From Gracilariopsis chorda (lineage: Eukaryota; Rhodophyta; Florideophyceae; Gracilariales; Gracilariaceae): a stretch of 64,000 nt of DNA. The DNA lies in the NCBI GenBank assembly GCA_003194525.1, contig NBIV01000235.1:51486-115485 (forward strand), read 5' to 3'. Numbering within the stretch: the stretch's first letter is position 1; every line of letters starts with the position of its first letter. The notes below the pieces were generated by a model. It searched no databases. It saw nothing but the letters and a program-made list of their open reading frames with translations, and was not told the DNA's origin. A program made the translations under genes and the position numbers. Of this stretch, positions 1 to 64,000 are shown piece after piece.

Positions 1-1052
1 TCTGGTGAACCAGCAATATCTATCGCTTGGAGAACAAGTCAATTTCGAGAGACTCAGTAGCGTTTTGAGAATGAGGAGCAGAGCCAAGAGGATTGTCAAT
101 ATACAGAGATACTGGGTTCTAAGTGTTGGAGATGGATTACAAGAAAATCTGCTTTTGAGTAAAAAAGCTTTCCAAAGAAGCCTCAATTGAAGTCAAAAAG
201 ACAACAAACTTGGTCGGAGGTCTCCTCCGAAAAGTGGAAATGACGAGCACGTGGGTTGGTTCGTCTGCCGACACAGCCGACTGCGAGGTGAGCGCAGTGT
301 CCCCTTTGTGTCACATGCTGAAAGTTGATGGAATAAAACGCTCTGGGAACGTACACGTACTGACATTCATCTGCCTTCCTCAAGTATCACAGCACTTTCT
401 TTACCCTAATACCCATTCAATCGAGAACTAATCTTTTCTTTATTAAGGACAAACATTTTGAAGAGGAGCTGTTGTTGATGACAATGTTCTCCTGATTTCA
501 AAGATATGAAGCAACCAAAGCTCAAGCGAATGATGTAAATCTTGTGAGGAGTTTGTGCGAGCAAATAGAACTTATTGCTGCATTCAGATGAAACAGACAG
601 AACACACAATGTTGGAGGAGGTATGAATCACAAATTATGATGCACAAATGTCTGCTCGACGCCACTTGTAGTGCAGTCCTATTTTTATCGCAGGGGTGAA
701 CGGTTCTGAAAGATGTTATTTATGAACGTTTTGGACGCTTCTTCCAGCCAAGACACCGATTACGTTGTTCAGGTAACTATATCCCAAGAAAAAGCACAGT
801 ATTTGGTTCCCCCTCTACCAGAAGAACATGTGCAGAGCTCTTATCAGAGCATTTATCGACTTTCAGTACTAGCAATAGCATTTGGAAGCGGAAGAAGTGG
901 TATAGTTCCGGAAAATGTAGAAATCCCAAAGCCATTATAGGGCTTCTGTTCGTTTCTTCTTTTTGCTTAGAGTTTACGGGATATTTTCATAGAGATTATT
1001 GTTCGCCTTCAGGCTGTTTTCAAGCGACAGATCTTTTAATTTTGGAAAAGGG
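1..1052. repeat. Left arm of a >=1.05-kb near-identical inverted repeat
   Basis: This stretch is the reverse complement of 34691-35746 with only scattered differences; the outermost 120 bases are identical. Window base 1 pairs with base 35746, so the repeat probably continues outside the window. The inner edge falls after GGAAAAGGGAG near 1052, just before the LTR at 1097. The arm contains short open frames but none that I recognise. Part of it is related to the regions upstream of the two secreted-peptide genes (25.6-26.4 and 29.5-30.2 kb). Confidence 0.93.
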
Positions 1053-1096
1053 AGCCCCGAGAATTTAACTCGATTTGCAACATAACTCCTACTTGG

Positions 1097-1309
1097 TGTT
1101 GGTCAGAACTGTAGATAGAGCACTTTCTGTCGATGCAATGTAGCGGCGTCAGGACTATAGAAAAGAGCAGGCAAAAGGACCTTGGTAGTTCTCCCAAGGA
1201 TGCCCCCGACTCCCCAGAGATGGAACTGTAGTCGGGTTTTTATTTTGCCTTCTTCTGGCGGGTTCCCCAAAGAGGCTGTTTCCTCTTTGGGTTGCGCTGA
1301 CCAACTACA
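1097..1309 (-). repeat. 3' LTR of the old minus-strand Gypsy element
   Basis: On the minus strand the segment begins TGTAGTTGGTCAG and ends CTGACCAACA, giving imperfect inverted TG...CA termini. It lies downstream of the chromodomain. It shares a block CGCAACCCAAAGAGGAAACAG with the LTR at 56878-57123 that follows another element of the same family. No partner LTR was found near 16.7-17.1 kb. Confidence 0.65.
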
Positions 1310-1564
1310 TTTGGATTCTAGCGCAATGAGCAGACTGCAACCTACGCAAAAGAGGTGTGGGTAGACTAATATGATGGGTACCTACCCAACAACAATGATC
1401 AGTTCTTTTGCTACCACCTATAGGGTTCTCACCCACGCGCCAGCACATAACTCCGTTAACAGTCCCCAATATCCAATCTACATGAGTGGTTATTTGTTTT
1501 TGATGCTGGCGACCGTATTGCACTGTCTTCGCGACCCAGATATCTTCGTTTCATCCAAGTACTC

Positions 1565-1870
1565 TTACAGTAGTTCAGGTACGTCTTGCTGCAGCGATGC
1601 GATATAGACCCAGTGTGCATCTTCTTTCCCAAAGTCAGTCCACTTCACAAGTAATTCAACTTTATTTTTTCGGCTTCTGATATCCTCGAAATCTTCGATG
1701 ACTAGTAGCTCATTCTGCTGATACGCCAAATGTTCCGTGAGCTCTTCAGATATATTGTAGTCCGTGTAAAGAAATAATTTCAACCTTCTTCCGTGTACAA
1801 GCTCCTTTTTGCGGTCAGTAAATTCTGAACTTCAAAAATATACTGTGCTCTTGTTGATGATCTAAGCAAT
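1565..1870 (-). pseudogene. Gypsy pol C-terminus: chromodomain fragment
   Basis: The minus-strand translation has a short integrase tail (YIFEVQNLL, then VHGRRLKLFLYTDYN in a shifted frame), followed by a chromodomain-like unit with LLVIEDFEDI and ELLVKWTDFG, ending DVPELL. Chromodomains at the end of Ty3/Gypsy integrases are thought to guide insertion into chromatin. A one-base shift near 1800-1810 separates the two halves. The coding sequence resumes at about 2243 on the other side of a small insertion. Confidence 0.75.
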
Positions 1871-1874
1871 TCTC

Positions 1875-2242
1875 CGAGATGCATTCTTACGTTCCGATAA
1901 GAGGAACGCGATTCAAGGTGAATCGCAGCGTATTGCATGGCAAGTCGCGCAGCGCACACGCAACCCGCGGAACAGGACTGAAGTTGATTCGCATAGAATT
2001 GCGCGGCACACTGCGCAATGTACACGCAATGCCGAAAACGTTCAAGCCTCCCAGCATAGGAGAGAGCACATTAGAAATAGAATATAAAAGCCGACTCTTA
2101 GAGGAAGAACTCTAAGGGGAAGGAGGCAGCCTCAGTAGGACTTCTGAGGTCTTTGTGCCTGTCAACTTTGCCCGACAAGCCTACGCACCGTCGGCTCTCT
2201 CTTCGTAGCGTATCCGATCAACAGCTCTGCATTTGTAATGCA
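1875..2242 (+). mobile_element. Small LTR-like insertion inside the Gypsy integrase tail
   Basis: The minus-strand coding sequence stops at WHGPFC (about 2243-2262) and resumes at about 1870, with roughly 365 unrelated bases between. Both junctions carry ATGCA, compatible with a 5-bp target duplication, and the segment also has TGCATT...AATGCA ends. It holds a TATA box (TATAAAAG near 2083) on the plus strand, as expected of a solo LTR. The exact ends and the class are uncertain. Confidence 0.5.
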
Positions 2243-3030
2243 GAAAGGTCCATGCCATCATAGGCTCGTCGTCGCACGGATGCTCTTCCGCAAAACAGCT
2301 TTAAGCACGTAGTCGCCTTTGGTGAAGTCAATTGGCGTGATACCCGTGCGGCAATTGTGAGCATCCACAGAAGCCTTACGCTTCCTTCTACCTTGTTCTG
2401 CGCAGTTGCGGTGAATTGCTTCCAACGCTCGCTGTAGGTTCGCAATTTCCATGAGCGAATTGGCACGAAAACGGTCGATGTCCTTGACGGTTGATACTTT
2501 CTTCTGACCTCTGAGAATGGCAGCGAGTGGCGAATCCTGGGGCAGTCCTGTGAAAACTGTAAGAGGGCATTTACCGCCTAGTTTTCTCGTCTGCGCGCTG
2601 TTCAGGGCTCATTGTATGAGTGGTAGGACTGTAGAACATGCGTACTGGGGAAGCTGAAACTCCGAGAGAAGCGCTCGGCAGATCCTTAGTAGTTCGCGGC
2701 AGACTACTTCGACTGAACCGTTGCTCCACGGGCAATATGGTAGTGCGAAATGGTGTTCCGCATTCAGCTTCTGAGCCAGAGCCTTAACGAGCTTGTCCTT
2801 TAAATAGCTCCCTTGATCCGATATCCATGACCTAGCGACCCCAAACGCGGCGAACCAGTCTACGAGTGCTTCTGCGGTTGTTTTCGAGTCGGCTTCTGCT
2901 GCGCCTTGGAGCCACACGTACCCGGAGAGGTCGTCCTTGATGGTAAGCGTGACCAAGTTGCCTTTCTATCCTTTGTTCATGTAACAGTAATCAAAGTGCA
3001 ACAGCTCGTTTGGCTTGGTGGCGTGCATTG
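2243..3030 (-). pseudogene. Gypsy integrase catalytic core and C-terminal domain
   Basis: This is the continuation of the old minus-strand pol. The DDE triad is visible: D in KDDLSGYVWL, D in WISDQGSYLKD and E in NGSVEVVCREL, with family-typical spacing. A GPY/F-like tail with GDYVLKAV follows near 2290. At 3030 it is cut off by the younger Ty3 element, and the upstream half continues at 14596. CATTG is duplicated on both sides. A stop interrupts the sequence near 2958. Confidence 0.88.
3026..3030. repeat. Target site duplication CATTG, left
   Basis: CATTG precedes the 5' LTR, and the same pentamer follows the 3' LTR at 14596-14600. Five bases is the usual target duplication for Ty3/Gypsy integrases. 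The match fixes the LTR ends at TGAAG...CTACA. Confidence 0.9.
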
Positions 3031-3826
3031 TGAAGTGCAATGCCCTCAGAGAGGGATTCTTGGTACTTGGTTGGTTTCCCGAATGTTTCGGTAATGTAGT
3101 CATTGCATGAATTACGATCACTAATGGTGGATTTGACACGTGGGACACGGAAGAGTCAATTGGCGGTTGGCCACAGTAGTGGGCATGAACCACCAAAGTG
3201 GATTAATTTAGTTAATTCTATTTATTATTATTACACCCATTTCCGGGATGGTTAGTACTTAGTGCGCCGGCGGGTTGCCGTCGCACCAGTAAGCCTTCCC
3301 CAACAAGGGATCCCAACCTGGATAATTGGCTCTAGACCTCACCGCCTTCGCGTGTTCTCTACTTCTCTTTGGAGGGAAGCACCGTCGCATATGGGAAGTC
3401 TAACCCCCTTGCTATTCTAAAGGACCCAAGTATTTGGATCCTTATTCCATCTTTCTTGGTGTTTGCCTTTTATAAGGTTTATTTACTGGTACTGCCGTTA
3501 GTCTTCGTCACGACACTAGTGACTCCGCTCTCCCTTATTTTGCCTTTTACAGGGTGAGTTTCCCGCTACCAACGGCTCGTGCTCGCGCCTACCACTAACG
3601 TAGAAACCTCACCTCTCTACAAGATGACCACCCCCATACACCGCTCCTGCGGATACCCAATTCTTGCCTCAACCTCCCTGCACAAGTCGCGGCGGGTGGC
3701 CTCGGCCTTACAACCCGACATAGTCGTACCACTCCTGGGAGGGCTCTACGCAACTGGGCTCAACTCTAAAGAGCAAAGATCCCGAACGTCTTTCGGTGCA
3801 TTCTCGCTTCTGGGAATTCCACTACA
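3031..3826 (+). repeat. 5' LTR of Ty3 copy A
   Basis: This is a 796-bp direct repeat of 13801-14595, starting TGAAGTGCAATGCCC and ending CTACA. The first 200 bases are well conserved between the LTRs and the last 150 are more divergent. It is followed three bases later by a candidate primer binding site. The short open frames inside the LTR are not convincing genes. Confidence 0.92.
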
Positions 3827-3829
3827 AAA

Positions 3830-3845
3830 TGGTCTCCCGACCTAG
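3830..3845 (+). promoter_or_regulatory. Candidate primer binding site (PBS)
   Basis: TGGTCTCCCGACCTAG begins three bases after the 5' LTR. A PBS starting TGG, complementary to a tRNA CCA end, is expected here. Which tRNA it matches was not determined. Confidence 0.55.
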
Positions 3846-3933
3846 AATCGGTTTTGGTGTTTGGTTCCCTCTTTCGAGGTTTTGTTTCTTTTGTTTGTTT
3901 TCCGGAAGTTCCGTTGTTTTCCCGTCGTAACGG

Positions 3934-6090
3934 TTGCCCCTCATGTCGAGGAAGCTTTCCTCTGCGGAGCCTGCGACTACGTGCAGTCGCTCCCACAATG
4001 GTGGAGATAACCCCAAAGTTCAGTTCGTTTCTCGGATCCCGATTAGGGCTAAATCCAGCCATGCTGGGGGTGCCTCGTCTAGGACTCTAAACCCACCCCG
4101 GGAACCCCGGAACGCCACGTCGACCTCGTTATCGAATTCCGTGGATGGTGCTCATCCGGCTCCGGCCGTGGCCGCCGCCGCACCTGAACCCCATCTGACG
4201 GGCGATAACACCCTCCAGGGGAACTCCCTGGAATCTCAGGTTGACGCTTTGTGGACCGCCTACGACACCCTTGTCGGGGAATTACAAACCCTGCGTGAGG
4301 TGGTGATGGACACCCCTACAAAGGCGGTCACAGAGGATCTCCGTTTCTTACGTTCCGATGTCAACTCCATGTTAGAGAGTTTGGGGGCAGCCTGGCACCT
4401 TCATAGAAGGAGTTAAATCTTGATTTGATCGAGTTCGTGCCCGTCTGGAGGCGTTAGAGCAGTTTATCCTCATGGATAAACCGTCCCCGGATGATCCGGC
4501 ACCAGTTGCATCACACCACGACCAGCATGCTGGAAGAAAGAAGCGCTGCCACAAGCGGAAACACAAACGAGATCACTCGTATTCTGATTCTACGACATCA
4601 TCGGATTCATCCCGAAACGGATCAGATGGTTCTAGTTCCTCGGACTCCGATTCGGAGGACGAGAAATGAGGCCGTTCTTCCCGCTCTAAGCGGTCATCCG
4701 CCACCCAAGGTGGGATTCGGACCCACAGCAAAGGGAGAAGACACCCTGGCCTCAGGGAATTAAAACCGACGAACCCGTTGTATCGGAAACTATTGTCCTA
4801 CCGGTACTACCGGATCGAAGATTCCTCTTTAGGACGTACATCCCGTGGCACGGGGAAGGTCAAAGATTGCATAAAACGTATGCAACTATCACTGCGTAAG
4901 CAGTATTTTACTGGAGAAGACCCAATTATGGTGTTGGACTTTCTTTCCCACTTTGTAGCCGAAGCCGATATCCTCCGAATGAACGAGGGACAAGCTTATT
5001 TGGCATTACCATATTTCTTGTGGGGAGTGGCAGAGGACCAGTACACCTCTGTCAGAGGATCATCTCGTGCCTCAGAGGGAGGAGTAACCTGCTGACCGGA
5101 GTCGGTGCAATATTTATTGCGCTCCTGTGCCACCAATACCGCCATTCAGGGGGAAATCCTCGCTTTGCAAGATACTCGTCAGCGCTCAGGCGAGAGTGAA
5201 ACCGATTACTAGGTCCGCCTTAACAAGGCCTTCCACCGTTGTGGGAATGTATATCCCGCAGGGGAACGTTGTACCATGATCATCGATGGCCTTGACCCGG
5301 CAATCCGTAGTCTTGTCACTGGTTACAGCGAGGACAAGCGGAGGGTCACCTACCTCGAGCTTGTTCAACACGCTCGAGAGGAAGGGGAAGCACTTCGTGC
5401 ACGAACTCCGAGTCCTCGGTCTAGGCCCGCCAAGGCGTTGGTGCTGGAGAGTGACTACTCATCGCCCTCGCTTTTTGCGGATAAAACCCCCCAACAGGGA
5501 TACGACACCGTCCATTTTGCACAGGGAGATGGTGTGTCTATACCAACCACGGACTTACCGTCACGACGGAGGACACGTTCGAAACGGCGCAAGACAACAT
5601 CGTATTGTGCGTGGGGAACAATCGCGTTCAGCCGCCACGAGTCCCGTTTATGAACGGCCAGTCCCGTTATCAACGGCCTGGAAGGAGTGACACCCGCCTG
5701 GCGGTACGCTTCTCCGATGCTCGGGATATTAACCGGAGCGTCTCTGTGTTGGCTCTAATTTGCCACTTTTGCTACACCCATGGCCATACATCCCCTCAGT
5801 GTCTTTGCTTAGGGAAGGATATGGCCAAGGTGGTGACAAATTACGAGGCCCTCACTACAGAGAAGAAACGTTCCGTTCCAACTGCTTCCTACCTCCGTGC
5901 TAAAACAGACTTCTCGCTTGCCTTTCCAAATATCCCGCATGCGCGGCTAGCTTCAATTAACCCGAATCGGGAAGTCGCGCAGACGTCCGACACAACCACC
6001 GCTTATGCGGATAAAAACCCCGGCCCCCGGAACGAAGCTCTCGTGGTCGAGGATCCTGGACTACCGCCTACAGCGGGAACCTCCCAGTAA
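3934..6090 (+). pseudogene. gag: gag of Ty3 copy A (several frames)
   Basis: Gag encodes the capsid/nucleocapsid protein. An N-terminal Ala/Pro-rich part (3934-4416) has a coiled-coil-like stretch. A strongly basic then Ser/Asp-rich segment (4472-4669) is in another frame. The capsid-like part (4778-5653) has stops at 5093 (TGA) and 5210 (TAG). The nucleocapsid part (5605-6090) carries a canonical CCHC knuckle, CHFCYTHGHTSPQC. At least two frameshifts and two nonsense codons make it non-functional. Confidence 0.75.
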
Positions 6091-6283
6091 AACTAACTGA
6101 GGGAGTCTCCCCTTTGAGAGAGGCGTCCTCAGAGAAGAGGCTGTTGACGCCCGTGGCGTCACCCCCTCGCTCCCCGGTGAAAATCCTTTCAAAAAAGGAC
6201 ACCGCAGACGCGGACTCTGCACACCTTTCTGTGCTACGTCGCCCGTGGATACGGAGTAAAACCCCCGGATCTCGGATAGAGTC

Positions 6284-6640
6284 TTGGTCATGGCCAAGCG
6301 CAACTACAAGGTTTACGCCGACCTTGGCCTTGACACCCATTTTATGGTGAGATTTCTAGCACTCCGGGACACAGGTGCAGGCCCCAACTTCATCGTGGAA
6401 TCATTGCTACCCCTGCAGGTGCGGTCTCGTATCCGTTCCGAAACGGTTCCGGACTTCGCAGATGCGAACAAAAATCCGTTAGAAACGGTGGGTACCGTCG
6501 ACTTAGTCGTGCAGTTGGGCACCCCCGTGGTGAAGCTCGACTTTATTGTTTGTCGGTCATTGGCCACTCCAGTCATACTGGGATGTATTTACTGCGACAG
6601 ATTTGTCGACGCAATCAGGCCCCGTCTTAGGCGTGTGTAA
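6284..6640 (+). pseudogene. Aspartic protease of Ty3 copy A
   Basis: The ORF of about 118 codons has the retropepsin active-site motif ALRDTGAGPNFI (DTGA) followed by a hydrophobic PVILGCIY flap/terminal region. It lies between gag and RT as in Ty3/Gypsy pol. It ends in a stop at 6638 and is in a different frame from the RT ORF, so at least one indel separates them. The intervals 6091-6283 and 6641-6805 are degraded coding sequence of the same polyprotein. Confidence 0.75.
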
Positions 6641-6805
6641 ATCGACGACGGATCGTCAGTCCCGATCTTCCGTCGCCCACTGAAGCGTGCTTCGCAGAAG
6701 CAAGTCCCACTACCTGCTGCGCAGAAACCACCGCCCGCGTCTTGCGAGTCCATCAAACTTCGAGTCGCAGCCTCGGTTTCTATACCGCCTGAGTCCCAAG
6801 TATGG

Positions 6806-9682
6806 GTGCAAGTCAATTGCCGTCAACAGGGTCTTCGGGTTATTCAACCTCTGTCCTCGTTATACGAGAAATACCAGCTCGCGCTGGCGAACGGAATTTT
6901 TCACGTTACCCGGGATGCTCCTTTCCGGATACTCGTTGCCAATCTTGACCAACGCCTCCAGTATCTGGTAAAGAACCAAGTAATTGGAAGCGTCACTTCA
7001 CACCCCCTTGGGATGCTCCCGACGAATATGACGACCGACGATGTTCTCGGAATTGCCGACTCTTCTGAGGAAGCCACCCCCACCACTGACGAAATAATGT
7101 CAAAGGAGGGAGAGGAAACCGTTGTTTTAACGCCGAACACCCCGAATAACTCGGAACCGACGGCCACACCTGTATCACAGGACAATGTTACAGCGCGTTC
7201 TGACCGAGTGGACCCTATAAAGGCACTCGAAGATATAGACCTTGGCCACGTGCCGGAGTCACACTGCGATAAACTCCGTGCAATGCTACGGGAATTTACC
7301 ACGATGTGGGATAACTCGCTCAGCAAGATTAATGCAATGGAACACCGGATAGATTTATTACCGGGTGCACGTCCGATGGCACAAACCCCTTACAGGGCAG
7401 GACCGAACGCTCGGGAAGAGGAGCAGTCCCAAGTGGACAAAATGCTCCGCGCAGGTGTGATAGAGCCCACTCAATCACCCTGGGCATCCCCAGTTGTACT
7501 GGTTTTGAAGGCCGACGGAACCTGGAGGTTCTGTGTCGACTATCGCCGGCCCAATGCTGTGACGGTTAGGGACACATATCCCATCCCTCTTATGGACGAG
7601 TGCATCGACCCACTTGGAGATGCTACCGTATTCACGGCTTTGGACGCCAATTGGGGTTATTGGCAGGTCCCTGTTAGACAGGAGGATCGCGATAAGACCA
7701 CGTTCACCTGCCATGTAGGATCGTACCGCTTCAGGCGGATGTCTTTTGGTTTGACCAACGCTCCCGCTACCTTTCAACGTGCAACAGATATTCTATCAAA
7801 CCGCTTCAAGTGGCGGAGCTGCCTGGTCTACCTGGATGATATTATCATCTTCTCCAATAATTTGGACGACCATCTCACCCCTGTCAGGGACGTTCTAACC
7901 GTGCTTCGTGATGCGGAAATTACCCTCAAGTTGAAGAAGTGCGAGTTCTTCACAGATACTGTCAAGTATCTGGGACATATCATCCGTCCGGGACGGTTAA
8001 TGATCGAGAATGCCCGAGTCAAATCCCTCGTTGGGGCTAAGGAACCCCGTACTCAAACGGAACTCCGCTCCGTTTTAGGGCTGGTCGACGTCTACCGACG
8101 GTTTATCCCGAACTTTTCGGATATCGCGGCACCGTTGAACGTGATGTTACGCAAAGGAACTCCCCCAGAATTGGGGCAATTCACGCCCGAGCAATCGGAA
8201 GCCTTTAGCTCCTTAAAGGAGGCTGTCACGTCAGCACGTATATTATCTTTACCCACACTGGGACTCCCGTACTCCGTGGACACGGACTCTAGCGAATACC
8301 AAGTTGGTTTTGCTCTTTTCCAAACCACCCCAGAGGGGGATCGAAGGCCAATTGGTTATTGGTCACGCTCGCTCAATGTCCACGAGCGTAATTACTCTGT
8401 GTCGGAGAAAGAGTGTCTCGCCGTCGTGTGGGCGCTTTCCACCCTACGCCCCTATCTTACGGGAGTTCAGTTTACCGTATACACGGATCGTTCCTCGTTG
8501 AGGTGGTTAATGAACATATCCCATCCCTCGGGCTGCCTTATGCGCTGGAGACTCCGCCTTGCGGAATATGACTTTCAAGTCATATATAAAAAGGGAGCGT
8601 TCAACACCCAAGCCGACGCTTTGTCGCGTTTACCCACAAATGGGGAAGCAATCCCAACGGAGGATGACGACATTCCATGGTTCATGGTTGAAGAACCGGA
8701 TGACCCGGAGTGGAAGTTCGATGAATGGCCAGAAGACTGGGATGAAGATGCTGACTTTGACAACTTACTCGCATCCCGCGAGACCCCTGAGAACCACTTA
8801 CCGGGAATTTTTGTACAGGTTTCACCGGAGGAATTGATCCGAGAACAATTCGGTGACCCCTTCTGTATGAGGATTCGTGCCCGTTTAAACGGTGGCGAAG
8901 ACCTCCCGTTCGAGGTGAACGATAAAGGCTACCTCACTCGGTTCGTCGAAGCTCGCCCACAGATTGTGGTACCTCATTCCCTGCAGTCACAGTTGTTATA
9001 TCTCTCGCACTATGCGAAGCTCGGTGGCCACGTGGGTGGGAGGAAGCTCTACCTCACCCTGCGAAGGGCTTTTTACTGGCCCGCCATGGCGGTTGACTGC
9101 TACGCAACTGTGTGGTTTTGTACGGAATGCTCGAAGAACCGGGTGAAGCTCCGCAGGAACGCGAAGAAAATTAATTTATTCCCTGCTAGGGCGCCACTCG
9201 AGTTTATCGCAATCGATATTCTGGGACCCCCCCTCACTACAAAGAAAGGCAACAAGTTCTTACTTGTGATCACCGATCGCGTTTCAAAGCTTGTTCGGAC
9301 TGTCCCTCTTCGGAGGATACCCGCTTTCACGGTGGCCTAGGCTCTGGTAACGCACTGGATTTTTGTGTACGGTCGTCCTGTGGAGGTGCTCTCCGATAAC
9401 GGACCGCAGTTCGCGTCCAAGTTCTTCCAGGATGTTTGTCGCATCCTGGACGTGAAGAACTTTTTCACGACTACCTACCATCCCCAGTGTAATGGACAAG
9501 TCGAACGGTTCAACTGGACTTTGTTGGCCTCTCTCCGTTCCTACGTTGCTGATCACCCCAAAACTTGGGACCTGTATGCATATGTTTTAACATTTGCATA
9601 CAATACACAAGTTCACCCCGGACTACCGGATTGTCACCGTTGGAATTGCTTCTATCTCGTTCACCCCCGCCTGTGGCGTTAG
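6806..9682 (+). pseudogene. pol: RT, RNase H and integrase of Ty3 copy A
   Basis: One long frame (6806-9340) continues after a single TAG (9338-9340) as 9365-9682. Reverse transcriptase lies at about residues 180-390, with WRFCVDYRRPN and the active site LVYLDDIIIFS near residue 341. RNase H follows, with YSVDTDSSEY and VYTDRSSL. The integrase zinc domain is HYAKLGGHVGG...WFCTEC, and the DDE core is IAIDILGP, LSDNGPQF and NGQVERFNWTL. This order (RT-RH-IN) defines Ty3/Gypsy. A frameshift near 9650 moves the integrase tail into the next ORF. The enzyme residues look intact, so the element was probably active until fairly recently. Confidence 0.93.
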
Positions 9683-10974
9683 AATATCAAGCCACTTTGG
9701 ACAATTTCCCATCTGTGGGTCGCTACCGCCAGGAATGGAAGCAATGGCTTACTAAACTGGTCCCCGCAGCGCAGATGTCTATGGAACGCACGCAAGCCGC
9801 GTACAAGCGGGATTTCAACACTAGTTTACGAGATAATGCTCCCCGCATACGGGCCGTCTTTATACGTAAAGAATATTATAACCCGGAAGGGGAGAAGCGT
9901 CACGAGCTTTCGCCTGTGGCGGATGGACCGTTTAAAGCGGTATCCGTTAACTCCGACACTGTCGTAGTGGAAATGGGTAAGGCACACGAGCTGATTTCCC
10001 GCGATCGCGTTGTACCTGCCCCTCCTCCCTCGTCTGAGGTCGTCCTGGGAACAGGGAAACCCGTCTCTACGGACGCAGCAACGCCGGAAACCCCGGAACT
10101 AAATAGACCGACTACTCTATCACACCCTACTCGGGGTCTCTCAGATTTACCGACTTTGTCGGAACCCCCGGCTCGGCCGGATCGTTCAGGTCCAAACGGA
10201 CCTTTCTCTACTCCTAACACTACCGCCCCTTCGGCGGGTATTTACACCCTCCATGCGGGATATCCTGCTATTAATCCCCTTGCTTCGTCTAAGGAGGGAG
10301 AGGGGACCTATCGCTACGCTGGAAATTTATTACCATCGCAACGGGATTTGAGCCGTGAAACACGGAAGGTCGATGAAGCCTCGCAATCCCCCACACAGGG
10401 TTCCGGAACGACGCAGTTTCACCGTATGATACGGGAGAGTGGACCGAAATCGCAGTCCGTACCCCTGAACCAGGGCAATTCCCTGAATCAGGATAGAGAT
10501 AGCGTTTCGCAGACCCCTCACCAGGGTGTAGTGGCAGAACCGTCGTCGACGGAATTTCCCGCCAAAATGGATTCCTCAGCACCATCCACACCGCTGGTAG
10601 TAGCAGGCAACGCACGCCTTGGAAAACCAGCAACGCTGGAAAGTGAAAAGACCCTCTGTAGGGAGGAAGGCAGGAATGCACATCTTGCAACTCAATTCCC
10701 TGGCTCTACAGCCCCGGACTTGAGAACCGTTCATAACGGGAATGTTGTCCGAACTTCGGAGATAGAAGTGCCAAAGTCTCCGCGCAATCGCGGTAGTATA
10801 CCGAGCGTCTCGGAAAAATCCGGCGTCGTCGCCAGGGTTAAACCGGTCGTCCCTGATGATGCACCTCTTGAGGAAGACATCACAACTCAATTAGAGGCAA
10901 AGTCCTTGAACAGGGTGTCCCAGGCGCCAGCTTTCCACGCCCCATCAGGGAGTTTGAAGCAACACACCGGATAA
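9565..10974 (+). pseudogene. Integrase tail plus long Pro/Ser/Thr-rich linker
   Basis: The first 120 residues resemble an integrase C-terminal region (EYQATLDNFPSVGRYRQEW, then a PFKAVSV-type fold). About 300 residues of low-complexity sequence rich in Pro, Ser, Thr, Glu and Gly follow, with no recognisable domain. The frame stops at 10972 and the chromodomain appears only 550 bases later in another frame. Other Gypsy elements join integrase and chromodomain by a short linker, so this extension is unusual. Function is unknown; a disordered tether is plausible. Confidence 0.6.
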
Positions 10975-11237
10975 CTGGAAATAACCGCCGGATACTGGGT
11001 ACCAACACAGCAGTGCACGGCTAAGCCGGACAGTGTAAGGCCCAAGACAAGGGAGGCAGAACGCAAAGAGGCGGTTCAGAGCCACATTATGATCCCATGG
11101 GAGATCCGTCGACATCGGCGTGAGGGGGCCGTGGGAGTCACGTGAACGCACGGAGATTGTGCGCCCCACACCAATCACCGCGCGACGCGGAAAGCGCCAC
11201 CAGAGAGTGACCTCCACAACTCCGCCAAAGCGGCAAG

Positions 11238-11732
11238 ATGCCCGCAAGCTCGCGGCTCGACTGGACTACCGCCAACATGGGACGGAGGACCCCCGTAACC
11301 GAGCGGTACGACGCAATCACCACGGTACGACCCAATTACCGCGGTACGCGGCAACCGTTCCACGAAGACACCCTCTTGAGGGATATTATTCCGCACTCTG
11401 CGCCGCATCCTCTGAGCGAAACCAGCACGTTGCATCCTGACGCACCGCTGAGGGGAAATATCCCGTCCACAGGGCAACCCCTGACAAGAAAGGGCACCAT
11501 AACACGGCAAGGCCGGCAGGTATACAAACAAGAGTTTGTGATTGACCGAATCGTCGGGCACACCTGGAATCAGGAAGGCATTCTAAGATACCGCGTCCTT
11601 TGGTGCGGATATGACCCAAGCTGGGACACCATGGAACCCATCGAACACCTGCCTCGTTCGAAAGTGGTCCAATATCACCGCAGCGCAGATACCGCAAATC
11701 CAGCTACGCTGTGCAATGCCCAAGTGGGATAA
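11238..11732 (+). pseudogene. Chromodomain of Ty3 copy A
   Basis: The C-terminal 60 residues form a chromodomain: FVIDRIVGHTWNQEG, then YRVLWCGYDPSWDTMEPIEHL and KVVQYH. The aromatic positions expected for methyl-lysine binding are largely present. The N-terminal 100 residues are low complexity and continue the linker of the preceding ORF. The stretch 10975-11237 is the same linker out of frame. The closest relative in the window is the minus-strand chromodomain at 63622-63858. Confidence 0.82.
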
Positions 11733-12023
11733 AAACGCCGCGACGCTGGGGAAGGTAGGAAAGAAGGAGTACACTCCCTTTTGTACGGACTCCGTCAAGG
11801 ACGGTAATGAAAGAGAAAAGGCCGTTCTAAACGGGAACGTTTACTCAGGAGCCTCGGGCTCCTGTGTGATACTAAGCTACATTACTGTCTAACCCAGGGA
11901 AAGAGACCAGGATACTGGATTAGAGGCTCGACCCCTCCCCATCGTCCGGAGCGTGACCACCCGCAAGGCAGTAAGCCAAGGCATCCGCCATCGCGGTGAC
12001 GTCACTCGAAACCTCGGCAGTGC
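11733..12023. other. Spacer between convergent pol and antisense gene
   Basis: This is the 290 bases between the end of the sense chromodomain and the end of the antisense gene. No coding sequence or clear terminator was recognised. A convergent 3'/3' spacer would have to hold polyadenylation signals for both transcripts. Confidence 0.4.
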
Positions 12024-13744
12024 TTAAACCCGCTTCACGGAGGAAGCGGCAATGATATCGCTTTGATTGACTGCACCCCTGCTGGGAAGGGAAGGCCAGG
12101 CATTCGCCGTCGGAGTACTGGGAACCGGAGGCAACCCCTCAGGGGATTCGTCTACGACCATGTCGGGAACGTCTAGTTCCATGTCCCCCGGCTCTTCTGA
12201 TTCGTTATCGACCATCGGGTCAACCCCGCTATACGCGCGGTAGTAATCGTCGGAATCGACGTACCCAATCTGGTGGTCGTCCGGCACGTGCGGTGGTGCG
12301 TCGCGGAGTACCCTTGCCTCCTCGGAGGAAATCTCCTGGAACTCCCAGGGATCCAAGTAGATGAAATGTCCCGCAAGGGCGGTGTTTCCACCAAGACCCG
12401 TACCACCGTTACCTCCACCGCCGCCGTCAAGCCGACCGCTCTGTTCCAGTGGGACCTCGCGCCAGTCAATACTGTCGATCAAACCAAGTAACTGGAGTAT
12501 TTCGTCATTATTGGCAATACCCCCAAGGGGACGCTGAGGTCCAGATTGCAAATAGCGGCCTGCACACGCTGTTGGATGAACCACATTCGATACTGGTCAT
12601 AAACCTCAGCGAGGATATACGCCGCAGTGCGGGCAGCCCACTCGGTTACGATTACCGACCAAAGCCCCGACCGGGAATCCTGAATCAAAAAGGAACCGAG
12701 GTAAGTTAGTGCCAGCGGGAGTTCAACGTAGCAACCCTGGCAGGCTTCAAGGAACCTCCACCACTCGGGGAGTGCGACATACCAACCTTGTCGGTGAGGC
12801 GGATCAATCCGCTCAATCTCCACCTTTTGATACTGGACAAAGTTCCCGAATCGGGATCGCCAGCGCCGTTCATAACGGATGAAGTTTTGGAGAAAGTTGG
12901 ACCGGAACTGCCGGGAAAGGTACCGGAATTCAGCCCGAGGTATCGGTCGTTCCCAACACAGGGTTTCTTGCCGCGCGGCAGGAAAGTTCCTCCACGCGAG
13001 GGTTTCGACGCTGGCCTGGCGTTCGCCGTAACCGATTTCACCGCACGTGCGAAATAGGCTGACTTCGAAGCCAAAGCCAGTAGGCACCGGGAATTCGAAA
13101 TGCGCCCGGATCTGCCGTTGATATGCAGTCGGCACCAGCGCCGCATGAGCTGCAATCGCGGATGCTCCCAAGTTTCTTCGGATATGGTGCACCGGGATGG
13201 CGATTCGATGCCTCCAGTCCCACGACGAGGTGACGAGGCTGGGTAGATCCCCTGGCAAAGTACCGGAAACATCCGCGTAGGCCGTAACCAAATCCTCTTT
13301 GAGAGCAGCGATGGGATGGAACCACGGCACAAGCCGGAGCCGAGAGGCATGACTCCGATTCATCGGATCTCACCCTACAAGGGCGTTATAAGAAGGCCAA
13401 GTCGCCACCGGGATCAGTCCGGAAGGAGCCACCGCAGGTGGAAGTTGGAACCAATGCTGGGACGCTGAGCCAATGTTGGCCGGCTTTGCCGGAGTTCGCC
13501 TCCCTTGTGGCAAGGGTACCGACCGGAAACCGGTTTTGAAGTTCCCGACTGGAATCGGTCTTGGAGGCTGGTTGTTGTTGTTGTTCATATTCCCCTTCGA
13601 AAGGACGTGATCTGACTGAGTTGAGCAGGAAGAGGAGGAGCGTGCACTTGTGGAAGGCTGGTTCGCTGCTTTTGCCGGAGGTTGTTTCTCTGAGGCAGAG
13701 GGTTGACCAGGTGACCCGGAGAGGTTTGAACTTTTATCACCCAT
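12024..13744 (-). pseudogene. Antisense accessory gene of Ty3 copy A (about 570 codons)
   Basis: This gene runs opposite to gag-pol, between chromodomain and 3' LTR. It starts at an ATG at 13744, 57 bases inside the LTR edge. The N-terminus is Ser/Gln/Pro/Asn-rich. The centre is an aromatic-rich domain (motifs LPGDLPSLVTS, FEVSLFRTCGEIGYGE, YRMWFIQQ), and the C-terminus is acidic (DDYYRAY, VDNESEEPGDMELD). I recognise no known family. It is broken by an in-frame TGA at about 13370 and a one-base shift near 12520 at a run of five C. The same motifs in the same order occur at 61469-63150, so it is a real part of this family. Function is unknown. Confidence 0.75.
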
Positions 13745-13787
13745 TTTCCGCTGGGATTCGCCAGTGTTTGCGGTTGCTTTCCCGGCC

Positions 13788-13800
13788 AAGGAGGGGGATG
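13788..13800 (+). promoter_or_regulatory. Polypurine tract before the 3' LTR
   Basis: AAGGAGGGGGATG directly precedes the 3' LTR and would prime plus-strand DNA synthesis. The same 13-mer precedes the LTR of the second copy on the minus strand (61384-61396). Confidence 0.85.
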
Positions 13801-14595
13801 TGAAGTGCAATGCCCTCAGAGAGGGATTCTTGGTACTTGGTTGATTTCCCGAATGTTTCGATAATGTAGTCATTGCATGAAATACGACCACTAATAGTGG
13901 ATTTGACAAGTGGGACACGGAAGAGTCAATTGGCGGTGGCCACAGTAGTGGGCATGAAACACCAAAGTGGGGTAATTTAGTTAATTCTATTTATTATTTT
14001 TACACCCATTTCTGGGATGGTTAGTACTTAGTGCACCGGCGGGTTGCCGTCGCACCAGTAAACCTTCCCCAAAAAGGGACCCCAAACTGGGGAATTGGCT
14101 CTAGACCTCACCGCCTTCGCGTGTTCTCTACTCCTCTTTGGAGGGAAGCACCGTCGCATACGGGAAGTCTAACCCCCTTGCCCATCTAAAGGACCCGAGT
14201 ATTCGGATCTTTATTCCAGCTTTCTTGTTGTTCGCCTTGTATATGATTTGTTTACCGGCACTGCCGTTAGTCTTCTTCACGACACTCGTGACTCAGCTCC
14301 CCCTTATCTTCCCCTTTATAGCGTGGCTTTCCGGCTACCCATGGCTCGTGTTCGCGCCTACTACTAACGTGGAAACCTCACCTCTGTAGAGGAAGACCAC
14401 CCCCAGACACTGCTCCTGTGGATACCCGATTCTTGCCTCAACCTCCCTGCGCAAGTCGCGACGGGTGCCCCCGGCCTTACAACCCGACATAGTCGTGTCA
14501 CTTCTGGGAGGGCTCTACCCAACTCGGCTCACCTCTAACGAGGAAGGATCCTGAACGTCTTTCGGAGCACTCCCGCTTCCGGGCATTGGACTACA
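13801..14595 (+). repeat. 3' LTR of Ty3 copy A
   Basis: This is a 795-bp direct repeat of 3031-3826, followed by the target duplication CATTG. It is preceded by the polypurine tract. A promoter for the antisense gene would have to lie in this LTR, reading leftwards. Confidence 0.92.
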
Positions 14596-15560
14596 CATTG
14601 TGTCCCCGAGAGGCCTTGGGACGACTTTTCCAGGTTCGGTTGAGATGCAATGCAAACAAAATCGTGTGATTTCGGAGGTATGAGTTCTCAGGTCCTTCCA
14701 CCCGAATTGGGCTGCTACTGTGGTCCACGTAGAGTCTGTCCCCCTGTGTCCTCCTTTTCCGATGTGCGCGGCGATCAATATCCTTAACTGCAGTTTTGCG
14801 TCGTTTTCCGGGATCGATATCTGTCCTGTTGACGTCCGTACCACTCCATTAGTCTTCTCGCAATGCTTCGGAGGCGTACTGCTTCCGCTGCGCTGTGACG
14901 TGATGATGTACTCCATGGACGGCCAGTCATAGTCTTCGTTTGTCCCAGGGTTGATGGGTGCTGACATCAGTGCTCTGATCCTTCCGATTATTCCTGGCTC
15001 TATCGTCTTCTTCTTCTGCACGGCCCATCAGGTAAGCATATCTGCCCAGGCGTTCCGTTCTCCTGTTACATGCTCGATTACGAAACGAAATCCATTCAAC
15101 TTCAAAGCCCAGCGAGTGAGTTTGTTGGCTACGTGGATAGCTACCGCCGGGCTGCGACCGTACGGATCCTAGATATACAACAGTTTTGCGTGGTCGGTAT
15201 ATATGAAAACGGTCCTTCTTACGGTAAGGTAATCTAGTCTGCACATGGATTCTTCGATTGCGAATCCTCACTTCTCGAGTACACTCCATCTCTCAGAGGA
15301 TCCACTGAATGCGCCAGATAAGAAGCATAATGGTTCGTGAATTTGGTCTTGGAATTCTTTTTCCTCCTCCCCCTGCGGAGACTGGGTTAGAATTCCTGCC
15401 CAGTGCGTTTCTAAGGCATCGGTGAAAAGGCAGAGTCTGTATCCGTCCTTTGGAAGTGATAGTTTTGTTGCTGTGGCCAGTTGCTTCTTGACCAGATCGA
15501 ATGCTTTGGAGTGCTCAGCAGTCCAGACAAGCTGCATCTTCTTTAACGCCTTCTTGGTTC
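14596..15560 (-). pseudogene. Gypsy RNase H and integrase zinc domain (old element, upstream half)
   Basis: The minus-strand frame continues from the RT. It shows RNase H motifs LCLFTDALETHWAGIL and VFIYTDHAKLLYI, an RNase H-integrase connector with VIEHVTGERNAWADMLT, then the integrase zinc-binding domain ending RFCLHC. All lie in one reading frame interrupted by stop codons, with no indel seen. The catalytic core lies beyond the nested element, at 2243-3030. Confidence 0.87.
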
Positions 15561-16740
15561 GTTTCCCAGCCTTCTTACATGCAACTTCATGGAGCTGGTG
15601 TAGGGGCTCTACCAGCCATGCCTAATCTGGAATGGATTTCCTCATCCAATTCGTGGCGCATAAAAGTTGTTGCAGCTGATCTCCAGTTGTCGGCGCTTTT
15701 ATTGCCAATAAAACCTCAAAATTCCTCGGGTCAAATTGGACTCCTTCCGCTGAAATGATCCTACCGCAGAACTTCACTTTTTTCGTAAAGAAACAGGACT
15801 TAATTGGGTTCACTTTGAACTACACTTCTGTGCACACATCTAGGAATGCTGCTATATCAGCTAACAACTGGTGTTCGTTCTTAGCGTGAATGAGGATGTC
15901 GTCTAGCCAATGGAGCATACGTTGAACTCGGCTCTCGAACTTTTCCCGTGTCAAAAATTGAAAGTGGTTTCCAGAGTCCGTACCTCCCTGGAGAGTCCTG
16001 GTTGGCGAGTAAATTCTGAGTGGTGTCTGTATCGACATGACCTCTTGAGATACCTTGTCCAGAGTTTTCTGCCAGTACCCGTGCGTAAAGTCGATGTTAG
16101 CGAAGCACTTGCTTGCTCCACAGTCCTGCAGCATCGATTCCAGATGGGGCATTGCAAACTGAAGGGGCAGTGTTCGCGCATTGATTCTACGGAGGTCGAC
16201 AGTGAAACGCAGTTTGTCCGTGCCGGGTTTTGGAACTGCCAGTGCGGGGCAAGACCACCTCGCTTGGTCGTTCTTGTACACAGCTCTAATTTTCTCTAGC
16301 TGTTGGATGGTGTGTTTTATGAAAACTCTTTGCGGTGGAGGGTAGCAGCGCTGTGGGGTGCGTTACGGCTTTGCGTTTGGTGTGAGTCTGACCGAAAGAA
16401 GGCGCAAGTTGGTAGGTGGGTGTGGTCCAAGCTTGATTCCGAAACAACTCCTGTTTCTTTCCAAATTGTCTCGCAACTTCTCTGAGCCTGCGGTGTACAT
16501 GCCGTTGTCCTTCGCATCGTGCACTGCAGACCTTATTGCTTCGTCGATCTCGGCTGCGGTGTCGGTTCCAAATCCAGCTTGGAGGCATTCCGGGACTTCT
16601 ATAGGATCCTCATCAGTTTCTGTGTAGCTGAGGCCACGGTAGCTAGCTGAGGACAGTCTACACTTTCCCTCTTGCAGTTCCACTTCCGAATTTCCGTCGA
16701 AGAGCGGTGCTATGCGGTGTATTTGCTCGTTAAAATCGAA
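15561..16740 (-). pseudogene. Gypsy reverse transcriptase (old element)
   Basis: The minus-strand frame reads from a protease-RT linker (LFDGNSEVELQEGKC) into RT with FTVDLRRINA, FANIDFTHGYWQ, PTRTLQGGTDSGNHFQ and the active site HWLDDILIHAK near 15890-15915. W replaces the usual Y before LDD, but the two catalytic Asp are present. Stops occur near 16363, 15817 and 15620 without frame change. The wording is close to oomycete Gypsy RTs. Confidence 0.88.
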
Positions 16741-17131
16741 ACACTATTAATGCAATGAATATCCTGGCAACCTTTACGATGTCCCAACATTGTAAAGTGT
16801 ATGTAATAGCAAGCAAATTGCTGCAAATGCTCATCCAACAAACGCCGGACTCACAAATTCTCAAAAGCCACCCGTAAACCATACGAACAATGCTAATACG
16901 GAATACATAATAGGTATTGGATGTCGTGCGTCAAAGAGGTGCGAAAAAAGCAGTATAAAAGAAATCGTGGCTAGAGAAGTATAAGGCAAGAGAGCAAGAA
17001 AAGAAGAACCAGCAGAAGACTTCAACATTCTGCGAGCCCTTGTGCTCTATTTTGTGTCTCTAGAGTAGAACCGTGCCTACTGCGTTTTCTCTTTTATCAA
17101 CCAAAAGTCGGTAAAGGGCTAGAATACATGA
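16741..17131. other. Intergenic spacer with a TATA-like box
   Basis: No coding sequence was recognised. TATAAAAG at 16954-16961 with a purine-rich stretch downstream could be the core promoter of an LTR or a lost gene. The segment separates the broken 5' side of the old Gypsy element from the left TIR of the Mutator-like element. Confidence 0.35.
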
Positions 17132-17345
17132 TTTAGATAGTGTAGGCGAGTCAGCGCGAATTTGCAACAATAAAAAGAGAGAGTCAGCGGGCATGTGCCA
17201 CGGCGAGCAGCACAAGTGTCCGTGCCGCTTGAAATCTTACTGTAGCCAATAATACCCATCTATTTTGTATTTCAACCAGTAGATCCGCAGAGTCAGGGCA
17301 TTCTCTCTATCCCTGCTCTCTCCAGCCACAAAGTCAGCACAAAGT
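17132..17345 (+). repeat. Left TIR of the MULE
   Basis: The left TIR includes TAGGCGAGTCAGCGCG, a long shared block around AATCTTACTGTAGCC, and ACCAGTAGATCCGCA. All reappear in reverse complement at 24708-24922. Long TIRs are typical of MULEs. Confidence 0.88.
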
Positions 17346-18088
17346 CTATGAAATTTAGATGCAGTCGAGGTTACCGCGCAGCGTCTTCAAAATGTGTGGA
17401 AATGACAAATACGTCAGGTATCACGTCTTCTTTCACATCTTCGACGACTCTTTCAAAAGCTGCTGACTCTCTCTACTTTCCAATCTCTTTCTTTGACTGC
17501 TCTCGTGTATCGTTCTATTATTTTGAGCAATCGAGCAAAAAAGCGTCTGATTACGTAGAAATTATCCTACAGCATGAAATTTATGAAACCTCTACATTTT
17601 TCTGAAAGAATATTAATATGCGTACGCAAATGCTCATCAGGGATGGCACTGCGAGTTCCGTAGTCTTTTTTGCGGTTGTGAAGGACCATGTTGCCAGAAT
17701 CATGATCGCAGAAGGCAAAGAAACATCACCGGTTTCTTTGGTACATAATTCAAGACCTGGTTCGGAAATTTGTAGCGATTTGATCTCAACATCTGTGTAG
17801 AACATGGTACGTTCTGTTGGTTTGGCTTTTGCCTCATGTTCTATTGGAGTGATGCTGACAAGACTATCGAGTTAATTTAAGGCAAAGAAGGAAAACATAC
17901 CGGAAGAAGATTTGAAAGTGTTCAAGAAGTGATTTACAATTAAAGGTAATGGTGGTGCAGAGATAAACAGCGTTGTAGTCCCGTTGAAGATTTCTAACAG
18001 CCATTGGGGTGTGTTGGTCGGGAAAAAAGTAGTCAATTTGGCGCGAGGAACTCAAAGATAAACAGTTTGGTTCGGAGACAGTCTTTGA
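17346..18088. other. MULE 5' region without a recognised gene
   Basis: Short frames only, none recognised. This stretch may contain the transposase promoter and leader. Confidence 0.4.
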
Positions 18089-19380
18089 ATGTCTGTTGAT
18101 CGAAGGATTCTGAAACTGTTCTCTTTCTTGTTTCTCTTTTGCCTCACAGGGAATGCAGCACTATTTGAAGTGATATCGGAGCGGAAATATATGCTACAAG
18201 TAAAAGATTTGAAGCGAAAAAAGGACTTGCACGGCTGTGGTTGCTATGTGATTTCCCTTTCTACCATGTTCAGTGCGGACCACAGCTGTATCTTGAAGCG
18301 AAATTATGCCTCTCGGTACAGCCAGGCGTCGATTGAGAGGAGTTGATGGATGTACATTAAAATCCGGATTCTACACGTACTGATGAAAAAGGAGTTCTTT
18401 CAAATCGACACTGTTACTGGAACAATGGTCGTACGGCTCCGGTCGGAAGATCTTTTAAAACTCCTTTGCATGAGAAAAGAAGTTAAAAAAAGGCAGTGTA
18501 GAAAACAAAACGTGGAGCAAAACATTTGGAAGCAGACTGGAAAGGAAGAGGAAACGGATGTGAATACATTCCTGGGAGAACGGGAAGCAGGAGAAGGAAA
18601 GGTCCTGTATATTTTCAACGACCCCTGTAAAGAGACAAATCTCTAGCAAATGCCCTTGGGTACGCGCGACTCTGAGGGGCGTGCTATACGGAAAAGCAAG
18701 CGAACAAAGCGTTTTCATGAGCTGAACCCAAGTTCTGGTCAGAGCAGTGGGATTTGTCTACCCCTGAAGATTTGCATGAAGCGACGAGTGCAGTTTTCTG
18801 ATTCTGCTCCAGTTTTAGTGGAAATTGTGAACAAATGGATTGAGAAATGTGTGTCACAGCGCCCCGAGGTGGTGCAAAAAGCGCTAGATGAGAAAACTGG
18901 AAGAGGTTCTGAAGTACGTGGAGTATCAGGTGTAGAAGAGTAGCAGAAAAGGACCCAGAATGGAGAAGGTAGTGAAGTAGAGATGGAAATTGACAGACAC
19001 TCACCAGCAAAGACGATCAGTCGGACACAGGGAAAGGTACAAGTTGAAGCTGAAGAAAGAGCAAGGGATACCGTGGCGCCTTTCGAGCTGAAGGCACAAA
19101 CTGAAAAAACAGATTGAAGAGAAAAAGCACGCTTCTGAGAATTTTGGTCAAGCTCAAAAGCTGAATGAAGAGCTGGCAGCCTGTTCTGATGCTCAGTGAC
19201 AGGAGAAGCCGCATATGGAGCTACCATCAATGAATATGTGTGAAGGACGAACTACGAAGACCGGGTCATGCACTGAGGTTCAGGCAGACTTCGAAGAGAG
19301 ATTTGAAAACAATGGAAGGCGTTCAGGGGTTGATGTGAAACTTCTGGACGGTAGTGAATGTAAGACAGAACTTGCGATGT
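18089..19380 (+). pseudogene. Degraded upstream coding region of the MULE
   Basis: Three consecutive frames (18089-18346, 18350-18646 and 18650-18943) share the transposase reading frame and are separated only by stop codons. They encode a hydrophobic start, a charged middle and a basic segment RKSKRTKRF that could be a nuclear localisation signal. A Glu/Lys-rich coiled-coil-like stretch follows near 19050-19190, with a shift at a run of six A. This may be the N-terminal part of the transposase or a separate protein; no family was recognised. Confidence 0.4.
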
Positions 19381-19390
19381 CAAACGATAG

Positions 19391-22300
19391 GCTTTTCTCA
19401 GCTCTGAAAGGTTTAAACTCCCTGCACTGGTTGCCTACATCGCTAAGAACTTTGGCTACCTCTATGGTGTACAATACTTCTCAGTGTTGCAGACGAGAAA
19501 GTACAGTTCATATGGGCTGCTCGCTGGAAAATTGCGGTGTCTGCGGCACAAGTCGCAGTGCCGCTCCAACATTCGGGCAAAGTTCTATCCCATGGCTAGA
19601 TTTTGGGTTATTGAACAGGACCTGATGCACACGCACACCCGTCAACAACTTCCACGCCCCGATGATGTAGTGAAAAGGAGGTTTGAGGGCATTTGCTCCT
19701 CTTTAGCCTCCCGTCTACAAGAATGGGAAGAGCATATACGGAAAAATGGAGAATATGTACGTCTGTCATGCAAATTTTGAACCATACACCCCTTCCAGGG
19801 AGCCGAGTTCTACAAAAGCTCATCATGCTACATCCTAGAGCATTCACATGGACCTTGATCTCAAAGCGATGCAGAAACAGGTAGCAAAGACGATATGGCG
19901 TATGGCGACTACGGTGGGGCTGAGGACTTGTATCTTTTCTATTGCGTGTTGCATAGCACGAAAAGCCTTGAGATGGGAGGTATATTTGATTGCCATGCTT
20001 TGGAAAAAGGAGTGCACGAACCAAAACCCGAGCTTTGGAAGCAACACTCCTCGGTTTTACAGGAAGGAGGCAGGCTGGTTTCCAATCTACCGAAGAGGAC
20101 GTAGCAAGGACCTATCTCAGGGGAATACATCGGAAAAGATCGCATAAACGATGTAAAATGCTCAGATGAACTTCTGGATAACGAGTTAAACGTCGACAGT
20201 GGCGTAAGAGGCGATTTTGGCATTAGTCCTTTTGAAGCTAACTCCCCTGCTGCTTCTCCCAACTCCTCAACACAAACAGTGGACGCCAAATGCGAGCGTG
20301 CACCCCCCAGCGCTCTGAGCGCCGTGCTTAGCTCAAAAATGAGTAAGGAGAGTGAAAATCTCAACGCAAACGTTGCATATGCGCAGCAGGTTTCAGATGG
20401 GCAATCTGTTGAAGAAGATGAGGTGCTGCTCATTGATCGATTCTTAGATGACGAAGAGGAATTTCCTTCATTCTTCTTCGAAGACTCTGATGTTGGCATC
20501 CTGAATAAAGAAGAATCAGAATCAAAGGAGAAGGATGGCCTTGGAGAGAAGTACGAAAAATGCTGGAAAAAAGATTGTGATGAAGAACTGGGCACCGAAT
20601 CCGTACAGAACACGATATCGAATGAGAGAATTGAGGACTGTTTTAAAGCAGCTGTCTTAGCCTATCTGGAAACCCTTCCCCTCGATGCTCCTGTTGCAAC
20701 GGTTTTCAAGAAAGTTCAATTTGTCGCGGACTGCTTCGGGTACAGCTTATTCGTAAGGACTTCTATATACTTTGGAGAACGAAAGCGATCTCCAGATAAG
20801 GCAAAGTCTCCGAAGAGTCATGGTGCTGAACGTGGGAATAGAAGGGTTCTGAAAAATGGAATCATGAATTGAGATCAATACAATAACAAGATGAGGCGAT
20901 GCCTCTTCTGGACAACGATTAAGACAGAGGATTCTGGGCAGGAGAAAAATGGTGGAATGATCTACGTGGCTAATTTAAATGGTTGTAAACATGGACATGG
21001 TCCCTCTGGGAGCTTTGGTATTAGACATCTCAAGTCGCAAATGCGTTCTGAAGCGATACATATGACGAACGATTTGCATATGAGCTTTAGAGACACGATA
21101 CGAGACCTGGAAGACAAGTACAACCAAAAGATTAGTCCGGTGTCGGCGAGGAAGAAGTTGAGGTATGCTTCCTCTACAAGCAATCTCCACGATTTGGAAT
21201 GTGTAAGGTTGTGTGACCTGCTCTTTTAGTTGAGCCAGAAGGATGAAGAGAATAAGGGATTATTCGCTGCGGATGATCCGGGTAGGACGAATTACGCTTG
21301 TTGGTCGTTTCGAGAGCGAATGGAAGACTGCCAGAAGCTCGGCATTGTCCCAGGGGTATCTATTGATTGCAAAACCATAGCCAATAGATAAGGTTTCCCT
21401 CTGGTCACCATTAATGGAAGAGCCAATGATGGTCATGTGTTGACGTTTTTCATGGGGTACATGTGCTCCGAAACAGAAGAGGACTTCGTACGAATTCTGT
21501 CCTACTTCAAGTTTATAGTCGCGGTCTCACCGGCGATGGTAGTGATGGACCAGAACACTGCCTGTATAAATGCAGCTGAGAAGGTGTGCAATTCGTCCTA
21601 TATAAGCCTCGACGAATGGCATCTGAACGAGAATCAGAAGAAGAATGTGGCCAGTTGGTGTAGAAAGATGGGTAAGATGGAGTGGATGCACGATATGAAG
21701 AAAGACCTGTTCAACCTCAGAAAGTCATATATGTCGGGACCGTTTTTCGAAAGGAGAAGAATGCTAGAATCCAAGTACTTTGATGCTTTTGACGATCGTC
21801 TCCCTGTGTGGTATAAGTACTTGTACCACTATAAGCCGCATATGCTGGTGTCTTGCTTCCGAAATACGGCTATACCTACCCGTTACATGTTCCAAGAAAC
21901 TGGCTACACCGAATCTTCTAACTCTGCATACAAGAAGATCATTATATCGAAGAAGATTCCCTTGTGCAAGGTTCCTTTGGAGGTTCGGCGTATATCCCAA
22001 GAACGGGCTGATACTCGGAACTTGGAGCTTGTACGAACCTTATCTTCTCAAATTGGGAGATATCAGAAGACAAGAGAGCTTGAGCACTTTCTACCTGTAG
22101 AAGTTGTAGACAGTCTGGTGGCTGAGTACACGAACTACGCCTTGGCGCACTTCGTAGATTTGAGCTTTAAGCCCTCGAAGAACTACATTCTTTCCGGCAC
22201 AGAGGTTGTGGATTATTCACAGGAAGCGTGGCCGGAAGCACTCAGAAACCTGGGAAGTAGTTCAACCCCAGCAATTGGACCTGTAGCTCGCTTTAAGTTG

Positions 22301-23272
22301 AAATGGGGAAGCCATCTGAGTCAGAGCCGGAATTTGTCGGTGGATGAAGAGCGCTCATCACAGGAGACTGTTGTGCAATTCTCAAAAAGGTATACGGGGT
22401 CGGGGGATGACGTTAAGGCAGAGTTTATTGGTGTCTGTTCCTGTGGGCAGCCCTGGTCCGTTGGTTTTGCTTGTCGTCACATGGTTCGATGTGCTGTGGT
22501 TTATCAGGAAGAACGTTTGCGGTTCCCTGAACTACGAAACATACTAGGATACTTCATACCTCTTGAAGCGCTTTTCTCTACATACTGGAGAAAAGATACT
22601 TCTGCTATGACAGTCCCATACTTGGCGAAACTCAGGTCAGAGACCCGATAATTCAACAACGAGGAGATGGATTACCGACTACGCCATTTTGATGAGTCGA
22701 CGGAGAAAGAGTTTATCCCCATTGACTCAGATATACTTAGAACCAGTAGAGAAAACTCGGAAGTAGATGGGTGCAATACGTACATGGAAGGAAAAAACCT
22801 CTACGATGCTTTACATCGACAAGCTACTGGAACTGGACGTGTTGCGGTGAGTGGTGTTCTACGTCTTTTAAGGGATGCCATCGCGGACATTCAGCAAGGA
22901 AAAGCGACACACTTCGAAGCTAGAGGTACCTTTAAAACAAGGCTGGCTTCATTAACAGAACACGCGGAAGAAACAGAGAACACTGTCACTTTACTGCATC
23001 CATCTTCTTCTACAAAAGATTTCAGTTCATCAGGGATCCGTCCGCCAAACAATGGACGCCACAGGGCACAACGGAGAAAGAAAAGCTCCTTGGAGCGAAC
23101 GAGAAAGCGAGCGAGTACAAGCCCGAATTCATCCCAGGAAGCATCTCAGAAAGACTTTCACCAACCTTCAACATCCCCAGAAGCAGCTGTGGCACCCTCA
23201 ACTTCCATACCCCAAGACATGCAACACACAGCACTTCTAATGAAGTCAAATTCTCTCGGACACATTCAATAG
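19391..23272 (+). pseudogene. MULE transposase, decayed by nonsense codons
   Basis: One reading frame runs for about 1290 codons. Near 19500-19640 it has a FLYWCH/GCM1-like zinc finger (LRCLRHKSQCRSNIRAK...HTHT). An acidic region follows, then the DDE core: first D in SIDCKTIANR, second in VVMDQNTACINAAEKV, and E in GYTESSNSAYKK, with the usual WH-N motif EWHLNENQ. A SWIM finger CSCGQPWSVGFACRHM lies near 22435-22482. Stops lie at 19778, about 19858, 20102, 20870, 21227, 21389 and 22649, with no frame change seen. The last 200 residues after the 22649 stop are Ser/Thr-rich. Confidence 0.87.
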
Positions 23273-23993
23273 CTGTAGCATTGACCACAGCCTCTTCATC
23301 CCTCGTCTTCTTTCATAATCTCTCTGAGCTTTTTCTGTTCTTCGTAAGGGCATAGACTGCTTGCTTTCCTCACCTTCTACTTCACACACTTATTTTTTAT
23401 TCAACTTCTGTATATTGTAGCGTATCAAAAAGGAAATTCCCTTCGCATATTCCACATTTCCGTCCATGAACGCGTGAAAAGTTTTCCTTACATCTGACAA
23501 CCCGTAAAGTGAAGCTCACGCAGGATTGTGCAATACACCTTGATCACCGTAGAGCCAACGTATCTTCTAAAAGACTCAACAATAGAATCAGCTAAACTAA
23601 TGAACAAACAATCCAATTTCACTTGAACTATAAGCCACACTTAACACATATCCGCAGTCTTAGGCGTGAACCTAAGAAGGTTCTCAATCTTTACACCAGG
23701 TGGCTTGCTTTTGACAAGCTCACTTAACATATCTGAAAGCATGCTTAACCGTTGAGGTTATCTACGTCGTCCACATCTTCATTCTCATCAAGCTTGGGTC
23801 TCTCCACCCTTTGTCGATGCTCAGCTTGACATTTTCTCCTAGACCCAGGACTTCTTCTGTTTTATTTTTGTGTGCTGCATCGGATGCTGCTCAAAACTTT
23901 GTGGGCAAGAAAGGTAATAGAAAGTTTTGATACATCGGAATCGTTTCCAGAGTCTTGTTCCTTATTCCTAAGAGTCTCTTGGATGCTACTCTG
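23273..23993. other. MULE 3' region without a recognised gene
   Basis: AT-rich sequence between the transposase end and a minus-strand coding-like segment. No gene was recognised. Confidence 0.4.
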
Positions 23994-24640
23994 TCAGATG
24001 AAAGATGTATACATCTGGCAAGTGCCTTTGTCCATATCAAATACCATGTCCAAAGTCAGCACTGGGTTTAAAGCAAGCCATTTGAAGAACTTAATCGTTA
24101 CATCACGTGCAAATGATCCGGGTCCTTCCATTACCAGAAAATACTTCACGGTTCTATGCTGGGATGTTTTTAACATAGTCTCTATGAGCTGAATAATACA
24201 ATATCGGAAAAACTGACCACAAAGCATTCCACTTTTTCGAATCGTGGTCACTTTTCATATGTAGGTGACTGATTGTGCGCCTTCAACTACTACAGCTAGA
24301 CATCAGAACCGTTTTGCACCATCAGTAATTAGGTATGACTCTCTTGTGATTGAAGTGGTATTGCACACTGTTGCTCTGATGAGAAGCATCAGACTACAAA
24401 TAGCTTTGATATGTGCGAAGTGCCTGATAAACCAAATGATTTCCATCTCTTGAAATTTCAGCTCTCCGCTATTGCTTTTACGTCTGCCTTTTTCTGTTGT
24501 TTCCGTAGACCCGAAATTCAGTCTTACTAAAAGTTGCGCTTCCAATACTTTTGGAAAACAATTCCTTGATGGTGCTTACGAGCTTTGATTGAGTCTTAAA
24601 ATAAGGAGAACGAATTTTGAGGGAGCACATTCATGATATT
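23994..24640 (-). pseudogene. Possible second, convergent MULE gene (unrecognised)
   Basis: Two adjoining minus-strand frames (24303-24545 and 23994-24251) look protein-like, with segments such as ELFSKSIGS and VKYFLVMEGPGSFARD. They would be transcribed towards the transposase, the layout of mudrA/mudrB in maize MuDR, although no similarity to MURB was recognised. A stop and frame breaks interrupt them. Weak resemblance of VKYFLVMEGPGSFARD to the metal-binding strand of SPO11/TOP6A proteins is noted but not relied on. Confidence 0.3.
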
Positions 24641-24707
24641 TTGTCTTTTTTTGTTCGGATACGCTAAGCAGTTTCTATAGCAATCACGCCAAATAGCAAT
24701 CATAATA

Positions 24708-24922
24708 TTTACGTCGTTCTGACTTTGCGGGTGCAGAGAGCAAGGATAGAAAAAATGCTTTAACTGTGCGGATCTACTGGTTTAAATCCAAAAGAAGAAC
24801 GTATTTTAGGCTACAGTAAGATTTCAAGTGGCACGGGCACTTGTGCAGCTTGCCGTGGCATGTGCCCGCTGATTCTCTCTCTTTTCATTGGTGCGAATGC
24901 GCGCTGACTCGCCTAAACTATA
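24708..24922 (-). repeat. Right TIR of the MULE
   Basis: Reverse complement of 17132-17345 with about 80% identity by eye. Confidence 0.88.
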
Positions 24923-25599
24923 TGCGTAGTGTTGTTTAGCTCTTTCCCCCAAATGTCTGGCCAGGAGCTTTCCACCACTGTATTTCTAAAGGGTGCGGTT
25001 CACAGTATACAGTATGACGTCAGCATGTTTTGTAAAATTATCAGTATCATTGAATGACTTTGTTATTATCATTTGTTAAGCCAGGAAGAAATTACGATGA
25101 CCCACTTTCTTCAATAATTTATGCGGGCATCTTTGGGCTGCGCCAAGAGCTACATTGCCCTGGCCTACTGAAGTGGGTAGCCTTTGACAAGTTTGCTCCT
25201 CAAGAGGTTTTGCTTTCACGGTCTCACCTCAGCATCCCTAAATCCGCACCTTGTTGATTTTCCGTGCATGCTTGGAGCCTTCCTGGTCTTTCATGCCCTT
25301 CAAAACCCACACACCCACACACGTCACTCAAAGCTGTGGAACGGAGCCCCTCTGCTCTCACGTTGCCACGGCAACCGCATGTCCGTCAGCTCGCCTGCAC
25401 AGCACATTTCGACCGCGATTGTGTTGGCCTGTCACATTGTTTGCCAAACTTCATCCGATGATAAGCAGCATGTAGCATTGCTATGTTGTAGCAAGGATTT
25501 CTTGTTTACATCTGAGTTCCTTGCTCCCAGTTTTCCTGCTCCGGGGAATGACATATCAGCTTGATCGTCATACTAACAGATTCACTACGTGTTCACAAG
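24923..25599. other. Intergenic sequence right of the MULE
   Basis: No recognised gene. There is a CA-rich run near 25305-25325 and several overlapping short frames without family features. Confidence 0.4.
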
Positions 25600-26452
25600 T
25601 GCTTGAGAAATGAGGCTATCTTTGGTAGCAATTTGTCATATCCTGCTCAGCAAAAAAGCACTCCTGACTATGCTGTGACTTCTGCCTGAGTGCTACGTAT
25701 CCCAAGCTCACCTAACATTTCGTGTCTTTATTGCACAACAAGCACTGCGGCAAAAATAAAAAAGCACGGATCAGATGTCTCCTTATGTACACCTTGAGGA
25801 GAAGGAATCAAATACTTTGCCTTTGTCAGGAGATATAGTTATAAAAAACACGAGGCAGTCTTCTTCGGTGGGAGAATGGTCTGGACATGATTGCAGCAAC
25901 ATTCACTCTTCCTGCTACCAGAATGAATTCTGAGTGGAGAAGAGCATATGTCTGTAATTCACATCTTTTTTTCCATTGCGCTTCCGTTCTGATTGCATTC
26001 GACAGCAACGTCTTCTCTCGGTTCGCTTGCTTAGAATCATCCAAAAAGTCCCATCATTTGTTTGACATTTTGTTGCTCCATATCCTTGAGAATCACCGGG
26101 CCATTTTCGTAACCAACACCTTATCTTTCATGCATGTTTTGCCCTTGCAAATGCAAGAGATAATTCTCAATTGAATGGATCTCGGCGGAAGACAACCTCT
26201 TAGAGCGAATCTTTTAGAGTTTGACTGACTTTGTGACGACGGTATTGCTGAACTTTGATCTCCCTGTATCACCCGTTTCCATATTCCAACTTAGCACTCA
26301 GATTGAAACAGTACAAGAAGCGTTTTCATACCTCAGAATCCATAGGATACGAATGACATGTCAGAGTGACTGAACTAAACTCACACACCATGAACAATCT
26401 CAAGCCTTCGCAATTTGAGTTGCCATTTACTCCTCACCAGACACTCCATAAG
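25600..26452 (+). repeat. Unit A upstream repeat (related to units B and C)
   Basis: This stretch aligns in the same order with 29500-30245 and with 35131-36000, sharing blocks such as TCCGTTCTGATTGCATTCGA-type, CATCATTTGTT and TTTGATCTCCCTGTATCACC. Identity is moderate, so these are old duplications. The same sequence is inverted in the left arm at 1-1052. It precedes a secreted-peptide gene in units A and B. Its role is unknown. Confidence 0.65.
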
Positions 26453-27067
26453 GCGCAATACATTGTTGAAGATGTATCTTGCACATATCCCACCCTTCGA
26501 GTTAATGCTTGTCTTCTTCGTATTGGTTGCGTTCGTTCTTGACACAGCAAGTCGTCGAAGAGCTCATCTGAAAACATTGAACAAACTAGTCTAACAAACA
26601 CAACTTCACTCCCTACCACAGGTGCAAGTCGCCAAGTCCCATATAAAAGCAGAGTCCGACCTTGTGTCTTCCAGTACTCTCAACATCAACCCCAACAGCT
26701 CGGGGTTAATTCGTTTCAGACTTCAGCCATCATCTATGAAGTCCATCTTGAACACCCTTGTGGTGTTATGCGCTCTTTTCTACATCTCTGTGGGATCAAG
26801 TCTCAAATTGCACGACACCGAGGAAAGGATGTCTGAGCCGTGCAACATTCCGTCCGATGTCGCGTACTGCATGGATGTGATGCGGGTGGGAACCAGATTC
26901 AATGATGAGAGCGCGCAGCACTTTGCGCGCCTCGAAGATCTCTTGTCGGAGCATGCATTGGAAGAATGCTCTTGGGAGTCATTTGAGGGAAAGAAGAGTC
27001 CGGACGAATGCATTTCAACGCTTTCAAGGTTCAGTGAGAATTCTGTGCCTCCGATTAGTTCTTCGAC
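26453..27067 (+). repeat. Near-identical 615-bp tract shared by genes A and B (copy 1)
   Basis: This tract matches 30246-30860 with a single substitution seen (C or T near 26582/30375). It covers promoter, leader, signal peptide and propiece and stops abruptly at TTCTTCGAC in the codons just before the cationic domain. Flanking sequences on both sides are much more divergent. Confidence 0.93.
26642..26649 (+). promoter_or_regulatory. TATA box of secreted-peptide gene A
   Basis: TATAAAAG lies 94 bases upstream of the ATG at 26736, placing the start of transcription near 26670-26680 and leaving a leader of about 60 bases. The same box occurs in genes B and C. Confidence 0.75.
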
Positions 27068-27230
27068 AGACCTTGACGTTTCTGAGCGTGGCTTGGATAA
27101 GGTTTGCTACAAGCTGTGCAAGAAGGTGAAGTGTCTCAAGTGCAAATTCAAGTTGAGGAAGAAGAAGAGGAAGAAGTGCAAGAAGAAGTGCAAGAGGAAG
27201 TGTCGCAAGAAGTGCAACAAACTGTTCTAG
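26736..27230 (+). CDS. Secreted Cys/Lys-rich peptide precursor A
   Basis: The precursor has 164 residues and no intron. Residues 1-21 form a signal peptide (MKSILNTLVVLCALFYISVG). Residues about 22-118 are an acidic, Ser-rich propiece with four Cys (CNIPSDVAYC and ECSWESFEGKKSPDEC). Residues 119-164 are extremely basic, with eight Cys mostly spaced CxxxC (CYKLC, KKCKKKCKRKC, CRKKC). Acidic propiece plus cationic Cys-rich C-terminus is the layout of antimicrobial or toxin-like peptide precursors, but no family match can be claimed. The ATG at 26736 is chosen because it starts the signal peptide and lies downstream of the TATA box. A paralogue lies 3.8 kb downstream. Confidence 0.82.
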   Translation: MKSILNTLVVLCALFYISVGSSLKLHDTEERMSEPCNIPSDVAYCMDVMRVGTRFNDESAQHFARLEDLLSEHALEECSWESFEGKKSPDECISTLSRFSENSVPPISSSTDLDVSERGLDKVCYKLCKKVKCLKCKFKLRKKKRKKCKKKCKRKCRKKCNKLF

Positions 27231-29499
27231 ATTTCATTCAGTGATAATCACGAAATCTTAGCCCATGGCCTTCTTTTTGTGGGAGGTGAGAGTTTTCCCT
27301 ATAGCTTAGGGAACGCTATTCAACCAGGACTCGCGACAACGTAAATGATCAGAAGATCTCTTAGAGTAATGAGTCAAGCCTGGAACGATTGGGCTTCATC
27401 TGTTCTACTAAAAAGAACGTTTCCTACGTCATCTTCTGTTCGCGTATTCCGAAATATTTCCGGAATTTGGTTCGTTCACGTATTTGGCAGACTTTTTGTC
27501 CAGTACCCCTGGGCATACCAGTGCATCCCTCGGCAGAATGGAGAAGTCAGGCACCCCTTGAACAAAAAAGTCCTTATTTCAACCGCTAACACCTGAAACC
27601 AACACATTAAACATTGGAAAGTATAGGTAGTGCTGATTCAAGTAGAACTACAGCGTCTGCTTTAAGACGTAGAATATTAAAAGGGAGGCGAAAGGAGGAG
27701 CTGATTCAGTGGTCAGGACACAATAGAAGAGGGGTAAGGACCCCCATTCTCTTAGAACACCGCTGAGCCTGGGCCACTGACTAACCCACGGGGCTTGGAC
27801 TAACGGCCTGCCCACAGCTGAGTGCGAAAACGAGTAGGGGTACCATTAGAAGCTCATTTGCTAACCTAGATGACTTCGAAAATGGCAGCAGCAGTCTAAA
27901 CTTTCGCTGTTAATATCTCAGCATCGACGCGTATATATCTTCGATCTGCAGCTCGCCGACACTACGCGAAGGCAGGCATGTAGCATAGATAAGTTTGGTT
28001 ACTGGCTGCATGATGATGATCGGCACAGCCCAAGCGTAATTTAACGTACCAAGCCATGCATCACGGCAGCCGTTCCCTACCGCGTACCCTTTCCCCCACC
28101 CGCTACAACTTCCACCCCTTAGAAAGGGAGGCGCGACATGGGGCACAGCATTGCTGTAACGCACTTCAGCGGGGGAGTATTGGCTACTTTGAATTGGGAC
28201 TCATAACGAGTTCCACATCGCTTCGAAGTGAGCAAAAACTTAGGGTCAACGTCTTGTACTGCCTGCAAACTACTGTTTTGGACGTCCAAAAGGTCCATCC
28301 CATGGTACACATGCACGTCCAAAATTTTCAATCGAAGCCCGGTCGCGGGCAAGGCCACTTCCGCAACTGGTGTTCGAGCCGAGATAGGAGTAAGCTGCGC
28401 GGGCGACGCGAAGCGACGTTTAGGTCAAAATGGCCGCATTGCGCGAGCAACGCAAAGGGCCGTCACGCCGCGTCGGGTATTGCCCTGAGCCCTACCGCGA
28501 CTGTGTCCGTTTCCACAGGCCGCGCTCATGGCTACGAGGACGCTGCGACAATGACGTGAGGTGTCTCGCAGCGTCGTTTCTTTTTTCCAAGTACACCATG
28601 GAATTCTCCACGTATAATATTTTAGCTTGTTCGAATCAAGTTTACGATCACCTTTAAAATGTTTGAAAAATATGCCTCAATAGCAACACACCATCTATCT
28701 ACCTAGTATAGATTACACGGCTGCCATTTGTTCAAAAGTCTATTGTAATGCCACAAACGTTACAAAAGATCACACGTCTTCATTACTGTTTGGGAGGCAC
28801 TCGTCCCAAGTTGGGACTGTCAAGGACGCTTTTTTCGGAAGAAGAAGAAAAAAAAGGTCGTCGGCCACTTAGTGATGTGGTGAACTGTGTTTCCACGCAA
28901 TTTTTCTTCATTCTTGTAAAGGAGCGAAAGCGGGATCGCATTGGTTATTCAACACCTATTCAGAACCAAGACCGACGAACTGTCGATCTGGAACTAGAAG
29001 AAGCTTCACTCTTGGGGGGAGCTCTATATTTATAATAACTGTAGGGGTGTGAGTCATGTTTTAGTGGTCGTCATAGTAAGCGGACCCTACTCCAGTACAG
29101 TTCTGTGCATGATCCATGTACTTGTCTCATATCACGATGGTTTTTCATTCCGACTGCATGGGTGATCAAGTACTTCCTACACATCCACACCATTTTCTCT
29201 CTCCTGGAAGGTGAGAAACCTAATCTTCATCTGGGCAGGTGCAGAAGTCAATTTTCGTTACGACAACGTAAGGTGGATCAAATATATCAACAAACTGTGA
29301 CTGCAATATCAGGCGTTCAAAATATAAGAGCTCCACTTGTTGTAAGCAACGCCGTTGGCTGTGATCGTCTGTCCAATTGCTGTGCTGGTGGACATAGTGT
29401 CGAGCATTGTTGGCGTAACGCGGCAGCTGAGGTTATCTCAAGTGTTTGTTGCGGCGCAAGCAGTGAGAAAAACCAAGTCCATCTCATGGCTTCTGAGCG
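27231..29499. other. Intergenic sequence between peptide units A and B
   Basis: No gene was recognised. The first 200 bases after gene A are distantly similar to the sequence after gene B (GTGATnATCACGAA, TATAGCTTA, ATGATCAGAAGA). A GC-richer island lies at about 28060-28560 with open frames on both strands but no recognisable domain. A run GAAGAAGAAGAAAAAAAAGG occurs near 28838. Confidence 0.45.
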
Positions 29500-30245
29500 A
29501 ATGCTTCGTTTCTAAACTTCAACCACGCGTTACGTTTCTGCATTCCATAACAAGTGCTGCAACCGCGGAATACCTAATTCAGGCGTCTCTCCATGTTCAT
29601 CTGCGAGAGGGGGAACTGAACACCTTGCCTGTTTCTGGAGACATCCTTTCCGAGAAATCGGCGTCTTTGCTAAGATAACCGTGCAAAAATAGCTTGCAGG
29701 ACCATTCTTTTCTTCGACTGTGATAATAGGAATGCTTTGATACTCGCGGGTAACAAGTGTTTAAATTTCATGTCTTCCATACCTTTTGTTTCCTTTCTGA
29801 TTCATCTGAACGCAGTAAAGAGTCTGCCCAATTGCGAAGTCTCCTCCAAAGATTCTCATCATTTGTTCGGTGTATTGATTGCTTCATATCATTCGCGGGG
29901 CCATTTTCATCACCAGCTCGTTGTATTTTATGCTTTATAAAGCCTCCAATTATACAAGAGATCAATTCTGAAGTGGACAGTCTCTCGATTTGCTTCAAGT
30001 TTAACTTGTTTCATGAAATTGGCATTGCTGAAAGTTCACGTCGATGTATCACGGTGTTTCATTCTCGAAGTAAGCGATAGGCTTTGAATCAGCTCATTTA
30101 GTTATTTGGTAGCTTAGACCGCATCAAAATCTAGGGTTGGTTGTTTAAGGGAATAGTCGCACAGTCTCTCATATTAAACCTCAATGGTAACCTTATTTCT
30201 GTACAACTCAAACTGCCGTTTACTATTTGTCAGACATTGCATGGA
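29500..30245 (+). repeat. Unit B upstream repeat
   Basis: Homologous to 25600-26452 (unit A) and 35131-36000 (unit C) at moderate identity. Shared landmarks include CATCTGAACGCAGTAA/CATCTGAATGCAGCAA and a CATATCATTC/CATATCTTTG block. It lies upstream of secreted-peptide gene B. Confidence 0.65.
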
Positions 30246-30860
30246 GCGCAATACATTGTTGAAGATGTATCTTGCACATATCCCACCCTTCGAGTTAATG
30301 CTTGTCTTCTTCGTATTGGTTGCGTTCGTTCTTGACACAGCAAGTCGTCGAAGAGCTCATCTGAAAACATTGAACAAATTAGTCTAACAAACACAACTTC
30401 ACTCCCTACCACAGGTGCAAGTCGCCAAGTCCCATATAAAAGCAGAGTCCGACCTTGTGTCTTCCAGTACTCTCAACATCAACCCCAACAGCTCGGGGTT
30501 AATTCGTTTCAGACTTCAGCCATCATCTATGAAGTCCATCTTGAACACCCTTGTGGTGTTATGCGCTCTTTTCTACATCTCTGTGGGATCAAGTCTCAAA
30601 TTGCACGACACCGAGGAAAGGATGTCTGAGCCGTGCAACATTCCGTCCGATGTCGCGTACTGCATGGATGTGATGCGGGTGGGAACCAGATTCAATGATG
30701 AGAGCGCGCAGCACTTTGCGCGCCTCGAAGATCTCTTGTCGGAGCATGCATTGGAAGAATGCTCTTGGGAGTCATTTGAGGGAAAGAAGAGTCCGGACGA
30801 ATGCATTTCAACGCTTTCAAGGTTCAGTGAGAATTCTGTGCCTCCGATTAGTTCTTCGAC
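30246..30860 (+). repeat. Near-identical 615-bp tract shared by genes A and B (copy 2)
   Basis: Partner of 26453-27067 at an exact offset of 3793 bases. It is identical through signal peptide and propiece, with a sharp end before the cationic domain. Confidence 0.93.
30435..30442 (+). promoter_or_regulatory. TATA box of secreted-peptide gene B
   Basis: TATAAAAG, 94 bases upstream of the ATG at 30529, inside the near-identical tract. Confidence 0.75.
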
Positions 30861-31038
30861 TGATCTCGACTTTTCTGAACATATAGTTCGTGTAAATAAG
30901 GCTTGTTACAATGCGTGCAAGATCGTGAAAGGTTTGAAGTGCTGGAGGATAAGCGAGTTGAAATGGGGCAGTAGTGCGAGGAAGAAGTGCATGAAGAAGG
31001 TTAAGAGAAAGTGCAGGAAGAAGTGCAAGAAAAGCTGA
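30529..31038 (+). CDS. Secreted Cys/Lys-rich peptide precursor B
   Basis: The precursor has 169 residues. The signal peptide and the acidic four-Cys propiece (residues 1 to about 112) are identical to precursor A. The C-terminal part differs strongly: six Cys (CYNAC, GLKCW, KKCMKKVKRKCRKKC), a Trp-containing central segment WRISELKWGSSA absent from A, and a basic tail. The pattern of constant leader and variable cationic end is seen in other organisms' venom and defence peptides. The target is unknown: it could be secreted for defence, competition or pathogenesis. The start is chosen as in gene A. Confidence 0.82.
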   Translation: MKSILNTLVVLCALFYISVGSSLKLHDTEERMSEPCNIPSDVAYCMDVMRVGTRFNDESAQHFARLEDLLSEHALEECSWESFEGKKSPDECISTLSRFSENSVPPISSSTDLDFSEHIVRVNKACYNACKIVKGLKCWRISELKWGSSARKKCMKKVKRKCRKKCKKS

Positions 31039-34000
31039 TTGTTCTCAAAGTGCAAGAAGAAGTAGTAAACTTTGTTCTGTTTACGGTGATCACGAACTCT
31101 ATGCAATGGCACCCGATTTATTTGCGGTGATGCACATATGTTTATAGCTTATAAAAAGTACTTGACCGCGACTCGGAACAGCATGAATGATCAGAAGAGT
31201 AGTTTTAAGAATTGATAATGTAATAGTCTAGAACGGTTGAGTGTGATGTACTTCATTATTGTTCGCCTATTTGACGCTTTCTTGCGTAATATATTTAACG
31301 TTTGGAAAAGCGGGACTGTGTAGACTGCCATGTCCATGTTGTCCATACAAATGAGAGCAACTTATTACAATCGGAATACTCCACACTTGATGCACTATCG
31401 AGAATCCTGGGCTGGGTTGGGTGGGGTAGTGCGACAGAAAGCAAGACGGAAGACCGAAATATACAAAAGATTGTTTGACCATTTGGTGTATGTAGAACGA
31501 ATTGCTCGACAGAACCCAAAGGACTTTGTAGAACGCTAGCGTTGACGTCGAAGAGCATCTTAGGCACAATCGCCTCAACATTGGCTCTAATAAATGCACT
31601 TGGCGGTTTTTGAAGGCCGAGGGGGATAGTAAACACGTCAAAAATCGATTTGGGAAAGAATGATTCAATCTAAGATTGGGCTAATCTCAATATTTCTTTC
31701 TTGGAGCGGGTGACAGCGAGACGCATGTTATTGGATTGAATCTAGGTGGGCGATTACGGAACATCATGATAGTGAAGTGTAACCTGCTGCCTGTAGTGCA
31801 TGTTACTCGTTCGAGAGGTGTGTAGGTGGTTACGTTTCTGAATTGGGTCTCTGTATTGGAACTGCGTGGATGACCATCTTCCCGTTTGGGATGGCTGAAC
31901 ACCAAACTCAAAACGAGCAACTGAAGCGCATATTTTGGCAGTATAAGACATGCCGGACTTGCCACAAATCTATTCTCGATTCATAACCACAAGCTCCTAC
32001 AACACAACTTCTGTCCAGCAAAGTTGCGTTTTCTTGCCTTGGATATTGGTCTTCCGAAATCTGACGGTCACCGTTTTTGTTCTTCTACCTTGTTTCTCCC
32101 ATAACCCTCCCATGCCCTTCAACTGTTCTATTGCGCTTTAGGTCAAGGCAAGGCATAGCATTGCACAGTTGCGACTAGGAGTCGCAGCAAAACCCTCTCA
32201 CGATGATTGGGTATTTGTGCCCAACAAGCGAAAGAACTCTTCCTGCCTTACAACCAGGATTTCCAAACCTGTCTATACGCTTTGGTTCTTTAGAGTATAG
32301 TACGTTCTGGCCGCGTTCAGAGCGTAATAAGGGTGTTTGTCGAGGCCAAATGGTAGTATGATGCCTTTAATGAACCCGAAAGGATCTACTCGAGTGTTAA
32401 ACGCAACGTCTATCTCATAGAGTATGCGTGTGGGATATACTGTTCAATAAGGCTACTTGAGTGATCAGCGCTAGTAGTGGCGAAAACATGTCATGTAGTT
32501 CCCGACATGGCACATTTTGGGCCGTCGGCGCAAGTCCCTATGCAGCTGTTCCTCGATTTCACCACATGCAACCTCGGATTCACTGTGTCCTGCATAAGAG
32601 TCAATAAACTCGGTCTTTCTTTCGTATCTTGTTGCTCCGGACTCCAGTTTTGCACTTACGATACCCTTTGTCCTTGTTGTCATTTTCCACCCTGGGCCTT
32701 ACTACCTACAAGCACCAACCAGCTGGACGAAAGGGATCAAAGATTTGACCAAATCTCGTGTTGCCACCCACGAACACCCCTTGATTGCATATAGCAATCG
32801 AATTCTAAGGCTTTATCCCGACAACTGACAAACATATGTCACAGTATTGCGGCAAGCAATGCCGCGTTGGCGCAATTGATGCCTTGCTTGGGCTTTGGGG
32901 TTGCATGCGCCTTTCGCGTAACAAGCCCAGTACGGCTTTGCAAAATATGTGAAGACTGGCAATGGTATCGTCTTTGTTGCTTCTTTTGGGATTTGATACC
33001 TTTGTTGGTGTACCATCGTATAGATACTGTTCCTAACAGTACTACACTATCGTACAGAAAGGATAGTCCTTATCCAATATATCTATCCAAGACAACGATA
33101 CTGTTTCTAACCGTACTACACCATCGAACGGAGAAAACAGTCTTTGATGAATGGCGGTTTTTATTTAACCACAGCTTAGCGCTGCGGCTTGTCGGTTTGA
33201 CGGGGTAGAAACATTCTTTGCAATCAGTAGAACTTACTGCTACAGCAAGGATCTGTGTCGGTGCTAGCTAGCATCGTTTCTTGCCCGTAAGTTCCTGTGA
33301 ACCATTGGACCGGCGTCCATTGTCAGAGCTTATCAGGTGTTGTCTGTTGACGAAAGAATACCTCTCTCTTAATCAGGCTTTCCCGAATACTACGGGAACT
33401 GGTTCTCGCAAACTACTCGTTCTCTATCGCTCTGGCTGCGTCTATCGCGAAGTAATGGATTATTGCGCTCTTTCGGTGAACTAACTTGTGAAGTAGATTT
33501 TTGAATTTAGATAGTCGAATACGCAGAACTTATCCTGTTCACTGAGTACTAGGAGGTTCTCACTGCTCCTCCCTGAAAGGCTGGGTGGGAATTTTTCGCG
33601 AAGAAGATGGTAGAGTCGGAGTTAGAAACTCAAGCTGCTTTCGGAGCGATGAGAAAGCCAAGATCGCGAATGTCCAGAAGGAGGAGGATCGTCGCGCTAT
33701 TGTCCTCATACCGAGGGAGGCGTTTGACCTTCCAACTCAGCCGCACTGACACCTACGACCCAGCAAACTGCAGTGCAACAAGAAATCTTCTTCTGCATTC
33801 CTAGAAATTCTTTTTTCGAGGGAACCGTGGAAGTACATTTAGTTGGGCCAATTAAGGTTGCGAACTGCTATGAGATGTTTTCGGTCGTTTACGGAAGTCG
33901 AATAAGCTTACTTGATCTAGTAGAGATACAACCATGAAAGACGGATTAAATAGAATAGTAGAGATGGGACTGCAACACCAGGCTTTCAAAAGGTAGAGGC

Positions 34001-34690
34001 TCTAAATCTCACAAACAACGTCGACCATGACCCGCATAAGTCACATTTCGGGGGTAGTGGGTATGGTGTGAAGGAGTGCTGCAAAGCATTAAAGTTCAGA
34101 AGCGAAAAGGGTTCAAGCAACTAACATGGTCTTTAGGACTATGCGTGTAATGTAGAGTGAATAGGTGATAAGTACTTTGTTAGTGTTCATTTATTACGAA
34201 CACATTGCGATGTGAGTAAATAAAGCCGCGCCTGCCTCAACTCTGGAGAAAGGGGATAGAACTGACACGAAAGAAGCACAATTCCATTTCTGGTTCCTCG
34301 CGAGGCGCAACACTTCCGATCCAACACAACTAAAGGTTTTACCCCAATTTCTCTCCAGGCACCCCAATACTCTGCGGGGCACGTGTGTCGTAAATCTTGA
34401 CTTCAAAAAGGTGAAAGGAATAGATTTTTAAGGGCACCGCAGAAGTGGATTTATTTGAGCCAATTTCGCTTATGAAGAGCTACAGGACGTCTGGCCGACG
34501 CTACTCTGGCAGAGGCGATCTTCGTTGTTGTTCTCTTGATCAACTACGGTATCGATCGTGTTCGATATATGATATCCTGTAGCACTTCAAGTTACCTGCC
34601 CACCACTCCTGGGAGCAGGATGTATCCTCTGGATCATCCTGTAGGATCACAGTTCTGCTGAGATGTTGGTGATGGGTTGTTAACCTCCAC
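31039..34690. other. Intergenic region without a recognised gene
   Basis: Several overlapping frames of 60-130 codons occur on both strands, but none shows a convincing family motif. Minus-strand frames at 31267-31668 contain IPLGLQKPPSAFIRA, faintly like the RT motif of Gypsy elements, too weak to call. A pair of 40-bp direct repeats lies at 33023-33136. Confidence 0.45.
33023..33136 (+). repeat. Two direct repeats of about 40 bp
   Basis: GATACTGTTCCTAACAGTAC at 33023 recurs as GATACTGTTTCTAACCGTAC at 33097, 74 bases later, each followed by a TACAC(T/C)ATCG block. The function is unknown. Confidence 0.6.
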
Positions 34691-35746
34691 CTCTCCCTTT
34701 TCCAAAATTAAAAGATCTGTCGCTTGGCAACAGCCTGAAGGCGAACAATAATCTCTATGAAAATATCCCGTAAACTCTAAGCAAAAAGAAGAAACGAACA
34801 GAAGCCCTATAATGGCTTTGGGATTTCTACATTTTCCGGAACTATACCACTTCTTCCGCTTCCAAATGCTATTGCTAGTACTGAAAGTCGATAAATGCTC
34901 TGATAAGAGCTCTGCACATGTTCTTCTGGTAGAGGGGGAACCAAATACTGTGCTTTTTCTTGGGATATAGTTACCTGAACAACGTAATCGGTGTCTTGGC
35001 TGGAAGAAGCGTCCAAAACGTTCATAAATAACATCTTTCAGAACCGTTCACCCCTGCGATAAAAATAGGACTGCACTACAAGTGGCGTCGAGCAGACATT
35101 TGTGCATCATAATTTTTGATTCATACCTCCTCCAACATTGTGTGTTCTGTCTGTTTCATCTGAATGCAGCAATAAGTTCTATTTGCTCGCACAAACTCCT
35201 CACAAGATTTACATCATTCGCTTGAGCTTTGGTTGCTTCATATCTTTGAAATCAGGAGAACATTGTCATCAACAACAGCTCCTCTTCAAAATGTTTGTCC
35301 TTAATAAAGAAAAGATTAGTTCTCGATTGAATGGATATTAGGGTAAAGAAAGTGCTGTGATACTTGAGGAAGGCAGATGAATGTCAGTACGTGTACGTTC
35401 CCAGAGCGTTTTATTCCATCAACTTTCAGCATGTGACACAAAGGGGACACTGCGCTCACCTCGCAGTCGGCTGTGTCGGCAGACGAACCAACCCACGTGC
35501 TCGTCATTTCCACTTTTCGGAGGAGACCTCCGACCAAGTTTGTTGTCTTTTTGACTTCAATTGAGGCTTCTTTGGAAAGCTTTTTTACTCAAAAGCAGAT
35601 TTTCTTGTAATCCATCTCCAACACTTAGAACCCAGTATCTCTGTATATTGACAATCCTCTTGGCTCTGCTCCTCATTCTCAAAACGCTACTGAGTCTCTC
35701 GAAATTGACTTGTTCTCCAAGCGATAGATATTGCTGGTTCACCAGA
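34691..35746. repeat. Right arm of the >=1.05-kb inverted repeat
   Basis: Reverse complement of 1-1052, almost identical. The interval between the arms is about 33.6 kb and contains all the nested elements and genes A and B. The right arm overlaps the unit C upstream repeat. Confidence 0.93.
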
Positions 35747-36000
35747 AAGTGCTGCCGATTGTCTTGTTATCAATCCAAGTCTAACTAGCCCTGACTAAAA
35801 CTCAGTGTTGATGCTTCGCATGCTCGTTGGATACAGGCACCAGCAACCACCTTGAACGATTTGTTTCAAGCTTGACTCCCTTCATGAAGATGCATTGTTG
35901 AAATTTGATCTCCCCGTATCACCCTCTGAGTTCAACCCTCAATTACATAATGCAGCTTGAAACAGCACATGTAGATCTTTGTCTGCTCTGTTCTGAATGG
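35131..36000 (+). repeat. Unit C upstream repeat
   Basis: Third copy of the sequence found upstream of genes A and B, in the same orientation. Relative to them it has about 530 extra bases at 35337-35870. It precedes the cationic peptide gene at 37675, but at a greater distance. Confidence 0.6.
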
Positions 36001-37562
36001 AAACACTGAGTATTACCGAAAACAATAATCAAGGTTTGACTTCGGCTGCTGATGTCTCCATGGACAGGAGATGCTCCAGATTGGCAATTCATGGTAACTC
36101 TTACTCACTAATACGGCCAAAAAACTGACATTCAGCAGGGCCTTTTAATTGGGAGGTAGCGTTAGAAGACTCAGAGCTTGGTGCAGTCCCCTTGTATCTG
36201 ATCTCGTTATTCAAAAGAAACATATCATATATTGGTAGTGTACCCATTAACAATCAGAACGCAAGAAGCGTGAACTAAGATGATGACGAAGCCCTCGAAG
36301 CCCGCTTCATGACATTCTTGTCAACGGTTCCATTCTAAAGCAGTTACCTTTGGGGACATCTTGAAATGGTACTCGAATGAATTCTGATTGCTGACTAAGA
36401 TTGCAAAGGCAGCAGTTGACCGCAGTCAGGGCTCAAGAACATAGAACAGAACATTGTAGATGATGTGATAGCGGCAACGGCAACTAAAAGAGTGTGAAGT
36501 GCCAGGAAATACCAATGACGACTCTTCAAGACGCCTTTTTTCAGAATCAAAAGGTGGCGTTTAATGTGCATCAACCAGGCGAAGTGTTTTGGTGACACCC
36601 ATGGAAAGAAACCATGAAACCAAAACGGGACGTCTAGAGGCCATGAGCAGAAGTGATGTCGCCCGCTACTCTCTTGATATGGAACACTGGGTAATGCAAT
36701 TTGAGTTATTTTTGATGCTACAGTCCTTCAGGTACCAAATACTTCCGGGTCAGAAAGAGAGCAAAACCCTTTCTGGGTTGGGGCAAAGTGGTGGTTCTCG
36801 GTATTTCAAATCGGTAACAAAGCTCCTAAACTTTGGATGCCTTGAAACGGAGGCAGTTTGATGCTCAACAAAAGCGTCAGTTTTGAGGCTACATGGCACA
36901 ACAAGGACAGAAAGCTACGAAGGATGAAGAGTTGTCGGGCTTGGCGGAAACTTGTGAGTAAAAAATGCATGGCGCTTAAACCCATGTTGAAGGTTGCCAC
37001 CATCTCGCACGTACATGCGATTCTGACCAACCGTTTCTGTCTGTTGGGGTTACGGGGAGGAAGCAATTGACATTTTGAAGCAGACATATGGGATTGATAA
37101 GGTTCATATTAGTAGAATCAGAAATATCTAGCTGGTTGCAGTTGCTACTGAGAGTTGACCTTGGTATCAACGGTACCACGGGCATGGTGCAGTGTCTTTA
37201 ATGCGGGCCCCAATGCAATCAGTCGATTGTTATGGGTTCAGGATGAACGAACATGTACCTCTTGTTGCCCTTTTCTTACAATTGCGCCCATTATTATCAG
37301 CATTTACAAATTCTCGAACGTGGGGGCTTGTTCCAACGCTTTTAAGCCGTGCTTTTTCCGTGTAAAGTCATTTCCCCTACATCATGTCTCGCATTTGGCT
37401 TGTTGTGTTCTTCCAAAGCTGTTGCTTTAACATGATTTGTGGGTAACATGTGGCAAACATTGTGAGCAAGAAGAGCCAGAACACATTCGTTTGAAGATGC
37501 ACTGCATTACAACAACCGAAATCTACGGCCACCCAAACGCCGAGTCTCAGCTCCTCATTTGT
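36001..37562. other. Intergenic sequence upstream of peptide gene C
   Basis: No gene was recognised; only overlapping short frames occur. Confidence 0.45.
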
Positions 37563-37570
37563 TATAAAAG
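37563..37570 (+). promoter_or_regulatory. TATA box of peptide gene C
   Basis: TATAAAAG, 112 bases upstream of the ATG at 37675, predicting a leader of about 80 bases. Confidence 0.72.
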
Positions 37571-37674
37571 CTGGCCGGGTGGCTGCACAGGAATTTGGCA
37601 CAACTATTACCCCTCTCCAAAGTTCAACACTACTCAACCCAACACGCAAGCTTTGCTTCATATTCAAAAGCACA

Positions 37675-37941
37675 ATGATTACCGGCTCCAAGCTCTTTTT
37701 CATTGTGTTGTTGCTCTCTGTCGTTCTTTCGTGCGCCTGGGCCGACGCTACCAAATCTATCGAAGTCAGCGAAGCTACCGAACTGGATAATGAACATGAT
37801 GGCTTTGTTTTGCCTATCTCGATGCGTCAGAGAGGATGCCTATCGCGATGCATAAGAGGGTGTAGAAGAATTTGTAACAGGTTTCTTACGTCTAGCAGTG
37901 GGAGACGTAGGTGCCGGAGGGCGTGCAGGAATATCATCTAA
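37675..37941 (+). CDS. Secreted Cys/Arg-rich peptide precursor C
   Basis: The precursor has 88 residues. The signal peptide is residues 1-23 (hydrophobic core LFFIVLLLSVVLSCAWA), with likely cleavage after AWA. A short acidic propiece follows (SIEVSEATELDNEHDG). The last 38 residues are highly basic with six Cys: CLSRCIRGCRRIC is four Cys each three residues apart, then a Ser/Gly loop, then CRRAC. Two CxxxC helices joined by a loop is the pattern of plant alpha-hairpinins and similar antimicrobial peptides; disulfide-braced helical folding is inferred, not shown. Its sequence is unlike genes A and B, but architecture and TATA promoter are the same. Confidence 0.8.
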   Translation: MITGSKLFFIVLLLSVVLSCAWADATKSIEVSEATELDNEHDGFVLPISMRQRGCLSRCIRGCRRICNRFLTSSSGRRRCRRACRNII

Positions 37942-38489
37942 TATGCTTTGAAGGATGTGCGCCGTGCTCTTTCAGAAGAAGAGCTGCAGTTGATTTGCTG
38001 CTACAGCCCGCGCGCTGTGTGCCTCTAGCTTGTGATGGACTGTCTTGCTGATGATACCGTCCAAGAATATGACTTCATGCTTAAGCTCAAGCATAGTAAA
38101 CTATTGTGCATCATGCGTTTTGTCCACGACATTTAGTGCGATATACGTTTCTTGCCGCGCCATTGAAGAGGGCGGCAAGAACAAAGAAGCCTCCATCTCT
38201 CACTCAACCGTGCGCCTCCCTGCCGTGAAGCGCACAGCCATGCACTTGTTAGGCTATACAGTTACCCTGTAGAAGATCGACTCGATCTTTAAACTTTTTG
38301 GGACCAGTGCTATACCCATGTCCTGATTCAAAGCTGCAAAGGTTCTCAATGAGTATACACAGCGCTACGCAACAGCACGCGCAAGTAACATACACCCGAT
38401 TGCCCTGTTGACCCCCACTCTCAACGCCATCGCGATTCATGTCAAGTTTAGAAAGCGTCTTTTCACGCACTTGTGTTTTGACCATATGT
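37942..38489. other. Intergenic sequence after gene C
   Basis: No gene was recognised. It borders the Copia remnants. Confidence 0.45.
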
Positions 38490-38802
38490 TAAGGTCAAAG
38501 TATTCTAATCCGACCGAGCGAAGAGAATATAATTACTCTGAGTGTGGATAATCAGTGAACTATTTCAATATCAAAGAAAAACGGTACACGTTGAAAGTCA
38601 AAACAAATCGCTATACCACACTTCTACGTTCAAAACTGCGTGGAAAGATATAAATTGCAAGTCATATACTGTCCAGCAGGTGAGATGTTGACCGATTTTC
38701 TGACGAAGACTTTGCAAAAACCCAAACATTTGTACTTGGTGAACAGGCTAGGTCTAAAACAGTTATAGAGTTGAGTGGCGGTGTTGTAGAAGCATCTAGA
38801 AG
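38490..38802 (+). pseudogene. Copia RNase H C-terminus with the first 21 bp of a 3' LTR
   Basis: The translation shows LSVDNQ, HFYVQNCVERYKLQVIYCPA and the Copia-typical end EMLTDFLTKTLQKPKHLYLVNRLGL. After the stop, TGTTGTAGAAGCATCTAGAAG (38782-38802) is exactly the first 21 bases of the LTR at 58423-58695. Similarity then ends at 38803, so the LTR is truncated at a junction. Confidence 0.75.
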
Positions 38803-40512
38803 ATGGGAAACAACATATTCAGCTCTCTGACTGATATATTTGTCAAGCTTGATATACCCGTACCTCCTTTTGCCAACGGACAAAAGAAGTCACGAGCCCT
38901 ACGTCTTGCAAATATAATCTGGAGCGAACCAGAATATGAACATGAACGCTCAGTTGCGCAGTTCATCATTAAAAATCGCATTACCCCCGATCCCTCTCGA
39001 CCTATAACATTATCTGGCTCTCCGTACGGTCAACTTCCCCCAAACTCTGCACCTTCTTCATCGCAACCGTTTGTTCTACAACAAAGAACCAAATCTCAGT
39101 CTCCGTCCAACGCACCAGCGTACCCTACCGCACAAGTTGCACCCGGGTTAGTCTCCAACCTTGAGCAAACGCTCCAAAGGCTATCATTTGACGAGACGAC
39201 AACGGAACAACGAAACACTTTAGCACCCCCCCCTCCAATACCCCTGTCTACCTTGCCACACCAGAGCCGCCTGGACAAGAATACCTCGGATTATCGGTAC
39301 AACATGCACCCCACTTATGCTGTTCAACAACAGGCAACCCACATTCCACAAACAGACAGACTCTGACAACCCACCACCGCATCCTTCTTCGTACCATCCT
39401 GCTCCACACCGCACAAGAAATCAAACCCACCAAGATGAACGTAACAGATACGAACGTCATATAAAACTTGCCAACGCATTCAGTACTGTCTTCAAGGACA
39501 CCACACAACGCTTCAGTGGTACCATCGACGAATCATGGCCCGAGAAGCGCATCCTATTTGAAGACATAATGCGAAACTACCGAGAAACTCCCTAAGAAGG
39601 ACTTGAGTTTCTGAACAACCTGTTCTCAGGAGCAGCCCGCACATACTTCCAAACATTCGTTCAAGGCAAAGTACATTCGTACAGGCCATGCACCTTTTGG
39701 AACGGCACTTTCACAGAGAGCCCGTCCAGGAAGGGATCGTTGCAAAACTATACAGCCTAACGTTCGAGGAATTCGTATCCTCAGCGTGCTCCCTCAACGA
39801 TACGTTCGCAAAATTGACAGCCAAAATCGACGAACTTTTCCTGTGCACACCGCACCCATTCCAGGCAGAATATAACAAGCGACGTATTTTGCACCGAGCT
39901 GTAGCCAAGCAACAATGGGCACTCATCACTCTCAATCGCACCTCGTCAGAACTACCCACGTATACAGACTTGGTCACTGCACTAGCATCCGTTCTTCAAA
40001 AGCATGTGGCACGACAACGGGTCACTTCACCGATACCGACAGCTGAAGCATTCTACACCAATCCTCGATACGGACGTTCTACGCACCCCTGGTCGCATCA
40101 CCAAAGCCATACACGCCACAACAAAAATACTTAGGGTAACCAGACCAACCGCTTCGATGGGAGCAAACACAACCAACATGAGCGACACAGATATCGCCCT
40201 TCGTCACGCATGTTCCGTGTCAAGCGCCAATATGACCACAAAGACAGACGCAGCAACAACACCATTTACGAATTCGTAGAGGACCTTGAACCACTCGATA
40301 CAGTGAACGATAACGATCACCAAGACAATTTTTCCTCGCCTGCACCCGAAGCTGATCCCGCACCCTGCCTTGACACCCCCGCAGATCAGCCAGCCGAAAC
40401 TCCTGCAACTCCACAACCATATGCTGAATGTAATTTACTCTCAGTGGCTACTGCTTCTGCCAACTACCACGAGCAGTCTTGCCACTCCGCATTACCGGAT
40501 AAGGATTTTTAA
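38803..40512 (+). pseudogene. Copia gag region
   Basis: Frames 38803-39366, 39317-39595, 39688-40134 and 40210-40512 together encode a gag-like protein: a Pro/Ser/Gln-rich N-terminus, a helical middle (TFEEFVSSACSLNDTFAKL), and a degraded basic region near 40210 where a zinc knuckle would be expected. It is interrupted by a stop after 39593 and by frame changes. Confidence 0.6.
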
Positions 40513-40601
40513 GTGGGAGCCAATCTGGTCATCTGCCTCCCAAACCTAAACCTCCTGACCCTATAACCTCACCCATTCACCCCTCTAGAAATCTGAAGCC
40601 C

Positions 40602-41411
40602 TTGCGTTTTACGCTACATAACCTACGCCGTCGACTGCGACCCGCCCTCACCCGAGGCACAGACCGTCTGCTACCACGCATCGCTCGTCTCATCCCCCCC
40701 CGCCATCACCGCGGCCGTCCCCCCGAACCCCTTAACACCACCTCCCATCCCATTGAAACCGTCCATTCACCAGAGGTTTTCCTATCCAACCATGAAGGAC
40801 AATACCACAAAATCCGTACCCGATTCCTCGGTGCTTGTGTTGACTCTGGAGCCTCCCGCACTGTCATCGGTGAAGCTCAACTCAATGCCCTCCGCCAACA
40901 TTGCCCCTCTCTCTCACCTCTACGCACTGAAAGCCTTTACTTCCGCTTCGGCGACGGCTCACGCCCCAGTCCTGGCTCCCTTGTTATAACACTCTCCACA
41001 ACCACTGGCACATCGGTATCATTCCGTGCACACGTGGTCACCTCTGATATACTACTTCTCCTCGGACTTGACCTCGGCATCACACAACGTCACGTCCTTG
41101 ATATGCACGCCCAAACTATCCGTTCCAAACTGGAAGGCTGGACCCAACCTCTATCCTTTGCCAACGGGCATCTCTTCTGGACCTGGGAGCCTTTCCATCT
41201 CCCCAATTCCGGGTCCCACATTGCGTACACATATGCCAAGTCGCCATACACGATCAAAGAACTTCGGAAGCTTCACTACCCATTCTTCCACCCTTCGGCC
41301 AAGAAGTTGTACAGTCTAATACGCCGCTCCTCCCCAGAACGCGTTTCACCCCACAAACTTGAGCTCCTGCACAATATAGCAAGGGCATGTGAAACCTGTA
41401 CGCGCTTCTGA
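40602..41411 (+). pseudogene. Copia protease and pre-integrase domain
   Basis: The retropepsin motif ACVDSGASRTVIG (DSGA) lies at about residues 77-89, followed by a LLLGLDL strand. The C-terminal part has a pre-integrase zinc-binding pattern with HYPFFHPSAKKLYSLI and ACETC. The frame ends at 41409, where integrase should continue. Confidence 0.75.
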
Positions 41412-41432
41412 TCGAAGCCGCTGCGATTCCGC

Positions 41433-42222
41433 GTTGCAATTCCTGAGGAAGATATTGTTTTCAATCAGGAGCTGGCACTTGACCTCTTCTGGTTGGATGG
41501 AAAGGCCGTTCTCCACATCGTAGATATCGACACCGGCTTCTCTAACGCCGTGTTTCTCACTGGACACTCTGTCTCTGATATGTGGACAGCCTACAATTTA
41601 GCATGGTCCTCGGTCTACATCAGCCATCCCAACTGCTTCAGAACAGACTCTGGTAGTGTCTTTACCGCACAACGCTGGCAGTCAATAACCTCCGAACAGG
41701 TTATCGAACTGAAGATCAGTGGCGTCGAATCACATATCTCTCTCGGACTTGAAGAACGCTATCACGCTCCTTTGCGGCGACTGTACACCAAAATCCGCCA
41801 TACATCCCCAACAGTTGAACCCCCTATCGTCCTCCGTTTTGCCACCAAGACAATGAACGACACAGTTGGACCGGAAGGATACGTTCCATCCCTTCTCGCT
41901 TTTCCCCGCTTCCCTGCGGTGACAAGTGAGCTACCTGACCAAAAAGAACGAATGAGAGCGCTGGAAACCGCACGAACAGAATACGCTTCAATCGTTGCAC
42001 GTCTCCGAATCTCCAGAGCCCTGAGAGCCCGAATCCCGCCGGCATCGCACTACATCCTCGTACCTGGAGATGCATTCCATGTCTACCGTGACGGAAAGAA
42101 GCATTCCATGTCTACCGTGAGGGAAAGAAGCATTCCATCGGCCCCGTCCCAGTCGTCCGTGTCACAGACAAAGAGGTCTACGTCAATCGAATGGGAAGCT
42201 CGCGCACTTTAACATCTCACAA
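41433..42222 (+). pseudogene. Copia integrase core
   Basis: Integrase-like motifs are LALDLFWLDG with HIVDIDTGFS (D), FRTDSGSVF (D) and SLGLEERYHAPLRRLY (E), a DDE arrangement. A 29-bp tandem duplication at 42072-42138 shifts the C-terminal frame. Confidence 0.75.
42072..42138 (+). repeat. 29-bp tandem duplication in the Copia integrase tail
   Basis: A 29-bp unit starting GCATTCCATGTCTACCGTGA occurs at 42072 and 42101, with nine further bases of a third unit. One C/G difference separates the copies. A 29-base gain is not a multiple of three, so it changes the frame. Confidence 0.9.
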
Positions 42223-43350
42223 GTGGTACCCTCGTCTATCTTCACAGACTATCACGCTCTAAATGCACTCCAGCGGCAGCTCCAAGCGTTTCAAAGCGAC
42301 ACCTCAGTCCCAGTCCACACTCCACCCACATTGCAAGGGCAGCCTGCACACGGCATCCTGATCACTGAAATCATCCCATGCGGCGATCCATGCAACGATG
42401 ACCCAGTGTTCTTACCAGCAAAGCGCAAAGAACTCGAGGGACTTTTGAAACGCGGCACCTACAAGGTTGTGTGCAAGGAGGAGCTCCCTATCGACGCGAG
42501 CATTATCGGAGGCCGATTTGCACTGTGTTTAAAAAACGCGGAGACATACACCCTATTATACAAGGCACATTTTATCGCTCAAAGGCATATGGAGAAAGAG
42601 AAAGGGAGCATCGTTCACCATGCTACTACCCTGCAACAGAGCTCTATCCGCATGCTTCTCGCGCTAGCCGTCATCTATGTCTTCCAACTCTTGTCAACCG
42701 ATATCACTCAAGCGTACCTGCAGTCCGCCTCCGACCTGATGCGCGACATCTATACTCGCCCTTCAAAGGAATTCGAGCTCGCGCCCTACAAGCTATTAGA
42801 ACTCTGGTGTCCCCTTTACGGGCTCACGGAGTCTGGCGACTATTGGAGATACACGTTCTCAGAGCACATGCAACACGACCTGCGGATGAAACAAGCCATC
42901 GGCGATATGTCTTTGTTGTTCAAGCATATCAAGGGAAAACTGTAACACTGATCACAATGAAGGGTAGGAATGGTGAATGATTGTCTGGGCTCCCTCTTTC
43001 TCAGGGAGCTTTGACTTTCTCACCTCTTTTATAGTAATACTAGACTAGCGTAATGTATACGCAACGTGACTACACTGTCGCCGAACAGCTTGAAGTGCTA
43101 CAAGGGTGAAAGAACTGTCTCCTACGAGCTTGAAGTGTTACAAAAACTCACTGGCCTCGCTGGAACCTACGTCGACGACTCACTACTTGCCGGTACACCC
43201 ACTTTCATGAAGGATACAGAAGCAACTGCGAAGAAGTTTGAATCTAAGCAAAAGTGTAACAAAGTGATGGTGAATGAAGTCTGACGTAGGCTGTCTTCTG
43301 TGTTACAAAAAGGTCTTGGACAATTTTGTCTTCGCCGGACTCGAGGTTTC
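42223..43350 (+). pseudogene. Copia reverse transcriptase, split by a solo LTR
   Basis: The first part shows RVT_2-type sequence (ELEGLLKRGTYKVV, STDITQAYLQSA, LWCPLYGLTESGDYW). The active site GTYVDDSLLAG lies beyond the inserted LTR, at about 43169-43201. RT residues on either side of the insertion are adjacent once the LTR and one target copy are ignored. Confidence 0.82.
42941..43142 (+). mobile_element. Solo LTR in Copia RT
   Basis: A 202-bp insertion starts TGTAACA and ends TGTTACA, an inverted repeat with TG...CA ends. AAAAC is duplicated exactly on both sides (42936-42940 and 43143-43147). It contains a short hairpin GCTCCCTCTTTCTCAGGGAGC. The parent element was not found in the window. 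Confidence 0.88.
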
Positions 43351-43402
43351 AACTGTCCCGAATGGGTTTTGTTTCCACCAGCGAAAGCCCATATAACGAC
43401 TT

Positions 43403-44150
43403 GTGCCCCTCGAGCCTGACACGACCTTCAGTGCATTCAACAGTAGGCTGATGTCAATAAAATGGATAACACACACACGCCCAGATGTATCATTTCGAGT
43501 ATCGCAACTGGCTCAAGTCACGGAATTAGCCTTTTCCAAGGACCATATTAACCAGCTCAACTCATCGGTAAATCACCTGCGCTCTACCTCTAAGCAATGT
43601 ATTCTGCAACAAAAACTCGATCTACCGTCATTGTACATTCGAGTTTGCGCTGACGCCGCCCTTGCCAACAACCCCGAACAGTCCTCACAACTAGGATATA
43701 TCGTTACAATATGTGACAAAAACAACAAGGGCAATGTGTTGTGCTATCGTTCGTACAAATCTCGAAGAATTGTTAGAAGCGTACTGGGTGGGGAAATATA
43801 CGCGTTTGACGTGGCATATATGTTGCGCTACGATTTGAAAAGATCTTGGATCGGAAGCTAAGGTTATGTATGCTGACGAACAGAAAGTCTCGATTTGATA
43901 CGATTGTTAAGAATTCGTTTATGACAGAGAAACGGCTTATGATTGACGTCAACGCCGCACGAGAAGCATACTAGAAGTTAGAGATCTCTGATATCGGTCA
44001 TGTTGATGATCCAGACAACCCCGCTGACGGCTTAACCAAAGCCAAACAATGTAACGGGCTGAATACCGTCCTACAAACCGGTACCGTTAACCATGAGGTC
44101 AACCAATGGGTTGTGCGAAACGACCGGAGCGTCTTCACGCCACATGACTG
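43403..44150 (+). pseudogene. Copia RNase H and C-terminus
   Basis: It contains ITHTRPDVSFRVSQLAQVT, IRVCADAALANNPEQSSQLG and VLGGEIYAFDVAYM, followed out of frame by MTEKRLMIDVN and DDPDNPADGLTKA near 43921-44040. These are the standard landmarks of a Copia RNase H end. Stop codons and a frame change break it. Confidence 0.8.
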
Positions 44151-46310
44151 AAATTTCAACTGCCACTTGCACACTTTGACATCCGAGACGTCAACTATCT
44201 ACCCGTCTTCTCTTTCTTTCTTAGAAAGATAGTGAATGATAATCATACGTCACTGCTGACAACGCGCAAATGGTCAGATACGAAAGGTCGTCAGGAAAGT
44301 AGTATATGTAGGCCCGGTCACTGCCTGAAACCACAATTGTAAAAGGGTAACCTTCTTGTAACATACTCCACTACCTTCCTCGTAGTTGACATAGTTCTAC
44401 GCGGTTGGTGGACGTTAGAAGTCACATTTCTTACGCAACTCTCTACGGAGCGACAGGGGATCCATATTTGTCCAAATATTGGCCAAGTCAAAGACGTTAT
44501 TTTATTGGAGCTGAAGCGGGAGAGTGACGCGCTTTGTTTACAAAATTGCATGGAGCGTGGGCGTATGTGCTGTCATTTTGTGAGCAAAAAGTAGCTGGAA
44601 TCCTGATTGGGAATCTGTCCGGGTCATTCTCTCCGAAGCCATAGGGGGCACCGACGATTGCCACGCAATACTGCACAGCATGTCTTACAGGTGTTTGGAG
44701 GATTCTCGGTCACATTCACATAGGAGAGGCGACGCTCTAGTGAAATAAGCATATCTCAAGCAGCACAATTGGTTCGAAGGCATTCGTTGAACATCTTGCG
44801 GAGCTATCCACCTGACATTCTCTCACGTCTTCGCGCCGCCTCCGCGTGTCTTTCTGACTGCATCCTCGTCGTATTTTTGCGCCTCTTCCCGCCTCCCCTT
44901 GCAGATAGTCTCTGGGCATCTCTTTTCTTTCATTGGCTACAATAGCTTACTTTCTAATGCGCAATATGGCAAACGCGACACGAAGCGTCGCACTTGTGCA
45001 AAAGCAACCGTTGCCCACGAGAACCTGTTTATACGTCATCTACAGTAACATTACTGAATGACTGCTTGCTCGTTCCCTCTTTCGATTGCGAAAGAATTTG
45101 TCGGCAAGGAGCCGCACTCCCGAAACATAGGCTTGCATGCCGTTCTGGTTCAGTAAAATTCCTACAACTTCATTAGTTTCTGGGAGCGAACTTCAGCGGA
45201 AAAAGTCCCTATTATTTAATTATCAACAACTGGCACTGATTTGCTCTGTGACCAGACCTTTGTAATCACAGAAAGTGTGAGTTTGTCCACAGACTTGGTG
45301 TGTTTGATACCTGGTTTGAAAAGAAATAGAGCATCGCAATTGAAAACTTGCTGAAGCAACGTTCAAGATAAGAAAGGGAAACGTTGCCAGGAGTACTCAA
45401 TGTCTGTGGGATGGTTTGCAGAGATTCGAAGCGAAAATCCGAGTTCAATATGCCAAGAGCTAACTTTATCCTGCGGCGCCCTCTTATTGAGGCTACGCTG
45501 TTCAAGGCAACACAATCAGTATACACCAAACCTATGCAAACTTCTTAAGATGGATTTGTAATGCCCAGCTACAGCTCAGACATTGGACGAAGAGTTGATA
45601 AGCTACAAAATAGGAGCTTCTGCGAAGAGCACCGCACCTTATACCTATTACCATGTAGCCTACGTGCCCTTGTAAACCATCTCCCCTTGAGAAAGAGCAT
45701 TGGGATTGTTCAACGAGTGTTGCCGGGTGGAATCAAACTCAAAACCGTTTGTAGTCATAAATACGCGGTCCACTTTCAACGTTTTTTGTGACAAGGCACC
45801 AAGTACGTAAGACTTACAAGAAGGCAGAATCATAAGAGTAATTATTGCTACTGAGAGTGGGACACGAGACAGCTAAACGTTGCACAAAGGTGGCGGGCTC
45901 TGCTGCGCGGGGACCTCATTTGATGATATACTCTGGCTTTGTGGCTGCAAGTTCCTGTGAGAGATGCAGTTCACTTAGGCGAAAGAAATGTTCTACTTTA
46001 ATCAGAACCGCCCAAACTTCATACTTTTGTTTCTTTTATATTTCACATGCTGCTCAGGGTGCTGAACAAGGGAATATATTGATTACAAAGTCTATTTGGA
46101 AGGAGATTATTTGGAACCAAGGCGTTAACGCCCTGTTCTATGCTAAGACTACTCATATCAAATATCCATTGCTATCCTTTGTTCGTACGATGCACTTCTT
46201 TGGATGTACATGCTGTGCGGATAGCTGGTTTCACTGTGGCTCTCCTATTCATAAGCCAACATACTGCTTCTCGGGCGGTATCCTATCCCACAAACCTCGT
46301 ATACAAACAT
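44151..46310. other. Intergenic region without a recognised gene
   Basis: Open frames on both strands up to 177 codons (45845-46378) show no family features. A CT-rich stretch at 44206-44226 (TTCTCTTTCTTTCTTAGAAAG) follows the Copia remnant and may belong to its 3' LTR. Confidence 0.45.
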
Positions 46311-48023
46311 CTATGACTTTGGCGGTCGGTGTTTCTTTTGAATGTGCGTACCCAAACCTTGTTGGGAAGAAAATCTGAGAAAACATTCTGGACAGCCAAA
46401 TTGCCCCGAGTGTGGATGCTTTTGTCGAATGTGATTCTGTAATCCAGTTTTCTTGTTATACTGCTTTCCACATTTTTCGCAGGAAAAGCTTGGCGTCGTA
46501 GACCCAGAATGAACTTGACTGTGAGCATGTAAAGCCTCTACCGACGCAAACGTTCTGTTACAAACAGAACATCTGCTATCTGCATGCTTCGCTTGGTGGC
46601 GATCGATAAATTTCTTATAAGGTGTTGAATAGGAACAAAGAACACAGGTGTACGTTTTTGAACAGTTTTGTTGATGGAACGCGGTTTCGGCAGGAGTGTT
46701 AAATGTGCGCATGCACTTAGCACACGTATACCTACTGCGTCTGCTTGGTTCTCGTTTCTGAACTTCGGTCTCAGGCGCAGATGTTTCTGGCCTGCTGTCA
46801 GTTTCTTCTGCCCCTCCAGTAGATGGAACAGCGATATTGGGAGATGCGCGTTGTTGCTGTGACTTTGGCGCCTGGTGTTTCTTTTGAATGTGTAAACCCA
46901 AACCTTGTTGGGAAGAAAATCTGAGAAAACATTCTGGACAGCCAAATTGCCCCGAGTGTGGATGCTTTTGTCGAATGTGATTCTTTAATCCGTTTTTCTT
47001 GTTATACTGCTTTCCGCATTGTTCGCAGGCAAAGCTTGGCGTCGTAGACTCAGAATGAATTTGATTATGAACACGTAAAGCCTCTACCGACGCAAACGTT
47101 CTTTTGCAAATAGAACATCTGCTATCTGTATGCTTCGCTTGGTGGCGATCGATAAATTTCTTAAACGGTGTTGAATAGGAACAAAGAACGCAGGTGTACT
47201 TTGTTGAACAGCTTTGTTGGTGGAACGCAGCTTCGACTGGGGTGTTAAATGTGCGCATGCACTTAGCACACTCATCCCGCCTGCGTCTCTTGGGCTCTCG
47301 TTCCTGAACTTCGGTCCCAGACCCAGACATTTCTGGCCTGCTTTCAGTTTGTTCTGCGCCTCTGGTAGATGGAAAAGCGAAATTGGAAGATGCGCGTTGT
47401 TGTTGTGACCTTCCTGCGGTGAATAGACCTCCAGAAGATGCACTTTGTGGCCATCCTGCAGTAGATGGACCTGCGACATTGGATGATGCAAGTTGTTGTT
47501 GTGGCCACCCTGCATTTGATGGACCAGCGACACTGGACGATGCACGTTGTTGCTGTGGCCATCCTGGCGTGGATGGACCTGCGACACTGGGATATGAGTG
47601 TTGTGTTCTTCTTGCTCTAGATGGACCAGCGCCACCAGCGCCACCGGAAGGTGTCATACCGGTGGGAGGCTGAGACTTTTCGGATACTTCTCCTGGGAAG
47701 CGCAGTAAAGAAGGATGCACAATTTGGCGTGCTCTCGCTGCTTCGACACTTGCTGGAATTCCCGAGCAGTCCGCGTCGAGGTTCAGTAGTATTTGATTAA
47801 CGGAATCTCGGGAACGCTTTTTTCGTTCTGTGCTGTTTGCTGAACTTCCGCTCGGATTAGTGCTACCCTGCGAATTGTTTTGTGATGGCATTATAGATTT
47901 GGGTTTCTGTTTTTGGATATTATCGGTTTGGTTAGGTCGGCGTTTGTTGCTGTGAGTGTTTGTCTTTGTTACTGTTGTGTTCTTATGTTTATGGATGGAT
48001 GGTGCAACATTTGTTGCGCTCAT
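46311..48023 (-). CDS. Ten-finger C2H2 zinc finger protein with an internal duplication
   Basis: The protein has 570 residues and is uninterrupted. The N-terminal 90 residues are Ser/Thr/Asn/Lys-rich with a basic KKRSRD. Residues about 145-230 hold an 18-residue repeat (VAGPS-x-x-GWPQQQ-x-ASS). Two modules of five fingers follow. Each module has one C2HC finger (CAKCMRTFNTP) and four C2H2 fingers starting CVLC, CSIC/CSVC, CEQC/CEKC and CPEC; module 1 is at about 255-390 and module 2 at about 430-565. A basic cluster KRRRRDE precedes module 1. It is probably a nuclear DNA- or RNA-binding protein. The modules are very similar, so the duplication is recent. A TATA-like CTATAAGTA lies only about 6 bases before this ATG, so an internal Met may be the real start. 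Confidence 0.85.
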   Translation of the reverse strand: MSATNVAPSIHKHKNTTVTKTNTHSNKRRPNQTDNIQKQKPKSIMPSQNNSQGSTNPSGSSANSTERKKRSRDSVNQILLNLDADCSGIPASVEAARARQIVHPSLLRFPGEVSEKSQPPTGMTPSGGAGGAGPSRARRTQHSYPSVAGPSTPGWPQQQRASSSVAGPSNAGWPQQQLASSNVAGPSTAGWPQSASSGGLFTAGRSQQQRASSNFAFPSTRGAEQTESRPEMSGSGTEVQEREPKRRRRDECAKCMRTFNTPVEAAFHQQSCSTKYTCVLCSYSTPFKKFIDRHQAKHTDSRCSICKRTFASVEALRVHNQIHSESTTPSFACEQCGKQYNKKNGLKNHIRQKHPHSGQFGCPECFLRFSSQQGLGLHIQKKHQAPKSQQQRASPNIAVPSTGGAEETDSRPETSAPETEVQKREPSRRSRYTCAKCMRTFNTPAETAFHQQNCSKTYTCVLCSYSTPYKKFIDRHQAKHADSRCSVCNRTFASVEALHAHSQVHSGSTTPSFSCEKCGKQYNKKTGLQNHIRQKHPHSGQFGCPECFLRFSSQQGLGTHIQKKHRPPKS

Positions 48024-48904
48024 TGTACTTATAGAAGATGTTAGGACTGATGCAGGTCACAGCTCCTTCCCGAAATTCCTGTTTCAGTCTACAACATGAA
48101 CTTTAACCTTGCAGTTTTCGCGTTCTGTGCGTGATTTATTTTTCCATCGACTGTGCGGGGTATAAGTGGTAGTCATAGAAAATACACGAGTTTCTTGAAT
48201 TCTCAATACATAGTTCATAGAAGCAGTTGTGTGGCAGGCACAAGCGGCCAATCATCACAATCTTTGTATTTATTGTATTGAGAACATTTGACAGCATTTA
48301 TTATAAATCAGAGGCTATTTGCGACTGTCTACTTTTGAATCCTAGTTAGACAGTCAGCAGTCACCCATTTTTACCTCCTAGTCCGTCAAATTATTAGCAA
48401 GAAAGATTTGGAGGTACTCTGCATATGGTTTGTTTTGATCGATGGCTGATTTAGTGCTTTGAAAATCGCTACACGTAGTCGTCAATCGCTGTAATGTGCT
48501 TTCAGGAATTGGTCAGTTACAAGTAAGTTCTTTGAAGTGTTTTAATACTTGAATTATTGTGCTTCTTTCTTATAGCTCAATGCTAGATCTTTATTTTTTG
48601 GGTAGTGTAGGAGACACAGAGCGGCAAGAGCCATGTGCTCTGCTCCACAGAAAGGCAACAGCCTGACGCGTTCAGTGAGTCCCAGAAGGCATCACTGCTC
48701 CTACATGGAGGGAAGGGTGGGAAAAGAAAAGCGTATCGCAAGAACGCAGTATGCCAAGAAGACGCGCCGGCGGTGATGGTTGTGGGGGAGAACGATCGCC
48801 GCCGTCGCAGATCGAGAGCTAGAACCTCTTATCCGGTGCTGGCTGATGCCAAGTCATCATCTGCCGTTGCGATCTAGCATCCCGCCTAACTACAGTGCGG
48901 AAAT
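48024..48904. other. Upstream region of the zinc finger gene
   Basis: No gene was recognised. A plus-strand frame at 48635-48877 encodes a basic RRRRSRARTS segment but has no family features. Confidence 0.4.
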
Positions 48905-48972
48905 AAATCATCTGCGTTCCTTGAAATCCCGACTAAAACTTTTGGGGTTTTAAGGAACGCAGAAGATGATTT
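48905..48972. repeat. Inverted repeat (hairpin)
   Basis: AAATCATCTGCGTTCCTT (48905-48922) and AAGGAACGCAGAAGATGATTT (48952-48972) pair with a short bulge around a 29-base loop. It could be the relic of a small inverted-repeat element or a structured RNA. Confidence 0.7.
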
Positions 48973-49649
48973 GTCACCTACAGCAATGCATACAAGCGCG
49001 GTGTTCCTTTGCTGCTTCAGTCCTTCAGACATGATACTTGAATGGCTCATCTTCCAGTTGAACGGCATCACTGCATATGCGAGACCGATTGATTGACTTG
49101 AGGGCAGTGTTGAATATATAAAATTATGCGATCATGCAGCACTTAATCATCAATATTGGTCCAACGATCATTATGTTTTAGTCGTTGTTTGCGTTACACA
49201 TTGTTATCTGTAAATGAGGCAAACCCAAGACTTTGCGAAAAGTAAGAGAAAAGGAGGTGATCACAAACCACAAACGATGAGATCATACTATCAGGCCCAG
49301 GTATTGTGCAAGAGGAACTTTCTTTAGTAAATCTTGTGAGATGATCGAAGTGCCCTAAAATAGTAGCGGGTGTGAGTGCTAAGGAAAGTTGAGCGCAGAA
49401 TAACATCGTAGGGTTGTATCGTTACATAATTTCTATGCAAACAAAAGTACCTAGAAGGACATATCTTCCCATCGCCATTGCTACTTGAAACCAGCAATGT
49501 TACTATTTATCGAGTCCGCTGCTCAAATTCAAGCACGTGGCATAGCACGCTTTATCTGTTATTTTATAGGATGGTCACGTACTCCAAGCGTGAATACTAG
49601 ATGTTGGAACGGTAGAAGGGGAAGGTTATTTAATCTGGTGGAAAGGAAG
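48973..49649. other. Intergenic sequence
   Basis: Nothing recognised apart from short frames. Confidence 0.4.
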
Positions 49650-50395
49650 GATCGAACCTCAAACAGGAATAGTCCTATCTGGGATAGGGATCTACTCGTA
49701 CACTGCAGAGCTAGCGGCGTTCCGGCGAGCTCTATGCGAAGTTGCTGTGAAAGTTTGCTGCGGCTGGAGAGGGACAATCAGATTTGCAACGGACTCGAGA
49801 AGCCTCGCTCAAGGCTTGCAAACGTCCCAACGTCCCAACGTCCCAAACAATATCTGAACGCATGACATTGATGATAAACTATTGTCAATGCCAAATTGTT
49901 TGGGTACCAGGACACTGCGGGCTACCATAAAACGAAGCCGCCGACGAACTTGCAAAGAAAAGCGTTGGTCTCCCCATTGCGCAGCAACTCCAAAAAGAGA
50001 TCGACTCCCTGGAAGTGAAGCAGAGAACTCGCGTCCGTCCTACTAGCGCAAAGCCCGTAAGCGGAGTCCCAGAGTCGCTGTCAAATGTAGTGACTCTAAG
50101 GAGGGCGCATACTGCCCTGTCGCAAATATTTACCGGCCACGTTTCGACGTTACATCCAGTCTCTACTTTTCTGCACAACAGGAAATGTTTCTGCCCCCTC
50201 TGATGTGGGCTCAACATACTTAATAGTGTAGACCACTTCGTTCTTAGATGCCGCCGAAGAGCGGCATCCCGGCGTCGAGAGCTCCCACCTCTCCGAGACA
50301 TATGGAAAACAACTAGAGAGAGAGGGTTTCTTCTCAGTATAGCCCCTACCGTAGTCCTGGAATTGGAGAGACGAGCTCATATAAACAAATACACA
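49650..50395 (+). pseudogene. LINE (non-LTR) RNase H domain and 3' end
   Basis: The RNase H signature of LINE pol proteins is visible across frames: YTAELAAFRRAL (E), FATDSRSLAQGL (D), then IVWVPGHCGLP-stop-NEAADELAKK (His and Asp). A C-terminal segment with TGHVSTLHPV, CFCPL and DHFVLRCRRRAASRRREL follows, typical of Jockey/I-type elements. A frameshift near a triple CGTCCCAA repeat (49823-49846) and an internal stop inactivate it. The upstream RT is not present. Confidence 0.75.
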
Positions 50396-50622
50396 TAGCA
50401 CGCTTCCAGTTTCAGCAAGAACTTCAGTTCTCCACACCGATCAGAAACTGCAGGCTGAAGACTTTGAAGCAGAAGAGTAGCCACTCCAGTGCATATTTTC
50501 CCAGATTCCCAGAGTCTTTGAGGGAATTCTTTTAAATGAAGATGCAATAACCTGAAAAGGCGTCTTCTCTGGAATTGTGACATGAAATCAGTCTTGCCAG
50601 ATTTCACCGGCTCATAGTAACG

Positions 50623-50627
50623 CCAAC
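50623..50627. repeat. Target site duplication CCAAC, left
   Basis: CCAAC precedes the 5' LTR and recurs at 55517-55521 after the 3' LTR. Confidence 0.9.
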
Positions 50628-50834
50628 TGCAACGGGCGCAATTGAGAAACGCAATTGAAGGACACTGTCGGGTGCTTGTAATTGGAATGAGAGTCCGAAG
50701 AGTTGCAGAGCATGCGAAAGGTCGTGATCATAGGTAGTATACTTAAAGAGGAAGTTCTAGTCTTTGTGCCAGAAGAGGACGCTCATCGATCCGTCAGAAG
50801 AACAGTTGTGTAAAGAGAAAACATCCCAGTTGCA
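50628..50834 (+). repeat. 5' LTR of the young Ty3 element
   Basis: 207 bp, beginning TGCAACGGGCG and ending CCCAGTTGCA, with perfect 6-bp inverted ends TGCAAC/GTTGCA. Compared with the 3' LTR it has G for C at AAG(G/C)ACAC and A for G at CTTAA(A/G)GAGG. Confidence 0.96.
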
Positions 50835-50835
50835 T

Positions 50836-50848
50836 TGGTAGCAATCGC
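50836..50848 (+). promoter_or_regulatory. Candidate primer binding site
   Basis: TGGTAGCAATCGC begins two bases after the LTR. It resembles, but is not identical to, the initiator-tRNA-Met type PBS (TGGTATCAGAGC). The gag ATG follows at 50850. Confidence 0.55.
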
Positions 50849-50849
50849 T

Positions 50850-51694
50850 ATGGAAAACACAAATCCTACGCCTAATCCTTCTGGATCGATCAATCTGAAG
50901 CCGAACAAGCCGCAGGCATTTAGTGGAGCACGAGACTTCCTTGTTGTCAACACGTGGTTGTATAAAGTTGAACAGTATTTCAATTTTATCCAGCTTGCGA
51001 ACGGGAATGTCATCTTGTTGGATGAGAATCGAATTTCCTATGCAACAACCCTACTCACGGATACTGCAGCAATTTGGTGGTATACGCTTTTGAAAGCGGG
51101 TTCAAGCCCAACGACATGGGAGACTTTTTTGTGAGTGCCATCCGCAAAGAGTTTGTTCCAGAAGACCATGAAAGACGTGCTCGGGATGCATTGCGTTCAT
51201 GTAAGCAAACGAGCTCTGTATCCGAGTATCTTTCTCGGTTTCGAAACATAGTTCTCACCATTCCGGACATGAGTTCTAGCGAGAAGTGGGACAAAATTGT
51301 GAGTGGATTGCAGACAAAGATTCAGTTCGAGGTACGAAAGGCCAATTGTCAAGAATTCGAAGAAGCCACAAAAATTGCTATGCGCGTCGAAGCTGCATTT
51401 TCTGGTGTTTCTTTACCTTCCGATCTGAACGAACCTAAATCTGCTGCTGACAATATGTCCGCACCTGCGCCTATGGAAATTGGAAATACACAAGTGCATA
51501 AGCCTCCGCGTTCAAAGCAACGCCTAGAGGACATTCGTAACAACGCTTGTTTCTATTGTCATAAGCCAGGGTGCCGTCCGTGGATGCATCGTAAAAAGGG
51601 TGGGGCTGGAAATGTTTCTGTAGCCAATATTGAGGCGGCGTTAGGGTCGGAAGAGCATCATGATAGTGTATATTCTGACAGTTCGGAAAACTAA
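50850..51694 (+). CDS. gag: gag with a -1 frame break at a T6 run
   Basis: The capsid protein is in two frames: 50850-51134 and 51074-51694. Gag-typical residues run across the break (AAIWWYTLLKAG, then AIRKEFVPEDHERRARD and VSEYLSRFRNIVL). The change occurs at ACT TTT TTG TGA near 51123-51134. T TTT TTG fits the X XXY YYZ -1 slippery form, but loss of one T is the simpler explanation. The knuckle CFYCHKPGCRPWMH is C-x2-C-x4-C-x4-H, with the last Cys and His exchanged relative to the usual CCHC. The frame ends with TAA at 51692. Confidence 0.85.
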
Positions 51695-54600
51695 AAAAGT
51701 CCTTCTAGAATCAAGAAGTGCACGTTAGAAGGACGTGTTTATGGTGACGTGTCGTTGCAGAACCTTTGTGATTCGGGATCTGCCGAAGTTCCGTGTGTTC
51801 CATTATTGGTCCTGGATGGAACGTTCAATAGTATTCCTGCTCAAGTGCTGAAGGATGATGGGTGCTCGACAAATGTGATATCACGGGAGTTTGCTCGCGC
51901 TAATGAGCATCTGCTTACTTTCACGCCTGTGTTGATTGATGTGAGCCATTCTAAGCGAGGTGTTCAAGAAATATCTACTGAAATGGTCGCAAATGGGACC
52001 GTTTCACTCGGGTCTTACTCTTACACAGGCAACTGGGTTGTGGCGGACTGTCGCTACGATGTTTTACTCGGCATGCCATGGCACACTGAGGAAAATCCAC
52101 AGGCCGATTACCGCGCTCGAACCCTTACCGTTGGTGGTCATCTTCTTAAAGCTAGTCCAGTGTCGCGTCGCTCGGCCTTGCAGGTCACAAACATTGGAGT
52201 GAAGAAATTTCGTCGTCTGCTCCGCCGAGGAAAACAGGGCGTCGAAGTCTTTCGGGTTGTCCAGGTGTCTTCGTCGCAATTTTCTCCGGCATCTAGGCCT
52301 GAGGGCCCGAAGGCAAAACTGTTAGATGAAGATGATCCGGATCTCTGCGCTTTGTTGCATGAATTTGAGGATGTCTTTCAGGAGGAGCTGCCCGATGGAC
52401 TACCACCCAAGCGTGATGTGGATCATGCTATTGATACTATACCAGACAGCCAACCGCCACATCGTCCACTGTATCAGTTGTCGCCAGCCGAGTTGGTTGC
52501 TGCCCGCGAATATGTTGACAAGCTCTTGCGCTCCGGCAAGATACGACCAAGCAGGTCCCCTTATGGCTCTCCTTTATTTTTTGTTAAGGAGCCTGGACGA
52601 GCGTTGCGCGGTGTTGTTGACTATCGTGGGTTAAATCGGATAACCAAGCGGAATAATGCCCCTTTGCCGCGATGTGATGAAATGTTCGATCGTTTGGGGA
52701 AGGCCCGTTTTTTCTCAAAGCTAGACCTCAAGACGGGTTTCCATCAGATACGCCTGCGTCCTTCCGATGTTGAGAAGACGGCTTTCAACTCCAAATATGG
52801 ACAATTTGAGTACTTGGTGATGCCCATGGGGTTGTGCAATGCGCCGGCAACCTTTCAGTCGCTGATGAACCGTGTTCTTCACGACTATATTGATCGGTTC
52901 CTGGTTGTATATATCGACGATATCCTTATATACAGTGACACCAAGGAGGAACATCTTGCTCATATTCGCATGGTTTTGGAACGATTGCAAGAGCATAAAC
53001 TTTATGCTTCTCCAAAGAAGTGCTCGTTTATGCTTGAGGAGGCTGAGTTTTTGGGTCTGGTTTTCGGACGAGATGGCATACGCGTACACCCGCATAAAGT
53101 CGAAGTCATTCAGAACTGGCCTCGACCTATCAACTTGACTGAGCTACGTAGTTTCCTTGGGTTGGTCCAGTTTTTCCGCCGATTTATACGTGGGTTTTCA
53201 GCTCGTGCGGCGCCTTTGTATGTCCTGTTGCAGAAGCGCGCTGGTATTCGTCAGTGGGATGAGTCTGCGCAAGCTGCGTTTATGGACTTGAAGTCGGCGT
53301 TGATGACCGCTCCGGTTCTTGTTCCCCCTGACTGGTCTAAACCATTTCGAGTTCACATTGATGCCTCTCAGGTGGCCATTGGAGCTACATTGACGCAATT
53401 GGATTCTGACGGTCGAGATCGAGCGGTGGCTTTTACTTCTAAGAAGCTCACGGTAACTGAGCAGAACTATACTGCTAACGAGAGAGAGCTTTTGGCTCTT
53501 GTTTCCTCGCTCCAACGTTTTCGGTGCTATCTTGAGGGGTCTACATTTGATGTTTTGACGGATAATCAGGTTGTGAAGAATTTCCTGACTAAGAAGTCCG
53601 TGAATAGGCGTGAAGCGCGTTGGTTGGATACGCTGGCCATGTTTAATATTAGGGAGATGAATCTTGTGCAGGGTAAGATTCATGTACTTGGGGACTCCCT
53701 TTCCCGTATCCCGGATCGTTTGTCTCTCCAGCAAGTGAAGTGCAGCACGCCGTCTCTGCTGGATGTTGGGCAGGTTGTTTGCCGCTATGACCAAGACCAA
53801 CAGTTTGGGCCCATTATGGCTGCCTTGAATGGCAAGTGGCCCACAGATCGAAAGCAGCTACGAAGAGTTGAGGAATTGTTGCCTTCTTTCTCCACACGAG
53901 ATTCGAAACTGTTTTACAAAGGGAAACTCTGCGTACCATCTCATGCAAGAAAAGCGGTTCTTGAGCTAGCTCACGATTCAAAGTTAGCTGGCCATTTTGC
54001 GTTTTCGAAGACCTTGGCTAGGCTCGGAGAATTTCATTGGAAGCACAAGACGAAGCATGTTCTTCAGTATTGCGATGGGTGCTCCGTCTGTCAACAACAG
54101 AAAGATTTTCATGGGCAAGTGTTGAATGACCCGGCAGCGCTTCCTATTCCCACACGAAGGTGGGGTTTGTTGGCAACGGACTTTATTGTGAAACTACCCA
54201 AAACCCCTCGAGGATTTGATGCTATTTCGACCTGGGTTGACCGTTTGTCTCGAAGAGTTCGATTCATTGCTTGTAAGACTACTGACCAAGTCCACGATGT
54301 CGCAAATTTGTTTTTCACACACCTCTTCCCACATCATGGCCTTCATGATGATATCATATCCGACCGTGACCCCAAGTTCACCTCCCTGTTCTGGACGGAG
54401 CTTATGCGACTTTGTGGAGTGACACTACGTATGTCGTCGACCAAACATCCGCAAACTGATGGTGCTTCGGAGGTGATGAATAGGATGGTCGAGAACTACA
54501 TCAGGTGTTTTTGTAATTACGAGCAGGATGATTGGGATCTTTTTCTTCCTTGTGCTGAGTTTGCCTATAATTCAGCAGTGTCTGAGGATCTTGGTCTTTC

Positions 54601-55267
54601 ACCTTTTGAGGTAGACTTAGGATGGCAACCAAAAGGTCCACTGGAGATGCTTCTTGGAACTCCGACACAGCTGGAATCATTATCGGATTTCCGTCAGCGT
54701 CTAAAGGCGGTAATGGAAGACGCTCAATACGCTCACAAACTTGCTAAGGCGAAGCAAATAGCAGAAGCCAGTGTTCATTTCAAGAAGCCTTCCTACGGTA
54801 TAGGTGACCGTGTCTGGATATCACATAAGCTTTTCAAAGATTCGTACAGTAATGCACAACAGTCTTCAAAGCTTTCAGCGAGGAGGTATGGCCCGTTTCT
54901 TATTGAGGAACTTGTTGGAAGAAATGCGGTTCGACTGAAATTGCCTCGTCACTTTCGAATTTATCCAGTTGTTCATGTATCGCACACAAAGCCCCACGTC
55001 GAGCAGCCTGAAGATCTGGCACAGAGTTGTAGATCTTCTCCTGCACCTGTGGATGCTACTGCTTCTCTACCGTTGTTCAAGGTGGATCGTATTCTTGCCC
55101 ATCGACTTCGCGGCCGAGGATATCAATGGTTGACCCTCATGGAAAATTCTACTACGCATGACGCGCAATGGCAACCTACAAAAGACTTTGTCGATAAGGA
55201 TGGGACGTTAACAGATGCTTTTCATAGATACATCGTTCAAAAGAATTTGCTACTCCATCTACATTGA
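51695..55267 (+). CDS. pol: pol polyprotein (protease, RT, RNase H, integrase, chromodomain-like end)
   Basis: 1190 codons in the same frame as the gag end, directly after its TAA and with no ATG near the start, so expression by readthrough or re-initiation is implied. Counted from 51749: protease DDGCSTNVIS near residue 37; RT active site VVYIDDILIYS near 385; RNase H HIDASQ near 536; integrase zinc domain H...CDGCSVC near 740-780; D in LATDFIVKLP near 810, D in SDRDPKF near 871, E in GASEVMNRM near 906. A degenerate chromodomain (VDRILAHRLRGRGYQWLTLMEN) lies at the end. No stop or frameshift was found, so the enzymes may be functional. Confidence 0.93.
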   Translation, partial: KSPSRIKKCTLEGRVYGDVSLQNLCDSGSAEVPCVPLLVLDGTFNSIPAQVLKDDGCSTNVISREFARANEHLLTFTPVLIDVSHSKRGVQEISTEMVANGTVSLGSYSYTGNWVVADCRYDVLLGMPWHTEENPQADYRARTLTVGGHLLKASPVSRRSALQVTNIGVKKFRRLLRRGKQGVEVFRVVQVSSSQFSPASRPEGPKAKLLDEDDPDLCALLHEFEDVFQEELPDGLPPKRDVDHAIDTIPDSQPPHRPLYQLSPAELVAAREYVDKLLRSGKIRPSRSPYGSPLFFVKEPGRALRGVVDYRGLNRITKRNNAPLPRCDEMFDRLGKARFFSKLDLKTGFHQIRLRPSDVEKTAFNSKYGQFEYLVMPMGLCNAPATFQSLMNRVLHDYIDRFLVVYIDDILIYSDTKEEHLAHIRMVLERLQEHKLYASPKKCSFMLEEAEFLGLVFGRDGIRVHPHKVEVIQNWPRPINLTELRSFLGLVQFFRRFIRGFSARAAPLYVLLQKRAGIRQWDESAQAAFMDLKSALMTAPVLVPPDWSKPFRVHIDASQVAIGATLTQLDSDGRDRAVAFTSKKLTVTEQNYTANERELLALVSSLQRFRCYLEGSTFDVLTDNQVVKNFLTKKSVNRREARWLDTLAMFNIREMNLVQGKIHVLGDSLSRIPDRLSLQQVKCSTPSLLDVGQVVCRYDQDQQFGPIMAALNGKWPTDRKQLRRVEELLPSFSTRDSKLFYKGKLCVPSHARKAVLELAHDSKLAGHFAFSKTLARLGEFHWKHKTKHVLQYCDGCSVCQQQKDFHGQVLNDPAALPIPTRRWGLLATDFIVKLPKTPRGFDAISTWVDRLSRRVRFIACKTTDQVHDVANLFFTHLFPHHGLHDDIISDRDPKFTSLFWTELMRLCGVTLRMSSTKHPQTDGASEVMNRMVENYIRCFCNYEQDDWDLFLPCAEFAYNSAVSEDLGLSPFEVDLGWQPKGPLEMLLGTPTQLESLSDFRQRLKAVMEDAQYAHKLAKAKQIAEASVHFKKPSYGIGDRVWISHKLFKDSYSNAQQSSKLSARRYGPFLIEELVGRNAVRLKLPRHFRIYPVVHVSHTKPHVEQPEDLAQSCRSSPAPVDATASLPLFKVDRILAHRLRGRGYQWLTLMENSTTHDAQWQPTKDFVDKDGTLTDAFHRYIVQKNLLLHLH

Positions 55268-55289
55268 AAACATTGACGTGGACGTCAAC

Positions 55290-55300
55290 AAGGAGAGGGA
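55290..55300 (+). promoter_or_regulatory. Probable polypurine tract
   Basis: AAGGAGAGGGA lies nine bases before the 3' LTR. It resembles the tract of Ty3 copy A but is less tightly placed. Confidence 0.55.
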
Positions 55301-55309
55301 TGACAATAG

Positions 55310-55516
55310 TGCAACGGGCGCAATTGAGAAACGCAATTGAAGCACACTGTCGGGTGCTTGTAATTGGAATGAGAGTCCGAAGAGTTGCAGAGCATGCGAA
55401 AGGTCGTGATCATAGGTAGTATACTTAAGGAGGAAGTTCTAGTCTTTGTGCCAGAAGAGGACGCTCATCGATCCGTCAGAAGAACAGTTGTGTAAAGAGA
55501 AAACATCCCAGTTGCA
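55310..55516 (+). repeat. 3' LTR of the young Ty3 element
   Basis: 207 bp, 99% identical to 50628-50834, followed by CCAAC (55517-55521). Confidence 0.96.
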
Positions 55517-55521
55517 CCAAC

Positions 55522-56867
55522 CATCTGGGTTGTAAACTTTCGCTTTCGCTGAAATCTCAGAGTTGTAAGCGTTCGCAAGGCACATAATATGTGTAACCAC
55601 AAGTAGAATATTATTCGACTTGTGGCCAAGTTCTCTGGTAGTGAGCCGACTTCTCTCGTGCCTGCTGCACAGTAGAAAAGCTTTACGTCCGATGCACCGG
55701 TCTCCGTTTTTCTCCGCCGGCTGATATCCCCAAGGCCATTCGTACGTAATTGAAATGGGCTGCATCCGGACGACTTTCTCGAAATCGGCCCAAGCCGAGA
55801 CGGCGAGAAGTACGTCTTGATGCTACGCGACGATCACTCAGACTATAAATGGTTCGCTTTCGCTAACACCCCCGCTGGGAACGCTGTACACGCCATAGTG
55901 GATTGGTGTGCCGCCTTCGTCGTGCCGCATGGGCTAATGTCTGATGGCCCCACACATTACCGCGATGAGACGATCAGGTCTCTCAGCAATTCCTTGCCAG
56001 TTCCGCACCATTTCACGCTCCCTTGCACCCCCTGGAGCAACGATGCAGTCGAACGTCTGGGTAAAGAAGTCATTCGCGCTTTTCGTGCACTGACATCAGA
56101 GTTCCAAATGGATTTTCAGGAATGGACATACCTCCTCCCGGTGATTCAAAGCATCCTCAAAAATTCTCCCTCGCCGCATCGCAAAAACATGGCGCCTGTC
56201 ACAGCTTTCTCGGACATGAAACCGACACCGCCAATATCGTCATTTCTTCGTAGGTCGACGCAGAAGACAGTTAAAGTTTCCAACGTCGTTATGGAGCGAT
56301 GCATCAACGTTGAAGCACTTCAAAGAGCACGGCCAGAGCTTCATCCGTTGGTACAGAACAATTTGCAGAAGAGCGGAAGCATCAAGGAAGCACGTATCGA
56401 AAGGGACTCTGTGCAAATTTGTTGAAGGCGACTTTGTGTTGGTGGCACGAGAAGATTTCCATGCTGGTGCGAAATTGGCACTGCGCTGGCGCGGCCCGCG
56501 ACGGGTGCCCAAAGCGCTTTCCGATTACGTCTATCAAATAGAAGATTTACACAACGGTGCTACGGAAGAAATTCATACCTCATGGCTCAAGTTCTACCAT
56601 TACAGATCGCTTGACACTGAGGCTATTTTGGCACAATTGATCGCTTCTGAGACCGGAATGCCAGTTGCACGCTTGATGCAAATGGTACGCACAGAAGACG
56701 GCCTGAAGGTGCAAGTACGTTGGAAAGGACTTAGAGCCGGCGAATACAGGCTGGAACCACTGCATCGCATTTTCGAGGACGTACCGGTCATGCTCAAGTG
56801 CCTACTCACTCGTAATAACACTCCGCCGGAGCTCGCCGATGCCGCACACACCGAACTTTCTCTCTAA
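55522..56867 (+). pseudogene. Old Gypsy integrase and chromodomain (second copy of the 1-17 kb family)
   Basis: Integrase core: EKYVLMLRDDHSDYKWF (D), GLMSDGPTHYRD (D, with GP for the usual QG) and NDAVERLGKEVIRAF (E). A C-terminal tail GDFVLVARED...LALRWRGPRRV follows in another frame (56310-56867), then a chromodomain ARLMQMVRTEDGLKVQVRWKGL ending at 56865. A stop near 55760 and a frameshift near 56400 break it. Only the 3' half is present; RT and RNase H are missing. The wording is oomycete-like. Confidence 0.87.
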
Positions 56868-56877
56868 AAGAGGGGAG

Positions 56878-57123
56878 TGTAGCCGTTTCCGGCTGTGCGT
56901 GGGTGGTCGCAACCCAAAGAGGAAACAGGTTTCCTCCCGCTCGAACGCAGCGTAGCTTGCCACGTAGGTAGCAGTATCCATACACCGCGTTCTTTCTGCT
57001 GCTCCCTAGTGCACCTAAGGCACTACGGAGCAGCCTCTGAGTAAAACAGCGGCATGGACTTTCTTGACGAACAACTCTTGTAGTTCGCCACTGTGGGTAA
57101 AAGAAAACTTGAAACAAACTACA
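56878..57123 (+). repeat. Probable 3' LTR of that Gypsy copy
   Basis: It starts TGTAGCCGTTTCC right after a purine tract AAAAGAGGGGAG and ends AAACTACA (TGTAG...CTACA). It shares CGCAACCCAAAGAGGAAACAG with the LTR at 1097-1309. Confidence 0.65.
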
Positions 57124-58422
57124 AGGACTCTGATGACGATGCTTGAACTGGCCGGAGGAGCGATTCGATCGATCGAAATCGCTCACTGAGCTTGAGCCAT
57201 CGGCGTCGCCGTCCTCCAGATCTAAACAATATTCTTCTACGCGATGCTTGAAAGTCTATGTTGTAGTCTCTCGGGTTTTTGTCCTTTTTTCTCTCTCTCT
57301 CAGGCTCTCTTATCTGCGTTCAGTTTCGTACTAGAGTTCATTTTGGATTTTTTCTGTTGTTCTGCATTTTCCAGTTCTCGTGGAGGCAGTCTTCGTTCAG
57401 TTTTATGGTATATTTGGAGCAACAGTGATCTTAATAGATTTCTACGTTTATTTCTTTCGCGCTAGTGGTTTCTTGGTTGCCGGCTATCCGTTGGAAGGGC
57501 TTAACGGCCGTGTTTTGAACATTGCGTTTGCAATAAAGCAAATGCTCTCGTCTGTTAGCAACCGTGCTTTTTTTTCTTAAAGCAACTTCTACATATTTTC
57601 TGGATTGATTGGTATTTTTTAATTTCTTTGGTCTTTGTCGCTCTTGTCTCTTTTTGGTGGCGATAACACTTATTTTGGTTGTTTAGGGGCTCAGTGCTCT
57701 TCTATGGGCTATGGGCCGTACCGTTTTACTACTAATATTTAGCTTTACCCTTTGCGTCGTCTACTGCCATCTAGATGGTGTTTTCACCGCATAGTGCTAA
57801 TGTGCTCGGGATGACGTGATGATGCTGCGTACTAAACTACACCCTCTTACGTCGTTTTTGTGATTGGGTCTATTCTACTGGCTACGAGATACATCTTCCT
57901 TGTTTTCTTATTTTTATTCTTGGGCTGTCGTTGCCGTGTTTTCAACTGTCTGTTGGTCGGATACGATACGCGGTTGAAGCCTGTCTGAATAGCGCGGTAA
58001 GCAAAAGAAAACAGGCACAAAAGGCTCAGAGGTCTCCCTGAGTTCTGCCCCCTTTCCTTCGCAGTCCTGCCTCCGAAAGCAGACTTATTTATTCTCTAGT
58101 TCTATTGCGCGCAGCCTTCTTCTAGAAGGCACCTACGACTGCGTAGGAAGTACGTAAAATGTAAGTGAAAGCAGAAGTTTATCAGTAGTTTATTGCTACA
58201 TCTGGGTTGGGCACGCGACTAATATATGTTGCACTAGAGTGACGAGCACTGCTGCGCGGGCATCTCCCTTTGGGACGTTAAAGAGCACACCATTCCTATC
58301 AGTGGACTTCGGTCTCCTCGTGCTCCTCCACTTCTACCCTTGACACGTGCGTACAGCACCAACTTCGTACTCTGCGTGTGCATACTCTTCTTGTGAGGGG
58401 TGAACTTTGTAACAGAAACGCA
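57124..58422. other. T-rich intergenic sequence
   Basis: No gene was recognised. Short frames at 57143-57580 are hydrophobic because of T-richness and have no family features. Confidence 0.45.
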
Positions 58423-58695
58423 TGTTGTGGGATGACCCCGATACGCTTAGGATAAAAAAAATAGTGATTATTATCACTCACACTCGGCTTTTCTTCAATC
58501 TTCAGTCAAACACGAGCCTCTTCACTTTCTTTGATAGTGTTCTAGTAGAGCTCTATAGTGTTCTAGACTTCTACACAATTTCTAACATAAGACATAAAAT
58601 AGTTCTACATAGTCCTTCTATAGAACCTCCTAGAAGTCTCTAAATACTAGAAGTTTCTCGTTGCTTCTTTGAAGCTTCTAGATGCTTCTACAACA
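58423..58695 (-). repeat. Copia 3' LTR (minus strand)
   Basis: 273 bp, starting TGTTGTAGAAGC and ending CCCACAACA on the minus strand, with inverted ends TGTTGT/ACAACA. It is preceded on the minus strand by a purine tract GATAGGGGG after the Copia stop. Its first 21 bases match 38782-38802. Confidence 0.75.
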
Positions 58696-58705
58696 CCCCC
58701 TATCA

Positions 58706-59290
58706 ACTTGATAACTTCTTAAGCCCCAACATGTCCATAAAAACAAATGCTTTTTCTTCTGTAGAGACTTCATGAAAATATCAGCGGCCATACCTTCGTT
58801 AGGGCAGTATGTAATTTTCACTTCTTCATTTTCCAAGCATTCCTAAATATAAAAATGCCCGTGTAGCAATGTGCTTTGATTTTCCGTAGCTTCCTTCCAT
58901 TTTTGACACTGCAATTGCAGACTGGTTGTCAACAAAAAGGTGAAAAGCATGTTTTTGAGTAGTCTAAAGATCGTTCATGATCTTCGTCAACCATTTCCCT
59001 TCTTTCACTACCTTTGCGACCTCAATTAACTCGGCGTCTGTACAATTTTGCATTCGGCTACTCCACGATAGTAAACAATTTCCATAAGTTATGGCTTATC
59101 CAGGAACTGATTTTCTGTTTTCCGTATTTCCCCAACTCACGTCACTGTCGACGTATAGCGCCAAGTTTTTAGATTTTTTGTAGACCAGACAAAAAATCTT
59201 TTGTCTTCTGGATATGTCTGAGGACCCTTCTGCATGCCTTTCAATGTTCTGTGCCATGATCTTCGGACAATTGACTTAATAGTCCAACTG
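58706..59290 (-). pseudogene. Copia RNase H end, decayed
   Basis: The minus-strand translation shows LSWSSRMQNCTDAELIEVAK, then FVDNQSAIAVSKMEGSYGKS and KHIATRAFLYLGMLG, and ends in MDMLGLKKLSS. These are Copia RNase H landmarks (T-AE, DNQSAI, KHI). Several stops interrupt it. The upstream RT is missing. Confidence 0.78.
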
Positions 59291-59500
59291 CATATGCTAG
59301 ATCAGTGTGAGAGGAAGAGTCTAGTCGTCATGTTTACTTTTTGATCTGGCACTGCCGCTCGTTATATGCCGCTAGCTGCTGTAATGATGATTGACTTTGC
59401 TGAAGAATAGAAAGCAGCAGAGATTTCAAAGCTGATTGAGAGTCCCCGGTTGTTGCTTCGCATTCGGAAGCACGAAGGGGGTGACATGAAGGAGTTTTTT

Positions 59501-60530
59501 TCAGTGTTGTGAACCTGTTGCGATTAAGAGGTTTGTAAAAACGTCGGTGAGCATGTTGTTTGTGGATGCTCGTTTGAGGGTTATTTCATTATGTGAAACG
59601 TGATGTTGAAGGTAATGGTTTCTGATGTATATGTACTTGCGCCGTTTTGTCAGTGCTTGGTTTGTGGCGATAAGAAACGCCGAGTGGTTGTCTATATGGT
59701 GAACTGTGTGGGTGGTGTACGAATGCCTCGCTGGATCTAAAAGGTTTCGAAGCGAGTTGGTGTCTCTCGTTGCGCTTTTGGCTGGGATGTATTCAGGATC
59801 TGTGGTGGAGAGGTCTACCACTTTTTGCCGGCTCGATTCCCATGAGATCGGGGTGTTGGACAGAAGATGCAAGTTGCCAGCGACCGATTTCCTGTTTGTT
59901 GCATTGGCCAAGTCTGCTCCACTGTAGACCGTAAGCAGTAAGTGCTCCAATGCGAGTTGTTTCTTGTAGTTGTGTCGGAATAGTAAGCCGTGGTTTCGGG
60001 TACCTCCGAGGTAGCGAGGCAAGGTCCTAAAGGCTTGCTAATGATGAACTTGGGGGTTATTCATGTGTTTTGCCAATCGGTTGGTGATACAGAGAATATC
60101 GGGACGTGTCCTGTCCGTGACATAGCGTATGTCTCCAAAACTTTGGCGGTATCGTGCCAATTCCTCGCTGCTTAGGGGTTTGGTGGGTTGCTATTGATCC
60201 AAGTGTGTTGAGGATGGTGTAAGGTTTGTGAGTTGTGTTGCAGTCTATCATTTTTGTTTGAGTTAGAATGGAGTCTATTCTTTCTTTTTGTGAAATATGG
60301 ATGCCTTCAGTTGTTCGTCTTATCGTCCAGTTAAGAAACCGAGGGATTTTCCGAGGCGTTTGACCTTGCAAGTCTTGAGTACTTCAGGATGAAGGTTGTC
60401 GATTTGGCTTTAGTGAGAGGCTAGGATGTGGAAGTTGTGGAGCAATATTTCTAGTTGGCAAATCCTCCCAAGGTGTTTGCAGCCTTGCTCTCTTGTGAGA
60501 TAGGGCAGCGACAGTGCCCTTCGTACTACA
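59501..60530 (-). pseudogene. Second Copia fragment: RT end and RNase H
   Basis: The minus-strand RT-RNase H linker has RRTTEGIHISQKERIDSILTQ (60057-60371). RNase H follows (59501-60022) with TVYSGADLANATNRKSVAG, PISWESSRQKVVDLSTTDPEYI, VHHIDNHSAFLIATN and a terminal MLTDVFTNLL. The sequence differs from the neighbouring fragment at 58706-59290, so it is a separate family member. A frame change separates the two parts. Confidence 0.8.
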
Positions 60531-60999
60531 CGGTGTTTGAATGTAAAACCGGGGTGGTCTCCGGCTATACTGACGAGAGGTCTTACGATAATCGGGTTAC
60601 TAGCTGGTCAACTTAATGCACAGGATCCGTGTGAGCGGTGTTCCGGTCCACGGAGAAACCTCAAAGGGAAATGGCAAAAATTGGAGAAACCAAAAGAGAA
60701 GATACAACCAGCGGGTCGTGCGGAAAGCCAAAAGAGACCCGGTGGTCAAGGGGATGGTGCTTGTTCAGACAGCACAGCGAAACTCAATACTGAGACGAAC
60801 GGCTATCTGTTTCTACAATTGAAAGTAACCAAAACAGTAAAAACAGTGAGCACTGGGCGAACACACGGGGGTAAAACAGATGAGAGGTCGTTGGTGATAC
60901 TGTGCAGGTGAGTATGATGAGACCGAATGCGGTGAAACCCTAGCAGAAGTTGGTCACTTCGCGCAGGCGATAAACTCATAGCCGAGCCACGGCTTGTCT
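60531..60999. other. Intergenic sequence
   Basis: A 124-codon plus-strand frame (60537-60911) is basic and has no recognised features. Confidence 0.4.
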
Positions 61000-61383
61000 T
61001 TTTTCATAGTGAAACGGCAAGGCGGTCTTCCCTTAAGTATACTGGTCACAATAAACTAAGAATACTTCTACTGTAGTGTATTAACTCTTGTTGGTTCACA
61101 CTCTTGTTTCACTTGGGCAGCACTGTCGGCCACGGCGCAACACGACACTGCGTGAATAATGCCAGCCATGAATAATACTTGTACGCTTGCCAAGCGTCCA
61201 TCTGTTCCACATATACACAGAAATCACCCACGAAGGTTCCAAAAAAACCAGTTAAAATTCATATCGAATTTCACACAATATTTTCGAGGGTCCACTCATA
61301 CCTGAGTTGAACCGATGCCACTTCAGTATTGAATCATTTATGATCCACCTCGACCAGGGTATGAGCACACGAATTCCTCTACA
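61000..61383 (-). repeat. Part of the 3' LTR of Ty3 copy B
   Basis: On the minus strand, TGTAGAGGAATTCG follows the polypurine tract. About 300 bases on, ATTCTTAGTTTATTG and TACTTAAGGGAAGACCGCC recall the LTR of copy A. The end of the LTR was not determined. Confidence 0.45.
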
Positions 61384-61468
61384 CATCCCCCTCCTTAGAC
61401 CAGGAAACATCGCAACGAATGCAAGTGACCCCTGCAGGTGGAAAAGGGCATAAAGAATCCATCTCCTC

Positions 61469-63150
61469 ATGAGTGATACCGACCTTCCTCCGGTTAAACG
61501 CATAATGCGACGAACGAACTCTAACAACAACGAAATTGATTCGTCATCTCCGTTAATGATCTCAGAGAATCCCAACCAACACAACCCCAGAGCGGGTATT
61601 TCCCAGTCTGGGAGTACAGCTCCTTCATTTTCCGGACTAAACCGGTTTCCTACGGCTTCATGCCTCAGGATAACGCTCCGATATCCATTCCGGTACACGT
61701 CCGTGCGTGGCATTTCTGTCAGGGTACTCCGGTTATCACAAACCAGCTCGGGTGGTTCCACAGGTTAACCCTGGAAGCACGGGATCCGTTACAGAATCCT
61801 TCGGTATATGCCCGCGCTACTTTTTTTACCGGTCCGAGGTTTTAAACCTGCGAATGATTAAGTCCTATGCACACGACGGCGTTCTCCCTGGTGGGCTTCC
61901 ACTTAACGTGGTCACTTCATGCGATTCGCGGGGACGCACTGGGTTGGATCTTATCCTTTTAAGGATATACCTCCGCCGTGGCGAGAACCAGGATAGGGCC
62001 CGAGAAGATGGCGTGACTCGCGTATAAACCGCTCATGTGTACTCGAAGTCAGAATCTGATTCCGAGTGAATACGACTTCGACGTATCGAGGTTTCGCACC
62101 TATGGCGAAGTATCCCATGGGGATAACCTGGCCCATTTCGATACGGCCCACTTCGATACCGCAACGCAGGTAACCATCGAGTCCGATATGCTCTGTTGGG
62201 CAACACCCATCATCCTTGCGGAGTTTCGGTTTTTCCGACGTTCTGAAACGCAAGTGGCGTTCTCCGAGAAGATTTGGTTAGAGCGCAAGGCGCGTTCCCG
62301 ACATGGGTATTGATTTCATACACCAATATCGAAACCGAACGGTCTCTCCCACAAACGTTCAGAGGTCGCTTCGCAGCGCTACCACCGTGGTGGCGTCAGG
62401 TTGGGGTACCCAAGGGGTGTTTCCCGGAAATATCCTCCCTGTTTAACCTATATAAGTTTCCACGTCATTGATGATCTGAAATCCGGTTATTTGTCGCTTA
62501 TTGCCGCAGAGTGGCTACCCACGTAGCGGTTTTCCTTCCCTGGGAAGCGTATGAAAACTACCGTCTTTGGTTCATACCACCAATGGTATTGAACATCATC
62601 AGACACGTCGACCTGTTAATCCCATTGGGGTGCCAAGACAACGTGGAAGAAGTCCTATACATCGTTGATGTGATCGACCAGGTCAACTGAGATACCGTTT
62701 CATGGGATAACCATGGTCAGAGTCCAAAAAATCCTCGTGACAAATCTCCGGGTCGCCAGCATCCAACTGCTGGGGACTTTGTCTATTACGACCCGTATGT
62801 GGATTCAACGGTGTCCCGTGCTCATGAATTTGAGCAACGCAGTCTTCCGTGGACCATACCAGTGGTTCCTCCAACAGGATTCGTATTTCATGACGATTAC
62901 GAGCCGTCGGTCGACTTCAATGATCCGATGATGGACGATAAGGCCAACGAGAGTGGCGACGTTTACTATGGACTGGTCATGGATTCGGTTGTTCAGAGCA
63001 CCGCCGGTGCATCCAACCCATTGCTTGCTCCTGAAGGGTTGGGCTTCGTAACTCAGATGAGTGAGCCACAACCTCCAGCGGACGAGCCATTTATTGTTTT
63101 AACAGACCCTTACGTCATCGCGTTGCGCGAGAACCTCCAAAAACTTTGAA
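61469..63150 (+). pseudogene. Antisense accessory gene of Ty3 copy B
   Basis: It starts at ATG 61469, 85 bases inside the LTR edge, with a Ser/Asn/Gln-rich N-terminus. Motifs parallel copy A in order: GVLPGGLPLNVVTS, FDVSRFRTYGEVSHGD, YRLWFIPPM, IPLG, AGDFVYYDP, DDYEPSVDFNDP and an acidic tail. The reading frame changes several times and stops occur, so it is inactive. The shared motifs, opposite to pol in both copies, show that the gene belongs to this family. No known homologue was recognised. Confidence 0.75.
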
Positions 63151-63621
63151 TCCCGCTACCTCCGGACGTGGTAGATGTTAGATAGCTCCTGTCTCCCGCA
63201 GCGGCAAACTATCCTCAATCAACCAATCACAATGGTGCGGGCCCTTCGTTGGGATAACTTGTACTTCGTATTCTGACCTTCACGTATCGGTGGTAAATCT
63301 TGCGATAGCTTCTGGATTGAACCAAACTTGTGGTTCTTCGTACTTCTTTCTTCCTGCTTCTTCTCCATACTCCATTTTATAGTGTTCTTCATCATCATGA
63401 TGTTTCTTCTTTAATCCATTAATCTGGTATAACCGTTAATTCGGTAGTATTCTAATTGCTACAGTTCCTCAACTTCTTATTCCATCCGTGCGGTTCTTCT
63501 TCTTTTTCTTCTCATCTTCGAGCTTCTCCACTTCGCGGTCACTTCATACCCTTCCCGGCCCGGGTACGGTTCTACCGTACTTGGCTTTATCCACCGCTGC
63601 TGGTATGGATGTCCGAGCCCT
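63151..63621. other. Spacer between antisense gene and chromodomain of copy B
   Basis: T- and C-rich sequence without coding features, corresponding to 11733-12023 of copy A. Confidence 0.45.
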
Positions 63622-63858
63622 TCAGTGATATTGTAGGACTTTATTCTTAGGTATGTGTTCGATGGGTTCCATCGCGTCCTCTTCTGGAGGGTATCCATAC
63701 CAACGGTTTTGGTAGTAAAACAACCCTTGTGGGTCATATTCGTGACGCACAATTCGTTCGATAACGAAGTCTCGGAATAATTGCCTTATTTCACGTCTCC
63801 CATGACGGATTCCCGTAAGGGCGAAAACCTTCAGGGGTACCAAGGGACTTGTTTCCAA
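63622..63858 (-). pseudogene. Chromodomain of Ty3 copy B
   Basis: The minus strand encodes FVIERIVRHEYDPQGLFYYQ, RWYGYPPEEDAMEPIEHIP and KVLQYH, parallel to the copy A chromodomain (FVIDRIVGH, MEPIEHLP, KVVQYH). The integrase would lie to the right of the window. Confidence 0.82.
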
Positions 63859-64000
63859 ACTTGATCGAGGGTATTCTGGTTCTCGGAAACCAGGGACTTG
63901 GAATTTACTTTCCGTAGGTCCATCGAACCACGAGCAGGTCGTCTGAGTCCAGATTACCGTCGAAGTATGCCCGGTATCAGGGGCTGGGTGAGGTTGAGGA

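Follow-up and report, generated by a model that had tools for sequence, protein, structure and literature searches.

Three genes in a stretch of 64,000 nucleotides from the red alga Gracilariopsis chorda, hereafter the window, raise the question of whether they belong to one family of cationic peptide precursors and what such a family could serve for. The initial annotation described them as uninterrupted genes with a TATA box, each encoding an acidic propiece and a basic, Cys-rich tail, and all of this was borne out (Table 1). The tails contain eight (A), six (B) and six (C) cysteines, the net charges of propiece and tail are -12/+24 for A, -13/+19 for B and -4/+11 for C with the junction placed by eye, and a single TATAAAA lies within 300 bp upstream of each gene.

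Table 1. Features of the three precursor genes in the window of Gracilariopsis chorda.
Feature	Position	Strand	Description
Gene A	26736..27230	+	164 aa, uninterrupted ORF
Gene A parts			residues 1 to about 21, signal peptide (by eye); about 22-118, acidic propiece with four Cys; 119-164, Lys/Cys tail
A tail	27090..27227	+	Cys 124, 128, 133, 136 and 148, 152, 156, 160
Gene B	30529..31038	+	169 aa, uninterrupted ORF; tail with 6 Cys, diverged from A tail
B tail	30883..31035	+	
Gene C	37675..37941	+	88 aa, uninterrupted ORF
Gene C parts			signal peptide (by eye); short acidic propiece; 35-aa Arg/Cys tail
Conversion tract, A side	26453..27067	+	promoter, 5' UTR, signal peptide, propiece
Conversion tract, B side	30246..30860	+	
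TATAAAAG of A	26642..26649	+	at -94
TATAAAAG of B	30435..30442	+	at -94; inside conversion tract shared with A
TATAAAAG of C	37563..37570	+	at -112
12-bp tandem repeat, consensus GAAGAAGTGCAA	27170..27217	+	4 copies; encodes CxxxC run of A
Tandem repeat, B counterpart	30981-31031	+	

A and B had been reported to share leader and propiece exactly, and they are indeed identical over residues 1-114, an identity which also reaches into 283 bp of upstream DNA. The corresponding tract of about 615 bp spans promoter, leader and propiece, contains one A/B difference (at -150) and includes four concerted sites at which A and B share contig-specific bases. The seemingly fixed leader consequently reflects gene conversion within each contig pair. 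Outside the tract, alignment of A and B falls to 40-60% upstream and to 25-50% downstream of the gene. Given this flank divergence, a tail dS of 0.79 and the contig-specific bases common to both genes in the tract, we reject an origin of A and B from one recent duplication. Moreover, the two tails, which had been set apart as different, are themselves homologous, with identity at 26 of 45 residues (z 10.4). With respect to promoters, TATAAAA was located between -94 and -134 in all ten genes examined (nine family genes and C), a result that 83 of 10000 shuffles equalled when the stretch from -150 to -80 was considered; A and B do not count as independent here since their TATA boxes lie in the same conversion tract.

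A search of the host genome for other loci with the same propiece, as proposed by the initial annotation, was successful: 23 match rows were obtained there for gene A, and the A/B propiece was found at 16 open-frame places of the assembly (four of A type, twelve of helix type), a number that counts haplotype and duplicate copies. Besides B, five proteins of the public set are related to gene A (E 3.6e-79 to 5.7e-4), and the organisms named among the family matches are Agarophyton chilense and Gracilaria domingensis. Common to the family are a signal peptide (assigned by eye) and an acidic propiece of 92-102 residues with four Cys and Arg or His as last residue. Defined by the leader, an aligned four-Cys propiece and a switch after [ST]-x-[RH], the family comprises A, B and 14 further places. 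The switch from acid to base at this junction is sharp in 20 of 20 family rows with a junction set (none was set for P0006), with His replacing Arg in B and P0003. The junction itself was placed by eye and carries no dibasic site. Complete propieces carry charges of -11 to -26, and tails of +13 to +31. In C60, the first propiece Cys is gone, a different one has appeared, and the frame stops earlier than in related members; several decayed family copies in the assembly suggest birth-and-death turnover of the family.

That no described family was recognised at this locus still holds. Pfam gave no family above cut-off for A, B, C, P0006, P0007, P0008, L013, L017 and L023, the cathelicidin model being absent even among the sub-threshold rows for the scanned proteins; NCBIfam gave no match above cut-off, and PDB sequences yielded none for A or the family profile. 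Searches of open-access literature for red-algal antimicrobial, cationic or cathelicidin-like peptides brought up no gene-encoded family of such kind. This family of secreted-type precursors in gracilarialean red algae is apparently undescribed.

The picture of one conserved propiece with differing cationic tails became sharper, as the tails fall into two mutually unrelated classes: the Lys/Cys hairpin of A and B and a Cys-poor amphipathic cationic helix at twelve places. Using hhalign, the propieces of both classes matched with a probability of 98.6 (E 6.9e-16) and the tails with 0.1 (E 0.66). Consistently, residue shuffles in all nine cross-class comparisons gave z 17.7-28.0 for the propiece (0 of 300 shuffles as high) and z -0.5 to 1.5 for the tail (25 to 198 of 300 as high). 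The computation thereby shows that the propieces are homologous across tail classes, whereas the tail classes lack detectable homology. In a tree built from 15 propiece rows, the two tail types separate without exception (support 100/100), and both clades hold own-genome and foreign proteins. P0006, with no clear junction and its start missing, was left out of tree, profiles and charge counts, and near-identical copies (C179 x2, C240, C199c, second C15 copy, C308 alleles) out of tree, charge correlation and TATA count. In nine of nine rows, the hydrophobic moment of the helix tail (0.75-0.96) was equalled by 0-14 of 1000 shuffles; by the same measure, the A and B tails show no amphipathicity (377 and 156 of 1000 shuffles as high). 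Short genome matches were inspected for a third tail class and are, by eye, decayed or unrelated fragments.

For the A tail, AlphaFold gave helices at residues 116-138 and 142-160 (pLDDT blocks 86-92), i.e., a predicted antiparallel helical hairpin, in which we infer four nested disulphides. Taken as a whole, the AlphaFold models have low confidence (mean pLDDT 68 and 52). By position, the sums of nested Cys pairs are 284, 284, 285 and 284 for the four pairs of A and 292, 292 and 292 for the three pairs of B (C235). The two Cys absent from B relative to A (Gly135, Val158) make up exactly one rung of this putative ladder, the chance of two lost Cys being partners being 4/28. Such symmetry is only slightly unusual: it arose in 3948 of 200000 random placements and, when a minimum spacing was imposed, in 3024 of 50000. 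Two additional Cys in the C308 allele of B fall outside this pattern. The structure prediction recommended for CxxxC pairing thus returned a two-helix hairpin model for A, with Cys pairs that fit the nested order by position only.

Antiparallel helical hairpins with nested disulphides and facing CX3C motifs are described for alpha-hairpinins (PMC7191063, PMC11591084), and this likeness, predicted on the algal side, leads to gene C. Comparison of its propiece with five others and with P0006 gave z 0.2-2.6; it is not homologous to that of A and B, so that C shares with A/B only the general plan; the initial annotation was right in calling C unrelated in sequence but similar in build, and its place in the family was not upheld, as C falls outside the four-Cys propiece definition. 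The C tail has a CX3CX12CX3C core (Cys 63, 67, 80, 84) with Cys 55 and 59 upstream, which lies within the published inclusion criteria for alpha-hairpinins, C-X3-C-X4-20-C-X3-C, which may be preceded or followed by one or two further Cys (PMC11591084). Judged by its sequence, we class C as a separate alpha-hairpinin-like gene. This 4C core with its extra Cys and the hairpin predicted for A would also suit the option that all these tails are ordinary alpha-hairpinins, i.e., plant CX3C defence peptides, by convergence and without any new family. We regard this as highly improbable: A has 4+4 Cys (3,4,2 / 3,3,3) and B 3+3, the spacings 3,4,2,11,3,3,3 and 3,7,15,7,3 hold no C-X3-C-Xn-C-X3-C core free of Cys in X, the two tails fit neither the 4C nor the 6C motif, and the tails at 12 of 16 open-frame places are Cys-poor helices. 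Furthermore, hairpinin precursors are described as modular arrays or vicilin-linked, with no such four-Cys propiece in that description (PMC7191063), whereas the A/B precursor has one tail and its own four-Cys propiece. In the hairpin loop peptides published in 2026 from fungi and insects, two helices are joined by three symmetric nested disulphides (PMC13357843), and we propose a nested order for A and B too; they are, however, hydrophobic with few or no charges, in contrast to tails of +24 (A), +19 (B) and +11 (C), and measure about 85 aa including the signal peptide, with the word "propeptide" absent from the paper (PMC13357843), while the A/B tails follow a long acidic propiece.

The tails had also been called variable. 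Among four orthologues of A, identical residues amount to 40/46, 39/46, 36/46 and 28/42 in the tail and to 55/65, 49/65, 53/65 and 49/63 in the propiece core, and the tail is conserved about as much as the propiece. Separate dN/dS values for propiece and tail, which the initial annotation had advised, were computed for 11 pairs, of which six were diverged (three of these sharing the members C94, C161 and C60); in all six, both regions stayed below 1. Five gave 0.32-0.41 for the tail and 0.10-0.25 for the propiece, the A/B pair among them being confounded by conversion, and the C161/C60 pair was reversed (tail 0.41, propiece 0.60). Gene C and its near-identical C349 copy gave a tail value of 1.30, resting on five differences, and four other near-identical pairs, none with more than four differences per region, are uninformative on selection. 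The pairwise dN/dS values, among which no positive selection was found for propiece or tail, point to purifying selection, and on those of the six diverged pairs we reject a hypervariable tail under positive selection. The conservation of the propiece and its lower dN/dS in five of six diverged pairs place it under real constraint. Together with the missing dibasic site, this could speak for a precursor that is never cut, a secreted two-domain protein with an active acidic four-Cys domain and a cationic tail for targeting or membrane docking. We consider such a protein improbable, given the sharp charge reversal in every row with a junction set and two unrelated tail classes on one propiece.

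The cathelin domain of cathelicidins comprises about 100 residues with four Cys in a mixed alpha/beta fold, and cathelicidin tails include helical as well as disulphide-bonded kinds. The algal propiece, in contrast, is predicted to be helical with moderate to low confidence, and without a Pfam match above cut-off it has no cathelin homology by profile. The likeness lies in the plan: cathelicidins combine a signal peptide, a conserved anionic-type propiece and a highly variable cationic C-terminal peptide (PMC4571063), and one conserved propiece bearing unrelated cationic peptides is found in the algal family as well. Their genes have four exons (PMC4571063), unlike the single uninterrupted ORFs of the alga. 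The algal precursors follow the cathelicidin plan, which they apparently evolved separately. A correlation of propiece and peptide charge is reported for alpha-defensins and avian cathelicidins (PMC4571063). In the helix class, both charges correlate with r = -0.79 over nine related rows (a value this low arose in 45 of 10000 permutations; kinship uncorrected; the partial P0005 left out), but the relation fails once five complete A-type rows join (14 rows, r = -0.38, 921/10000) and is positive inside the A type (r = +0.65, five rows). Frog precursors have short, Cys-free acidic propieces with Lys-Arg at the end and differ in this from the long algal propiece with four Cys and no dibasic site. 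Frog skin antimicrobial precursors and alpha-defensins share with it the order of a signal followed by an acidic propiece offsetting the cationic peptide (PMC7073735, PMC4571063).

On balance, we lean towards the reading that A and B are cathelicidin-style secreted precursors whose freed cationic tail is most likely antimicrobial or microbiome-controlling. The signal peptide would direct the precursor into the secretory pathway, the acidic four-Cys domain would serve as a charge-balancing, probably folded propiece, and cutting near the conserved Arg/His would free a strongly cationic C-terminal peptide. This peptide, a disulphide-laddered Lys/Cys helical hairpin in A and B or a linear amphipathic cationic helix in the other class, would most likely target anionic microbial surfaces. 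For the A/B family, we infer secretion, cleavage, disulphide pairing and antimicrobial action alike. Alternatively, the precursors could be cell-wall or matrix proteins anchored by their polycationic tails to sulphated galactans (agar), the tail classes being binding modes and killing playing no role. With charges of +13 to +31, the tails would bind to polyanions of any kind, those of A and B lack amphipathicity, the A tail is kept between species as expected of a structural ligand, and Agarophyton chilense and Gracilaria domingensis, the named matches, are agar producers. We nevertheless judge a wall function fairly unlikely, as it needs neither the amphipathic helix tails (nine of nine rows) nor an acidic charge-balancing propiece, and structural proteins less typically show a turnover that leaves several decayed copies.

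Returning to the antimicrobial reading, a broader version, which we put forward tentatively, is that an immune arsenal resembling cathelicidins arose independently in red algae, in which a conserved four-Cys charge-neutralising propiece delivers structurally unrelated cationic effectors. One new scaffold would be a four-rung disulphide-laddered poly-Lys helical hairpin derived from a 12-bp tandem repeat, and conversion would keep promoter, leader and propiece uniform, with the tails free to diverge. Gracilaria and related seaweeds are cultivated for their agar and carry dense surface microbes. If the tails are effectors, the family would represent a host-peptide system with the logic of vertebrate cathelicidins built from unrelated parts, a clear case of convergence, and would offer a testable way into how seaweeds control their microbiota. 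In this context, two tail classes on one propiece provide a chance to ask how a precursor swaps its effector.

A and B belong to a family built on a single propiece, an acidic domain with four cysteines, to which two different classes of tail are joined: a Lys/Cys-rich hairpin class (A type) and a Cys-poor amphipathic helix class. Family members open with a hydrophobic leader, as judged by eye (the start is absent in the database proteins P0005 and P0006), and the propiece follows with a first Cys, then Pro and V-(A/S/V)-(Y/F)-Cys-x-Asp, and beyond these two further cysteines, the third of the domain lying near a Trp. Complete propieces carry a charge of -11 to -26 and tails of +13 to +31, the reversal coming after an [ST]-x-[RH] junction set by eye. 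When six A-type rows were compared with nine helix-type rows, the propiece profiles matched with 98.6% probability (E 6.9e-16), and no tail homology between the classes was detected (0.1% probability, E 0.66); single-pair shuffle tests agreed in 9/9 cross-class comparisons. A propiece tree of 15 rows, in which 4 of 12 inner branches are unresolved, splits cleanly by tail type (100/100 support). Since both sides of the tree contain own genes and foreign proteins, the tail exchange probably predates these species.

The open reading frames A, B and C of the initial annotation were all recovered at their positions (see table). Protein A as query retrieved six relatives including B from a set of 5.8 billion proteins, and a 14-row family profile gave eight matches at E up to 1, P0007 and P0008 being new. 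The organisms named among these family matches were Agarophyton chilense (P0005) and Gracilaria domingensis (P0007), with no others, which makes a gracilarialean red alga the very probable host. Searches of the own genome (91.3 Mb, 1081 contigs) returned 23 match rows for A and 25 for a helix-class query, each row possibly being only a piece of a gene. The proposed check for further host loci with the same propiece led, after reading of the frames, to 16 places with an open frame, representing fewer distinct genes as several are near-identical pairs: four A-type places (contig C235 with A and B, C308 with their counterparts) and 12 of helix class (C94, C179 (two), C161, C240, C60, C199 (three), C133 and C15 (two)). 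In the C60 copy the first cysteine is missing, a new one is present elsewhere, and the frame stops earlier than in its relatives. Decayed copies were found on C76 (two), C349, C852 and C112, with more fragments besides. One helix-class locus on C199 (L023 1465-2175) bears an additional Pro/Tyr-rich C-terminal extension of ~40 residues, possibly a further tail module.

Features of the window and of matching sequences
Feature	Position	Size or strand	Remarks
Gene A	26736-27230	164 aa, +	
Gene B	30529-31038	169 aa, +	
Gene C	37675-37941	88 aa, +	
Stop of B on C235 vs read-on in the C308 allele	31036-31065; L004 2008-2037		
Divergence of C235 and C308	31241 onward vs G000:C308 from about 46891		
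Repeated element	34410-34753	about 230-340 bp	many genome places, 73-91% identity, 40/84 candidates scored
Inverted duplication holding C	34693-44141 vs contig 52539-43091	~9.45 kb	about 100% identical
Long ORFs resembling retrotransposon polyproteins (reverse transcriptase, RNase H, integrase)	7013-9340, 51983-55267		by eye
ORF resembling MULE-type transposase, SWIM-like Cys/His motif	21452-22651	399 aa	by eye
ORF with two near-repeated blocks of apparent C2H2 zinc fingers	46311-48023	570 aa, -	by eye

For the A tail, AlphaFold predicts a pair of helices, spanning residues 116-138 and 142-160 with block pLDDT 86-92, in a model that is weak as a whole (mean 68). Its eight cysteines would pair in a nested antiparallel manner by position (sums 284, 284, 285, 284), and P0002, P0003, P0004 and P0005 show the same ladder (range 1), P0006 an approximate one (range 3). 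With six cysteines left, B has sums of 292, 292 and 292, and the sites of the lost ones, Gly135 and Val158, would have been opposite each other. Randomly placed cysteines were equally symmetric in 3948 of 200000 trials, or in 3024 of 50000 when a minimum spacing was required, and the chance of two lost cysteines being partners is 4 in 28; together, symmetry and partner loss are suggestive, not strong, in favouring a nested disulphide ladder. The C308 allele of B continues for nine residues beyond the C235 stop, with two more cysteines outside the nested scheme. A 12-bp tandem repeat, whose consensus GAAGAAGTGCAA is common to A and B, encodes the CxxxC run. The A and B tails do differ, as initially noted, but they are homologous (z 10.4) and therefore differ within one class.

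Helix-class tails contain much Lys/Arg and show a regular hydrophobic face; their best hydrophobic moment over 18 residues is 0.75-0.96, a value that 0 to 14 of 1000 shuffles reach in 9/9 rows. P0008 gave a sub-threshold Pfam match to styelin, which is an antimicrobial peptide of ascidians, but the match is at chance level (E 0.029; 15.2 bits vs a cut-off of 27). Propiece and tail charge are correlated in the nine related helix-class rows (r = -0.79), more weakly with five A-type rows added (r = -0.38) and with reversed sign within the A-type rows (r = +0.65).

The tail had been described as variable; separate dN/dS estimates for propiece and tail instead point to constraint, with tails evolving somewhat faster. 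Among four orthologues, conservation of the A tail (40/46, 39/46, 36/46 and 28/42 identical) roughly equals that of the propiece core (55/65, 49/65, 53/65 and 49/63), and the signal peptide is less conserved (13/22, 6/18 and 8/20; P0005 lacks it). In six diverged paralogue pairs, not all of them independent, the tail evolved faster than the propiece in five, dN/dS was always below 1, and no arms race (dN/dS > 1) was detected.

These features most likely describe a precursor which would be secreted, judging from leader composition by eye, whose propiece may mask the tail charge, as the measured charge reversal suggests, and which would be cleaved at the conserved Arg/His to give a cationic peptide directed at anionic surfaces of microbes. 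Such a sequence of steps is the cathelicidin logic outlined in PMC4571063, and by analogy the A/B family would follow it. The main rival is that the tails bind sulphated wall galactans, to which polycationic A-type tails would bind equally well. Among the top matches in the open-access literature on red-algal antimicrobial, cationic or cathelicidin-like peptides, no such family was present, and PMC13357843 does not contain the terms alga, Rhodophyta or seaweed. We rate the family and propiece of the A/B group as new and the logic as familiar.

C had been called unrelated in sequence, which holds for its propiece compared with A; its tail carries an alpha-hairpinin 4C core, and a search of the protein set gave no relatives for it at E up to 0.001. 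Alpha-hairpinins are predicted in algae by PMC11591084, whose main text has no mention of Gracilaria, red alga or Rhodophyta. A further C copy lies on C349 (protein 94% identical). The inverted duplication around C, either a recent biological duplication or an assembly join, begins inside the repeated element, and its other arm (contig 43091-52539) reaches window 1-1054.

All ten genes considered (nine family genes and C) have one TATAAAA 94 to 134 bp upstream of the start codon, A and B sharing theirs by conversion; when the same 300 bp were shuffled, 83 of 10000 cases had the motif at a position from -150 to -80.

The exact identity of A and B in leader and propiece was confirmed, and its cause is mechanical. 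On C235, with positions counted from the ATG, A equals B between -283 and +331 with the sole exception of -150, every coding difference lying from +332 on; on C308, the tract runs from -283 to +341 with the sole exception of +260. Just outside, identity is 40-60% upstream, 50-60% in the tails (dS 0.79) and 25-50% downstream. At four sites inside the tract, A equals B within each contig, yet the contigs differ, and between -250 and +299 there is no site at which A and B differ on both. These sequence patterns show gene conversion between old paralogues, separately in the two contigs, which look like two haplotypes. The match between C235 and C308 extends over A and B and ends ~200 bp after B, and C349 matches C235 from window 31533 on; the haplotypes or copies differ in structure here. 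Conversion stops at the tails because these are too different, and its consequence is that promoter and propiece are kept uniform and the tails are not.
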